Positions 1-64,000 of a stretch of 64,000 nt of DNA are shown in pieces (the stretch's first letter is position 1; the number at the start of each line of letters is the position of its first letter). Under the pieces are notes generated by a model. It was not told where the DNA came from, made no database searches, and saw only the letters and a program-made list of their open reading frames with translations. Source of the stretch: Letharia columbiana (lineage: Eukaryota > Ascomycota > Lecanoromycetes > Lecanorales > Parmeliaceae); contig NW_023501036.1 of assembly GCF_014066305.1 (NCBI RefSeq), forward strand, positions 2,057,501 through 2,121,500, in the 5' to 3' direction. The position numbers and the translations under genes were made by a program.

Positions 1-1
1 C

Positions 2-1647
2 GCCAAAGGTGCCAAGTTGTATATTCTTGATCCACCAGCAGTTGAGGTCATAGCCAATGATCCAGCACAGGAAGTATACTTGACGGAGCTGGCATTCTTG
101 CGCGTCGCGTTGCCCAACCTTGAGAAGACTGGATTGCAGAAGCTGGCATCTGTCAACGGAACAATCGAGACATTGCAGGAATTGGCCAAGGTTCTAGACA
201 ACGCTTTGCGACTCGTGGAGATCCCCAAGACTTGGGCCACCGAGGAATTAGAGGGCACGCCATCCTCATTGTTCAAGGACATATGTACGAGCAGCTTTGT
301 AGCTTACGACAAGATTGAGGTAGACCCACCCACGTATCTCAAAGACTGGAAGACGGCGGCCAAAGGCTTGATTTTCAAGGAGGCTTACGGCACAAAGCCG
401 GCACTGCGCCCAGACGTCAACGTCAAGACCTACACAGTGCATGTACAGGAGAATCGCAGACTTACGCCGCCATCTTACGACAGAAATATTTTCCACATCG
501 AATTTGATCTTGGGAATTCAGGCCTGACCTACGATATTGGAGAAGCGCTCGGTATTCATGCTGAGAATGACGAAGTCGAGGTCGAGGAGTTTATCAAATT
601 CTACAAACTTGATCCTAAGGAGATTGTTGAGGTGTCGAGTCGCGAGAATCTCGAGGTGCTCGAGAACAGGACAGTGTACCAAGCTCTTATGCAGAATGTC
701 GACATCTTCGGCCGACCACCGAAGCGATTCTACGAAGCTTTGGCTGAGTTCGCCGATGATCCCGATGAGCGGAAAGAGCTTACCACATTGGGAGGCCCTA
801 CCAAAGAGGGTAACCAGGAATTCAAGAGGAGAGCCGAAGTAGATACTATTACTTACGCCGACATCCTTTTGGGGTTCCCTTCGGCCCATCCAAGCTTCCA
901 TGATATTGTCCGCATTGTTAGTCCGTTGAAGCGAAGAGAATACTCAATTGCGTCATGCCAGAAGGTGACGCCGAACAGCGTTGCTTTGATGATTGTGGTG
1001 GTCGGCTGGGTAGATCCGAAGGGTCGTGACAGATTTGGTCAAGCTACAAGGTTTCTTAACAAGCTCAGAGTCGGCGCTCCTGTCACTGTCTCCGTCAAGC
1101 CGAGTGTGATGAAGCTGCCACCGAAGTCTACCCAGCCATTGATCATGGCTGGTCTTGGCACTGGTCTTGCGCCATTCCGAGCCTTTGTGCAGTATCGCGC
1201 GTGGGAGAAGGCACAGGGCAAGGAGATTGGGTCCGTATTGCTCTACATGGGCTCGAGACACCAAAGAGAAGAGTATTGTTATGGAGAGGAGTGGGAGGCC
1301 TATCAGGATGCTGGTGTCATCACGCTGCTTGGTCGTGCTTTCTCCCGTGATCAGCCGCAGAAGATCTATATCCAGGATCGGATGAGGCAGACAATGAATG
1401 ATATCATCCAGGCTTATCTGAAGGAGGAAGGGGCTTTCTATCTTTGTAAGTGCTTCTGCACAAGCGTGAAGACGAGCTTACTGATGCGTTGCTGCTAGGC
1501 GGTCCTACATGGCCTGTACCTGATGTCACCAACGTGCTTGAAGATGCTATCGCCAGGGACGCACAGATGATAGGCAGGAAGGTGACCCCGAGGACTGAGA
1601 TTGAAAAGTTGAAGGATCAGCTGAGATATGTTTTGGAGGTTTACTGA
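2..1647 (+). CDS. MET10: Sulfite reductase [NADPH] flavoprotein (alpha) component, 3' part
   Basis: The gene runs in from the left edge, so its start is missing. Exons 2-1445 and 1499-1647 are separated by a 53 nt intron (GTAAGT to CTAG). The join restores FYLCGPTWPVPDV, the NADPH-binding signature of the ferredoxin-NADP reductase fold. Visible upstream are the FAD-binding RREYSIAS motif and the nicotinamide pocket GLGTGLAPFRAF. The C-terminus ends in the usual aromatic (VLEVY). The first residues belong to the pyruvate-ferredoxin-oxidoreductase-like region that fungal MET10 proteins carry before the FAD and NADPH domains. With the MET5 beta subunit it reduces sulfite to sulfide in cytosolic sulfate assimilation. 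A P450 reductase is less likely because of that N-terminal region. The frame is intact. Confidence 0.9.
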
Positions 1648-2167
1648 AATCCAAGCATTGCAAGCATATCTGCTTTCTAAGCGTGGCGTAGGCGGTGCGT
1701 CTGAATTTCTCGGATATTTCGCACCTAACTTATACGAATAGAACTGATACATTTGATTTTTGACCCTCCATCCACTACCTTCCCCATACTGCACCAAGTT
1801 TGTCCTGCATGCGAAAGATCTCCTTTGTGAAGACTATGTATCAGTCAGGGGTTCAGGGGCGATATTTGGTTTGAGAAGCACGCCTTGTAAGGCGACGCTA
1901 GGCAAGGAGTGTTACCGATTGGACAATGACCGTGGCGCGAAGTTTGCGCTCACTTTGCTTCTGCTTGCAGACAGTCATATTATGATACAACATAGTCACT
2001 ATAACAGCATTGACTCAGCGATCTTAGTAATGGCTTCGTGAGTCCACTAACAGCAAATTTCATCATCTGAGGAGTCTCTCACGCACTGTCGCAAACCTCC
2101 GCGCTCACCCGCACCGCAAATCAGCAGCCCCACATCAATTTCCCGACAGCACAAAAAAGTACACAGA
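1648..2167. other. Intergenic, MET10 3' side and TCO89-like 5' side
   Basis: No credible gene. It should hold the MET10 terminator and the promoter and leader of the downstream gene. The last 40 bases before the ATG are rich in C and A, as in fungal leaders. Confidence 0.5.
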
Positions 2168-3970
2168 ATGTCTGGCCGCGCCTCGCCATCACCAGGCAGA
2201 AGACCACAGCTAAACGAGCGCGCTTCATCCTCGGCTTCTCTCTCCAAGGGGTCTCCAAATACCGGTCATCTCTCCAAGTCGCACAACAAAGGATCCTCAA
2301 CCAAGCTGCACAAGGCGCATGCCGTCGGTCATGGACGTCACCCGTATGGAAGAGTGCCATCACATGGCAAGGGTCTACACAAGCTCTCCAAGTTGGGTCC
2401 TGGCGATGCAGGAGAGGTTGCAGGACACACGAGACACCATACTAGATCAGCGTCGCATACACCAACGGCCAGCCCAACAACACAGAACTTCAAGCGCAAT
2501 AGCTCTAATCTCAGCTTACCAAGAGTTGGGTCTAAGGCGTCTATAAAGAAGAATAAATCCGAAGTATCTCTGGGGCGGAACCCTTCATTGACCAAACTGG
2601 GGAACCAATCGAAGGGAGAGAAGGCGCAGACGAAGAATAGCTTGCGCAAAAAGGGCGATGATGATGGTCCCGTGAAAGGGCAAGCGAGCTTCGAGGTGGG
2701 AAATGAGGATCACGAGAACGATGACTGGACAGAGGAGAGCAACTCACAGTCACCCCATACCACTCGACATGGCTCAGTAGGTCGTAAGACTCCCCAACTG
2801 GAAGATCCTCCTTCGCCAGATGAGCCCGCAGAACCGTCTCCTCCAAATCTCCCTCAATCACCACCACAGTCTCCACCTAATAATCCTTCAGCTTTCGTCG
2901 ATCATGCAAAGGAGCAAGATCATCATCGAGACAGATCCCCATACTCTCACCCACCAGACGCAGACGACGTGACTCACCGTCTCCTCAATCGCAGTGCCCA
3001 CAACGCAGCACCTAAAACATCTAATGTATCGGCAACAGTTACACCAAATGGCTCCAGCGGTTCTCCAGCATTCGTTCACAGCCAGGACTCCGCATTCGGT
3101 AACAGGGATTCCATGCCCGGAGACGGCATATCTCGCTTCCTCAACGGCACAGGCTCGAACTCCGGCAGCGCAACACCAGGCTCTGTATCTCACCTTCAGC
3201 AAAATCTAGCACATCTCAACCACACCACCCACCATGACCGTCCAGGCTCTCCAACAGACTCATCCTCAACCGTCAAAGCCCCTACTCGCAGGGTCAAATC
3301 TGCGGCTAATCTGTCCCACCCGCGTCTCAGCAACGGCGAATCCAGCTCAGCATCTCCACCCATACCGAAACAATCCAATGGCAAGAACCCACTCAAGCCT
3401 CCAAAAGAAACTCGCGTCTCACCCTTCGAATCAGCCCGCGGCGCCGATCCCACTAAGGGCAAATCACTCACGCAGCTGAAGTTGGATCTGCAGCGCATGT
3501 CCACGCAGCGTGATCCACCATCCGATCAACACCCGCTCTTACAACACGGATCAGGTTTCGGAATCCAGAATCTCAGCGCTGGGTCGAAAGAGATGGAGGC
3601 GAGACAGGCAAGGCAGTGGACGCAGGCAAGGGTCGAGTGTGCGAATGCGAGGCGGTTCTATCCCGATTTGCTTGCTGGCAGTCTCAAGCAACAAGCTGTG
3701 CAGAGCAAGCTCGATGGGCGGAAATTTGATGGACAAAAGAAGCTGGATGGGAAGAAAGCGCCTGATGGGCACAAGGGGAAGAGCGTCAAGACGCCAGTCG
3801 GGAACTCTGGGGAGGCGTCGCACGGGAGGGGCAGAGTGAGATTTGAGGTGGGGAAGGGAAGCCCAGAGTTGGTGGAGGAGCATGAGGAGGATGGGCCGAT
3901 GGACGAAGGTGTAGAAGGGCTGCTGAGGAGGATGTGGGTGCAGGGAGAGACTAGTGGTGGAGAGGAGTAG
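2168..3970 (+). CDS. TCO89-like TORC1 subunit, low-complexity protein of 600 aa
   Basis: A single exon codes for 600 residues, very rich in Ser, Pro, His and Lys. Two stretches carry the family look: a basic Ser/Asn/Leu block at about residues 85-155 (FKRNSSNLSLPRVGSKASIK) and a C-terminal block at about 435-505 with LTQLKLDLQRMSTQRD and ARQWTQARVECANARRFYPD. This combination matches the fungal TCO89 family, a fungus-specific subunit of TOR complex 1 at the vacuole that takes part in nutrient and cell-wall signalling. No membrane segment or catalytic motif is present. The first ATG after a C/A-rich leader is chosen as start. The assignment rests on motif recall; a generic disordered fungal protein is the alternative. 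Confidence 0.65.
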   Translation: MSGRASPSPGRRPQLNERASSSASLSKGSPNTGHLSKSHNKGSSTKLHKAHAVGHGRHPYGRVPSHGKGLHKLSKLGPGDAGEVAGHTRHHTRSASHTPTASPTTQNFKRNSSNLSLPRVGSKASIKKNKSEVSLGRNPSLTKLGNQSKGEKAQTKNSLRKKGDDDGPVKGQASFEVGNEDHENDDWTEESNSQSPHTTRHGSVGRKTPQLEDPPSPDEPAEPSPPNLPQSPPQSPPNNPSAFVDHAKEQDHHRDRSPYSHPPDADDVTHRLLNRSAHNAAPKTSNVSATVTPNGSSGSPAFVHSQDSAFGNRDSMPGDGISRFLNGTGSNSGSATPGSVSHLQQNLAHLNHTTHHDRPGSPTDSSSTVKAPTRRVKSAANLSHPRLSNGESSSASPPIPKQSNGKNPLKPPKETRVSPFESARGADPTKGKSLTQLKLDLQRMSTQRDPPSDQHPLLQHGSGFGIQNLSAGSKEMEARQARQWTQARVECANARRFYPDLLAGSLKQQAVQSKLDGRKFDGQKKLDGKKAPDGHKGKSVKTPVGNSGEASHGRGRVRFEVGKGSPELVEEHEEDGPMDEGVEGLLRRMWVQGETSGGEE

Positions 3971-5029
3971 CTGTGTTCATTCAGGCGGTGGATTGCAGCC
4001 AAGGAGACGGGTGGCTGTGAGCTTTGAACATATGGTAGGCGATGATGCTTTATGAGGCCTGTCAATCGGAAGCGATGGTGTTGGGGGTGGAGCATTCCAA
4101 GGAGCTTGAGAGGTGCATTGTTGGACGCAGGGTCTTCAACCAGACTTATTCATTAGTTTGGCAAGAATTCGGGTTCGAGCTTGTATATACCATTGCCCTT
4201 AGGTGGGATATTTCAACACGCGCGTGCAAGGCTCATTGAGCCTTGCAAATAGCAGTTTAGAATGCTTCGGTGCTTCAAGATCGAGAACTCGAGATCATGT
4301 TACGTTGCTCGAGTATACTTGTACGATATCACCTTTTCTTACATTTCATCAAATGCGACAGATTTCGTGCTGAAAGTATACCTAGATTCCTAGTTCGCAG
4401 GCACTTTTGAAAGGAGCGGCTTGCTCCTAAGACAGGCTTTGCATGTGTCGACCACGACGACCATCAGCGTCGACGACAGACATGGCCAACATAACAAATG
4501 TGATGTCGGCGATGAATATGATAACGGCGATGACTCATGACGACAGGGAGGTAATATGTGGGCCGTGGTGAGATATATCTATGGGTCTAAGGCTTTGCGG
4601 ACGATACTCCCGTGGGCTCGCCATCTCTCTCATCAAATCAACCCTTCTCAAATCCCAGCCTGATCATTCGTCCAACCTATTCGCTCTGCAATTTCCCGCA
4701 TGACATATTAGGAAGGGGGGCATGCAGCTGTCAGCCTTTTTCTACTTTAGCGTAAGATAGAAGGCTGCATGCTCTGCGCCTCGCAAGCCTCGTCAACAAC
4801 TGTCAATGTTTCCATCAACATACATCATCTATCAAGCAGACAAAGCAAAAATCTCCGCCAGTCATCATCAGTTTTGTGCACGCTACTATCTGCTGATCGG
4901 AAAGAGAAGGCCAGCGGTGCCTTTTGACCAGAACCTGGCCTCTTGGAGGTTATAAAGTACCACTTCGGGTGGAATCACAGACTCTACTTACCAGCGCAGT
5001 CAACGAAGTGCAAATCAGGATTCAGCGCC
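3971..5029. other. Gene-free stretch before the NACHT pseudogene
   Basis: No supported gene. It contains an imperfect hairpin at 4720-4772 and AT-rich patches. It should hold the terminator of the TCO89-like gene and the promoter of the NACHT gene. Confidence 0.5.
4720..4772. repeat. Imperfect inverted repeat (hairpin)
   Basis: GCATGCAGC followed by CCTT after a six-base bulge is the reverse complement of AAGGCTGCATGC at the right end. It lies about 260 bases upstream of the NACHT start codon. Function unknown. Confidence 0.55.
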
Positions 5030-7120
5030 ATGAGCTTTGACTTTAGCATTGGCGATATCATCGCGGTGTCGCACCTGGCCAACAAGGTCCGCAAGCGCTT
5101 GGTGGACTCGTCTGATCAATTCAAGGCTGTCTCTGATAAGTGAGTCGCTCCCACTTCTTTTGAACGGTACCGAAGATACAAAGCCATGTCTTTTGATATT
5201 TGCGATGGTATGTCCACTTCGACAGCGCCTGTTGGATCCATAGTTTTCGCCTGTACTCTACACATCGTTCCTTATCATACCTTATCTTTCTTTGAAGCTA
5301 TTTGCTCTGATACATGTTGGTGTAGTGTCTTTGGGCTTCGATCGACACACCGAGAATCAAAAGGGTGAAAAGCCTCTCCAATATCCATCGTGACCTTGAA
5401 GAAGTCCTACCGGAGCGAGAACTCACGCCTCAGCAACACCAGGATCGCCAAGATCACATCCGAGGATGCGAGAATGTGCTCAAAGACTTGGACAAGATCA
5501 TGGACAAGTATGAAACTCTGGATGCCAATCTCGCAGGCTTCGGCAACAAATATCGAAAACTTTGGAAGAGCTCATGTTTGAGCCTGAAGGCTTGAGAGAA
5601 CTTCGCCTCCGATTGATCTCCAATATCGGGTTATGGAATTCTTTTACCGGTACACTTTCACTGTAAGTACAGATTTATATCGGAATGGATTCGCATTTCT
5701 TCTTGAGCATGCCAGCATTCTCCTCGGTAGTGGTTTGGCTTCCACCATGGCTAGGGCTACTTGATCTATAGAGTTGTCGTATCCACGATATACATGGTCA
5801 AGACAGCGGATAGTGCCGGTTCAACTTGATGAAGTCCTCGTTACTGCACACCCATACACATATAGGAGAGCAAGTCTCTCGATTTATTCTTTACAATGGG
5901 AAATGCGTTGCTGATGTTCGTGATCAAAAATAGCGGGCTTTCTAAATCGACCAAAGCTGGTGTAGATCTATTGAACAGAAATCAAAACGAGGAGCATCTT
6001 CGTACAGTTGCAGAACGGCTGTCAACTTCAGACTATCCTTCACAGCAGACTGATCTCTTCAACTAATGCCAGGAAGGGACTGGGCAATGGCTTTTTCATT
6101 CCAAAGAATTTCAAGCATGGCTTGACGGGACCGAGTCAACGCTTTTCTGTCCCGACATTCCCGGAGCAGGGAAAACGATGATAACATCCATCATGACAAA
6201 CAACCTTCAGCAACGTTTCCAGGGCGATAAGAAGGTTGGCATTGCTTATGTCTATTGCAATTACAAACGACAGCCGGAGCAGACCATCCACCATTTTATG
6301 GAAAGCCTGCTCAAAAAACTAGTTCAGCAACAGCCCAACCTGCCTGAACCAGTCAGCACTCTCTACTCCAGACATATGGAGAAACGGACAAGTCCATCTG
6401 TAGCTGGAACATCGACTGCTATACGCTCCATCGTCCATGGTCTCGCTAGAGCGTTTATTGTGATGGACCCTCTTGACGAATGCACTGACACGAACAAACC
6501 AAGATCGATTTTACTGGAAGAAATCGCGAACCTCCAAGTTCAACCAAATACACATTTCTTTGCAACCTCGCGCTTCATACCCGATATAAAAGCCAAGTTC
6601 AGAGGCATGGCAAACTTAGAGATACGGGCAACAGATGCAGATGTGCAAGCATATCTTGAGAATAAGATTTCAGAGACGCCAGTTTGTGTATTCACGCAAT
6701 CGAGCGCTGGAAGAAGAAATCCGGGCAGAAATAGTAAAATCAGCTGCTGGAATGTAAAACTTATCCATTGCTCTAGTCGACTAGACACCAAGTTGATTGG
6801 TATAGGTTCCTTCTCGCAAAACTTCACCTAGCGGTCTTTCCGACAAGGTTACAGCGAAGGATGTCAATATCGCGTTGCGGGATCTGCCTAAGGGATCAGG
6901 AGCATTGGAAATCACATACACACAAGCTTTAGAGAGGATCAAGGGCCAAAACCCAGGCTTTCGGCGGCTCGCTGAAGCAGTCTTATCCTGGATTGTTTGC
7001 GCCCCAAGACAATTGACCATCTAGACAACCAGTACGCTAGTATTGGTCTTGTCCTAAGAAGTCTTTCGGCGTATAGGTTTGCGTATGATACGTCATTCTT
7101 TGTCGGATCAGAATCTAGCA
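5030..7120 (+). pseudogene. NACHT-domain (STAND NTPase) protein, broken
   Basis: The start MSFDFSIGDIIAVSHLANKV is typical of the N-terminal domain of fungal STAND proteins linked to non-self recognition. An intron with GTGAGT follows at about 5138. Continuation pieces lie at 5365-5595 (VKSLSNIHRDLEEVLPE) and about 5573-5660. The NACHT core is at 6070-6830: Walker A CPDIPGAGKT near 6148-6180, Walker B FIVMDPLDEC, then IFATSRFIP-like HFFATSRFIPDIKAKF. Breaks: a TAA before CQEGTGQWLF near 6063, a frameshift near 6700 after which RNRALEEEIRAEIVKSAAGM is read in another frame, then a TAA, further shifts, and a stop after CAPRQLTI near 7021. The Walker B Ala of the usual DALDEC is Pro. No clear C-terminal repeat domain follows. 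It is most likely a decayed heterokaryon-incompatibility-type gene. Confidence 0.8.
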
Positions 7121-7397
7121 AGTTTTAGTCCTCTGACCCTAATTATAACACCAATCCGTCATGGTGATTTACCAGCGACTCCACCGGGTTTGGAACCTGT
7201 CTGGCGGTTCATGCACCTATTGCTGCAACTAGCGGAGATGGAGTGACCTAAGGTACCTTAGATCCTATTCCTACAAGGCTGCAGAGTTGCCATACAGACG
7301 AAGATGACATTTCGAGAGCGGAACAGACAACGCTCCAACGTCTTAGTCGTACCGCATTTCTTTTCGCAGTGCAGGTCGATCGCATTACATCGTCACC

Positions 7398-7909
7398 ATG
7401 TCTAACGCTTGTGAAACATTGAGCCCACGTCCGGCAGCAGTGACGGGCCCGACAACAACGATAAGTGCAGACAATTATCTTGGTCTTGAGAGTGATCGTG
7501 AGGAAGGTCCAACCCGATCGAGCAGAGACAAGTCCGTTGATCTGGAGAGTGGCAATGCCAAGGAACCAAGCACACAGAGAAACGAGATGAGGTTTGTCTC
7601 GGAAGCAGGTCGGTATACTACTAGACATATGAGACACCCTGAATACAATACTGACCAATTGTAGCTAGTAAGAATGAGACATTTTGGTCCAAAATTACGA
7701 AATATTGGTTCGCTCCATTATGCCATGTAGAGGAAATAGCAAGGCTGAGGCTTTCGAAAGAAGCTTGCTTATTGCAATACAACCTTCGAGACGCAGCAAC
7801 TCGTCCAGAGATCTATGAAGTAACAGGCTCAACACCACTCAGTCTGATAGCTCGCAGAAAGGATGATCCTGCCCTGGGAAAATGCCTATTCGATTTACTA
7901 CTGCGCTGA
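7398..7909 (+). CDS. Small hypothetical protein, 151 aa, two exons
   Basis: Not recognised. Exon 7398-7608, intron 7609-7664 (56 nt, GTCGGT to TTGTAG) and exon 7665-7909 give 152 in-phase codons including TGA. The N-terminal half is acidic and Ser/Thr-rich. The C-terminal half has KITKYWFAPLCHVEEIARLR and a stretch ending STPLSLIARRKDDP that faintly resembles one ankyrin unit. It follows the NACHT pseudogene by about 280 bases and could be a detached 3' part of it. The donor site is weak. Confidence 0.4.
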
Positions 7910-8118
7910 ACAAATGGCTTGACTCAAAGCCTCATACGATCTCATATGATAGTCAGAGCGAAGCGCTCGTTCCCATAGCAGGGTCAGCGTTGAATCCTCG
8001 TTTCTCTAGCAGGGCCAGCGTTGAGTGTGAAACACGGCGTTAGTAAGCAATATGAAGACGACGACGCTGCAACAGATGAAGATCCTCATTTCTTCTCCCA
8101 CACTTGCCCCAAGCCCAT

Positions 8119-9035
8119 CTATCTCATCCCCGCCTGCTGCTGCACCTGCATCTTCGCCGCCTCCATTTCCTGCTCAGTCGGCAAGTTGACAATCATCAGA
8201 TACAGCACATTCTGCTTCATCAGCTTCCTCTTCTGCTTCCACGCCTTCCTCTCTTGTTTCCTACTCGGTGCAACGCCCGCCTGGATCCTCTCCTCGCGTC
8301 TCCTCGCTCGCCGCTCAGCCTTCGGTGGGATCTTGCCGCCGGAAATCAGCGTGAGCCACGAGCCCCTGAATGCGGGATGGTTGGGATCGCTGACGCGGGT
8401 CCCGAAGTCGGGCTTGGGCAGGTCGAGGCGTTGGTCGGGGTTCTTGTGCAACTGGTGTCCGGCTTGTTAGTAGGCCGAGAAGGGGGGAGTTGGGGGGGGG
8501 AAAGGACATACGTAGGACGCCTGTGCCCGCTTGTCGTAGTAGTCTGTCACGAAGGCCATGCTGCTCTTCAGTTTGCTCGCCTTTGCCGGGTCTTGCGTCT
8601 GCGCGGCTTCGTCCAGGGCAGGGAATACCAATGGTGCAGAGTCTGGCATCTCGATCGCTCCGTACGACCGGCCCGCGTTTACTGCTCTAAAGTTCTGATA
8701 CGATTTGTGGGGCGCATTTTCTTTCCTGATGATCGTGTTCAGGTCCGCTTGCTGCACGGATATTGGTCTTGTCCCCTGGGGGATGTACTTCATAACCATG
8801 GCGTACAGACCCCTGGGCTTGAACAACTTGTCGTTCATCTCGTCAAGGAAGCTGTGGGTGCGCTGTGTAGTCTGCATGTAAATGGCTGCCCCAGCGGCGA
8901 ATTGAATGACGATACTTGTAATCTGGCTGATTGGCTCTGGGACGAGGCCTACAACGCCTGCGGAGACGAAGACGACGTTTAGCAGTGGCGATGCTTGTGA
9001 CGCTGCGTGGAAGGTTTGGATGAAGGATAGGAAAG
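8119..9035 (-). pseudogene. 3' half of a split membrane-protein gene (uncharacterised fungal family)
   Basis: On the minus strand, 9035-8512 and 8451-8119 join across a 60 nt intron (GTATGT to CACCAG) in phase. The part begins FLSFIQTFHAASQASPLL, has a hydrophobic segment (NVVFVSAGVVGLVP, then ITSIVIQFAAGAAIYM), then FLDEMNDKLFKPRGLYAMVM, a basic Arg-rich stretch and VLYLMIVNLPTEQEM near the end. I recognise this as the C-terminal part of a Pezizomycotina family of unknown function whose N-terminal part has PVIIPQRRPGARDRGF. That N-terminal part is at 13584-14230 on the opposite strand. Position 9025 continues position 14230 exactly, with the 10 bp duplication counted once. The total is 647+514+333 nt, or 498 codons including stop. 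The half lacks its own start. Confidence 0.88.
9026..9035. repeat. Target-site duplication A, copy 1
   Basis: GATAGGAAAG directly precedes the GGGC end of the first element. Its partner is not at the other end of this element. It is the reverse complement at 14221-14230, before the second element. Confidence 0.9.
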
Positions 9036-9948
9036 GGGCAAATTACCGAATCATACCCCGAAAGTACGAATCCTTACCGAATCATACCCCTAATTACCGA
9101 ATCATACCCCTACACCAAATCACACCCAAATATAAGGTATGATTCGATAATTTGCTATTGCTTGGGGTATGATTTAGTAAGTTATCAAAGTGGCCTCAAA
9201 CTACGAAGGAGATAATCCGCGATCTAGCCTGTCTAACCATAGAAGTAAGGGATTTTCTCTAACCATATTTGATAAGAATTCTATCAGTCTGAAAATATTA
9301 GATGAAAGTCGAGTGAAGGTAATTTCGACTGCTCGAAGGCTAAATCACATCTTACGCTTTAAGATTTACGGGGTTTATATTAGTAGCGACCCCTATGGGG
9401 GTCTTACGAAGGCCTTACGAAGGCCCTACGGGGGTAAATATTTAAGTTTAAATAAGAGTATTCTAGCTATTAAGCGTATTATTATAGATATTATTATTAG
9501 TAACTTAGCTAAAAAGGCTAATCTCGAGGGTGTCTACGCTTAATAGCTAGAATACCCCTATTTAAACCTAAATATTTACCTTTATAAAGCCTTCGCAGAG
9601 CCTTCGTAAAGGTCGCTATTAATAGTTTACTGCCCCGAAGACACTTTTAAGATCCTCTTAAATACCTAGATTATCCTATATTTTATACTATAAATACCCT
9701 TATTTAGGCCTTTATAGGGGTCTTAAAAAATAATTTCTAATAGATATCTAGCTATATCTATAAGTAGGTTATTTAAGTAAATCACTATAGTAAGTATAAA
9801 TCCTTATTAAATTATACCCCAAGCAATAGCAAATTATCGAATTATATTCTATATTTAGGTGAAATTTGGTATAGGGGTATAATTCAGTAATTAGGGGTAT
9901 GATTCGGTAAGGATTCATACTTTCGGGGTATGAATTAGTAATTCGCCC
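9036..9948. mobile_element. Mutator-like miniature element, copy 1 (913 bp)
   Basis: The ends are GGGC...GCCC. The terminal inverted repeats are about 150 bp and consist of repeated TTACCGAATCATACCCC units: three direct, then two inverted, in each arm. The interior has a fold-back pair around TTCTAGCTATTAAGCG and CGCTTAATAGCTAGAA. There is no transposase frame, so it is non-autonomous. Target duplications of 9-10 bp and long terminal repeats point to the Mutator superfamily. The left arm is nearly intact, while the right arm carries many C-to-T and G-to-A changes, so RIP is partial. It is inverted relative to the copies at 14231 and 16840. Confidence 0.88.
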
Positions 9949-9958
9949 AGCATGCAAA
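9949..9958. repeat. Target-site duplication B, copy 1
   Basis: AGCATGCAAA directly follows the first element. Its reverse complement TTTGCATGCT directly follows the second element at 15145-15154. Confidence 0.9.
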
Positions 9959-11790
9959 GCGCCTGTTTTGATATTCTACCTGAAGCTTTCGTAGCATTTA
10001 TACGCGTTCCGTGTTATATTTTGGCGGGTATCACCACTTGTTGGGGAACTGCCACTGTAAATCGCGCAATGCAGTCCAGTCTCAGGGTTCTCGAACCGTA
10101 AGCTTCCCACGAAATGCGGTATACATGACATCCCTTTTTTCGTCGGCGCAGCGATACCTAACTTACTAACGGATGCTGCACTTCTCTCGATGCCGACTCC
10201 CTATATTTGGCGGATGCATAGTACTAGGTCGCAAAAGGGAACGGTTACTGGTATGTCTATGCTTGGTGGTTTGTATGTAATACTGTATCTACGGCAACGT
10301 CCTTTCTTACCGAACTCTCTCTAGTGTCTTGTGCGGACTGACCACAATTCCCCAGATCTGGACTACGACTTCGCTTATGCCGGTACTTGATCAATAACAG
10401 AATGTGATATTGCAATCGTTTCTGGTATCCTGATCCAAAATCGTTCACAATCAACAAAAAGGCTAGCTAACTCACGCGGCAGCTTGTTCACCATCCCTCC
10501 GACTAGTACTCCCCCAGGTCATCTACAATAATCCCAATCTGATGGTACTGCGCTCGAAAGGCTATGTTCCCGGTCGGAGTACAATCCAAATCACCCTTCA
10601 GCGAGTACTCAGAGCCATGGCGAACCACACAGCGAGATGAGCAGTCACCACAAGCTTATGATACTGTCAGATAAGACACACGGCATCTTGGTTGTGGGTC
10701 AATCTCATGCAACCGTCATTGCAGGGAAGAGAGAGATGCGTGGCCAAGAAGATATTGAGATGCTGCCATCAACCACGCCAGCTGATGGTGAGATCAGTGT
10801 ACAGCGTCATTTGAACGTGAACTGGGCATAGATCCACTAAGGGCTTAGTGCATGATCTACAATTCGAAATGTGGCATGCAGGACTACGGTCTCTACGATC
10901 TACCAGACTGAGCTGTCCACATTAACTTGAGTCTGCAGCTATAGAACGGACTCACCGCAGTATCGGAAGTCAAAGCTCGCATACGTAGATAGACCACGCT
11001 GAGAGTCAAGCACTACTTCAATGATTCCTTCATCGTCGCTACCATGCCAGACCCAGAACCGTACGACACGCAGACAGACCCAATGCAGTAGAACTTGACA
11101 TTATCTCCTACTCCGCTCTTTCCCAGCAGAGACTGACATCATGAGGTGGACACTTACCAACGACGCATTGCAAAACATTTTTGTATAACGTACAGATGAA
11201 TGACACTTCCGCATCACAGCGGTCTGCAGGCTCTTCGGCGAACATGTTCTTGTCGTTGTTTTCGACAAGGACATTAAAGAGGCGTACATTGACACCAGTG
11301 CCGAGGGTCATGCGTTGGCGGCCAGCCTACACCATTTGTTGGTTGTGGGCGTGAGTATGCTTCGTGAGATTCACCTCCCGAGTATTCTTCTTTCTCCTCA
11401 TCTCCCAAACCTGGCAACAAGGCGCTGAGCATTTGCCGACGTCAGCTTCCTCAGGCTCTCGGTTGTCTGCCGACCGAAGTCAATTACGAACTGTCTTTGT
11501 CCAACTCAAAAGGCTTGGAGAATTAGATACTTCCCAAACAAGTCATTGTTACTTTCCCTTCTCAGCGCAGATTCAGTACAAAGGAATCTACAAAGACAGG
11601 ACACAAGAGGCGCAATGTAATTGTCGCCACCCAGAGGCTGTCTTTGTGTAATCCTCGACGCTTTATGCTGATATGTTCTCAACCTATAAAAGCATCCAGC
11701 CTTCATCATCTTTCCATACGCAAAAGCATCCAGCCTTCAACATCTTTCCATACCCACAATCAGCCCCAATTCACAAGTCTTTACCACAAC
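9949..11790. other. Gene-free part of the inverted segment
   Basis: I see no gene with recognisable protein features on either strand. Short open frames are not supported. The last 100 bases before 11791 are C/A-rich and should be the leader of the RING gene, with a short repeated CATCCAGCCTTCA motif near 11694-11732. Confidence 0.45.
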
Positions 11791-12406
11791 ATGTCGCAAT
11801 CTTTTCTCAACCAGCTACTCAACAATCCCGAGAACCGCGTACAATCGGAACAAGGCGAACAATGCAGTATCTGTCTTGAAGAGTACGATACACTAAACAC
11901 ATCGACCGGAACGATCGAGTGTCAAATCCGCCTACCCTGCAACCACAGCATAGGCTCATTATGCGTCGTCACCTGGCTTCAAACAGGCAAAAATTGCCCC
12001 GTCTGCCGGGCAGTATTCTTCGGTGCTGCATCCCTACCGGCTACCACCAGAAGGGACGACGGACCAGGAGTGCCCTTGAGCGAGTCTCAGGGAAACGAAT
12101 CCCCAGCCCTCTTCGTGGCGGACATTTTCCACAACCTCGATTTTCCCCGCAGGCCCGCAGGGCCATGTTCCTACGCAGATCCTAAGGTTGGCAACATCAA
12201 TGGCCAGCCGCTTCACGGAATTCCCCAACGGCCAAGCCTTTTCTACACGCTGCGTCGCCGCCGTCAACATTTACATGGCCGCACGTATCTGGGGTCGAAG
12301 CTTAGATCTGAGGGACATCGCGCGAGCAGCCGGCATCGAGGTGCATGAGGTGACGCATCTTTATCAAATTATGTACCCGCTTCGAAACCAACTGACTCGC
12401 ATGTAG
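11791..12406 (+). CDS. RING-finger protein with TFIIB-like cyclin-fold C-terminus (exon structure unresolved)
   Basis: The ATG at 11791 opens MSQSFLNQLLNNPENRV, then a RING-like finger: CSIC, LPCNHSIGSLC, then NCPVC. The ligand usually found two or three residues after the first His is Gly here, so one metal site may be altered, though small fungal RING proteins often vary at this point. A second frame, about 12150-12406, carries VNIYMAARIWGRSLDLRDIA, AGIEVHEVTHLYQIMYPLR. This is like the second cyclin repeat of TFIIB (AAIYMAS...EIGDIAGV...YRLIYP). Joining the two needs an intron or a one-base shift between about 12070 and 12180. Candidate acceptors CCCCGCAG (12152), CCCGCAG (12160) and ACGCAG (12178) exist, but no good donor. 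A RING E3 ligase role is inferred only. Confidence 0.65.
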
Positions 12407-13583
12407 ATTCTTGGGCAACGTGGTAGTTCAAGGGGGCAGAGGGAGTAATTTCAACCCACTTGAGTGATATGCACACGCTTGGTTAGAAAATACAAACAGC
12501 ACTGTTGCAGTTTATCCATTTCCTAATCATGTCTTTTAAGGCAAGAATACTGTTTAAAAAGATAAATCGAATTTGATTTTCAACAACCCTCCTCTTGTAA
12601 TCGCCTGTGTTGATTATAGAGCCGTATGGAATGATTTTTGTCACCTAAGATGAAGTGCCTCTTCGCAATTTGCGGTCCTCTCGTTATGTAATGCGGCAGA
12701 TAAACTCATTCGATTTCAATTTGCATGGAACGAATAGAGATTGCGGGCTCACTCAAGGATAGTGAAGAAGGATCATCGATTTGCTCTAATCGTATGGGAA
12801 ACGCTACACTTAAGCTTTTCCCTACGATTAATGTATCTGGCGTATCTTTTCAAAGCTGGAAGTCCTAATTTAGCTCAATTCTGCTATTCTGCAGTGATAA
12901 AGCCTAGATAACGAAAGTAAGAAGTTCAACATATGATGAGCTGCTGACAAATGTCGATCAATCTGTGCACAAGAGGTTGAAGCAGAGGACTCTCTCGATC
13001 ATCAGAAGACGGAACAAAAAAAAGACCACCCTACAGAGGTAGAACTCCCCAGCTCATAACGACGATCGTGGTCCCGACAGCAACCTACTGCCGACCACCA
13101 GATCTCCTCAACTCAATTTGGTTGTGATTGAAGAACCGTTGACGGAGACGACGCCCGATATGCCATTCGAGGACGTTCCCAAAAGCTCCACTCGGGATTA
13201 CCGCGGCTGTAGATGAATGGTACCTTTATAAAGAACACTCGAGCTCCATGGTCACCCAGGAATCTTGACCTGGAGATAGCTCCATCTTTCCAAAAGAGGA
13301 GTTTCAATGAGAATTGACGGTCTTTCCAAATCAAAGCGGTATTTAAGATTCCGACTCGAGTTTTACAAGTTCATTTTTTGTTATCAGATATTCCTACTCT
13401 CTTAACCTAAAGTACAGCTGCGAAAGAACCCCAACGGGCAGTCCCGCTAGGGTAAGATTAGTACGACAGGGGACTGCTGGTGGGGAACCGTCCGTAGCTG
13501 AGTAAGAGCCCCACGACTTTACAACGGCGGTACAACGGACTTTTTCTCCTATTCTTCTTCATTCCTCCATCTTTTACATCAGC
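12407..13583. other. Gene-free stretch, promoter side of the split gene
   Basis: No supported gene. The last 40 bases before 13584 are pyrimidine-rich with TTCTTCTTCATTCCTCC, like a fungal leader. It includes the hairpin at 13428-13489. Confidence 0.45.
13428..13489. repeat. Imperfect inverted repeat upstream of the split gene
   Basis: ACCCCAACGGGCAGTCCC and GGGACTGCTGGTGGGG pair over about 15 of 18 positions around a 25-base loop, about 95 bases before the ATG. It could form in the 5' leader. Role unknown. Confidence 0.5.
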
Positions 13584-14230
13584 ATGGGTGTCCTTGTACG
13601 ACTCATTGGCTCTGGTGTTGGCCTTGCAGCCGAAGCCATCGCTTCAAAGAAACAGAGATCGCGCTCAAACTCCCCTGGAGCTAATCTGTCCCCCCAAGCC
13701 TCTGCCTCGAGCACCAGGGATATAGGACCTTCCTCTTCAAGCAACAAGAGCGAGAAGAAATCTTCAAAAGCGCGTGAGGCACACGAAGACTTTGAAGAAC
13801 CACCGCCAGCCTACGAACAAGTTGTCGAAGTACCCGAAGAGCGGGCAGACGAGCTCATCGCAGATGGGAAAGCGTTGCCCTTGGACGAGAAACACGGTCC
13901 AAGTCAGGAAAGAGAGGGCCACGAAGATGACAGCGACAGCGACAGCGAGGGCGACGAAGCGAATTGGGCTCTTGACGAAGCAGCCGAAGAAGTCGCAACG
14001 CCCGGAGCCGAAGATCCCAAGCTCAAGTACGGAATGATGGCACAGCCGACGATCGAATCGTTCAGCGCGGTGGTGATGTCGAAATGCCCGCCTCTGAAAC
14101 ACCCGACAAATCCGCTGCAACGACCTGTTATCATTCCGCAGCGAAGACCCGGCGCTCGAGACCGCGGCTTCATCCACGCTTACTCGCCGGACCTCGCCGA
14201 AAAAGGCATTTCCGAAGAAGCTTTCCTATC
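13584..14230 (+). pseudogene. 5' half of the split membrane-protein gene
   Basis: The ATG follows a pyrimidine-rich leader. The part codes for MGVLVRLIGSGVGLAAEAIA, a Ser-rich linker, an acidic stretch with PPPAYEQV and DDSDSDSEGDEANWALDEA, and the conserved block RPVIIPQRRPGARDRGFIHA up to ISEEAFLS. At 14230 it runs into a transposon and the frame reads on to a stop at 14264, which would add a short foreign tail. The rest of the gene is at 9025-8119 on the other strand. The TTTCCTATC at the break is the same coding sequence found at the other half, repeated as the target-site duplication. Promoter and start are intact, so a truncated protein of about 226 residues without the membrane part could still be made. 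Confidence 0.88.
14221..14230. repeat. Target-site duplication A, copy 2 (inverted)
   Basis: CTTTCCTATC is the reverse complement of 9026-9035. Confidence 0.9.
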
Positions 14231-15144
14231 GGGCGAATTACTAATTCATACCCCGAAAGTATAGATCCTTACCGAATCATACCTCTAATTACTGAATTAT
14301 ACCCCTATATCAAATTTCACTTAAATATAAGATATAATTCGATAATTTGCCATTACTTGGGGTATAATTTAATAAGAATTTATACTTGCTATAGTAATCT
14401 ATTTAAGTGGTTTACTTATAGATATAGCTAGATATTTATTAGAAATTATTTCTTTAAGGCCCCTACGGAGGCCTAAATAAGGATATTTATAGTATAAAGT
14501 ATAGGATAATCTAGATATTTAAGAGAGCCTCGAAAGCGTTTTCGAGGTAGTAAACTATTAATAGCGATCTCTACGGAGGCTCTACGAAGGCCTTATAAAG
14601 ATAAATATTTAGGTTTAAATAGAGATATTCTAGCTATTAAGCGTAGATACTCTCGAGATTAATCTTTTTAACTAAGTTACTAATAATAATATTTATAATA
14701 ATACGCTTAATAGCTAGAATACTCTTATTTAAACTTAAATATTTACTCTTATAAGATCTTTATAAGATCTTCGTAGGGCCTTTATAGAGGTCGCTATTAA
14801 TATAAATCTTATAAATCTTAAAGCGTAAGGTGTAATTTAACCTTCAAGCAGTCGAAATTATCTTCACTCGACTTTTATCTAATATTTTCAGATTAATAGA
14901 ATTCTTATTAAATACGATTAGAGAAAATCTCTTACTTTTATAATTAGATAAGCTAGATCGCGAATTATCTTCTTTATAGTTTAAGGCTACTTTAATAACT
15001 TATTAAATCATACCTTAAGCAATAGCAAATTACCGAATTATACCCTATATTTGAATATGATTTAATATAGGGATATGATTCGGTAATTAGGGGTATGATT
15101 CGGTAAGGATTCGTACTTTCGGGGTATGATTCGGTAATTTGCCC
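14231..15144. mobile_element. Mutator-like miniature element, copy 2 (914 bp)
   Basis: This is the same element as copy 1 in opposite orientation and almost equal length, with GGGC...GCCC ends and repeated ATTCGGTA/TACCCC units. It is more AT-shifted than copy 1 in the middle. The outer ends stay readable. No coding capacity. Confidence 0.88.
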
Positions 15145-15154
15145 TTTGCATGCT
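15145..15154. repeat. Target-site duplication B, copy 2 (inverted)
   Basis: TTTGCATGCT is the reverse complement of 9949-9958. Confidence 0.9.
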
Positions 15155-15396
15155 AATGCTCCACAATTCATCCGATTGACCTTACAGTCCTTGAGCTTTC
15201 CGCTCCTTATGATTGATACAATACATCGCCAGGACGATCTTCTATCCCACTTAGATACGTTACACAAACGGGAAAGATAGCGAACTCGAGCCCGATCTTC
15301 GTCCTCGTCTCCGGTGCTTGACACCTTTCCACTGCTTACTAAATTTCCCTCAGCTACTAGCGGCGCCATTGAGCCGCGCAATGCCTCCCTCTTTCC

Positions 15397-16830
15397 CTAA
15401 CACCGGACCCAGCAATCAATCTGTTTCTTCTACAATCGGTGACCAGTTTCAGCTTCTAAGAACGCCTCGCTTGGAGAATAGAAGTGAGTTACACATACCG
15501 CATCAGTGTCCCCATATTCGCGTCCACACACTGGACCATCCTTTGGCTCCCATCCTCCATCCGTGCAACTCACCACCCCCGTCGTGGTATTACTGGTCCA
15601 GCTCAAATCTCCCTGGGTGAACTGGATATAATCGCCTTCATGCTCTCCTGTTATCATGATAGCCAGCCCTAGCCGAGGTTGGAATGAATAGGTGTCTCCG
15701 ACGTTGATAGGCATGCCCAAAGGATAGGTGTAGTTGATCGCCGTCTCGCCAATGGTGTCCCCGTTGCCGTTTGCCATACTCACATTTGCAAACAAGTCGG
15801 AGCTTTCGGCTCCACAAAGTTCATACTCGTCGACGTGAATCTTGCAGGTGCTGGTAGCAGAGACTTGCGTGGCTGTGGCTGTGCTCGAGGGAGCTTCTGG
15901 CGGGGACGTTCCCCTAAACTCGGTCCACAGGCTCGCGTCAGGTGTGGCGTTGGGGATGTCCGGGTTGCTTGGAGCCACGAAAGATGCAGGAAGTACGGTG
16001 CTAAAGTTGACAGGTGGGTAGAGATCGGCCTCCGTGGTGGACGAGGAGGATATGAAACCGGACTGTGCTTGATATACCTTGCGAGGAACGGGCGGAAAGA
16101 CAGATCTAAACCATTCTTGGATATATATCGCTGAATGCCATAACAGTCAGGGTGGCTCTCATGCATGGGTGTAAACGCAGCTCGTGGGAGGACAATAATC
16201 ATGCGGGATCATCGGAATAGAAGGTGTGCAAGTCCGGGAATCACACGCTAACGAAAAGTTTTTGAACCTATCAAGGCAGGACGTGATTCAAGGAACATAA
16301 TCACTCACATAGGGCGGCACAGCCATAGGAGTCAGCTATGGAGGCTATTTTCAGCAATTCAGTCATTCGCAGTCATCCGACACATTGACTTACGAGTGAC
16401 ATAAGACCAGTAGGCCCCCTTCAACTTGGCCTGGTCCCAAATGGATTGAGGGCCGTTTGCATAATCCCTAGTATTTGGTTGAACCACTGTGGAGTCGAAG
16501 TGGTAGGTTTCGTGATACAAGATCGTTGCTCGATTCTCATAGAAGTTCTCCAAGATGTTCTTCTCAGCTGATGGGTTAGGCATTTTGGATACACTCCTGA
16601 TTGTGTCCATGAGCGTGGGTTGGGCAAAGTAGAGTTCGCACAAGGTTATGTAGTGATTCGTCCAGAATGTTCCGACTTGGCTATGTGTATAGCCGGCAGA
16701 CAGTGGATATTTAGTGCAATAATCTTGGTGCCAGTCATAACAATAGAAGTACAAATACGTGCTACGAGGTGCGTTCTCGGTGTCGAGAGCATGGCGTCTT
16801 GCAATGTTGTCCCCAATGATTTGCCTGAAG
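15397..16830 (-). pseudogene. Secreted HEXXH metallopeptidase, 3' block of a doubly interrupted gene
   Basis: Minus-strand exons are 16830-16394, a 27 nt micro-exon 16335-16309, 16130-15499 and 15429-15397. All join in phase across GT-AG introns of 58, 178 and 69 nt. The active-site motif is ILYHETYHF (HEXXH), followed by VTPDSYG. That spacing resembles fungal lysine-specific or deuterolysin-like (M35-type) zinc peptidases, in which an Asp after HEXXH is the third ligand. A Ser/Thr-rich linker and a Cys-rich tail with GGWEPKDGPVCGREYGDTDA follow; the last exon ends CWVRC. Together with 17763-17550 and 31680-31473 the coding length is 1,551 nt (516 residues). The function would be extracellular protein breakdown. 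As it stands the gene cannot make the full protein. Confidence 0.85.
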
Positions 16831-16839
16831 TTCAAGTCC
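16831..16839. repeat. Target-site duplication of miniature element copy 3, left
   Basis: TTCAAGTCC stands before the element and again at 17550-17558 after it. It is exonic peptidase sequence (minus strand GGACTTGAA, coding DLN). Confidence 0.92.
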
Positions 16840-17549
16840 GGGCGAATTACTAATTCATACCCCAAAAGTATGGATCCTTACCGAATCATACCCCTAATTA
16901 CTGAATCATACCCCTACACCAAATTTCACCTAAATATGGGGTATGATTCGGTAATTTGCTATTGCTTGGGGTATGATTTGATGAGGATCTTAAATGATAG
17001 CTTTCTGATATGAGAGGGTTTAATGAAGTTAATGGTAGCGGTAGGCTTACTGAGCGTCTGGTAGTAGTCGTCGACTTTTTTGACGGTGGTATTTACGCTG
17101 CGGGCGGGGTTCGGGGCGAGGTTTGACCCCCGAAGCTTACCCCACCCCGTTGCGCAGCGTAGTAGGAATTATTCCTTCGGGGGCCCTACGAGGCCCTACG
17201 GGGCCTATAGGACCCGAATAGGGGTGTCTGCAGCGTGAAGTGCGGACACCCCCGGGCTCGAAATTTCGCCCACTCGGCTTTCGTCTGATGTTTTTAGGCT
17301 GATAGAATTCTCATCAAATGCGGTCGGAGAAACTCCCTTATTTCTATGATCGAATAAGCCAGATCACGGATTATCTCCTTCGTAGTTTAGGCCACTTTGA
17401 TAACTTACCAAATCATACCCCAAGCAATGGCAAATTACCGAATCATACCCCATATTTGGGTGTGATTTGGTGTAGGGGTATGATTCGGTAATTAGGGGTA
17501 TGATTCGGTAAGGATTCGTACTTTCGGGGTATGATTCGGTAATTTGCCC
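16840..17549. mobile_element. Mutator-like miniature element, copy 3 (710 bp)
   Basis: GGGC...GCCC ends, the same TTACCGAATCATACCCC arrays, and a perfect 9 bp target duplication. It is shorter than copies 1 and 2 and its interior is GC-rich (around 17095-17270), so it is a separate subtype. It shows little RIP. It sits inside a peptidase exon. Confidence 0.92.
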
Positions 17550-17763
17550 TTCAAGTCCCAGGGAAGGGAGCCGCCTGTGCTGGCTACATTATTCCCAAAG
17601 TAATTGATCATCGCCGTGGAAAAAGCGCCGCCGGGAACATATCTCTGTTGAGCTTGATCCAGGAGGCTTGCGTCGTACCATGCTGCTTCTATGGCATATT
17701 GTTGTTGGATTGAACAACGACTGTCCAGAAATTTCTTAGACAGTGCCGTGTTAGCGGACGGCT
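17550..17763 (-). pseudogene. Secreted metallopeptidase, middle block between two insertions
   Basis: This 214 nt piece of exon starts on the minus strand with GAGCCGTCC (EPSANTALSKKFLDSRC) and reads QQQYAIEAAWYDASLLDQAQ to GGSLPWDLN. The LTR composite lies on its 5' side and the 710 bp element on its 3' side. Both joins keep frame: LTIDS|EPSAN at the CGCTG duplication and LPWDLN|FRQII at the TTCAAGTCC duplication. Confidence 0.88.
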
Positions 17764-17768
17764 CGCTG
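17764..17768. repeat. 5 bp target-site duplication of the LTR composite, left
   Basis: CGCTG here and at 31473-31477 flank the outer LTRs, as made by a copia-type integrase. Confidence 0.9.
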
Positions 17769-17917
17769 TGTTGGAATTCGGATCACGTGACTCTTGGCGT
17801 CTTGGCGATCACGTGACATGGTTATATAATACGCCTTAGCGTATTTATATCTAATCGCTCTTTTCTTTATAGTAACTTTATAATTAATAATTAAATATCT
17901 TATCTTATATTTCTATA
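17769..17917 (+). repeat. Left (5') LTR
   Basis: It begins TGTTGGAATTCGG. The first 50 or so bases are almost unmutated. From about 17820 on, C and G are replaced by T and A relative to the right LTR; the end TTTCCACA has become TTTCTATA, two CpA-to-TpA changes. Confidence 0.9.
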
Positions 17918-20900
17918 GATTATAAGCTTAAACTCTACTTAGTAATTATTATATTATAATTACTATTTATCTTTATAACTATAATTACTCTTAGACTTTT
18001 AATATCTATTTTATAATATCTAAAATTTATTATATAAAGATAGTAATAGCTATAGAGATATTCTTTTAATCTTTTTAATAAAAATATTTTTTTCTTTTAA
18101 AATAATTATAAATTTAAATAAGTATAATTAATTAATAATATAAGAGATTAAAAATTATTTTTATCTTTATTTTAAGTAAGCTAAGATATATTATCTTTAA
18201 TCGAAATATTAAATTTATTAAATTTATTAAATATATAATTATATCGTTATATAATTAAGTTATATTATTAAGATTCTTTAAATTTTATTAACTTTCGCTA
18301 AATTAGAATATTTAATTTTATTAAAAATAAAATTATTTTATATTAATATTAATTTTAAAATTATATATTAATTATTAAATTAATAGCTATTAATTAAAAG
18401 TAATTAAATACTAATATTAATAATCTAATTATAATCTAGAATATTTTAAAATTAATATTATTATCTCTTAATATATTTATAAATTTATTAAAATTAAAAT
18501 AATAAGAATATTTTATTAATATTAGCTTTTAAGCCTTTAAAAGTCTTTTAAAGAAAAAAATTAAGACTCTATTATCGAATTCTTTTTCTATATTTATTTA
18601 TATTTTATTATTATAATTATAAAATTAGAATAATTTTTAAAGTTTTATAATAGTAATTAGCGATATAAATATTTTAAATTTAAATTTTTAAATAAATAAT
18701 ATAAGAAGAATATTAATTTCTCTCTAAGAAGAAGATCTATATATTTATAATAATTATACTTTATATAATTCTATTAGAAATTAGTTTTTATTTATAAATT
18801 ATTTTTATTATTAAATATTAAATATTTTAATTATATCGTCTATATCTATCGTAATTTTATATATAAATATTTTTTATTCTTTATATAAGAATTTAAAATT
18901 TAAAGGCGATAGTTAATTAATATTAATAAGATTTTTAAAAATTTTAATAATAATTAAAGTATTTATTCTACTTTCGCTACTTTATTAAATAATAATTTTA
19001 TTAATTTTAAATTCGAAGTTAGTAAAGATATATTTAGCTTTATAAATAATATTAAATTATTTAATTTTTATATTAAAATATTTATTATATTTACTTTAAA
19101 GCTATTTTTAGAATCTTTTTTTAATTTTATAATCTTATTTAAAATAGTAATTAAATTATTATTATTATTATTATTATTACTCTTTTTATTAATATTCTAT
19201 ATATCTTTATATAGATTATTTTCTAATAATAATAAATTTAAATAATTAATTATAGTACTTTATAATTAAGATTTAATCTTAATTTAATAAAAATAATTTT
19301 CCTCTAATTTTTATTTTTATTTTAGAATTTAATATAAGATATATTAGATAAAGATAAGATATTAAAAATTAATTAATATTTAATAATCTTTTATTTTTTA
19401 TTAAAATTATTAAGTTTAAAATTTATATAATTATTTTCTAATATCTTAAATATAATAATTATTAGTTTATCGAGATTAATTATAATAATAAATTTTTTTT
19501 AAATAATATTTAATATTATCGCTAAATATTATAAGTTTAAAAGATTTAAACTTTATATAGAGTTAATTCATTAATTACTTAATATTACTCTTATCTTTTA
19601 AAAAGATATTTATTAATATAAAAAGAACTTTTATAAGATTATTATTAAAATTATTAATTTATATAAATCGCTCGCTTTATTAAAGCTTTTTTTAATTTAA
19701 GTTATTTAACTCTTTTTATAAAATTTAAAAACTCTTTTAATATCTTTATAATAATTTATATCTAGATTTATAAGCTATATAATGATAAGATTATTAAATT
19801 TAATAAAATTATTTATATCGCGATAAATAAAGAGATTTATTTACTATTATTTAAAGACGATAATATCGCTATATATACTATTTATAATAAAAATAATAAA
19901 AATAAAAATAAATAATTTATTAAATATTATAAAATTAATAATTCGAAAATTAATTACGTAATTTACTCTTTATATAAAATTATTAAATATAAATTTAAAT
20001 ATTTCTTTATTAAATATTAGACTAAGTTCTCTTATCTAAAATTTAAAAAGTTTATATTAAATAAGAAAAAAAAGAAGAAGACTTAAATCGTTACGATTAA
20101 TTTTAATAATATAAAGAAAAGTTTTAATATTAAGCGTAAGCGTATTAAAGAGATATTTTTTAACATCTTTATTTTAGAGAAGAATAAATATTTTAATATT
20201 AACTATATCTTTTTAAAAGAATTAGATTTAATTATATATTATATTAATTTTAATTCTAATAATTTTAATATTTTTAATATAATTAATAATAAGAAAGTTA
20301 TTAATTTAATAATTAATAATTTTAATTTAAAGTATAATTTAATAATAGCTAATTTTATTAAGTTATACTTTTTATATAGTAATAAACTCTAATTACTTTT
20401 ACTATTTCTTTATTAATTATTTAATATTTAATATTTATAAAAAGATTTATTTTTATTCTATTTATAATATTAAAGATAATTAAGTTTAACTTTTTAACTA
20501 TAATATTATTAGCTTAAATTACTCTATTTAAAATAAATATATAAATATTATTTTATTTAATATCTTATATATATTTAATATAAATATTAATTTTCTTTTT
20601 ATTAATAAACTCTTAAATATTAATATTATAATTATTTTTTATAAAATTAATTACGCTTTAATTAAAGATAATTTAAAGCTTATAAATACTTATAATCGAG
20701 ATTTATTCTTTTTTAATCTCTAAAATAATTTAAATAATATTTTAATAATATATAATATTTTTTTAAACTCGATTTATTAACTCTAATATATTTATATAAA
20801 TTATTTAAATTAATAAAATTTAAATAAACTTTTCTCTATAATAATAGATATAAATTCTATTAAAAATATTATAAATAAATATATTTATAAGTACTATATT

Positions 20901-22399
20901 ATAAGATATTAAAAGATTATCTCTTATATTAATTCTATTATATCTAATATATAATTAAATAAATTTATTTATAATAATTTTATAGAGTTTTTATTTTTTA
21001 TTAATTTTAATAACTATAAATATTTTATAATATTTAAAAATAATTTTATCTTCTATTTTAAAGTTTATTATATTTATTATAAGAGTAAAATCTTCGCTAT
21101 ATTTTTATAATTTAAAATTTATCTTAAATTATATAATTATAAAATCTTTTATATTTATCTTAATAATAAGAGTAAATATATATTTAAAGTTTTTTTTAAT
21201 TATCTTACTTTATTAGATATTAAATAGAAATTTATTATCTTTAATAATTTTTAAATAAATAATATAACTAAGTATTTTAAATAAATCTTATTATATAAAA
21301 TATATTTTATTTTTTTAAATTTTAATCTTAATAAATCTTTTTAATTTTAAATTATTATTATTATTAATTATTTAATAATATAATTATCTAATATTAAAAC
21401 TATTATAATTTCTTTTAAAATCTTTTATTAATAAAAGTTTATTTTTTTCTACTTATATATAATTAATTCTATTATTTATATAATAAAAAAAATTTAAAAA
21501 AAATTTATAAATTAAAATAAAAAGTATATATTATTAGAGTATAAGAGAGAGTATATCTTTCGATTATATAATCTTATAAAAATAATAATTATTTATATTA
21601 ATAATATATACTTTATAAAAAAATAATTTCTAATTATAGATTTAAAAGAAAAAATTAAAATTTATAAATATTTAAATAAATAATAATATTTAATAGTATT
21701 AATATTCGCTATAGAGAAGATATTAAATAAGTAATATATTATTAATATTTTAAAAGATATTAAATTTAAAGAAATATTAGAAAATATTATATTTATAATT
21801 AAAATAGTTATTAAATTTTTAATAATTTTTAAATTTTTAATATTTATAAAATTAAAATTAAATTTTTTATAGTTAATTAATAAGCTAGCGTTTTCGTGAA
21901 GATTTATATAAAAATTTTTAATATAATATATCTAATTAATTATATAAAAATTTTTAATTTAAAAATTTTTAATATAAAATTTTTAATTTATTTAATTAAA
22001 TATTATATTTATATTTATATTAATAATTTAATTTATATTATTTATATAAAAAATTTTCTTAAATTTAAATTTAATATTTATTATTATTAAAATTATATAA
22101 ATTATTCGCGAAGATTATTAATTAAATATTATTTAAAAAATAGTATATAATTATTTAAATCTTATAATTTTAAATCTATAAAATCTATTCTCTAATTCTC
22201 TTTTAAATTTTTTTATAAAATTTATTCTACTTATAAACTATATTAATAAATTAAATATTTTTAAATTTATTATTTATAAGTAAATTATATCTAATTAATT
22301 ATTTTAAATAAATTAAAAACTTTTTATAAAAATAAATATAATTTTTTTATAAATAATAATACTTAATATCTTATTTAGACGTCTTTTAAAACTTATATT
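17918..22399 (+). other. RIP-degraded leader, gag, protease and integrase region of copia copy 1
   Basis: The sequence is almost purely A/T and no protein motif can be read with confidence. Its place between the 5' LTR and the reverse transcriptase is where gag, protease and integrase lie in copia elements. It reappears in reverse complement at 24500-29370. Open frames here, such as 21896-22090, are by-products of composition. Confidence 0.6.
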
Positions 22400-23687
22400 T
22401 TAAAAAATAAATAAATTTATATCTTAAAATAAGATCTTAATAAAAAAAATATTTATTATAAAATATATTAAATTATTTAAAAATTTAAATAATAGAAGAG
22501 CTATAATTATTATAATACTTTTATATTAATAATAAAATTTATAAATTATAAAATAATCTTTATCTTTATAATTATTTTAAATTAAAATCTAAAATAAATA
22601 AATATTAAAATTATCTTTTTATATAATAATATAAAAATAGAAATTTATATATATTAATTTAATAATTTTAATAAAAATAATATTAAGATTTATAAGTTAA
22701 ATAAAATACTTTATAATTTAAAATAATTCTTTTAAATTTAATATTAATATTTTTTAAAATATATAAAAAAGCTAAATCTTCTCTCTATTAAATTAAATAA
22801 TAATATATTTATAAATCTTAAAAAAGAGTATTATTATAGCGCTTTATATTAATAATATCTTAATTATTAATTTAAATAAAATTGAGATTTAATAGATTAA
22901 GAAGAAATTTAATATAAAGTTTTATATATTAAATTTAAAATTATATATCTACTATTTAAATATAATTATTAAAAAAAATTATTATAGCGATATTTTTTAT
23001 TTAAAATAAGAGATTTATATTATTTAGTTTTTAAATTATTTTAATTATTAAAATCTTACTCTAGTATTAATATCTTTTAAAATTAATTATAAATTAATTT
23101 TTATCGAAAAGAATTATATCGCTTTAAAGAAATTATAAAAGAATTATTAATCTATAATTAGATTTCTTATATATACTATACTCGATATTTATCTTCATAT
23201 TATTAATATAATATTATTAATAAATTATTATTTAATTAACTCGACTTTAACGTATTAGAATATAATTATTTAAATCTTTTAATATCTAAAAAATATAATT
23301 TATTATAAATTTATATATAAAGATTTTTTTAAGAACTTATTAATAATATTAATTCTAATTAAATTAATAATATAACTTAAAAATTTATATCTAATTATTT
23401 TTTTAATATAAAAAATAATATAATTAATTAATTATCTAAGTATTAAACTATTATAATATTATTTATTTATAAAATAGAGTATATTAATTAAATATAAATT
23501 ATTAAAAAAATAATTTAATTAAAAAATCTATTTAATTAACTTTTTTATTTTAACGATATAAATTTTAAAGTTATTATTATTTTCGATAATAATTAAAGTA
23601 TAATTATCTTTATAAAGAACGCTTAATTCTATACTCGTACTAAATATATTAATATTACTTATTATTTTATTAATAATATCGCGTAAA
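22400..23687 (+). pseudogene. Copia reverse transcriptase and RNase H remnant (copy 1)
   Basis: Decayed but ordered motifs: KIYKLNKILYNLK* at 22685 (from the LYGLKQ motif), YINNIL at 22845-22862 (from the catalytic YVDD motif, Asp codons changed to Asn by G-to-A), LIYTILDIYLHII at 23166 (the region before the RNase H), and DNN*SIII then FYTRTKYINITYYFINNIA at 23585-23687 (the RNase H end). Stops stand where Gln codons are expected. RNase H after reverse transcriptase, and the form of the last motif, are those of Ty1/copia. Confidence 0.85.
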
Positions 23688-26600
23688 TAATATTAAAAGA
23701 GATATTAAATATAATATATATAAGAGATCTAATCGCGAATTAGTAATTTTTTTATAATTTTTTTAAAGTAATATAACTCTCTTTAGTAAAAATTAATTTA
23801 TAATTAATTTTAAAAAATATTAATATTAAGATAAAGTTTTAATAGTTAAAATAATTTAATAATTAAATAATATAAATCTCTTATCTTAGATAAAAAATAT
23901 TATTATAATAATTTTTTTTAATAATTATATTTAAGTAGTAAATATATAATTTTAAATTTAATATATAAAACTTTATATTAAATCTCTTCTTAATCTACTA
24001 AATCTCGATTTTATTTAAATTAATAATTAAGATATTATTAATATAAAGCGCTATAATAATACTCTTTTTAGAATTTATAAATATATTATTATTTAATTTA
24101 ATAGAGAGAAGATCTAGTTTTTTTTATATATTTTAAAAAATATTAATATTAAATTTAAAAGAATTATTTTAAATTATAAAGTATTTTATTTAACTTATAA
24201 ATCTTAATATTATTTTTATTAAAATTATTAAATTAATATATATAAATTTTTTTATTTATATTATTATATAAAAAGATAATTTTAATATTTATTTATTTTA
24301 GATTTTAATTTAAAGTAATTATAAAGACGAAGATTATTTTATAATTTATAAATTTTATTATTAATATAAAAATATTATAATAATTATAATTTTATTATTA
24401 TTTAAATTTTTAAATAATTTAATATATCTTATAATAAATAATTTATTTATTAAGATCTTATTTTAAGATATAAATTTATCTATTTTTTAGAATATAAGTC
24501 TTAAAAAACGCTTAAATAAAATATTAAATATTATTATTTATAAAAAATTTATATTTATTTTTTATAAAAAGTTTTTAATTTATTTAAAATAGTTAATTAG
24601 TTATAATTTATTTATAAATAATAAATTTAAAAATATCTAACTTATTAATATAATTTATAATTAAAAAAAAATTATATAGACTCTTAAAAGAGAATTAAGA
24701 AATAAATTTTATAAATTTAAAATTATAAGATTTAAATAATTATATAATATTTTTTAAATAATATTTAATTAATAATCTTTATAAATAATTTATATAGCTT
24801 TAATAATAATAAATATTAAATTTAAATTTAAGAAAATTTTTTATATAAATAATATAGATTAAATTATTAATATAGATATAAATATAATATTTAATTAAAT
24901 AAATTAAAAAGTTTATATTAAAAATATTTAAATTAAAAGCTTTTATATAATTAATTAGATATATTATATTAAAGATTTTTATATAAATTTTTATAAAAAC
25001 GCTAATTTATTAATTAGTTATAAAAAATTTAATCTTAATCTTATAAATATTAAAAATTTAAAAATTATTAAAAATTTAATAATTATTTTAATTATAAATA
25101 TAATATCTTTTAATATTTCTTTAAATTTAATATTTTTTAAAATATTAATAATATATTATTTATTTAATATCTTCTCTATAGCGAATATTAATATTATTAA
25201 ATATTAATATTTATTTAAATACTTATAAACTTTAATTTCTTCTTTTAAGTTTATAATTAAAGATTATTTTTTTATAGAATATACGCTATTAGTGTAAATA
25301 ATTATCTTCTTAATAAAATTATATAATTAAAAAATATACTCTCTCTTATATTTTAATAATATATACTTTTTATTTTAATTTATAAATTTTTTTAAAATTT
25401 TTTTTATTATATAAATAATAAAATTAATTATATATAAATAAAAAAGAATAAATTTTTATTAATAAAAGATTTTAAAAGAAATTATAATAATTTTAATATT
25501 AGATAATTATATTATTAAATAATTAAGAATAATAATAATTTTAAATTAAAAAGATTTATTAAGATTAAAATTTAAAAGAATAAGATATATCTTATATAAT
25601 AAGATTTATTTAAAATACTTAATTATATTATTTATTTAAAGATTATTAAAGATAATAAATTTTTATTTAATACTTAATAGAGCGAGATAATTAAAAAAAG
25701 CTTTAAATATATACTTATCTCTATTATTAAAATAAATATAAAAAATTTTATAATTATATAATTTAAGATAAATCTTAAATTATAAAAATATAGCGAAGAT
25801 TTTACTCTTATAATAAATATAATAAATTTTAAAATAAAAGATAAAATTATTTTTAAATATTATAAAGTATTTATAATTATTAAAATTAATAAAAGATAAA
25901 GACTTTATAAGATCGTTATAAATAAATTTATTTAATTATATATCGAGTATAATAAGATTAATATAGAGAATAGCCTTTTAGCGCTTTATAATATAATATT
26001 TATAAATATACTTATTTACGATATTCTTAATAAAATCTATATCTATTACTATAAAGAGAAATTTATTTAAATTCTATTAATTTAAATAATTTATATAAAT
26101 ATTAGAGTTAATAAATTAAATTTAAAAAAATATTATATATTATTAAAGTATTATTTAAATTATCTTAAAGATTAAAAAAAAATCTTAATTATAAGTATTT
26201 ATAAGCTTGAAATTATCTTTAATTAAAGTATAATTAATCTTATAAAAAATAACTATAATATTAATATCTAAAAGTTTATTAATAAAAAGAAAATTAATAT
26301 TTATATTAAATATATATAAGACGTTAAGTAGAATAATATTTATACGCTTATTTTAAATAAAGTAATTTAAATTAATAATATCGCGATTAAGAAATTAAAT
26401 TTAATTATTTTTAATATCGCGAAATAAATAAAAGTAGATCTTTTTATAAATAATAAATATTAAATAATTAATAAAGAAATAGTAAGAGTAATTAGAGTTT
26501 ACTATTATATAAAAATATAGATTAATAAAATTATTAATTATTAAGTTATACTTTAAATTAAAATCGATAATTATTAAATTAATAACTTTTTTATTATTAA

Positions 26601-28274
26601 TTCTATCGAGAATATTAAAATTATTAAGATTAAAATCGATATAATATATAATTAAATTTAATTCTTTTAAAAAGATATAATTAATATTAAGATACTTATT
26701 CTCTTCTAAAGTAGAGATATTAAAGAATATCTCTTCGATACGCTTACGCTTAATACTAAGATTCTCCTTTATATTATTAAAATTAATTATAATAATTTAA
26801 ATCTTCTTCTTCTTTTTCTTATTTAATATAAACTTTTTAAATTTTAAATAAGAGAACTTAATTTAATATTTAACGAGGGGATATCTTAATTTATATTTAA
26901 CGATCTTATATAAAAAGTAAGTTTCGCGATTAATTTTTAAATCGTCGATTTTATAATATTTAATAAATTATTTATCTTTATTTTTATCGCTATTATTATA
27001 AATAGTATATATAATAATATTATTATCTTTAAATAATAATAGATAAATCTCTTTATTTATCGCGATATAGATAATCTTATTAAATTTAATAATTTTATTA
27101 TTATATAATTTATAGATCTAGATATAAATTATTATAAAGATATTAAAAGAGTTTTTAAGTTTTATAAGAAAGAGCTAAATTAAAAAAGACTTTAATAAAA
27201 TAAATAATTTATATAAACTAGCGATTTTAATAATAATCTTATAAAAATCCTTTTTATATTAATAAATATCTCTTTTAAAAATAAAGATAATATTAAGTAA
27301 TTAGCGAATTAATTTTATATAGAGTTTAAAGTTTTTAGATTTATAATATTTAGCGATAGCGTTAAATATTACTTAGAAAATTTTATTATTATAATTAATC
27401 TTAATAAATTAATAATTACTATATTTAAAATATTAAAAAATAATTATATAAATTTTAAATTTAATAATTTTAATAAAGAGTAAAAGATTATTAAATATTA
27501 ATTAGCTTTTAATATCTTATTTTTATTTAATATATTCTATATTAAATTCTAGAATAGCGATAAAAATTAAAAAAAAATTATTTTTATTAAATTAAAATTA
27601 AATATTAATTATAAAGCGCTATAATTAATTATTTAAATCTATTATTATTAAAAAATATTCTAAATAAAAATATATAAAATATTAATAAAGAGGGCGATAG
27701 CGATAATAATAATAATAATTTAATTATTATTTTAAATAAAATTATAAAATTAAAGAAAGATTCTAAAAGTAACTTCGAAGTAAGTATAATAGATATTTTA
27801 ATATAAAAATTAAATAGCTTAATATCGCTTATAATATTAAATATATCTTCGCTATTTAAATTTAAGATTAATAAAACTATTATTTAATAAAATAATAAAA
27901 ATAAAATAAATATTTTAATTATTATTAGAGTTTTTAAAGATCTTATTAATACTAATTAACTATCATCTTTAAATTTTAAATTTTTATATAAAAAATAGAA
28001 AGTACTTATATATAGAGCTATAATAAATATAAATAATATAATTAAAATAAAAGATATTTAGTAATAAGAATAACTTATAGATAAAGGCTAGTTTCTAATA
28101 AAATTATATAAAATATAATTATTATAAATATATAAATCTTCTTCTTAAAGAGAGATTAATACTCTTCTTATATTACTTATTTAAAGATTTAAATTTAAAA
28201 TATTTATATTATTAACTATTATTATAAGACTTCGAAGATTATTCTAGTTTTATAATTACGATAATAAAATATAA

Positions 28275-28705
28275 ATAAACGAGTAAAGACCTATAAATTA
28301 AATTTATAATCATTTTTTTAATCAGGGCTATCGAGTAAATTTGGTGAGCGAACTTTGATAAGCGATATTTGAATTCCTTGCGCTTTAATAATTATAAGAC
28401 TAAATTTCAAAATCCTTAAAAATTCGGAAAGCACAAACAGCGCTTCAAAATTTTAAAAAAAAATCTCAAAATTTTGATAGAAAACAAAAAAGTAATTCTA
28501 TATGTCAATAATATATACCTATTTTTTTGATGAGGGAGACGCGGGAGGGCGAGATTTTGATGGTTGCGGACGCTAATTTATTTACCCGCGATGACTTAGT
28601 CGGTCTAATCAAAGAGCGTAGCGAACCCGAATTAATGATTGACTACACATATAAATTCAAGATTTTCAAGCTTAGCTCTATCTTATTCTATTATATATAC
28701 TAATA
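28275..28705. mobile_element. Non-RIP'd insert in the second arm, possible small DNA transposon
   Basis: Arm 1 has no counterpart for this segment. It has ordinary base composition (GAGGGAGACGCGGGAGGGCG, then TTACCCGCGATGACTTAGTC). The end sequences AATCAGGGCTATCGAG...GAGCGAACTTTGATAAG and, in reverse, AGTCAATCATTAATTCGGG...CTCTTTGATTAG are loosely similar, as terminal repeats of Tc1/pogo-type elements would be. No coding frame. Class uncertain. Confidence 0.45.
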
Positions 28706-29374
28706 TAAAAAAAGAATTTAATAATAGAATTTTAATTCTTTTTTTAAGAGGCTTTTAGAGATCTAGAAATTAATATTAATAAGATATTCTTATTATTTTA
28801 ATCTTAATAAATTGATAAGCGTATTAAGAGATAATAATATTAGTTTTAAAATATTCTAGATTATAATTAGATTATTAATATTAATATTTAATTATTTTTA
28901 ATTAATAATTATTAATTTAATAGTTAATATATAATTTTAAAGTTAATATTAATATAAAATAATTATATTTTTAATAGAATTAAATATTCTAATTTAGTAA
29001 AAGCTAATAAAATTTAAAATATCTTAATAATATAACTTAATTATATAATAATATAATTATATACTTAATATATTTAACGAGTTCGATATTTTAATTAAAG
29101 ATAATATATTTTAACTCGCTTAAGATAGAGATAAAAGTAACTTCTAATCTCTTATATTATTAATAAATTATACTCGCTTAGACTTATAACTACTTTAAAA
29201 AAAAATATCTTTATTAAGAAGATTAAAAGAATATCTCTATAATTACTACTATCTTTATATAATAAATTTTAAATATTATAAGATAAATATTAAAAGTCTA
29301 AAAATAGTTATAATTATAAAGATAAATAATAGTTATATTATAATAGTTATTAAGTAAAGTCTAAGTTTATAATC

Positions 29375-29523
29375 TATAGAAATATAAGATAAAATACTTA
29401 GTTATTAATTACTAAGTTATTATAAAGAAAAGAGCGATTAAATATAAATACGCTAAGGTATATTATATAACTATATTATATAATTATTAAGACGTTAAGA
29501 ATTACGTAATCCGAATTTTAATA
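29375..29523 (-). repeat. Third LTR, reversed
   Basis: Read on the minus strand it begins TATTAAAATTCGGATTACG and ends TTTCTATA, exactly 149 bp like the outer LTRs, with RIP changes all along. Confidence 0.88.
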
Positions 29524-30310
29524 TTATTAAGGCTCTTTACTTAGATAAATTTATTACTTTTCGAGACGCTCTTAAGATGAAAGCTATATCTACTTACTCT
29601 TTCGATAGCTATTAATCTTAATACTATCTTAGTATAGTCTTAGTTTATAGAAGAGCTATTCTATTATATCTATATCTGAATTTAAGAGAGCCGTCTACTA
29701 TCGACTACTCTAGAGAAGTTATTTTATTAGTTCTCATATTACGAGTAATCTATTCGAGTCGCTATATTAGACTTAATACTCTATAAACTTACTATTTCAC
29801 ATCGAAATAGCTATTTCTTTAGCGCTATTACCGCTATCGTTACTAAAACTTCTAGAACTCTTTTAAGAAATCTATATCTATTCGTTATTAATATCTTAAA
29901 TATTATATCTTTAAATTATCGTAGTTATAGTTACTATTATTAAGAACTAATTATTTAAAATAATCTTCGTAGAGATCTTATAGTCGATAATATATAGCTA
30001 GAAGAATTTCTTTTAATCATTTCAATTATTTTTATAAATATTCTTCGATCTCGAATTAATCGATTTTTGATATATACTAGATAATCTAGAAATAAAATTT
30101 TCAAAAAATCGCTTTTTAATAAAAAGTGGAATTTGAGTTATATTTAAGTAGAGACTATGATTTAATATAGTCGTTTTCAGATTTCGACTTTTTACTTTAT
30201 CTATTCTATTTTAAACGTTATAAACTTTAAATCTCATATTTTTTAATTTCGTTCATATAAAGAGGAGAGAGAAGAAAAGAAGTATAGGGGGTATAAGAAG
30301 TATATTTTTA

Positions 30311-30450
30311 CGCTAGCTATTCGATACTAACTTATCTTAACTATCTAATATTAATTTTACTTCTATTACTCGACGCTAACTCACTTTAACTACTTAACTC
30401 GAATTTTACTTTAATTATCCGGCGCTAACTTACTTTAATAATTCGACGAA
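30311..30450. repeat. 49 bp tandem repeat, about 2.7 copies
   Basis: The core CGACGCTAACTTACTTTAA recurs near 30322, 30371 and 30420, 49 bases apart, with the linker AATTTTACTTT. Confidence 0.7.
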
Positions 30451-31315
30451 AATCGATTAAGTTATCTTAGCGAGTAGCAGCGATCTTCTTTTACTATATA
30501 TATACGATAAATATACGATTATTTTATTAAGACGTATTAGTAGACCATCTCCGCCTTTAAACGATAAAGAATAAAAAACGAACTAGATAATTAACGGTAA
30601 TATATCTTAGTACGTATCGATAAAAAATCGTATCGAGTTGAAACAACTGTAATATTTTTAATACGTTTTATAGATTAAAACCGTTACGACACCGTTGCGA
30701 TATCGTTATAAAACCGAGAAACCGTTATAAAATTAAAAACTATTTCGAAAAGAATAAAAAAATTGAGAACCCTGCAATAATAGTTAAGGTCTATTAAGAA
30801 TAAGATATTTATAAAATTAAGGAATTTCAAATAAGAAATATATTCGTTGATTCGAACTACGAGACTATCTTACTTTATAAATTTTTATCACTCGATCAAA
30901 TTTACTTAAGCTAAAGGAAAGTCTATTTAACTACATAAGGTAATTCACGTAATCTTTTATTACTAAGATATCTATATAAATATCGTTATTCTACTAATTC
31001 ATAATTACTATCGTAATAGATCAGATCCTTCAATTTAACGTATTAAAATTTGATACGCTTATTAAGAGAAACCAATTTACTATCGTTTTAAAAAAAGCAC
31101 CACTAAAAACATATAACGTATTTAATCCTTCTCGAAATCATGGTTGCATTATAAAGCTACCGTCAAAAGGCGATAAATCTTATTAATTTGGTTAAGGTAC
31201 GGTTAGCGCAACTCATAGCCCTTCGCTAAGGTATTTCACCTTGTCTATCCGATTTTAACACCGTTAGCATTGAACTTTATATCCACTGGATTTCGCCTAT
31301 GAGAGGATACGTGCG

Positions 31316-31323
31316 AAGGGGAG
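31316..31323 (+). promoter_or_regulatory. Polypurine tract of the LTR retrotransposon
   Basis: AAGGGGAG abuts the TGTTG start of the right LTR. This is where plus-strand cDNA synthesis is primed, and it sets the element's orientation as plus. Confidence 0.75.
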
Positions 31324-31472
31324 TGTTGAAATTCGGATCACGTAACTCTTGGCGTCTTGGCGATCACGTGACATGGTCACGTGATACGCCTTAGCGTATC
31401 CGTATCTAGTCGCTCTTTCCTCCATAGTAACTTCATAGTTAACAACTAAGTGTCTTACCTCATATTTCCACA
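31324..31472 (+). repeat. Right (3') LTR
   Basis: 149 bp, TGTTGAAATTCGG to TTTCCACA. Almost free of RIP compared with the left and the reversed LTR. Confidence 0.92.
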
Positions 31473-31680
31473 CGCTGTCGATAGTCAGGTTCTGGGGAGG
31501 GGCATCCGTATACGTTGGCGAAGGTTGAAGTATGGTTTCTGACGCTGGTGTCCAGGTAGGGTTGAGTGGGCTTGCGTAAGTATCAGATGTGGATGCGGAA
31601 TACCCAGCATTTTCGGCGATCGGATTAGCATGGACCAATCGCGTAATAGCCAGGAGCAGAAAGATATTGGTGAAGAGCAT
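31473..31680 (-). pseudogene. Secreted metallopeptidase, 5' block with signal peptide
   Basis: The ATG at 31680 (minus) starts MLFTNIFLLLAITRLVHANP, a signal peptide with likely cleavage after VHA. A Ser/Thr/Pro-rich pro-region follows up to PPQNLTIDS. The host exon then meets the LTR at 31472; the open frame that runs on into the LTR to 31297 is an artefact of the insertion. It continues at 17763. Any transcript from here would give a short secreted fragment. Confidence 0.85.
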
Positions 31681-33445
31681 GATAAAACACGACTAGTGAG
31701 TCACTGCAAACAAACCGCAGTAAATGGCATTAGAGGACTGTTGAGTGATAATGCATAAGTAAAGCGAGTGGCACTGGTTGAACACGTCTTGAGAGAGAGA
31801 AAAGGAAGCTGCACACAGTCTCGCAGGTAAGCGGGTGGCCCGATTGTTGGAGAACTCCAGTGGTCTCGTGATAATGGTCGTTAAAGTTTCCAGTAACACT
31901 TCAGTAGTGGACCATGAGAAATGTGAAGCAACCTGGCCAGCACCGGCATAATCTCAGTTCCTCTTCCCAGTGGCGTGCATGGCATTTTACACCTCATACC
32001 ACACTACTGCCTTCGCCCCCGCTAGGTTTCCAAGGTCTCACCTCGTCCTGTGCCTACGAGACGATTCCAGTGAGTGCATTGGTGTCACTAGTATTGAATC
32101 TCGTTCGTTAACATTGTTTCAAAGCCCTGTTCAGACATGTTATTCACTGGGTTTCCTAGAAAATAAATGCGTATCTATCTCGAATTGTAATGCCAAGACG
32201 ACTTCAGCCACGTTGCTCTCAAGCACAACAGCAGCCTCATCAACGGGACAGGGAAGAAGCGACAGGGTGATCCCATCTGCTGAGAATCTGCCACAACGCC
32301 CAAGTGAAAATTAACTTTCTTGCCCGCTCGATTGCAATCAAAAAACTTCGATGTGAATTATTTCAAAGCTTCTTGACAGTTGTCCCCGCCGGTGTAGTCG
32401 CGAAAAGTATCACTGATTGGAAGTCTGTTGATCTTCTCCTTAAGGACGTCCCACTTTGTGAACAAAAAAATCACCGAGGCAGTACTTTCGGACCATTTCG
32501 AATTGATGACTTCCTCAAAGACGGCAAGTTCTTCCATCATGCCATTCTGGAATCATAGACTCGACTCCCGGCAGACCGGAAAGCCCCATGAGCAGTTAGA
32601 AGCGGAGGACTTTTTTTTTTTTTTTTTTTTCGAGGCTCCTAGTACCGCACAGTAGATTTTCATGGGGGTTCTTCGTTGGCGCACAGGGGATTTCGGAGGG
32701 CTTGTTCATCTCTAGCGATCTTATCGCCGCACGGTGGGGCTCTGAGGGCTTGATCATCATCATGTAGGCTAGTAGCTTGGATCCCTTAGAGGCTGGCTTT
32801 AGATACAGTCTGCATCCATCTTGGGCCTGGAAACCCCGAAGGACGATGCATCTGGCTGGGCTTTTGATGCCTGTGAAACATGCGGGATAACCGTAGGGGG
32901 TCCAGTGTGACTTGGTCAATCAACAAATCAATATCAATCAGTCAATTGACATAAGCGGTTCCCCTTAAGGGCCTATTTGGCCGAGATGGGTCTAAGTCAA
33001 ACGTGGAGCCATGGTGGGTCTGGCTTGACTCCCAGCCCTCCACACTGCACGGACCGCCAGACGTGTTTAGTCCCGCAATCCGAGACCCACGTATTTACGT
33101 TAGCATGATCATCAGCGTTATACTCCGGTAAGTGGCTGATGTATTATCAATGGATGTGCGATGCGATGAAGGTCAACGACTTAAGGGTATACCGTAAAGA
33201 ACCCCCTCTTTCGTGACCAGAGAACAAGCTTTCGCACATCAGAGGTAAGTGCGATATCAAAATGCTAGCCTATGAACATGGTGGCCCAACAAAGAAGCTC
33301 ACAACCAACAACACCCCTACTACTTGGATGCTCCGCCCTCATTCCACCCCAAAATGGGGTCAAGGTAAACGACTATGCTGCTTTTATCCGTTCGCCCTTC
33401 GAGGCTGCAGTATTCCTAAGAGAAAAGTGAGGTCAAGGCAATCGA
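31681..33445. other. Gene-free stretch
   Basis: No supported gene. It should contain the divergent promoter of the peptidase near 31690-31900. It holds a 20-base T tract and GC-rich sequence around 32640-33060 whose origin is unclear. Confidence 0.45.
32611..32630 (-). repeat. 20-base poly(T) tract, possible retroposon tail
   Basis: Twenty consecutive T follow GCGGAGGAC. Read on the minus strand this is a poly(A) after about 300 bases of GC-richer sequence, as at the 3' end of a LINE or SINE copy. I found no target-site duplication and no reverse transcriptase, so chance is possible. Confidence 0.4.
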
Positions 33446-34059
33446 TCACATGCCCACGAGACTCAAATTGCCCACGAAGCCCGGCCCCTGGAACACAAGC
33501 AGCCTCTTCGAGATTCGCCACCCCTCAGTCGCTCTCTCAATGGTGTCCGCATAGTATCCGTAAAGAGACACCACAGAGCCGATAGAGTAAGGTTTGCCGA
33601 AAAGGCTGGCTTGGAAGTAGGTGGTAGAATTTGCGTTGATTCCGTTGCTGTGGATGTCGATGACGGTGGTGCCGAGGAGGTGTTGGGAGTAGACGTTGGC
33701 AACCGATGCTGCGAGCGCGGTCTGGATTGCTGGAAGGCCGTTGAGATTGGAGAGATCGCCGGTGTAGTTGGCGGAGGCGCCGGACGTGAAGACCTGTTGT
33801 TACTGGGTAGGTTAACAACATAGACGCTAGGGTTATATTGAGCAAAGAGACAGAGGGTCATGATTCGATCGGGAGTTTTCGATGCTGAGATTTGGGATTT
33901 GGATACCTTCGAGAGCAGGGCGAAGTCCTTAGAGTCAATTGCCAGTGGGTACGTGTGGATTGTCTGGTGGATTGACTCCCAGGGTGTGAGTGCGAGTGTG
34001 AGATTTGAGACGCATAGGAGAGCAAGAGAATAAAGGAGAGAGTAGCGCCGTGTATGCAT
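33446..34059 (-). CDS. Secreted SnoaL-like (NTF2-fold) protein, 166 aa
   Basis: Exon 34059-33907 (51 codons) and exon 33793-33446 (116 codons with TGA) join in phase across a 113 nt intron (GTATCC to AACAACAG). The N-terminus MHTRRYSLLYSLALLCVSNL...LA is a signal peptide. The rest, WESIHQTIHTYPLAIDSKDF, then VFTSGASANYTGDLSNLNGL, IQTALAA, YFQASLFGKPYSIGSVVSLYG, WRISKR, follows the pattern of fungal SnoaL-like domains: an N-terminal helix, then a sheet with GWRI near the end. Partner or substrate unknown. If the intron were ignored, the frame would give a Pro/Ser-rich sequence without domain features. Confidence 0.8.
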
Positions 34060-34816
34060 GGTCTTGAGGCTTTGATCCTAGAGAGGTTCGATAGCCTTGC
34101 CTGATGCCAGGGAGAAAGACCGAAAATTCGTGGAAAGGATTGAGAAACCAAGTTCGAGGCCTTAAGGACATCATCATGGATCTCTTCGGTCGACATTTTG
34201 TTGACGTAGTGATTAGTAATCGAGTCGCTCAGCCGAACGCATGAGATGACCTCAGTGAAATTCCAGCATCTACAGTAGACCAAACACATCTCAGGGCCAT
34301 CTGCCATAAGCTTGGAGGCTGACGTAGCCGTACCGCTCTCAACAGCCATCAAAGACAAGATCATTTCCTAGTGCGAGCGCATGCGCTGATGAGGCTCCCT
34401 TGCCTTCATGTAAACTCCTCAACCCCAGCTGGTCTGGACTCTGGGGCGTGCATTCTGTAGGATTATCCGAAGTCTATTCGAGCAATGAGGAATTTGAGCT
34501 CGGAAAATCATCTGGATCTCAAGACAGATGAAGATTATAAGAGCTGATAGCTTACTTGTCTTTGGTCTTGGATGCAAGCAATACAGTGCCATTTCGACCA
34601 ACGCTGCTCCTCACATCGCGGTTATCGGTTGTCGGCAGGAGCGCCTGTAGTACTATCATTCTCATCGATTCAATTCTTACTTAACCTCGTGATCGGAAGC
34701 GGCAATCGCATACATTTTTTCACTGCTCGTCGTCAATATCAAAATCGCGATAACTGCTTTTACAATGTGTCATTCATAAGGGTCAAGTACTTTTTTACTC
34801 ATTGAAGTCACTGTCA
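34060..34816. other. Intergenic between divergent secreted-protein genes
   Basis: No recognised gene. An overlapping minus-strand open frame (34364-33858) has no domain features. The segment should contain the promoters of both neighbours. Confidence 0.5.
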
Positions 34817-35938
34817 ATGTCTCACGCCTTCACTATCATGAAATTCAACATCTTCTTATCCTCATTTCTCTCCGGTTCTGTTGCGCTAGTCTCTGCCGCA
34901 TCAATTCTGGCCAGGGTCCAGCTAGTGAAGAATGACACCTTCTCAGGAGTGCTTCCTCCTATCAAGTAGGCTCATGGAGGCGGCGCAAGTTGCTGGCAGA
35001 ATGCTGATCGTTCATACCATAGTGCTTCCAGTCTCGCCATGATAAAGCCCCCTGAGGGTTTCCAGTTGAGCATTACTTGGGATGCGAGAGTGGAGCTATC
35101 CTGGTTTGAGGATTACGTAAACACAATGGAAGCGATGATTGCTTACGCCAAGCAACCGTGGAACGGCTTCGCAGGCCAACTTCCAAACATTATCTCGTCT
35201 CCGTGGTTCGATTCGAAGCTCGAAATAGGCCGACTTCGGTCTGAACTCCAAATCAAGCACATCATCGCGGCACTGTATGCAACAGGAGTTACCATTGGTG
35301 CTCGCCATGGTTCAGACACGTTCAAACTTGACGCTAAAATCATTCTTCACGATCGCCAGGTCGGATGGTTACTATACAGCCTCAAACGCTTGAACCTGGA
35401 AGGTTATACAATCAACAACACGGTTCTTTTAGGCGGCGGCTACTCTAACAATACTCTCTCGACAAGCATTTCAGAACAGTCACCCAATCCCCTCGTTGCT
35501 CTCCCTAGTGGCCTCTCCGCCCGCCGCTCGGGCTGGGTCACTGATCGTAGCGATTCGAATTTCAAGGTCCATTTTGAATGCGAGGGTACATCCATCTCCG
35601 CAAGCAGAGTATTTACAGCTTTCTTAGACGGCCTAGCCACCGCGGCGCAACACGATAACGACGAGACAGGTGCGGAAATGCGTGTTCACAGCGTTGACAA
35701 TCACGTATCGATTGTCATGTACAAAGATCCCGGCGCGGCAACCTTTACTTGGGGCGATCTGAAATCTGCTTTGGCATTGATCTGGCGGGAAATAGTGGTA
35801 GGATACCAAAGTAGTGAAGGTTCGTCGTGGGAGGATATGAATTTTGGGATATTCTACAAGAAAAAGAAGATAGGTGAGGGTTACGTGATTTATTTCGAGA
35901 CGCCTCCACTGCCGTTTGAGACGGCCGTAGCAAGATAA
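34817..35938 (+). CDS. Secreted protein of unknown function, 354 aa, two exons
   Basis: Exon 34817-34965 codes for MSHAFTIMKFNIFLSSFLSG...VSA, a signal peptide; a second ATG at 34838 could also start. A 57 nt intron (GTAGGC to CCATAG, 34966-35022) joins in phase to exon 35023-35938. The mature part has no motif I know. It contains WDARVELSWFEDYVNTMEAM, LPNIISSPWFDSKLEIGRL, GYTINNTVLLGGGYSNNTL (two N-glycosylation sites) and IGEGYVIYFETPPLPFET near the end, with one Cys (HFECEG) in the mature chain. Codon use and length look like a real gene. Probably extracellular. Confidence 0.72.
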
Positions 35939-37929
35939 GAGTTTCTGTTTTTTAGTCGATCAATGCGGGACCATCGAAGCGAGGAGACTTTCAGGCTCGT
36001 TTGTCGACATCCAGAAAACATTGCACCAGACCCACTATGGCAGCAATGCTTTGAGGGTCTCGTACGATTCATGAAAGTTGTTGTCGGTGTAATCAGTTAT
36101 TTAGTCTGTTAAAGGCGGGAAGATGAATATAGAGATGAAGACTGGTCTTTCCTTGGAGCCGGATCTGGCACGCCTCACAGATGTGTCAACAGGCAATTCT
36201 TCCTTTCTCAGTTGCCTCTCAATTTGCCGAAATGTCAGTGTCCTTCGATGATCTTCCTGCGTCTTTCTGCAGACACTCCCTTTCCGAGATAACTCCCACA
36301 CTAGCAGGGTACTTGGCTTGAGGTGTAGAGTAAAGAACTACGGGCTGGGCCGCTTATGGCGGGTACTCTCTAATTTATGAAATGTCAGCGGTGAATCACT
36401 GCCGGCGCCTACACAGTCTTAAAAGCTAACACCAGCCGCGACGTCTTTGCAGCCGAAAGCCAGGATGCAACGTCGGAAGCAAACAAAATTGCCATTTAAT
36501 TGCTCTCTACCCAAACTCTCCACTCTTCTCTCTCTCAAACAGATTGTACTTTGTGTATGGGAGCTCCATTTGCAAACCCTTATCCAGTCGTTGTACCAAC
36601 TCCTAGTGTCTCCTTCGGCTGCGCCCGCAAGGCATGCACGGATTGAGATTGACTCAGAAAGCTTTTATGCTTTCATCTGTGGCATAGAAATGCGAAGAGG
36701 TTCTCCCTTGAAGGCTATATTTCACACTGTGTGCCTGGAATATCGAGAGTCTTTGATTCAGTAAACCTCACATATTGCAACGATTGAGCTCTGATGATAG
36801 GGCAGTAGCATGGCATCATCCATACAGACTCCCAGCCAGGAGGACGTACCCGACCAATTTTCCGCTCCAAAATCGCATCCCTCGTGCCCTACCCTTTCAG
36901 CAACCTTGGTCTCGCTTTCGGCTCCTTGTCAAAGCGAAACATTTAATCGAAGATCCGTGTACCTCTTCAATTCACCCACCTTTGACTGTTCATTTTTGGC
37001 GCCAAGATTTCTAGGATGATGCAGCTTTAAAGTTTGTAGGTTCTTTACAGAAGTTTGTGGGAGTCCATGAGCTAGCATCGCGCCTGCGAGGGTCGCCGCT
37101 ATCTGGTCATTTCATAGACGGCTCGTCCCAATGGCCACTTACTACAGTCTACCCCCACTAGAGTCTGTGATACGAGGAGCCCGTCCTCTTCTCCCGAGCT
37201 TGAAAAATTCATCATCTTAATATCCTCATCCGCGGGGTAAACACATCTTTATGTCCTAAACTAAAGGATCCTCATTCTCATACCCGGAGGGCCATGAATT
37301 TGTAAATTATGATAGTAGGTACCCTAAATAATACCTAAGGTTCTATTTCGAACTTCAACTAAAGCGAGTATAGACCCCTCATCAACGTCAGCGCAATCCC
37401 GACCTCAGAATCGCAATACTGTTCTCGTAGGGCGCGACAGCGTCGAATAGGGGTGGGCTTTCGGGGCGAGGTTTGTGGGCGTGGTTCCCGCCGGGGGGGG
37501 GTTGGGGCGGGTTAGGGTAGATAGCCTGTAGCCCGCCGCAAGCCGGTAACCCGATAGCCTCTAAGTGACCCCCATCTATCAAGGCATTACGCACCGAAGA
37601 CAGCGTGAAATAGATCTACAAATGCGACAAACGAAATTTGGCCTCCCAGTCTGTATGACTGGGTCCTCACACACACTTTTAATTACACTTCTACTGGTCT
37701 ATAGACACAGGCACAGCCATATCTACAAGTTGATGGCAACTTGTATTTTCATACCCCAGGGTGATTGGCATTTCACAATTTTATACCCCAAAATTTGGTG
37801 TGGGGTATGAAGATGTCTCAGCAACGAGGGCTGGCGTTGGACCCAATGGACCGTCTTATTCTCACCCTACCCTTTCAGCGCGCATCCTACAAAGCGACTC
37901 TTCCCCACCACCGCGCGCCGCAGCCCTCA
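35939..37929. other. Gene-free stretch
   Basis: No supported gene on either strand. It contains GC-rich patches (37440-37520) and the short inverted repeat at 37750-37809. Confidence 0.45.
37750..37809. repeat. Short inverted repeat with the CATACCCC motif
   Basis: CATACCCCAGGG at the left and TGGTGTGGGGTATG at the right, with an inner TTATACCCCAAAATTTGG. The motif resembles the ATCATACCCC units of the miniature elements at 9036, 14231 and 16840. It may be a remnant of that family. Confidence 0.45.
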
Positions 37930-38189
37930 ACATCACCAGCCTCCCCAAACCCCATCGCACCCCACGCCAGCACATCCGCTTCTTCTTCACCGCCACCATC
38001 ACTCGATCCCTCCACGCGGTGTTCACAGAGCCCATCATTAGCCTCTCCAACCTCTACACATCCTCCATCTGCGGCCTCGTCACCCTCTTCGTAACCACAA
38101 ACCCCTATGTCTTCTCTTCAACCACCACTCTTACCTCACTCAATCTGTCCTTCCTCAGTCTTGCCACCAGCTGCATCCTCGATATGTGA
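37930..38189 (+). pseudogene. MFS transporter fragment
   Basis: The stretch ending HAVFTEPIISLSNLYTSSIC, GLVTLFVTTNPYVF, LNLSFLSLATSCILDM resembles the loop and membrane helix of fungal multidrug MFS transporters (FTEPI...SLY...YGLLYLFF...FP.VF...GLAFL). It is only about 85 residues, no other helices are present on either side, and key Gly positions are lost. It is a decayed fragment. Confidence 0.5.
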
Positions 38190-39559
38190 AGCCTATACTA
38201 AGCCACTAGTAGGGCCTTGACACACACGTAAAATCACCACCCTCTCTAAAGAAGCCATGTCCGCATGGCTGATACTTGGAGATATGCACTGAATCCTTGC
38301 CCTGCTCCACAAAGCACATGCATTTCCTGCCTACCATGGCTGGAGAAGAAATCAAGAAAATCGGTCCCGCTGTAGGTGTTTTGGAGCGTGTTTCTTCGGC
38401 GCATACGAAATGCATTTGAATATGTGATTCAGGAGTCGGTTTCTGAGCATATCTATCGCGCTAAGACTTCTATGTTCAAGAATATCAATCAGGGGTCGCC
38501 TGGGGAAGCTGGGGACAGTAGGCTGGTGCTGGGCTTGAATTTCCGCTGGTTCCTCCACCCCTTAATTGTTATGCTTGCCATGCTTATCAGATCGCTTGTA
38601 GAGATCCTGAATGGTCATGACTGAAAGGATTCAAAAGTGACATAGGCTGGGTGAAATAGATCCAAAGCTTGCTTAATGGGGTATAGCATATGCAGAGGTC
38701 TTGAACGGTGAGGTAGGACTTTGGTTGATACGTAGGTCGGGAATGTGAAAGAGCTCCGTGAGCTGGCAAATGAGATGTCTCTGCTGTAGGGAGCGAGTTT
38801 GCACTAGAAACCATAGGAGTGTGGCTCTTATTAAGGGAGAGCCTGGCTGGCTTGGTGTTGCGCAGTAGCTGGCGAAGTTACTGCTGGGTTTGGTGGTTCT
38901 GCTGCAGGGAGCGAGTCTACAATGTGGATGGGAAGCGTGAGGTTCTTGTTGCTAGAGAGTGATGCAGTGAATTTGGTGTGACCACTAGGAATCCCAATTC
39001 GACAACGTCTGCGGGTAACGGCCACTTGCTGCTCCCCGTACTGTACTCATGTCTTTAAACAATGACGTTATGATTGGTAATGTTGTAGGTAGTCGGCTGG
39101 AAGTTCGTTTACGTTTTCTGAGTCCATGTCATGTCTATGTTGAAATCTTTCATGTGCCGCTTGCTGCCGGTCAACACGCTGTTCTTGCTGATGACGCGCC
39201 TGCTCCGTCTCCTAGGCTTTGTGATTCCTCTCATACTCTCATTGTAGCTCGTTGTCGTACTGTTTCATCATGCCGGGACTGTGTTTTTGAAGTCCGCAAG
39301 GTAGAGGCATGTAGGTCGGTTAGTCAGGTGTTCTTTCAAAGGTACGTCCGTAGTGGGCCAATGATCTAATTCAAGGCCACAATGGATACATTCCGCTATG
39401 TCCTTGCTCGTTCGATGAGGTGTACACTAGAATCCTATTTCGACCAAGTCACCCGTGGCTAGGGAAGCATAGATTTATAGAATTCGTAGGTCTTGTCGAA
39501 CTTGAGTCGATGAAGGTAACTAGGTAGTCGTTTCGCAGAAGAGGTGTCTTAGATTTATG
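38190..39559. other. Gene-free stretch
   Basis: No supported gene. A motif CTGCWGGGAGCGAGT occurs twice (38785, 38902). Confidence 0.4.
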
Positions 39560-41270
39560 AAGACTATCACGTTTTGCTGGTGGTGCCCTAGTATTATGTA
39601 ACTTCTGTAATCTCTCCCTTGCAGTTAAGACAGCGATTTTTGGGGAGGGTCTATGAGAACTACCACCTTTTTCTGGCACCACACTTGAATAATAATGGCG
39701 GTTCTTAAGGAAGACTTGTCAAAACGGTCACCTTGTTCTGGCACTACACCTGGATCGTAACGACGGTTCTTGGGAGACCTTATAGAATCTATCACCATTT
39801 TCTGGCACTATCTCTGAATCGCAATAACGGTTCTCAGGGAGATCTCATGGAATCTATCACAATTTCTTGGCAGTACGTCTGAAATTTATGACGGTCCTCA
39901 AGGGAATTATGAAAAGTCTTACCTTTTTCTGGCACTACGCTTGAATCGTATTAGCGTTTTTGGGAAGTTTTATGGAATCTATCACATTTCATGGCAGTAC
40001 GCCTGAATTTTATGACGTTCTCAAGGGAAATGAATGGAAACTCTTACCTTTTTCTGGCACTACGCTTGAATCATATCAGCGTTTTTTGGGAATTTGTGGA
40101 ATCTGTTACTGATCTCTGGCACTGCGCCTGAATTATAGGATGGTTCTTAGGGGAAATTTACGAAAAGTATTTCATTTTTCTGGTACTACACCTGAATCAT
40201 GATAGCGATCCTTAGGAAAATGTTTGTGATCTATCACCATTCTCTGGCACCATAGCTGAGTCATATAATGATTCTAGACATAATTCGTAAAGACTGCCAC
40301 TCTTTCCTGGTACTACGCCTAAACCTACAATGGTTCTAAGGGGAAATCTATAAAAAGTATTACTACTTTCTGGATACTAAGTCTAAATTATAATAGCGGT
40401 TCGTAGGGAAACTATATGCAATCTATTACTTATCTCGGTACTAGTAAATTATAAATCTATTTTTATTCTAAATTATTTATAAATTTAAGACATAATTCGT
40501 AAAGACTACTACTCTTTCCTGGTACTGGGTCTAAATTATACTATGATTCCTAGGGATAATTCGTAAAGACTGCTACTATATTCTGGTACTACGTATAAAC
40601 CATACTGGCAGTCTTAGGGAAACTGTATGTGATCTGTCACTTATCTCTGGCACTACGCCCTAAGCGTATGATGGTTGATAGAGATAATCTGTAACAAATG
40701 TCACTCTTTTCTGGTATTGGGCCTGAATCGTACCATGGTTCCCAGGGTAATTCGTAAAGACTGTCACTATCTTCTGGTACTGCGCATGAATCATACTGGC
40801 AATTCTTAGGGAAAATGTATGTGATCTGTCAATAATCTCTGGCACTGCGCCCGAATCATATGATGGTTTGTAGGGATAATTCGTAAAGACTGCCACTATT
40901 TTCTGGTACTGCGCATGAATCATACTGGCAGGATTCTTAGGGAAGCTGTATGTGATCTGTCACTTATCTCTGGCACTGCGCCCGAATCGTATGATGGTTT
41001 GTAGGGATAATCTGTAACGAGTGCCACTCTTTTCTGGAACTGCGTCTGAAATATTGATCGATTCTTAGGGAAAATATATGAAAACTGACACTGTTTTCGG
41101 GAAATCTGTCTGAATTATTCGACTATTCTTAGGGAAAAATCGCGAAAGACTGCCACTTTTTCTGGTAGTACCCCGGAATTATATGACTTCTACGACTTCT
41201 CTCTAGCGAAATTATGAGAGGTTCTTAGGAAATTTTCAATGAAAATGTCACTCTTTTCTGGCAACTTTAG
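39560..41270. repeat. Degenerate tandem array, about 64 bp unit, some 24 copies
   Basis: The core TTTTCTGGCACTACGCCTGAATC, then about 10 bases and GGTTCTTAGGGAAA, recurs at 39674, 39738, 39802, 39867, 39929 and so on, 62-66 bases apart, to about 41260. Units differ by substitutions and small indels. No protein frame spans it. Confidence 0.88.
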
Positions 41271-41678
41271 AACATTTAACAGACTCATCAGGGTATTTTA
41301 CCCTCCGTGTATGACATTTACCCGGTCAATTTCCAGTCAATACACACAATAGATGCTGACAAAGAGTTCAAAGTCACGAAAAGTTTAGGGATTGGTCCCT
41401 CTTGCCGGGGGTTTTGCGGGGGTTAAAAAGCTTGATTGTGCGCTAAACATTGGCATGCGTAAGGCAAATTCTATCTGAAATTTGCCCAACTTTCCGGAAT
41501 CCGTCCGGAGAACCACTCGCCCATCGCGGATTCTGCCCCAAATCGTCCTACCAGAGCTCGTCGTCGATGGAGGAATTGTCGATTTCTGGCGGTATTGAAC
41601 CGTGCGACGTTGTCATTGGGAGGGCCGAGGGGTCGCCGAGGGACGGAGCGGCCGGGGGTTTATATAGATTAGTTTGGG
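41271..41678. other. Short gene-free stretch, 3' side of the hypothetical gene
   Basis: Nothing recognised. It should hold the terminator of the minus-strand gene that ends at 41679. Confidence 0.4.
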
Positions 41679-43474
41679 TTATCCGAGTGGACTGCCCGAG
41701 GGGTATATATTTGTTGGGGCATATCTAAAGGGATAGCCCGGCGAATATATACCCTCTGCTGCGGCATTGTTTGCAGTGTGTGTGGGCATGTTTGCTTGTC
41801 GGAAGGGCGATGCGTTGTACTGATTGCTCCCTTCTGTTTGCTCCACATGCTCGGTGCTCAGCTGATGGTGGGGATAGGACCCTCCCGGTATGCCTGAGCT
41901 CCAGTTTGCTCCCGAGAAAGGGTCCGGTTCTGGGCATGACATCTGCTGATTGATGTCCATTGATTGCTCCAACCAGAATTGGTTTTCTGTCGACGAAGGA
42001 TCAATTCCTGGTATGAGTGACGAGGAATGACTGGAATAGAACCCGGCATTCTCGTCCAAGTCCTGGTACGGCGTAGGTTCAGAGTCTGGGATCGAGTCTG
42101 ATGTGTAGTCCTCCTCGTCTGATAGACCAGGTTGATCGGTGACCTCCGCCTCTTTCCCCTTGCGTTTGCCCCTCTCGTGCCAAATAACACACTCGGGGTG
42201 TTCCTTCCTCCATCTTGCTAGACGATTTGTGAAGCCCGACCCCCCCTGTAGCTTTCTCTCCCCGCTCGCTGTGGCTCTTCTAGGAGGCATTCGGCTCGTC
42301 TGGCTGGACAACTTGATCAGCATGTTGTTCGAAGTCATGCTGGAACGAACTCACTCCGAGACTGTCATCCCACAAACCCGTCGCAGACCTTCCACAACTA
42401 TATCCCGCTCATGAGTACTCATTACCTGAGGTGCTCCAGGGTAGTCTTTGACTGGCCGGTTGTTTGTGTTCAACATGACAAGTCCCCTAAGCATAATGTA
42501 AGGGGCTTTTGGATTGTGCTCCAAGTCTACCGGACGTTCGGGCAACAGAAGTACCTGACGACCCATGTAGTCCCTTACTGACTTAAGATCTTCAGTCCAG
42601 CTTTGCGTCATTGGGCTGTAACTGGTGTAATCCGTTGACATCCCTGCTCGAAATACTATCCTCATTAGCTCACGTGTAAGACGCCTCGGCTTTAACAACC
42701 TACCTGGAGCTCCAGGCTGCTGGGCCGCCCTCATGATAAGCTCCTCTCTGTTGTCGCAATGATAGGCTGCGGGCTCTGCTCACGAATTAGTTTCGGTAGT
42801 TCGTGCAGACTCCAGTCGCACCAACATACTCCACTCCTTGTTCACCATGCCGTACATGATGCCATTCTCCCACCTGGTTTCTGCCCGCGCCCTGTTGTCA
42901 GTGCCTAGCGTGTCTCCAAGCCTTGCTTTCTTGAGTCCTAGTTTGGACACTCTACCGCCTTTTCCTGCGGCAGGGGTCTTTGCCTTGCTCGGTGACTTGC
43001 TTGGACCAGGTGGCTGAGCAGGGTCAGCGCACTGTAGCCGTTTCGGTGCGAGGGGCTTCTGCGTCTCCGTGCGTGCTTGGCTCTGAGGAGCGCCTCTGCT
43101 GATGCCTTCAGCATCGTTTCCGGTGTCGCGCATGTGACTGTTGGCTCCCTCGAGCAACGGTGTAGCCTGGTATTGGCTGTAATAATCCATGCTTGGAGTC
43201 GATCCTGATAAGTCACTATGCATGAAGTCTGGTAGGAGAAAATCTTCATCTTGCGCCTGAGGTCCGAAGATTCTGTTGTAATTGTGGGCGGAAGCCTCAA
43301 AACCGAGACTGGCTAGGTCTGGGTAGGTTGCCTGGGTCGTACTACTTTCTTCGTAACCTATCTCATGTCAATGGCTTTGGCATAGACTACCTTTTGACGA
43401 GACTTACCTCTCATATTGATGTGGGGGGATAGTTCACCTTCGGAGGAGAAGTCATTGACGACTGGCATCTTCAT
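41679..43474 (-). CDS. Hypothetical protein, about 552 aa, four exons
   Basis: Not recognised. Proposed exons are 43474-43408, 43357-42784, 42747-42355 and 42303-41679 (minus strand), 553 codons in phase. The first intron (GTAAGT, 50 nt) and the third (GTGAGT, 51 nt) are convincing. The second (GTGAGC to CAACAG) is only 36 nt. Each of the last two removes an in-frame TGA. The protein has a Ser/Pro/Lys-rich N-terminal region, a central block (RWENGIMYGMVNKEW, TRELMRIVFRAGMSTDYTSY, VRDYMGRQVLLLPERPVDLE, LVMLNTNNRPVKDYPG) and a tail with FTNRLARWRKEHPECVIWHE and an acidic, Tyr/Pro-rich end. No signal peptide or membrane segment. Possibly nuclear, inferred only from the basic and Lys/Arg runs. 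It lies between two tandem arrays. Confidence 0.6.
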
Positions 43475-45379
43475 CCACACAATTAGGAGGTGGGCCCAGT
43501 TGGGATTGGAAAGGAGGAGGAGCTGGAGTGATAGAGATGGAAAAGTGCAGAAGGCTTGACCAGGAGAATGCTCTGGAGACCGGAGCTTGATGTTGAGGAT
43601 AAAGGAGTACTGAAGATGGTCAAGCCAAAGCTGCTCTGATGGTGGTATTTATTGCAGGTATGAAGGGGGGGCAAGTTCTGGCTGGGCTCAGTATGATGAT
43701 ACAGATGAGTGAAGCCCCACTAATGGAGTCCTCATCGGGAGAAACTGATGCAGCGCTAGCAGGAATGCAACCTCGGTCTCCATCATCGATTCAGATAATA
43801 CTCAGGGCCGTATGATCCGGGAGGGGGTTCCATCCCCAGGCAACCACCAACAGACATAGATGGTCTCATGACTGCATAGCGATTGGTCCTCTGATTAACG
43901 ATGCTGGGAATGAAAGCCAATCAATATATGATGGAACAAGATGAACCAAGGCACTGGCAGATCAAATGGCTCATGTCAACTCCCCGTACCAATGAGGGGC
44001 TCTTCCTGTGTTCACGCGTCTTGAAAATGGAGCCTAAACCGCCAATGCAGCATGATACCGAGGCTCGCCATCCAGTCAGACAATACGATATTGCAGAGAT
44101 AGATGCATAGATAGAATTCTGACCTAGTTTGGTCTCATCTGAGGCTAAAGACGTACGGCCGGCGGTAATTGGCTTTCGCTGCTCCAGAGCAATTGCGTGT
44201 ACCAATGAGCGACCCTGTTGGCGGTTACGCATTTTAAAATCGGAGTCTTCCTCTCCCAACCAATGTGTGCAGCGCCTCTTGGGGCAAATCGAAGAGCAAT
44301 ATATCGCATATTTTTCGAAATACTCAAAACACAGAAGTATCAGGTCTACGGCCTGAGAGACCAATCGACATCCCCCGGAGCCTGGACCGTGCACGAGCAG
44401 GGGCAGTTTCACGCCAAAATTAGCCATGCCCCCCCAAAATTAACCAATTTTTTTACCTATTTCCTTAACGCTGTAAGAGATCATGGCTGCCAACCCAAGC
44501 GCAAACTGCAGTTTCATAGGACACCAGAGAAAGAGGAGCGCAAAACTCTCCGAAACGCGTTCGAAGGCGAGTGAAGACCCTTGGAGCCCTCTCCCTGCGC
44601 TAAGAAAATCTCCTGCCTAATCCGCGGCTGGCAAAAAAGCCAGAGAGCACGGGAAAGCGCCCAGCGACGCGCTGCATGGATCCACGGTGCCGTTAGGCAA
44701 CCAGGTTACTTCGTCCTCGTGCAGATCCCTCGATGCAACTCGTGCATATCCTCAGATGCAGCAGTCTACTTTCATCGCTCGCTTCGACGTGCATTATCTA
44801 GTCAGATTCTCTCGATCCTCTGGAAGCCAGCCTCATTCTAGCTCGGTTCTTGCCGCCGGAAGAGACTTATTACCGTCGGAAGGATGAGCCGAAGGGCTGC
44901 TTACTATGGCGTATCAGATGATGAACATGATGACCAGGTGACTTGGTGGCTAGCTATCGGCGGCAACATTATTGGACTGTAGATCTGATTTCTCCGGCCG
45001 TTGTCAAGCTTAGGTTCGAAGGATCGACTCCGAATGCTTGGGTTCGCTAGCAGCCACTACGAATGCAGGAACGTGCAGATGGCGTGATTTCTGGCTAGAA
45101 GTGGCGACAATAACACTTTTAGAGCCTTCCAAATTGCGGGGAGTATGGGTATACCCCTGTCGGGCAAAGATCTACCCCTCGTTTCTGCTTTCCTTGGGCC
45201 GTCTGACAGCAGTATTAACATTTCCATAGCTCATCACCTTGCAGGAGTCGTTCGGATGAATGGTTCCTCGATCTGTAAGTGGGCGCTACTGGCGGGAACA
45301 ATTCCCCGCTCTGTGGCGGCTGCATGGGGATCAACCTGGATATATCGACCGTTTATCGGAAGGAACTTGGGATTAAGGC
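43475..45379. other. Gene-free stretch
   Basis: No supported gene on either strand. The first 250 bases should be the promoter of the minus-strand gene. Around 44410-44460 there are C and T homopolymer runs. Confidence 0.4.
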
Positions 45380-46850
45380 TGCTGAAGTGGGGAAATTGGT
45401 TTCTCTTCGCCACAAAGGACGCTTTAGTTAGAGTTCGTTTGGTTACAATTGCCACCTTATCTGGGGAAGTGGCTATCAGACGGGTACGATAGACGGGGAA
45501 AATATCCAACAAGGACCCTTCATCCAGGGTTTGTTTGGTTACAATGGTTGCCTTTTCCTGGAGAGTGACTCTCAGACAGACATAATGAACGGGAAAGTAC
45601 CAGCCTTTTAGACTGGAAGTTAGGGCTCGTTTGATAATGATTGCCACCTTATCTGAGGGTGGCGCCTACTAGACGACCATGATGGACGGGAGAAATACTC
45701 AACAGGGACATTTAAGTAGGGTTCGTTTGGTTTTATATGCCATCTTCTCTGGGGGTGGTGCCTACTAGACGACCATGATGGACGGGAAAAATACTCCATA
45801 AGTACGTTTATTTAGGGGCTCGTTTGATCATCATTGTCACCTTCTTCGGGGAGAGTGCCTATCAGACGGACATAATGTATAGGAAAAGTACCAGCTCTTT
45901 AGACCGAAAGTTAGGGCTCGTTTGATCACAACTATCACCTTTTCCGAGAGAATGCCTATCAGATGGGTATCCCATCGTCTGGAGGGGTAAAATTCAGGGT
46001 TCCGACCGAACATAAAGTCCGTCTTGCACTCCCTACTCAATACGAGGACCCCCATAGAGGTTTATAGTTTCGCATTTATTTTTTCTTAAGCAGGTCTTGA
46101 CTCGACTGAAATTTTACTGTAAAGGTTGTCATTAGAAAGTTATTGGGCTCAAGTATGGTATTTTAATTTCTGCCAACTTTTCCTCCAAGGCGCCAGCGAT
46201 GGGTATAACAAACGGGAAAAGTACCAGCTCTTTAGGCTAAAGATAGACTTCCTTCGCCAACAAAGAACGCTTGGTTGGGGCTCGGTTGATTACAACTGTT
46301 ACCTTATCTGGGAGAGTTCCCATTAAATAGACATAGTGAACGGGAAAAATACCAGCTCTGTAAACTGGAAGTTGGGGCTCGTTTGGTCACAACTGTCATA
46401 TATTCTGGGAGAGTTCTTATCAGATGGGTAAAATGAATGGGAAAAGTATCAGCCCTTTAGATTAAAAGATAGCTTTCCTTTGTAAATAAAGGATACTTGA
46501 TTAGGGCTCGGTTAGTTATAACCGTTACTCTACTTGAAAGAGTATCTATGAGATAGACATAGAAGAACGGGCAAAATACCAGCTGTTTAGACTGAGATAT
46601 AGTTTCCCTTTGCTAATAAAGAACGCTTAATTAGGGTTTGTGTGATTACAATTTATCACCTTTTCTGGGCGACTACCTATCAAACGGGTATGATGGCTGG
46701 GACAAATACATAACAAGGACATTGAGTTAGGGTTCTTTTGTTTATAATTGTTGTCTTGTCTGGGAAAGTGGCTATTCGACGGGTATAATGGACGGGAACA
46801 GTACCAGCTGTTTAGATCCGGTCGAAGGTCTTCGTCCACAGATGAAGTAT
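45380..46850. repeat. Second degenerate tandem array, about 95-130 bp units
   Basis: The core GGGCTCGTTTGATCACAA, then CACCTTTTCTGGGAGAGTGCCTATCAGACGGG, ATAATGRACGGGAAAA and ACCAGCTCTTTAGAC recurs near 45433, 45527, 45625, 45718, 45813, 45913, 46279, 46374, 46503, 46632 and 46728. The spacing is mostly 93-100, sometimes 129 where an extra TTCCTTTGYYAAYAAAGGA block is present. Confidence 0.85.
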
Positions 46851-46955
46851 ATATGTACAAATAGTAACAGACAACATGCATCTTCGCACCCGTCACCATT
46901 GGTCGCTCGCACTCTACCTCCGCACCCATCCACCAAACCCACCAGCCACTAGGTA

Positions 46956-48193
46956 CTAGTTAGTACACGCCTGACCTGAAGAAACTTTCCCCTGCAGAAC
47001 ATCCAAATAGCAGTTCCCACTTGACGTCAACTTCCCAGTGGTGCTGTTGATCAACGGCCACACGCTCCCCAAGCCAGCTCCATTACTATACCCATAGGCA
47101 ATCACACTGGCATTCTTTTCGAAGAAGTCGACCACCTCGGGAATAAAAGTGTTGACGGTATCTTGATCGCACATTGTCCAACTCTTATCATTCACACACG
47201 CGAACTCGGACACCCAGACCGGCTTCCCATACTTGGTCCAGTAGTACCCCACATCTGCCTTCACCCCGTCGGAAGTATTCTTGTTCGTGTGGATGCAGGT
47301 GTAGTCCCACGGCGGCTCCGTTACCCCGAGCGCCTCCATGAAGGGCGTGAGCCACGTTTCGTCCATCTGGGTGGCCATGGACGGCGACCCAACGAGAGTA
47401 TTGCCAAGCTTGCCGAGGGTGGCCTTCCAGGCGGTGGCGGCGGTGGGCGCGTTCATGTTGCTAGAGTAAGGAGCTGGCCAGTCAGGCTCGTAGAAACCCA
47501 TCATGTAGTCCGGGGCGGGGGAAGCGGGTAGGTCTGTATAGGCAGCGTAGCGGTTTTTGTCATCTGCTGCGGCGGTACCGATGGGGGCAGTAGGGTCGGT
47601 TTCGTTGAGGTCACCGTTGCCCCATAACTGGGGATTGGTTAGTGCTTCGTGCTTGAACAAAAGGGGCCATCAAGAAATGGGTAGGTGGAGGAGCAGGAAC
47701 AAGTAGGATTTGGAGAACTTACCATGCCGATGCCCTTTACAGTCTTCGTACCGCTGGTAAAATCGGTGGTGTTGGGCCAGTAGTCCGAGTACCACGAAAT
47801 ATAGGGAGCATATTGATCAAGTGCCGCCTTGTTGGTGTTCACGATATCCGGGAATCCTGCAACGCCGGCTTTTATTCCGTTTGGCGTGATACTAGAGCTA
47901 GCAGTTGCACCGCTACTGCCATCGGTACCGGTACCGCTCCCGGTACTGGCTACAGCGGTACTGGAGGTGCTGCTGGACGCACTGCTCGCGGCGACGGGGG
48001 AGGCGTTAGGGGAGCTATCGAGCTCTGCTACTGCGATGGACGGGGTTGAGGTGGGAGCTGTTAAGGTAGTGGAGCTGGACGACATGGCTCCTGGGGGACC
48101 ATAATGGTTCCATTGGTGGAAATGTGGGTGCTGGGCATTTGATGATACAGCAATTGTACATAAGATAGAAACGTAAGCTAAAAGGCCAGGCAT
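46956..48193 (-). CDS. Secreted GH128-type glycoside hydrolase (beta-1,3-glucanase), 380 aa
   Basis: Exon 48193-47723 and exon 47627-46956 join in phase across a 95 nt intron (GTAAGT to CCCCAG). MPGLLAYVSILCTIAVSSNA is a signal peptide. A Ser/Thr/Ala-rich linker follows up to about residue 100. The catalytic domain is of the Asl1-like GH128 type: AGVAGFPDIV, YSDYWPN, then MMGFYEPDWP (the acid/base Glu motif), WLTPFMEALG, YWTKYGKPVWVSEFAC (the nucleophile Glu motif), and ASVIAYGYSNGAGLG. Fungal members cleave beta-1,3-glucan in the cell wall. It could serve wall remodelling or act on foreign glucan. The frame is complete. Confidence 0.85.
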
Positions 48194-49093
48194 TGTTGAT
48201 AGGTTTAATATTGGTGAAAAATAAAAATGAAGGTCCTTTCAATCGATGAAAGTAGGAGGTATCCTGTCCGAAAAAGCTGCTCTAAAAGAGTGTGGTGAAT
48301 GGAAAGCTGTTCAAAGAATGACTGAGCGACGAGCGACCAAGAGAAGTGAAAGCTTTGGGCAGTGGAAGACTCTTTGTAGAGTCTTGCAGATTAAAATTTG
48401 AGAAGAGACTGAACTGGATTTTGTGAGACCCAGCGTTGTGGTCTGCGGAGAGAAAGGACATTGCATGGAGCGGTCCAACGTTTCATGTGGGTCGAGGTTT
48501 CAAGTTCCAAAGATAAATTTAATCACTCTCCTCCATTGGTCAATTCCAACTCGCAGTTATTTGCTGCCGACGGTGAATTTTGAGCCTTATGGACAACCCC
48601 CAAGTATAATTGATTGGATACTGCCTGAGCCTGCTTGGGGGCCCTGTTTGAGGTCTTGGTATTTCGCCAGGCTGCTCAACCAGAGCCAAGCCACTAGTCC
48701 ATTTGAGTAATGGTCCCGGCAACGGTTGAGCTATTTTAAAGTACGCTAGGGGCGTTTAGCAAAGAGTGGTAGGGCTGAAGGTGTGACAGCAAGTAAGGCA
48801 AGGTATGGTTGCCTCTGGAAGCATCATTTTGCACTGCATCACCGCTTGGTCTGATTATCACACTGACTCTCGTAGCTTCAGACGTACTCTGCGCCAGCTT
48901 CAGCCGATATTTTCGCCTCGTAGGAGTGTAGGATTCCATTTGCACCCGTTTTCATTCGCTGATCCGATACACAGCCCCATGAAGCTCAGCGGCTAAGCTG
49001 ACGAAGTGTCCAGGAAATCCATTCCATCTTTTAAGCTGCTCCTTTCTTTTATCACACTGAGGGTCACTGTCTCTTCTGGCTTCATGTCTCAGC
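48194..49093. other. Divergent promoter region between GH128 and arrestin genes
   Basis: No gene recognised. The last 70 bases before 49094 are pyrimidine-rich, as a leader would be. Confidence 0.5.
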
Positions 49094-50452
49094 ATGTCTG
49101 ACCTTCTCCAAATCCACGTGCCCAAGACCTCCTACAAGGCCGGAGATGACGTTTCGGGCTCTGTCTATCTTACCAACAAGAACGGCCAGAGAAGAGACGT
49201 TGATATCGAGTCGATATCAATAACCTTCACAGGCCGTCTATCACCTACAAAGTACTGGCCTCGTGTTCCCAAATCCATCCAAGTGTTCGCTTACAAGAAG
49301 ATACTCTTGGCTGGACCTACAACTCTGCGCATTCCTCCAATTGGCTGTGAAGATCAATATAGCTGGCCTTTTACCTTCAGCGTCCCCGTCGACTGTAATG
49401 CAGTCCAAAATGATGGCCCTCCGGCACCTCCTCTCTCCGTCTTCAACACTGATCATAACCAGCCTCTTCCTCCCTCACTTTCAATATTCTCAGATGAGAA
49501 CACTCCACGCGACGCTGTTTCAATTGTCTACGAGCTTCAGGCAATGATTGATTCGCCGTCCACGACAGGGTCTTATCCTGCTAGTTGTATCAAGAGGCTG
49601 GGACTTAGCCTTTACGCCCCCAGGAACAAGGAACAAGCTGGTCTTGAATGCACTTACAAAATTCAGCGTATTACTTGCCAGACTTTGGATCTCTTTCCTG
49701 AGGAAAACCGGGAACTAGCAAAGCGTCCGCTCAGGCTGCGGGAGAAGCTAGGTTTTCGATCAGTACCCACCGACCATCTTCCCAAAGCCGTATTCGATGC
49801 AAAGCTTCAGACTCTATCCTCTGCAATCATTGGCGCACCTCTGCCGATATTCCTCCACCTTGACTATGACGTCGGAAGCTCGACACTCAGAGTCCCGCCA
49901 GCAATTTACCTCAAAAAGGTGGCTGTGTGGTTGCGAGAGGACACTTCCATGCTTGTACCGAAGCCAGGCCCAGTTTCCGGAGAGCAGGAGCAGGCCGGCT
50001 GGATGAAAGCGCCTCAACTTGCTGCGCAGGACTTGGACAAAGGGGTTCCGTTGGTGAATGGCTTCTTGGACATGCGAAAGATCATAGACTTGACGTTAAA
50101 GGATGATCTGATTCCGACATTCAGAACTTTCAACATAGCACGCTCCTACGAAACCAAGGTCAATGTGACCCTCGAATGTGCTGGGAAGACTTTCTTTATC
50201 TACGGCAACTACAACCCTTGCACGCTACTAGCTAAGCAATTCGATCCTGACGTCCGGCAATACGCGCAGCCAGCTGCGCCTGCAGTCATAATAAATGAAA
50301 TGGATGATCCTCCACCCCCGTATGAACCCATTGAACAACCAGCTGCTCAACTTCAATCTAGTCGCGGCAATCAAAGCAGAAGAAGGAGGAAAAGAAGACA
50401 TCACGGTGCCTTCCAGAACATGTCATCTGCTGGTGGTGGTGGAGGGAGTTGA
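49094..50452 (+). CDS. Alpha-arrestin-like protein with PY motif, 452 aa
   Basis: A single exon. The N-terminal arrestin fold is seen in LLQIHVPKTSYKAGDDVSGS, then VYLTN, ISITFTGRL and SWPFTFSVP near residues 1-105, and the C-terminal arrestin half near 245-385 (LQTLSSAIIGAPLPIFLHLD, VNVTLECAGKTFFIYGNY). The tail has DDPPPPYEPIEQP; PPPY is the PY motif that binds WW domains of Rsp5-type ubiquitin ligases. It ends in a basic run RRRRKRRHH and Gly repeats. Such proteins link ubiquitin ligase to plasma-membrane transporters for endocytosis. The exact cargo cannot be told. Start is the first in-frame ATG after a pyrimidine-rich leader. Confidence 0.8.
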   Translation: MSDLLQIHVPKTSYKAGDDVSGSVYLTNKNGQRRDVDIESISITFTGRLSPTKYWPRVPKSIQVFAYKKILLAGPTTLRIPPIGCEDQYSWPFTFSVPVDCNAVQNDGPPAPPLSVFNTDHNQPLPPSLSIFSDENTPRDAVSIVYELQAMIDSPSTTGSYPASCIKRLGLSLYAPRNKEQAGLECTYKIQRITCQTLDLFPEENRELAKRPLRLREKLGFRSVPTDHLPKAVFDAKLQTLSSAIIGAPLPIFLHLDYDVGSSTLRVPPAIYLKKVAVWLREDTSMLVPKPGPVSGEQEQAGWMKAPQLAAQDLDKGVPLVNGFLDMRKIIDLTLKDDLIPTFRTFNIARSYETKVNVTLECAGKTFFIYGNYNPCTLLAKQFDPDVRQYAQPAAPAVIINEMDDPPPPYEPIEQPAAQLQSSRGNQSRRRRKRRHHGAFQNMSSAGGGGGS

Positions 50453-53387
50453 GCAGCCACCCACAGACAAGCCATCAGTGCCAGCAACAACTACTGGAAT
50501 GGCTCACAACTCAGTCTACGTTGGCCATTGCGTTGCCCGTCTTTTCTTGGGTACGAGTGCGCTACGTTTGATCTAGGTAGTATTGAGCTCCACAGTGACA
50601 ACAGACGCAGAGGCCAAGCTCAGGAAATCGGGCTTCAGATCAGTCCGAATACTTATCGAGTCGTCATGGAAGACTTCAACTGTGAATGTTTGACGACAAA
50701 ATTTGCCGTGCTTCTATACGCATCTACTGCGCAAAGAAAAGACTCCGTGCTTGACCGATACGCAAAGTCAGCAAAGCGACGTTCTGCACCGCATGTCTTC
50801 TGCTACGGTCAGAGCGCGACCTCTTGCCCCTCAGAATGGCGACGGTCCATCGACAACAGAAGGTACCAAGCCCTGGCATCACTCAAAATTTGTTGACTCG
50901 GAACCGAGAACCAAAAAAGACGGCCTGTAAAAAGGTTCTCTTGAACATCACAAACAGGGCCACATACATGGCCCTTCTTCTCAACCTCCGCTACTTCTTC
51001 GGAAATAGGCGAGAGTGATGTCCAACCAAGTTTGTATCAAGATCCTTCTACACGCTCTATCCACAAATTAGAGACAGGAATCAATCTTCAGAACCCGCTG
51101 CTGCAACTCCACAGCGGTAGCTCACCCTCCATCGATCTCATACTTAAGAGGTCGCCGTCCCTCCATCCTGTGTGCTGCCACCCAAGGCCATACCCCTACC
51201 GTGGAGGTGGCATTTACAATCCCCAGCCCCAGTACTGAAGAGGCGTTTTTGCCCAGCAACATTTGCATACTAGCGGGATTCAAGCCTCTCGGGAAACTAT
51301 AGCTCATATAGTTGTTCATGACGTTCTCGAAAGGTGCTCCATCAGCCCATAGATATAATGTCAATGCTGGGCTTCCATCTTCTACGATCATGGAAGTCAA
51401 TTTTTTTAACGGCCTGAGGGACTTTCTTCTGCGACATACTTCAACGCCACTCCTCCCTGGTTTTCATTCTTCTGAACTGTCGAATAATGTGCCGTCCGAC
51501 CTGTCATGAAGCTATGCCGCTATACTGCTCTTGGTCTACTTCAGGCGCATTACATACCTTGCATCACAATTAACTCGCACTCGTTCGCCGCTTCGTCTAC
51601 TTTAAAAGAACATTAGAAGCAAGTACTGACTCCACCACCATTTTGCTTTACAACTCCTTGCTCCCGGGCGAGTCGGCAACGCCATCTGCCCGTGTGTCTT
51701 CAGCTGCTGCTGACAAGATGTCAACCTTATGATCACGAATCTCCGAGGAACGCCAGGTCATTGTGTCCTGAATAAGAAGTCCCTCTCCGGCCTCTTTTGC
51801 AAGCATCACTCAAAGCCATCATCGCCATGGTAGGCAGCAACCTTTTCGACTGGCCCACAATATGTCTATGCCTCCTCTACAGCGCACTTGTCAGCTCAGC
51901 CATCTGCAACAGCGACGCGTACGGTAGCCCCGAGTAACGATGATTGCAGCCGGGCCATCTCCAAGATCCCATTCGCTCAGGCAGCACCCCCGGAACATCA
52001 AAGGCCAGCGGCCGAGGATTTTTGCAGAGCCGCAGTTCATGCAGCCTATGTTTGGTGGTATCAGTAATAACCATCGACCCGACGCGATTGTGCAGTTGCC
52101 AAAAATCTGGAAGCATAGTATGTATACTCCTCGCTGACCCTATTTCGACTTATCATGTTTTCGTGGCATGGTTGCGGAGATTCAGAAAGGCTTTGAGATT
52201 TCTACCCGTTGGTAGATTGAATTTAGCTCGATAAAGCTGATGCCAAGTTTCTGATAGACTCCTGTCGCATTGCTCTTATGAGCGAAGCTCGCCCCATGTC
52301 AATCAAAGTGCTAGATCCGCAATTTGTCGCAAGCTGGCACATCGTCAAAGAACAGTTCAGCCATTTTAGGAACTGCTTTGCCGGTGGAATCGCCAAAGGG
52401 GGGTATGCACCGCTAACACGTACACGTTGAGGAGGAATCTCGTTGCTCCTCACCCTCAATCCGATAACCCGGAAACGAACGCACTGACATTCATTGTGTT
52501 CGAGCGGTTGAAGCCTGCTGACCTGTTGCAACATTTTCAGTACGTGGCCGATCCCACGTTGCAGCGCTATACATGTACACGAGCGATTCGCCATTCAATC
52601 TCGCACAGATGAGTAGCTACATGTCGATTGGATTCCCCGTGGAGCCTGTCAAGCAGCCGAGCGGGATCGGGTCGTTGAGCAATGGCTCCCAGATAAGCCA
52701 GCTTGGCACGCTTGGCAACAGGTCCGAGCTTGAGACCGAATTCAAACGGCAGGTTCTTTCTAGCAAGCCCTTGGGGACTGGGAGGGTGACACTTGAGGAT
52801 ATAAGTTAGGTTATGGGGCATGGTAACGAGTTTTTTGAAGCTTCAGAGTGCGCCTGTTGCCCAGATTGTTGTACATGATTACCTAGGGCAGGCAAGGGGT
52901 GAGAATACATGCTTACGGGTGAAAAATGTTGTTTTTTCGGCCCCAGTGAGCGGTAGAATCAACCCCCGGAGTAGCGACCTCGAAGCTATCATGAGCGCCA
53001 TGAGGAAAATCTGGCGAAGTGTAGTGAAACGTCTCTATCTGTCTGGGATCTTCTATTGTGTGTTTAAGGAAGTTCGCGACGTTGCCAGGCGACGCCAGAG
53101 TGTGTTTAAGGACTAAATTTTCGTGTTGTGTTAAAAGGTAAGATGTACCGCTAGAAATGGGTGAACATCACCACAACAACTCAACATTGGTCTAAACGCA
53201 TTTCGTTCGCCAGCCTTTAAAGCCGCATTTTGCCATCGTTATCCTTCAACACTCCCCAATCGAATACTCTCCCAACTTCCTTAACTTTCTCACCATTCTT
53301 CCTTCTTCAGGCTCAGGGATCAAAAGAATACGACCCTACGGACCTCTCTCCAACCAAAATTATAACAACACCCTCCATCTCAAAGCC
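50453..53387. other. Gene-poor stretch with possible coding remnants
   Basis: No gene I can name. Two stretches look protein-like but have no domain: minus strand 51400-51122 (LYLWADGAPFENVMNNYMSY and SFPRGLNPASMQMLLGKNAS) and plus strand about 52230-52430 (VLDPQFVASWHIVKEQFSHF). Both end in stops and lack splice partners I could defend. They may be relics of one or two old genes. Confidence 0.35.
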
Positions 53388-53971
53388 ATGCCTCGCCCTC
53401 GCCGAAGCCGTACAAATGGCCATGCGCGTCCCAACGGGCTTTGCATCCACATCATCACCTACGGCAACTCACGCGGTCGCCCCCCAATCCCCATGCCCAA
53501 GCTCATGCATCTCGACTGTTCCGGTGCCCAAGCGCCACCAGACCATCTCCAGCTCAATCATACAGGAGCCGACCGAGAAGTTTTCGACTACTTCTTTTCG
53601 AATCCAGTACACGAAAGGATTTTCCAGAAGGCCTTGGATCACCTCGAGGTAAGGATCCTAAACGGACCATATCAGCGAGGGGGTGTGCAGCAGTTGTGTT
53701 GAACTGCGTGGCGGGTATGTACAAGGTCTTTTTGAAATACCCCAGCCTTTCCCAAAACTTGTCCTATGAGCTAGATTGTATCCTGGTCAGGAAAAAGCGC
53801 GCTGATTCGGAAATCTGCGTAGGCAAGCATCGGAGCGTAGCGATGGCAGAGCGGCTGGCGGACGAGATAGAACAGTGGGATCGCGTCGTTGTGCAGCGGG
53901 AACATTTGGATACGGATGTGGAGAGCGGTCTTAGACGGCGGCCAAGGATCGAGGCAGGAACACACAAATAG
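53388..53971 (+). CDS. RapZ C-terminal-domain-like protein, frame problem at first intron
   Basis: Exon 53388-53648 holds HIITYGNSRGRPPIPMPKLM, HLDCSGAQAPP and the NPVHERIF region. A short exon ending 53714 reads AVVLNCVAG. Exon 53823-53971 reads GKHRSVAMAERLADEIEQWD, VVVQREHLDTDVE. The second join (GTATGT to GCGTAG) is in phase and restores CVAGKHRSVAMAERL, the conserved motif of RapZ-like proteins, which bind nucleotide and sugar-phosphate type ligands in bacteria. In fungi the role is unknown. The first intron (GTAAGG to GTGTGCAG or GTGCAGCAG) leaves a phase mismatch, so either a one- or two-base indel has broken the gene or the intron is placed otherwise. It could be a pseudogene. Confidence 0.6.
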
Positions 53972-54659
53972 TAGTGGCGATATCGAAGTGTGTGGGAAGT
54001 AGCAGTAACTGGAATTCTCGTTCTCAAGTCTCAATGTGTTCGTCATCTGCTTCTTCGTCCACCTCCTTACTCTTTGCAACACTATCGTGACGAAACCAGC
54101 AGGGTTCTCGAAAGCGTAGATGAAGCATCCGCAATGCGCTGGAGCCTATTGCAGGTTGCGCGTCGTCAAACTTCCATGCCGTCCGATGATCGCTCAGCAG
54201 ATCCAGCTCCAGTACCATCAAGGACTCTCTCCGATGAAGCCATTGTTCAACAGATTGAGAAACTTCGCCAAATGGAAATGGACCAACCTCCTCGTGGCGT
54301 TGACACGCAGCCCAACAACAATACCTACTCAACGAGACCGTTTCTCAATGGCAATCTGTCATCAATCCTAGTAAACTCGATAACACGCGGTCTTTATCGA
54401 GCCCAACGGACTTTGCATTTGACACGGCTCCGACTGTCTTTGATGAGTCTGTCGCTTCCAGCAAAAACACAAAACCGACGACATCGCTCGGTGTACAAGC
54501 CATTGCTTCCGAAAGACCCTAAACGAGAAGTGGACCCGGACCCGCCGAAGGTAGGATCTGAAGTTGTCGGACTGACATCGTTTCAAACAGAAGACCTGAA
54601 CCTTGCTACAGATGGCGCCAAAAGCATGATCATGGATGAAGTAATGGTATCTGCGGTTA

Positions 54660-55574
54660 AGGGGAGGCCATGAGGCAAAGACAGAAGAACTATTAGCACA
54701 CACCTATGATTTAGAGTGCAAAAACGGCAATGGAGCCACTCCTCTTCTTACAGCGGCACACTATAAGCACGAGAATATAGTGAAACTATTGTTAAAACAA
54801 GGAGCAAACCCAGGTGCAAGAGACGACGAAGGCCAAACAACACTACATCCACTGGCTATTATCCCCATACAACCCATCTCTGGAACTTTAGTCGATCTTT
54901 AACTAAAACATCGCCCACCTTTGGACGTTCCGACCAATGAGGGGCGGACTCCACTGATATACGCTTGCCAAAATGGTGAACAACTACTGGCGAAGAAACT
55001 CATAAATCACGGTGCAAACATTCAGGCAGTCGACAAACTTGGGTTAACGCCTTTGCACTGGGCAGCGTATTGTGGAAAGGCCGAGATGATTCCTCTGTTA
55101 CTTGCTAACGGCGCTGCGCTTGAAGCGCAAACCCCAGAATCACTGAGTCGTACACCACTCCACCAAGCTGTTTGTAGTCTATCTGACTCCTCTGATACCG
55201 TTGAACAATTGTTACTGGCCGGTGCAGACAAAGAAGCTAGAAGTCAATATTCCTGGCAAACGCCTTTACAATTGGCTGTCAAGAGCAATAACAAGGCTTG
55301 CGTCACTCATCTTCTGAAATCTGGTGTTAACATCGATGCTTCGGATACAGATGGGTATACATCTCTTCACGATGCCGCGCGGCGAGGCCAGCTTGAGATT
55401 GTAGAGGCGCTTCTTGATCACGGCGCCAATCCTACAATTAAGACAAGCAGGTTACTGGGTCCAAAACCTTCGGGTGTCGCTACGGATAGTGACGTACCGA
55501 CAGCTCGAAAGGAAAAGATCAGGACGCTGCTCAAGGAAGCTGAGAAGGCCTGGAAACGGTCTGGTGGAAAATAG
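54660..55574 (+). pseudogene. Ankyrin-repeat protein, broken
   Basis: About seven ankyrin units lie in one frame: LECKNGNGATPLLTAAHYKH near 54720, then DDEGQTTLHPLA, a TAA stop at 54900-54902, then TNEGRTPLIYACQNGEQLLA, KLGLTPLHWAAYCGKAEMIP, RTPLHQAVC, SWQTPLQLAVKSNNKACVTH, and DGYTSLHDAARRGQLEIVEA to 55430. An open frame upstream (53990-54673) ends TGA just where it would shift into the first repeat, as if one base were lost near 54665. That piece has a Pro/Arg-rich sequence without domain. Usual fungal NACHT-ankyrin genes end like this, so it may be the relic of such a gene. The part from 54921 on remains open for 217 residues. Confidence 0.75.
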
Positions 55575-56760
55575 GAGCACCACCTATGGATACGTTGACG
55601 TGGGATATGTTCATCAATCTCGCTGCGCTTGGATGGTACATGCTATTGTCCCAAGTCCTTGTTGAATTGCTCACGGGGAATTTCATATATTACAACGTAC
55701 CTGTATCGATAGCAATCCCATACGAGTGCGTCAATGATACTGTACCTCAATTCTTATAGCTCTTTTCTGTCTTTTATATGGATCTTATGATGTATCCTAT
55801 CGTTAGTTCTCAGATTCGCTTCTGGTGGGCTTACCTCGTTACGCAACTGTGCCAACTCGATTCCACTCTCCGCCATTCACTTCCTTTCAGTCTTCTACCT
55901 CGCCCAGTTCTCCTTAAAAATGTCACAGCACATGACTTCAACCTTCCATTCGATGATGAGACCGATCTGTGCTGCGGATCTAGGAGCGTTGGTAGCAAAA
56001 GTAATCGAACGAGCCACGGCGTCAAGGATCACACCATCTTCCCTGTTCCTCAACAACCTCTCCATGTTTCGGAAAACCCGGCTCTCGAAAATCAGCACCT
56101 AGGCCATCCATCTTCACACCTTATACATGGTGTTCTGCGACCAGAAAGGATGGTCTCTCCCTTGGATAGAATTCAGCCCTATCGTCGATGTGGTCTAACC
56201 AAAAAGACCATTAGCTCCTTGGCATCTCGCTCGGCGTTCGGACTTCTGCAGTCTGCTTTACTCGGCATTCGCTCAGTATTTGGCTCAGCCTGGCAGTCGT
56301 GCCATTCTCCGCAATACAATGATGACAGACCCTCAGGATGGAGGCAAAGAGGCAATTGGTGATAGATTTATCAGTTGATGCGCAAAGCTCGCTCGATCGC
56401 TTCTTTGCGCTTTCGTGACAAGAGTGCGAGGGTCCGAGGTACTCGTATTCTAGGATTTGCAATCTCCAAAACCTAATTCTTATAAATTGTTTATTCACGA
56501 TAATAGAATTCAAAAACTAGAAAAAAAAGTTAAAAGAGCGTAAAATACAGTTATTAGAATTTTTTGAATTTTTTATAATCAGGTTTAAATTGATAAAGTT
56601 ATGTAATAGTGTGTATAATGAGTTTTAGAGATTGCTCTTAATACGAGAGTATGCGTGAGTACTAAAAAAGCCAGCCACGAAACCCTTTCCCCGCAGCTCT
56701 GATATATATAGGTGGATCAACAATCCCTTCTGTCGCAGGCTCAGCAAGAGAATCTCAATC
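55575..56760. other. Gene-free stretch
   Basis: No supported gene. AT-rich at 56470-56640. The last 60 bases before 56761 should be the leader of the NmrA-like gene, with TATATATA at 56702-56709 as a possible TATA box. Confidence 0.45.
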
Positions 56761-57855
56761 ATGGCTGCAAAGAAAATTCTTGTCGTCTTTGGTGCCACCG
56801 GCAACCAAGGCGGTTCTGTTATCAAATCCATCCTGAGCGACCCCAAGACCGCCGGCGAGTTCAAGATTCGCGCCATCACTCGCGACCCATCAAAGCCCAA
56901 TGCGCAAGCTTTGACAGCCAAGGGTGTCGAGTGTGTCGCTGCCGACATGAATTCCGAGCATCAGATCAAATCCGCCGCTACAAGGCGCTCATGCCGTCTT
57001 CGCCGTGACCAATTATTGGGAGAAGATGGATGCCGAGCTGGAGATGAAACAGGGTCGGAACATCGGGAACCTCGCAAAGGTCAGCCCACCCGCGTTATCC
57101 TCGTCAACGTTTGCTACTGACAAAATGCGGAAAAGGAGTGCGGCGTGCAACATCTGATCTGGTCGTCGCTCTACGACGTCGCCAAGCTGACAGGCGGCAA
57201 GTTCCCCAACGTGGAGCACTTCGATTCCAAGGCCGCTGTAGAGCAACACATCCGCGACATTGGCGTTCCGGCCACTTTCCTCATGCCAGGCTTCTTTATG
57301 TCGAACATCCCTGGTGGTGCTTTCCGTCAACTCCCGCCATCAAACCACTGGACCTTAGCACTACCTATGCCTGCCGATACACCAATCCCATGCTTCGATG
57401 CTGGTAGTGACACGGGCAAATTCGTCAAAGGGATACTCACACATCGCGAGAAGGTACTCGGAAAGAGAGTCCTCGCTGCGACGGATTATAGCACTCCCTC
57501 GGATGCCATAAATATCTTCAAGGAGTTGTTCCCCAAGGCTGGCGAAAGCGCGAAATTCGTGCAGATGTCCAAGGACGACTATAAGGGCGCCCTCGCTCAT
57601 GCTGGTATGCCGGAGAAGGTTCAGCAAGAGCTTTATGAGAATATGGCTTTCATGAACGAATACGGATACTATGGGAAATCCAGTCTGGCTGAAAGCCATG
57701 AGGTAAGTCTGTCATTTATTTTCCGTCGAGGCGTGAAATCTCCGTGCTCCATGTTTCTGCGTTAGCTAATACCTCCGTTCTAGATCTTGGATGAGAAACT
57801 TACAACGCTGAAGGAATTCTTTGCTGGAGCCAAGGCCTTTGAGGGTCTCGAGTAG
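56761..57855 (+). pseudogene. NmrA-like NAD(P)-binding protein, one frameshift
   Basis: It opens MAAKKILVVFGATGNQGGSV, the Rossmann glycine motif of NmrA-like proteins, then IRAITRDPSKPNAQAL and GVECVAADMN. Near 56978 the frame jumps by one: QGAHAVFAVTNYWEKMDAEL is in the next frame. From there an intron (57080-57135, branch site TGCTACTGAC, end GAAAAG) restores LAKECGVQHLIWSSLYD. A second intron (57703-57783, GTAAGT to TTCTAG) leads to the last exon ending AKAFEGLE at 57855. Apart from the one shift all parts are well kept, so the break is recent or a sequence error. Members act as redox sensors or as NAD(P)H-dependent reductases. A real protein cannot be excluded. Confidence 0.8.
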
Positions 57856-60318
57856 CTGCGGTGAGAAACAAGCAGTCCAAGCAAGCATTTCTGCGACATT
57901 TAGCAAGTATTGCTATCCAAAGCAACAAGAACGGTCATTTCTATCAACCATCCAGAAACTGTTCAAGACATTCACTAAAGTGTTCTGACTACTTTTGATG
58001 TGACTTGTATTTCTCCCAAGTCATTATCGAGGCGTGTTATAAGATTCTTGTCACAGGCTTCCTTTCCGTGGCCAAGATCAGCTAAACTCAGACCCTTTTT
58101 CTCATCCTAACGACCTGTCTTATCCAAACGGCTCACTACCATGTGCCGAGCGCGCTCAACCTCCGTGATTTATCCTCTCCTGTCAAGCTGAAAAGCCGGG
58201 GGCGTCTCTTGCACCGGTGATCACATCGAGTCCCATCTGACGGTAAACCCTGAAGTCTAACCCCGAACCAGTCCAGCCCGATCCAACCCCCTAGGGAACC
58301 ACGCACACGTACAGACTCGCCCCGCGAGCTTCCGGGCAAGGAGCCAAAACCAAGGAATCTCTTCCCTCCGGCCGCATCCACATGACCCAGGTAACAGAGG
58401 AGATCCTCCAGGCGCCCGGAGAAACACTTTCGTACCCTCAACGACGCGTCTGCAAAGAGAAGCGTCCACCAATCAGCCCCTCCAGCTCGGAAGCCTTGGG
58501 AAGAGACCCACCACAAGCCACTCGCGCTCATCGTGCTTATCAACGAAGAAGAATTCAACCTCCCCACTCGCGTCGTACATCTCGTCGTACCCCCTGCCAT
58601 CGACGACACTGACGCCGCGGACTCTCACCACCGTTTCTTCCAGTTCGCCCGTGGCTGTCCGTCCCCTGAGATCGAGTGTAGGTGATGGATCTTTGGCGGA
58701 TCGAACATTCTGCAAGGCTGATCATCCAGGTAGACGATATCGCCGGATTGGATCTCCTGGATAGGCTGCTTCGCGTTCGGGCGGGCGGGTTTCGTTCCTA
58801 CGGATGAAGTCTGCCATCTGCATCTCTCCAGTCACGTCATCCTTCGTCGCCCCGTCAAGGGATGGGGGAATCCGGCGCCGGGTTTGATACCCTTTCCGGG
58901 GGTGCTGACGTCAAAGCTTGGATTGATTATCATAGCCATAATGCCCATCATCAAACGAACGTGTCAAGGCTAGGGTACCGCTGCGTGAACGTACTACTCC
59001 AACTTCTTCTCGGACTGGGGTCAGCCAGATGGTAATCTTTGGGGTGAGAAAGCTGGACACTTCCACCGCACCTGCCGAAACACTCTGCGTTTTTCGTGCC
59101 GGGAAAGAACCGTGCTTCTCCCTAAGACTGGATAGCGCATAGACGGGGTATAGTGTACAAGGGAATATCTTGTCGACATGCCAATCGGGTTCCTTCCGGA
59201 ATCGGAAGACAAGAGGAGAGAGTCCGTGTCGTGTTCGAGCTGTTCTCGTGGATTGAAGTGCGGTGCACTCGTTATATGGTACTCCCGCCCTCCCTGGAAT
59301 TTTTCGGAATGCTAGTTTACTGATTGGTCGTAATAGGACATATTGGCCTTGATGGTTGTGGTCACCCTGAGTTGGAGTTGAGTTCTTGAAGGACATTACC
59401 AGACGTACGCCCCCATTTACTACACCTATACCCTCCATTTGACCTCTGTACATCCCCTTAGACAAAGCGTAACGTGTGGCCTACACGCGAGTCTCGAGCA
59501 CAATTCCGGATACGTCTTCCGGGTGTTTTTCTACCACGCACAGAGCGTATCCCTCGCGAACAGGATGACCCCATCCTTAAGGCGGCCCCTCCTGTACCGT
59601 AAAAACTCGCTCCTACACTCCTTCCGTCCGCGGGAACTCGAAAAGGCTCGCTCTCAGGGGGTTCAGAGTACATCGACTTACGAGAAACGCACCTTGTGCC
59701 GCGATGCTGGACTACCTCGAAGCGTGCCTTAGTTGAGATCATCTCAAATCTGCCTGGGCTGAGCGAGCTCGGAGGAAAAGGGGTATTTGTAGCTGTTTGG
59801 GGGATGAAAGTGTAGCGAAAGGGGGGAGAAGTCTTCTAGGTACAAGCGGCCAAGTCACACGAATTTTAGTATCTGTCAGAAATGAGGAAGCTTGCTGCAA
59901 TGCAGTGGTGAAGGCACTCACACCATGGTTTACTTCAATCAGCTTCCCAATCGAAATGGTCAGCAGATGATCCTCGGACCTGGTATCAGGCTGTAACTTC
60001 GATGCCGGGGACCTCGGGAGGCGGTGATGGAACCGCAAGCATATCCACATATTGGCCTAGGTTGCAGTGAGCGGTGCTAGGCTCGCTTTAAAAGTCGTCG
60101 CTACTGGTATGAGTCTCTACGGAGTAGCGGGTCTAATCTTGCGACCGGACTTACTTTCTGGCTAGCCAAGAAGATGGGCTGTCAATTGGAGCTTTGAGTA
60201 AGACAGGCGAGGAAACCCCCCAGGAATGCTATTCCTTGCGACAAGCCCAACCACAGAAAGCCATCCCCACACCATTTCCATCCGCGATGTTGAATCGCCC
60301 AACAAGCCCACAGCCCCA
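57856..60318. other. Gene-poor stretch with one possible coding remnant
   Basis: At about 58405-58683 (plus) a frame reads SVHQSAPPARKPWEETHHKP, LALIVLINEEEFNLPTR, HLVVPPAIDD and ends in TGA; it looks protein-like but has no start and no domain I know. Nothing else is supported on either strand. Confidence 0.35.
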
Positions 60319-61423
60319 TCAAGCGAAATTCGACAACGTCTCCGTAACCGTCGTCGCAGACTGGCCCTCAACGATGCGGAAATCCACCCCCTTGTAAAAC
60401 TCAAACCACGTCGCAGACTTATAGCACGGATAAGCCGAAACGTCGCCCTTCGCCAGCCGCGCGACCCAGGCTTCCTTGTCCGCGACGGACCCGCCGTTGG
60501 CGGCGCCGGTTTCGCCGATGCAGAAGTGCTTGTTGTATTGCTGGGCGAAGCCGTCGTAGAAGGCGCCGTAAGCGCTGGCGAAAGTGGCGCCGGGGTTGGG
60601 GTAGACGTCCATGCCGACGATGTCGACGTAGTCGGCACCGGGCCACCAGCCGTTGAGGTTGGCGACCGAGTCTTCGTTTGGGGACCAGAACATGAGGATT
60701 TTGGGGTTGCTGGCGACGGCGGCGTGGACTCTTTGCCAGGCTGCGATGAACTCCGCTTGCGCTGTCGTGCGGGTTAGAGCATCTGGCGGGAGAGGAAAGG
60801 GGCATTGGGGTTTTTGCTTACTGCCTCCAGGATATGTAGGCCCGCTGGCTTGAGTGACATAGTAATTCACCTCGTGTGCAAAGCGAAGCCACACTTCTAC
60901 ACCTTGCGATGTGAATTTTTCCAATACGCTGGCAATCTGATTCGCGACGTCTGTCGAGATGTCTGCAAATTTGAGTCCGGTTGGCATAATGGCTGGGATG
61001 AAGACTGCGCCCGACGCAACGACATCGGACATGACGCTGGTCAGCTGATCGCCTGTGTATGGCACAGAACTGATTTGAGAGTAGCGTCCGTAACTTGGTC
61101 TCGTGAGTTTTCGGACAAGCGCATGCCACACAGGTCAGAGGACCAACTTACGTGCTTGCTTTTTTGCCAGAATCTCCGTTGATATGGCTCATTGTGGTGC
61201 CGGCGACATCGTCGGGCAAGAAGCCCCAGTAGATGCCATTATAGCCATGCATGCCACCAGAAGGGAAGTTCAGGTCATTTGTAGTGCATGTGTCCTTTAA
61301 TAATATCAGATAGAGGCCTCCAGAATAAGAAGACAAGGGAAGACTTACTCTTCCTTCCAAGAATGGCGCGCAACTGGCGAGTTGGGCGAGTGCCACGATG
61401 GTAGAGACTAGTTGAAGATGCAT
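60319..61423 (-). CDS. Secreted GH26-type glycoside hydrolase, 310 aa, four exons
   Basis: Exons 61423-61349, 61294-61152, 61093-60822 and 60761-60319 (minus strand), 933 nt in phase. All introns are GT-AG (54, 58 and 60 nt); the third is a multiple of three without stop and could be kept. MHLQLVSTIVALAQLASCAP is a signal peptide. The TIM-barrel motifs are GIYWGFLPDD, VASGAVFIPAIMPTG, EVWLRFAHEVNYYVT (the acid/base Glu of GH26-like enzymes), ILMFWSPNEDS, DIVGMDVYPNPGATFASAYG and KHFCIGETGAANGG (the nucleophile Glu). The fold matches fungal GH26 beta-mannanase-like proteins; other TIM-barrel hydrolases of clan A are possible, and substrate is not proven. Likely extracellular polysaccharide breakdown. 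Confidence 0.8.
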
Positions 61424-64000
61424 GTTGGTATAGTCGTGTGGATACAGATACTAGTATGTTGGATCCAGTGGAAAGAGGAGGATGGTTGGGAGTTTTGCTT
61501 TATGGTCTCGACATGATGTTCTCGGTGCTGGGAATTCAGCACTTCTTGTACTCAGCTCATTGGCAGCTCAGCTCGAAGTTTTCATTAATCCCTCATCGTT
61601 GACAGCACCTTGAGAAAGGTCGAGCCGTGAGCATCGGGAATAATAGCCCAATTAAGGCTCTTTTGCGAGAGGATATGCAAGGCTGCAGCATAAGGGATGG
61701 TCGGTGACGCCTTGGTGTGATGCATGAGGCTATGAACTTGCAGGTGATCGGAACCCATCTAGAGCTTGTCTGATAGCGCTTCGGACCAACTCAGCCAATG
61801 ATCAATGCCATAGTGACAGCGTCTGGCCTCAGGTCTATCTCGCGAGCTATGTCGCTCGCTAGCTATGTCGATTACTTGACATAGGTGAGCGTCGCAGGGT
61901 TTTGCTTCGACGCCCGCTAAGTAGGGTGATATCGGATGGACAGTGCCGTGCTGACTGGAGTGGCATGTTTCTGTCTTCGGCCCATTTGCGTCGTCTATGG
62001 GAGTCGAAGACGGGCTGCGCCGTTCAGTCCTTAGCCTTTCAAGGGAGTATCATTAAAAGGTGGGGACCAATCCTTCATCAGCATTGTGCTGAATGGTTAC
62101 CCGGATTATGTATTGTTCTCAGCCCGATATGCATGTTATTGCGAAAAAAGCGAGCCGACAAGGGCCCAACGCGTTGGCTCCACAATCCCATCGCGCATCA
62201 TTACCCGCTTGGACAGATCCTGGACAGCTATCAGCAAGACTCTCATGTAGAATTAGATGGTGTCCAGTTTGAGCCTACAGATATTCCCTCATGCAAGCTG
62301 TGCCCAGCTTACGCCCGACGGAAAACTTGGACAGGCTGCACGCAAAGGGAAGAACTGCCGCCCCGAGCCTGCTCCAGTCATTGACGCATGGCCTGAATTG
62401 TTGGACCTACTGACTCGAGGCTGGCTGAGCGCACGCGGGTAAGGTACCATCTCCGAGTAAATGCGGGATGTTGTGCCAGGCTGAACAGAGAATCAAACAG
62501 AGCTAGAAGGTCTGTTTCCGGAACAATGATATACACCTGCGCCCTCAGATGGAACTCGAAGTGGACGTTAGGACTCACTTGATCCTTAGCCCCCCACATA
62601 CGGCTAACCATGTCCCTACCTCGGTCTCACTATAATATGCATGTATAGTCGAAATGCTTTGACCTTCCTTTCACAGTGAGGCTCAGACAAGCAATGTTCA
62701 AGGAAGGTGTTGTTGATCTTTGAGCTATCTGACCACGTGTTTCAACCCCAACATGGCTCGGGAAGAGGGTGGAAGAAAGCTGGATATAAATTTGCGCTCT
62801 GGCTTCACGAAGCCCAAAGACAAGTCTGCACACTAGGCGAGACATGGAATACGTCAGGTGGTCCCAGCCTGCCCAGACATGATCCAGCTCAAATCTTGTT
62901 CAGGGGCAAATTATGCACCGGCGGAGGCAGCGGCGTCCTGCAATTTCGATGTTTGGAATTAGCTTGGGGTTCAACCTGTAGGTCTTTGGATCGTTTCAGA
63001 GCTTGTCTGATTGCAGCTCATATCAACCCAGCCAATGACACATGCCGTCCGTTCCAATCGATCAAATCTGAAGATTGATCACTCTGTACGGACTCGCCTT
63101 GGCTAGCCGTGGAAGACTATGTGTTTGTAGGCTCAAACAACCCATCGACCATTCTCGCGTATTGCTGCGAGGCTGCAGAAATCTCCGGTGGTATGCATGA
63201 ATTCATATCACGCTAAGACGAGTAGCAGATCAATCGAAGCCGCGAAGGGCGGTGCGGCATGCAAGGGCCCCGCACCTCGAGAGGGCGCAGGGGAGTAAGC
63301 ACTTCGGATGCATGTAAGACGGATCAGCAGATCCCAAAGAGATGGGAACCAATCCCGCGGGCCGAACGGCCCCACGGTTACTGCACGCAACAGCGACTTG
63401 TGCGCTGGAGTAATTCCTTGATAAGCTAGCCGCCTGTAGTAGACGGAAGCGAGGTTGTATGCGCACCGCCTTCATAATACTTGAGACTGTTCTTAATGCA
63501 CGTCGCTCGATTCTAACCACGAAGGCTCCGACACTTTTGAACTTCTTCTCCGCGGATCGATCAAGTGTGCACACCACTTGGATTGCATTGGCTTTCTAAG
63601 CTTCCATAAGGCGTGGTCTGGACAGTGTGGTTATTTGTTTAGCGGTTTATGCGCTTTTATGATCAGCTAGTGAAGGCTGTAGCTAATGTCTCGGTCGTAG
63701 CCCTCCTTCTCGGAAATGGCTTTTCTCGTAGGATTTGGGATTCGCTTGGGAAGGTTGCTCGAGAGAAATAACTTGCGCCCTCCCATGCGGGGTCATCATG
63801 TCGCTGAGAAGAGCGCTCCCTCGTAAGTACGAATCTTCGCCGAGTAACAGTGCATGACTTCATTCCAGGCGGAGGATCTTGATTTATTCTCCACTCCTTC
63901 ACAGGCCAGAGAGTAGACGTCCAATGTCGCCGAGCGGTAAGTCAGGCTCCATGGTATCTGTAAAAAGCTCGTGCTAGCTCTGACTGGCACAGATTTCTCA
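61424..64000. other. Gene-free right end
   Basis: No supported gene on either strand. The first 100 bases should be the promoter of the GH26-type gene. Two diverged copies of a roughly 75 bp sequence (AGAGCTTGTCTGAT...CAGCCAATGA) occur at 61755-61830 and 62985-63060. GCTATGTCG occurs twice at 61846-61872. Confidence 0.45.

Follow-up and report, generated by a model that had tools for sequence, protein, structure and literature searches.

Exchanged target duplications point to an inversion between opposite copies of a small transposon in the lichen fungus Letharia columbiana

Exchanged target duplications at transposon-made inversions are already known from Galileo, described at the inversions 2j, 2q7 and 2z3 of Drosophila buzzatii, where opposite copies of the element stand at both breakpoints with their target duplications exchanged (PMC2775673). 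As that study describes it, un-inverted chromosomes hold the target once and lack the element; Galileo belongs to the P superfamily and makes 7-bp duplications, and from the chimeric copies at 2z3 ectopic recombination was concluded (PMC2775673). Hybrid-element insertion, as set out in the same source, leaves the same exchanged duplications, with the difference that the copies are chimeric after ectopic recombination and identical after hybrid-element insertion; when sister chromatids supply the two ends from one and the same site, it predicts an inversion, two identical copies and divided duplications (PMC2775673). Non-standard transposition has also been named for impala in Fusarium (PMC8225341). 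Most cases of such aberrant transposition, as with the P element and Ac/Ds, were produced in experiments or are recent, and their transposase is known, whereas the Letharia event described here is natural and is read from sequence. Few natural inversions still carry legible marks of their origin, and recombination and aberrant transposition are usually hard to tell apart later. By title and opening abstract, we found no report in the literature of such inversions in a lichen fungus.

The stretch of DNA analysed here, which we call the window, comprises 64,000 nucleotides of the longest contig, C1 (2,188,364 bp), of the Letharia columbiana assembly (C1:2057501-2121500; 161 contigs and 52,243,142 bases in total). 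Two copies of a 0.9-kb element in this window, and a second pair on contig C28, are the subject of this report (Table 1). As at the Galileo inversions, opposite copies lie at both breakpoints and their target duplications are exchanged; unlike Galileo, the Letharia element makes duplications of 9-10 bp, its swapped partners differ by no transversion, and it resides in a lichen fungus that shows RIP-like mutation. Galileo has un-inverted chromosomes for comparison, whereas here the un-inverted counterpart covers junction A only.

Table 1. Coordinates of the element copies, their flanking duplications and the split gene. Positions are those of the window, except for the last two rows, which are positions on contig C28.
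Feature	Position	Strand	Remarks
3' part of conserved gene	8119..9025	-	putative intron ~8467-8451; joined frame; homologs P0001 and P0005 hold both parts
Target duplication A, GATAGGAAAG	9026..9035	+	left of copy 1; exact reverse complement of 14221-14230
Element copy 1 (W1), GGGC...GCCC, 913 bp	9036..9948	-	in opposite orientation to copy 2
AGCATGCAAA, reverse complement of duplication B	9949..9958	+	right of copy 1; exact reverse complement of 15145-15154
Segment interpreted as inverted, 4,262 bp, or 4,282 bp if both 10-mers are counted	9959..14220	.	on C64, reversed 14230-13757 directly follows 9035
5' part of the same conserved gene	13584..14220	+	same frame goes on from 9025 downwards, read as reverse complement, and on C64
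CTTTCCTATC, reverse complement of duplication A	14221..14230	-	left of copy 2
Copy 2 (W2) of the element, 914 bp	14231..15144	+	
Duplication B, TTTGCATGCT	15145..15154	+	right of copy 2
Copy 3, shorter family member	16840..17549	.	own 9-bp duplication TTCAAGTCC (control)
C28a	624699-625612		opposite orientation to C28b; own duplication absent
C28b	657734-658646		opposite orientation to C28a, 33 kb apart; own duplication absent

Mutator-like elements (MULEs) make target-site duplications (TSDs) of about 8-11 bp and have long terminal inverted repeats. With its 9-10-bp TSDs and terminal inverted repeats of about 146 bp, the present element resembles MULEs and their non-autonomous derivatives. 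The genome holds eight matches to PF10551, all with stops and none near the element ends listed (a partial list of 380 end matches). A 6.4-kb element with related ends, L064, has no open reading frame of at least 90 amino acids, and its six frames, with stops read as residues, yielded no Pfam family over cut-off and a weak match to Ribosomal_L28 (E 0.045). Since these searches tied no transposase to the family, we call it MULE-like only.

Copies 1 and 2 align in opposite orientation with 88% identity (12% different) and a longest common exact run of 71 bp, in agreement with an earlier note on this DNA that had called them the same element. A base-by-base check also bore out what that note had said of their surroundings: the 10 bases left of copy 1 are the exact reverse complement of those left of copy 2, the 10 bases right of copy 1 are the exact reverse complement of those right of copy 2, and in neither copy do the left and right flanks match each other (own-TSD score of -2 for each, where a perfect 10-base match scores 10). 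The pair thus shows the arrangement of a transposon-made inversion, with opposite copies at both breakpoints and duplications exchanged instead of standing on their own sides.

We considered whether these could be chance matches beside two unrelated insertions that had lost their own duplications, as decayed or missing duplications do occur in several copies of the family. Among the 25 copies with two ends, the TSD is perfect at 10 bp in ten, perfect at 9 bp in two and 9/10 in one, decayed in five and absent in seven, four of these seven being the two swapped pairs; in terms of score, 13 of the 25 reach at least 8.5 (9-10-bp duplications), and the 12 below that value include the four swapped copies. 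One of the other three, on contig C24, has no TSD under the end pairing used in this count, and another pairing gave 7/10 plus three transitions. Against chance stand two exact 10-mers in swapped positions, which we set against the flanks of 74 element ends of the L. columbiana genome, compared all against all (2,701 pairs). Twelve pairs match at 10/10. In nine of them the two flanks belong to the same element, in one they are the outermost flanks of a C8 element in which another copy is nested, and the remaining two are the swapped matches of copies 1 and 2, so that no perfect match is left unexplained. When the flanks were letter-shuffled, the best joint swap among all pairs of 25 elements did not exceed 4.5 in 400 runs; the pair in the window scores 10. 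The earlier claim that two such 10-base matches are very unlikely by chance is upheld by both tests, and we rejected chance matching on these grounds. Moreover, an empty site on another contig and the cut in a gene, both described below, fall exactly at junction A, and we regard the probability of a chance origin as negligible.

The un-inverted order comes from contig C64, the final 12.5 kb of which corresponds to C1 starting 1.3 kb ahead of the window. This part of C64 matches window positions 1-3231 at 99.0% and 3232-9035 at 94.7%. At L026:5717-5726, window position 9035 then passes directly into reversed 14230-13757 (97.7%), with GATAGGAAAG present once and the element absent. C64 carries an empty, un-inverted junction A, and this already excludes the chance reading for the junction. 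The inverted segment beyond 13757 has no confirmation from C64. For site B, no second copy of the right flank, and no empty allele, was found in the genome. Junction A is the only un-inverted counterpart in the assembly.

Junction A also divides a conserved gene. Joining the window flanks across it in silico produces a single reading frame, and the same open frame is found in the naturally joined sequence of C64. All 17 aligned relatives (selected from 120 listed of 198 found) are unbroken through the junction point, at which the Letharia copies read EEAFL/SFIQ, and a C61 paralog (387 aa) also reads through it. The protein matches one of Pseudevernia consocians at 90%; the pieces of the split gene gave no Pfam family over its cut-off. 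We rejected a premature stop in the split gene: P0001 and P0005 hold the sequence from either side of it in a single protein, which points to an intron, and a putative one is placed in the 3' part between ~8467 and ~8451. A frame that is whole on C64 and in the relatives, and cut in the window, indicates that at junction A the order now seen is the derived one and that a conserved gene has been cut by it.

Given the exact swapped duplications, the natural un-inverted junction A on C64 and a conserved frame that is whole there and cut in the window, we hold with high confidence that the inversion is real. The earlier note had ascribed it to recombination between two inverted copies that flipped 9949-14230. 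The inversion itself stands; the recombination is not established, because an aberrant transposition that uses the copies' ends at one site leaves the same flanks. The swapped-duplication signature alone does not prove recombination between two old copies.

In our reading, the end of C64 stems from a different genotype present in the same thallus. Its differences from the window show no one-way C-to-T bias and fall to zero over about 1 kb, and a 3-kb piece (C64:100001-103000) has no match elsewhere in the genome; a segmental duplication is a possible alternative. MinION sequencing of entire thalli is reported to have revealed three Letharia genotypes per sample in both L. lupina and L. columbiana (PMC10512270), and we infer that the assembly analysed here is a product of that study. 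Within a single thallus, some genotypes probably carry the window inversion and others lack it; it cuts a conserved gene and can be genotyped directly.

At L026:6190, C64 switches abruptly to 10744-12559, oriented as it now stands in the window, and then ends. Taken at face value, this tail would argue against a simple flip of the whole of 9949-14230. Over 1,880 columns the tail aligns to 10744-12559 at 86% identity with 82 gap openings, and the join itself interrupts the conserved gene at about codon 58, a point at which the gene is intact in the window and in the relatives. It looks like uncorrected long-read sequence, and we treated it as unreliable.

This suspicious join also bears on the question of whether the window inversion itself could be an assembly artefact, in which MinION contigs were misjoined at both repeats and the true chromosome has elements with their own duplications. 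A misjoin at inverted repeats would leave the same pattern, a doubtful join lies nearby on C64, and three genotypes are reported for the sample (PMC10512270). On the other side, the two copies are 12% different and share no exact run longer than 71 bp, at less than 1 kb they would be short for long reads, and a second pair of the same kind lies on another contig. We consider an artefact unlikely.

This second pair, C28a and C28b, is likewise of opposite orientation. The left flanks match as reverse complements at 7/10, with three transitions, and the right flanks at 7/9, with two transitions; at all five transitions the A or T is on C28b, the more AT-rich copy. The joint swap score of 5.5 was reached in none of 400 letter-shuffled runs. 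It was reached in 54 of 400 permutations of the real flanks of 21 other elements, a weak control, as true partners can land swapped in it. No reading frame of note crosses the C28 breakpoints, the sole match to the left flank of C28a is that flank itself, and among the matches listed for the two right flanks none reaches the breakpoints. The pattern suggests that the C28 pair is probably a second, decayed inversion of the same kind. The genome thus offers two candidate inversions made by one small element family, plus an un-inverted junction in the same assembly.

Both swapped pairs are hosted by a genome in which mutation of the family appears RIP-like. The GC content is 0.345 in copy 1 and 0.286 in copy 2, as against 0.469 in copy 3; TpA/ApT is 1.29, 1.23 and 0.94, respectively, and (CpA+TpG)/(ApC+GpT) is 0.57, 0.41 and 0.93, with 1.18 in the segment between copies 1 and 2. 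Copy 3 is thus far less affected than the other two. The differences between copies 1 and 2 are not confined to a CpA context, and we call the mutation in them RIP-like on the strength of these indices. With such mutation, transitions can be set apart from transversions, which are older, and sister copies become recognisable.

We used this property to compare 39 family regions, a sample clustered from the listed genome matches (40 of 206 candidates scored). Copies 1 and 2 differ by 109 transitions, no transversion and one 1-base gap in 913 aligned bases. Only two of the 357 pairs with at least 600 aligned bases are free of transversions, namely copies 1 and 2 and C28a and C28b; the next two pairs have one each. 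Shorter alignments gave no such pair, either among 61 of 400-600 bases or among 233 of 240-400 bases, with 90 of the 741 pairs excluded for still shorter alignments. At the 36 columns variable by transversion, swapped partners agree wherever both have a base. Ten private transversion columns are common to the C28 partners and none to copies 1 and 2, so that the sister relation of the latter rests on the absence of difference. Shared mutations (transitions) number 79 and 150 in the two swapped pairs, against 39 and 106 expected under independence; since the expectation is also exceeded in two tested non-sister pairs (72 against 48.5 and 87 against 53.3), shared transitions are not a clean mark of sisterhood. 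By their transversions, the partners of both swapped pairs look like sister copies.

The sister relation counts against ectopic recombination in which two resident family members of separate descent took part. Swapped duplications and opposite orientation by themselves would fit such an event, but within the sample no copies are closer to each other than the partners of each swapped pair, which differ by no transversion, and the C28 pair shares its private columns besides. We regard this reading as largely refuted and highly improbable. That only the swapped pairs are free of transversions is predicted by an aberrant transposition in one step, of hybrid-element or replicative type, and not by recombination of unrelated copies. 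Copies identical at birth, as in hybrid-element insertion or replicative inversion, agree with the lack of transversions between copies 1 and 2, whose transitions we would assign to later RIP-like mutation. The evidence therefore tilts towards one-step transposition, with room left for recombination between sister copies. We dropped an aberrant transposition between two separate elements, which, according to the Galileo study, should leave a deletion or duplication (PMC2775673); none is seen at junction A on C64.

In the one-step explanation, a non-autonomous DNA transposon of ~0.91 kb with 9-10-bp TSDs would have resided at site A, in the conserved gene of one L. columbiana genotype. In an aberrant transposition, ends from two copies of site A (on sister chromatids, as in hybrid-element insertion) or ends joined replicatively would have been inserted at site B, ~4.3 kb off on the same chromosome. 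This single event would have made the second copy, set the copies opposite to each other, flipped the intervening DNA and split the duplications of A and B between the copies, and both copies would afterwards have been mutated, or mutated further, by RIP-like C-to-T changes. The observations at its base are the swapped duplications, the empty un-inverted junction A, the cut gene, the transversion-free partners and the decayed C28 pair; the one-step route, the role of sister chromatids and the order of events are what we infer from them. We give the whole of this explanation an even chance. Points against it are the shift of mutation load within the elements described below, the C64 jump to 10744-12559 and the number of events, which is only two. 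Further points are that B is without an empty allele and that no transposase is tied to the family.

A route in two steps would leave the same swapped duplications. In a local hop, an opposite sister copy with its own duplication would have arisen ~4.3 kb away, followed by homologous recombination of the Galileo type, before the copies diverged by RIP; this mechanism was concluded for the Galileo inversions (PMC2775673), and fresh sister copies would presumably recombine more readily than RIP-mutated ones. It needs an un-inverted intermediate, and no sister pair with its own duplications was seen among the 39 sampled regions in pairs with at least 600 aligned bases. The distribution of mutations between partners bears on the same question. 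In copies 1 and 2 it shifts mid-element from 20:21 to 62:6 (0 of 2000 permutations), and in the C28 pair from 40:5 to 34:35 (1 of 2000 permutations). The shift may reflect patchy RIP, or it may be the mark of a crossover, as the two-step route would have it; a clean reciprocal switch is seen in neither pair, which argues against that route. It can be polarised only with pre-inversion alleles. Because the shift occurs in both pairs, recombination between fresh sister copies stays a serious rival, although we think it somewhat improbable.

Returning to one-step transposition, we suggest tentatively, at somewhat less than even confidence, that the family multiplies locally by aberrant transposition of a replicative type, which would make a sister copy and an inversion in one step, RIP then scarring both copies. 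If so, the genome would preserve legible traces of inversions made by transposition, two at present, as opposed to the recombination-made inversions of Galileo.

The C28 pair also stands out in base composition. Among 20 copies measured, the GC steps between the two flanks are largest at its members (0.218 and 0.214), the next being 0.184, at a copy with its own duplication. Undoing the C28 inversion would join GC 0.50 to 0.42 and 0.28 to 0.21.

On contig C28, the target duplications of two family copies, C28a and C28b, were swapped between the copies and had decayed, making this the second pair of family copies with swapped duplications after W1 and W2. When the members of each pair were aligned (W1/W2 and C28a/C28b), the mutation load shifted mid-element in both. 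On C8, another contig of the same assembly, perfect 10-bp duplications were found on both an outer element and the family copy nested inside it.

C64, the contig ending in a near-identical second copy of the inversion's left flank, diverged unevenly from window 1-9035, from 0 (across ~1 kb) up to roughly 5%, and the differences showed no C-to-T bias. At the C64 end (L026:6190-8004), the sequence switches to window 10744-12559 in + orientation, with 86% identity and numerous 1-5-base gaps in the alignment; this end reads as if it were uncorrected long-read sequence.

Within the window, the arms of the large inverted repeat match in pieces (75-93% complementary), and the structure looks, from its sequence, like two mutated repeats placed head-to-head. 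We also observed partial stretches with matches to NPHP3_N (NACHT-type; 6178-6831), to a RING finger within the inverted segment (11644-12348) and, under its own cut-off, to an M35-type metallopeptidase (16359-16865).

Repeat features in the window and family copies on other contigs
Feature	Position	Description
C28a (L003)	C28:624699-625612	opposite orientation to C28b, spaced 33 kb
C28b (L004)	C28:657734-658646	
Outer family element (L060, L010, with nested copy)	C8:585358-588178	
Nested family copy	C8:585928-586754	
Large inverted repeat	window 17775-29517	AT-rich; arms ~5.5-5.9 kb, spacer ~0.4 kb
Degenerate repeat arrays	window 39653-41178 and 45591-46727	units roughly 64 and 96-130 bases
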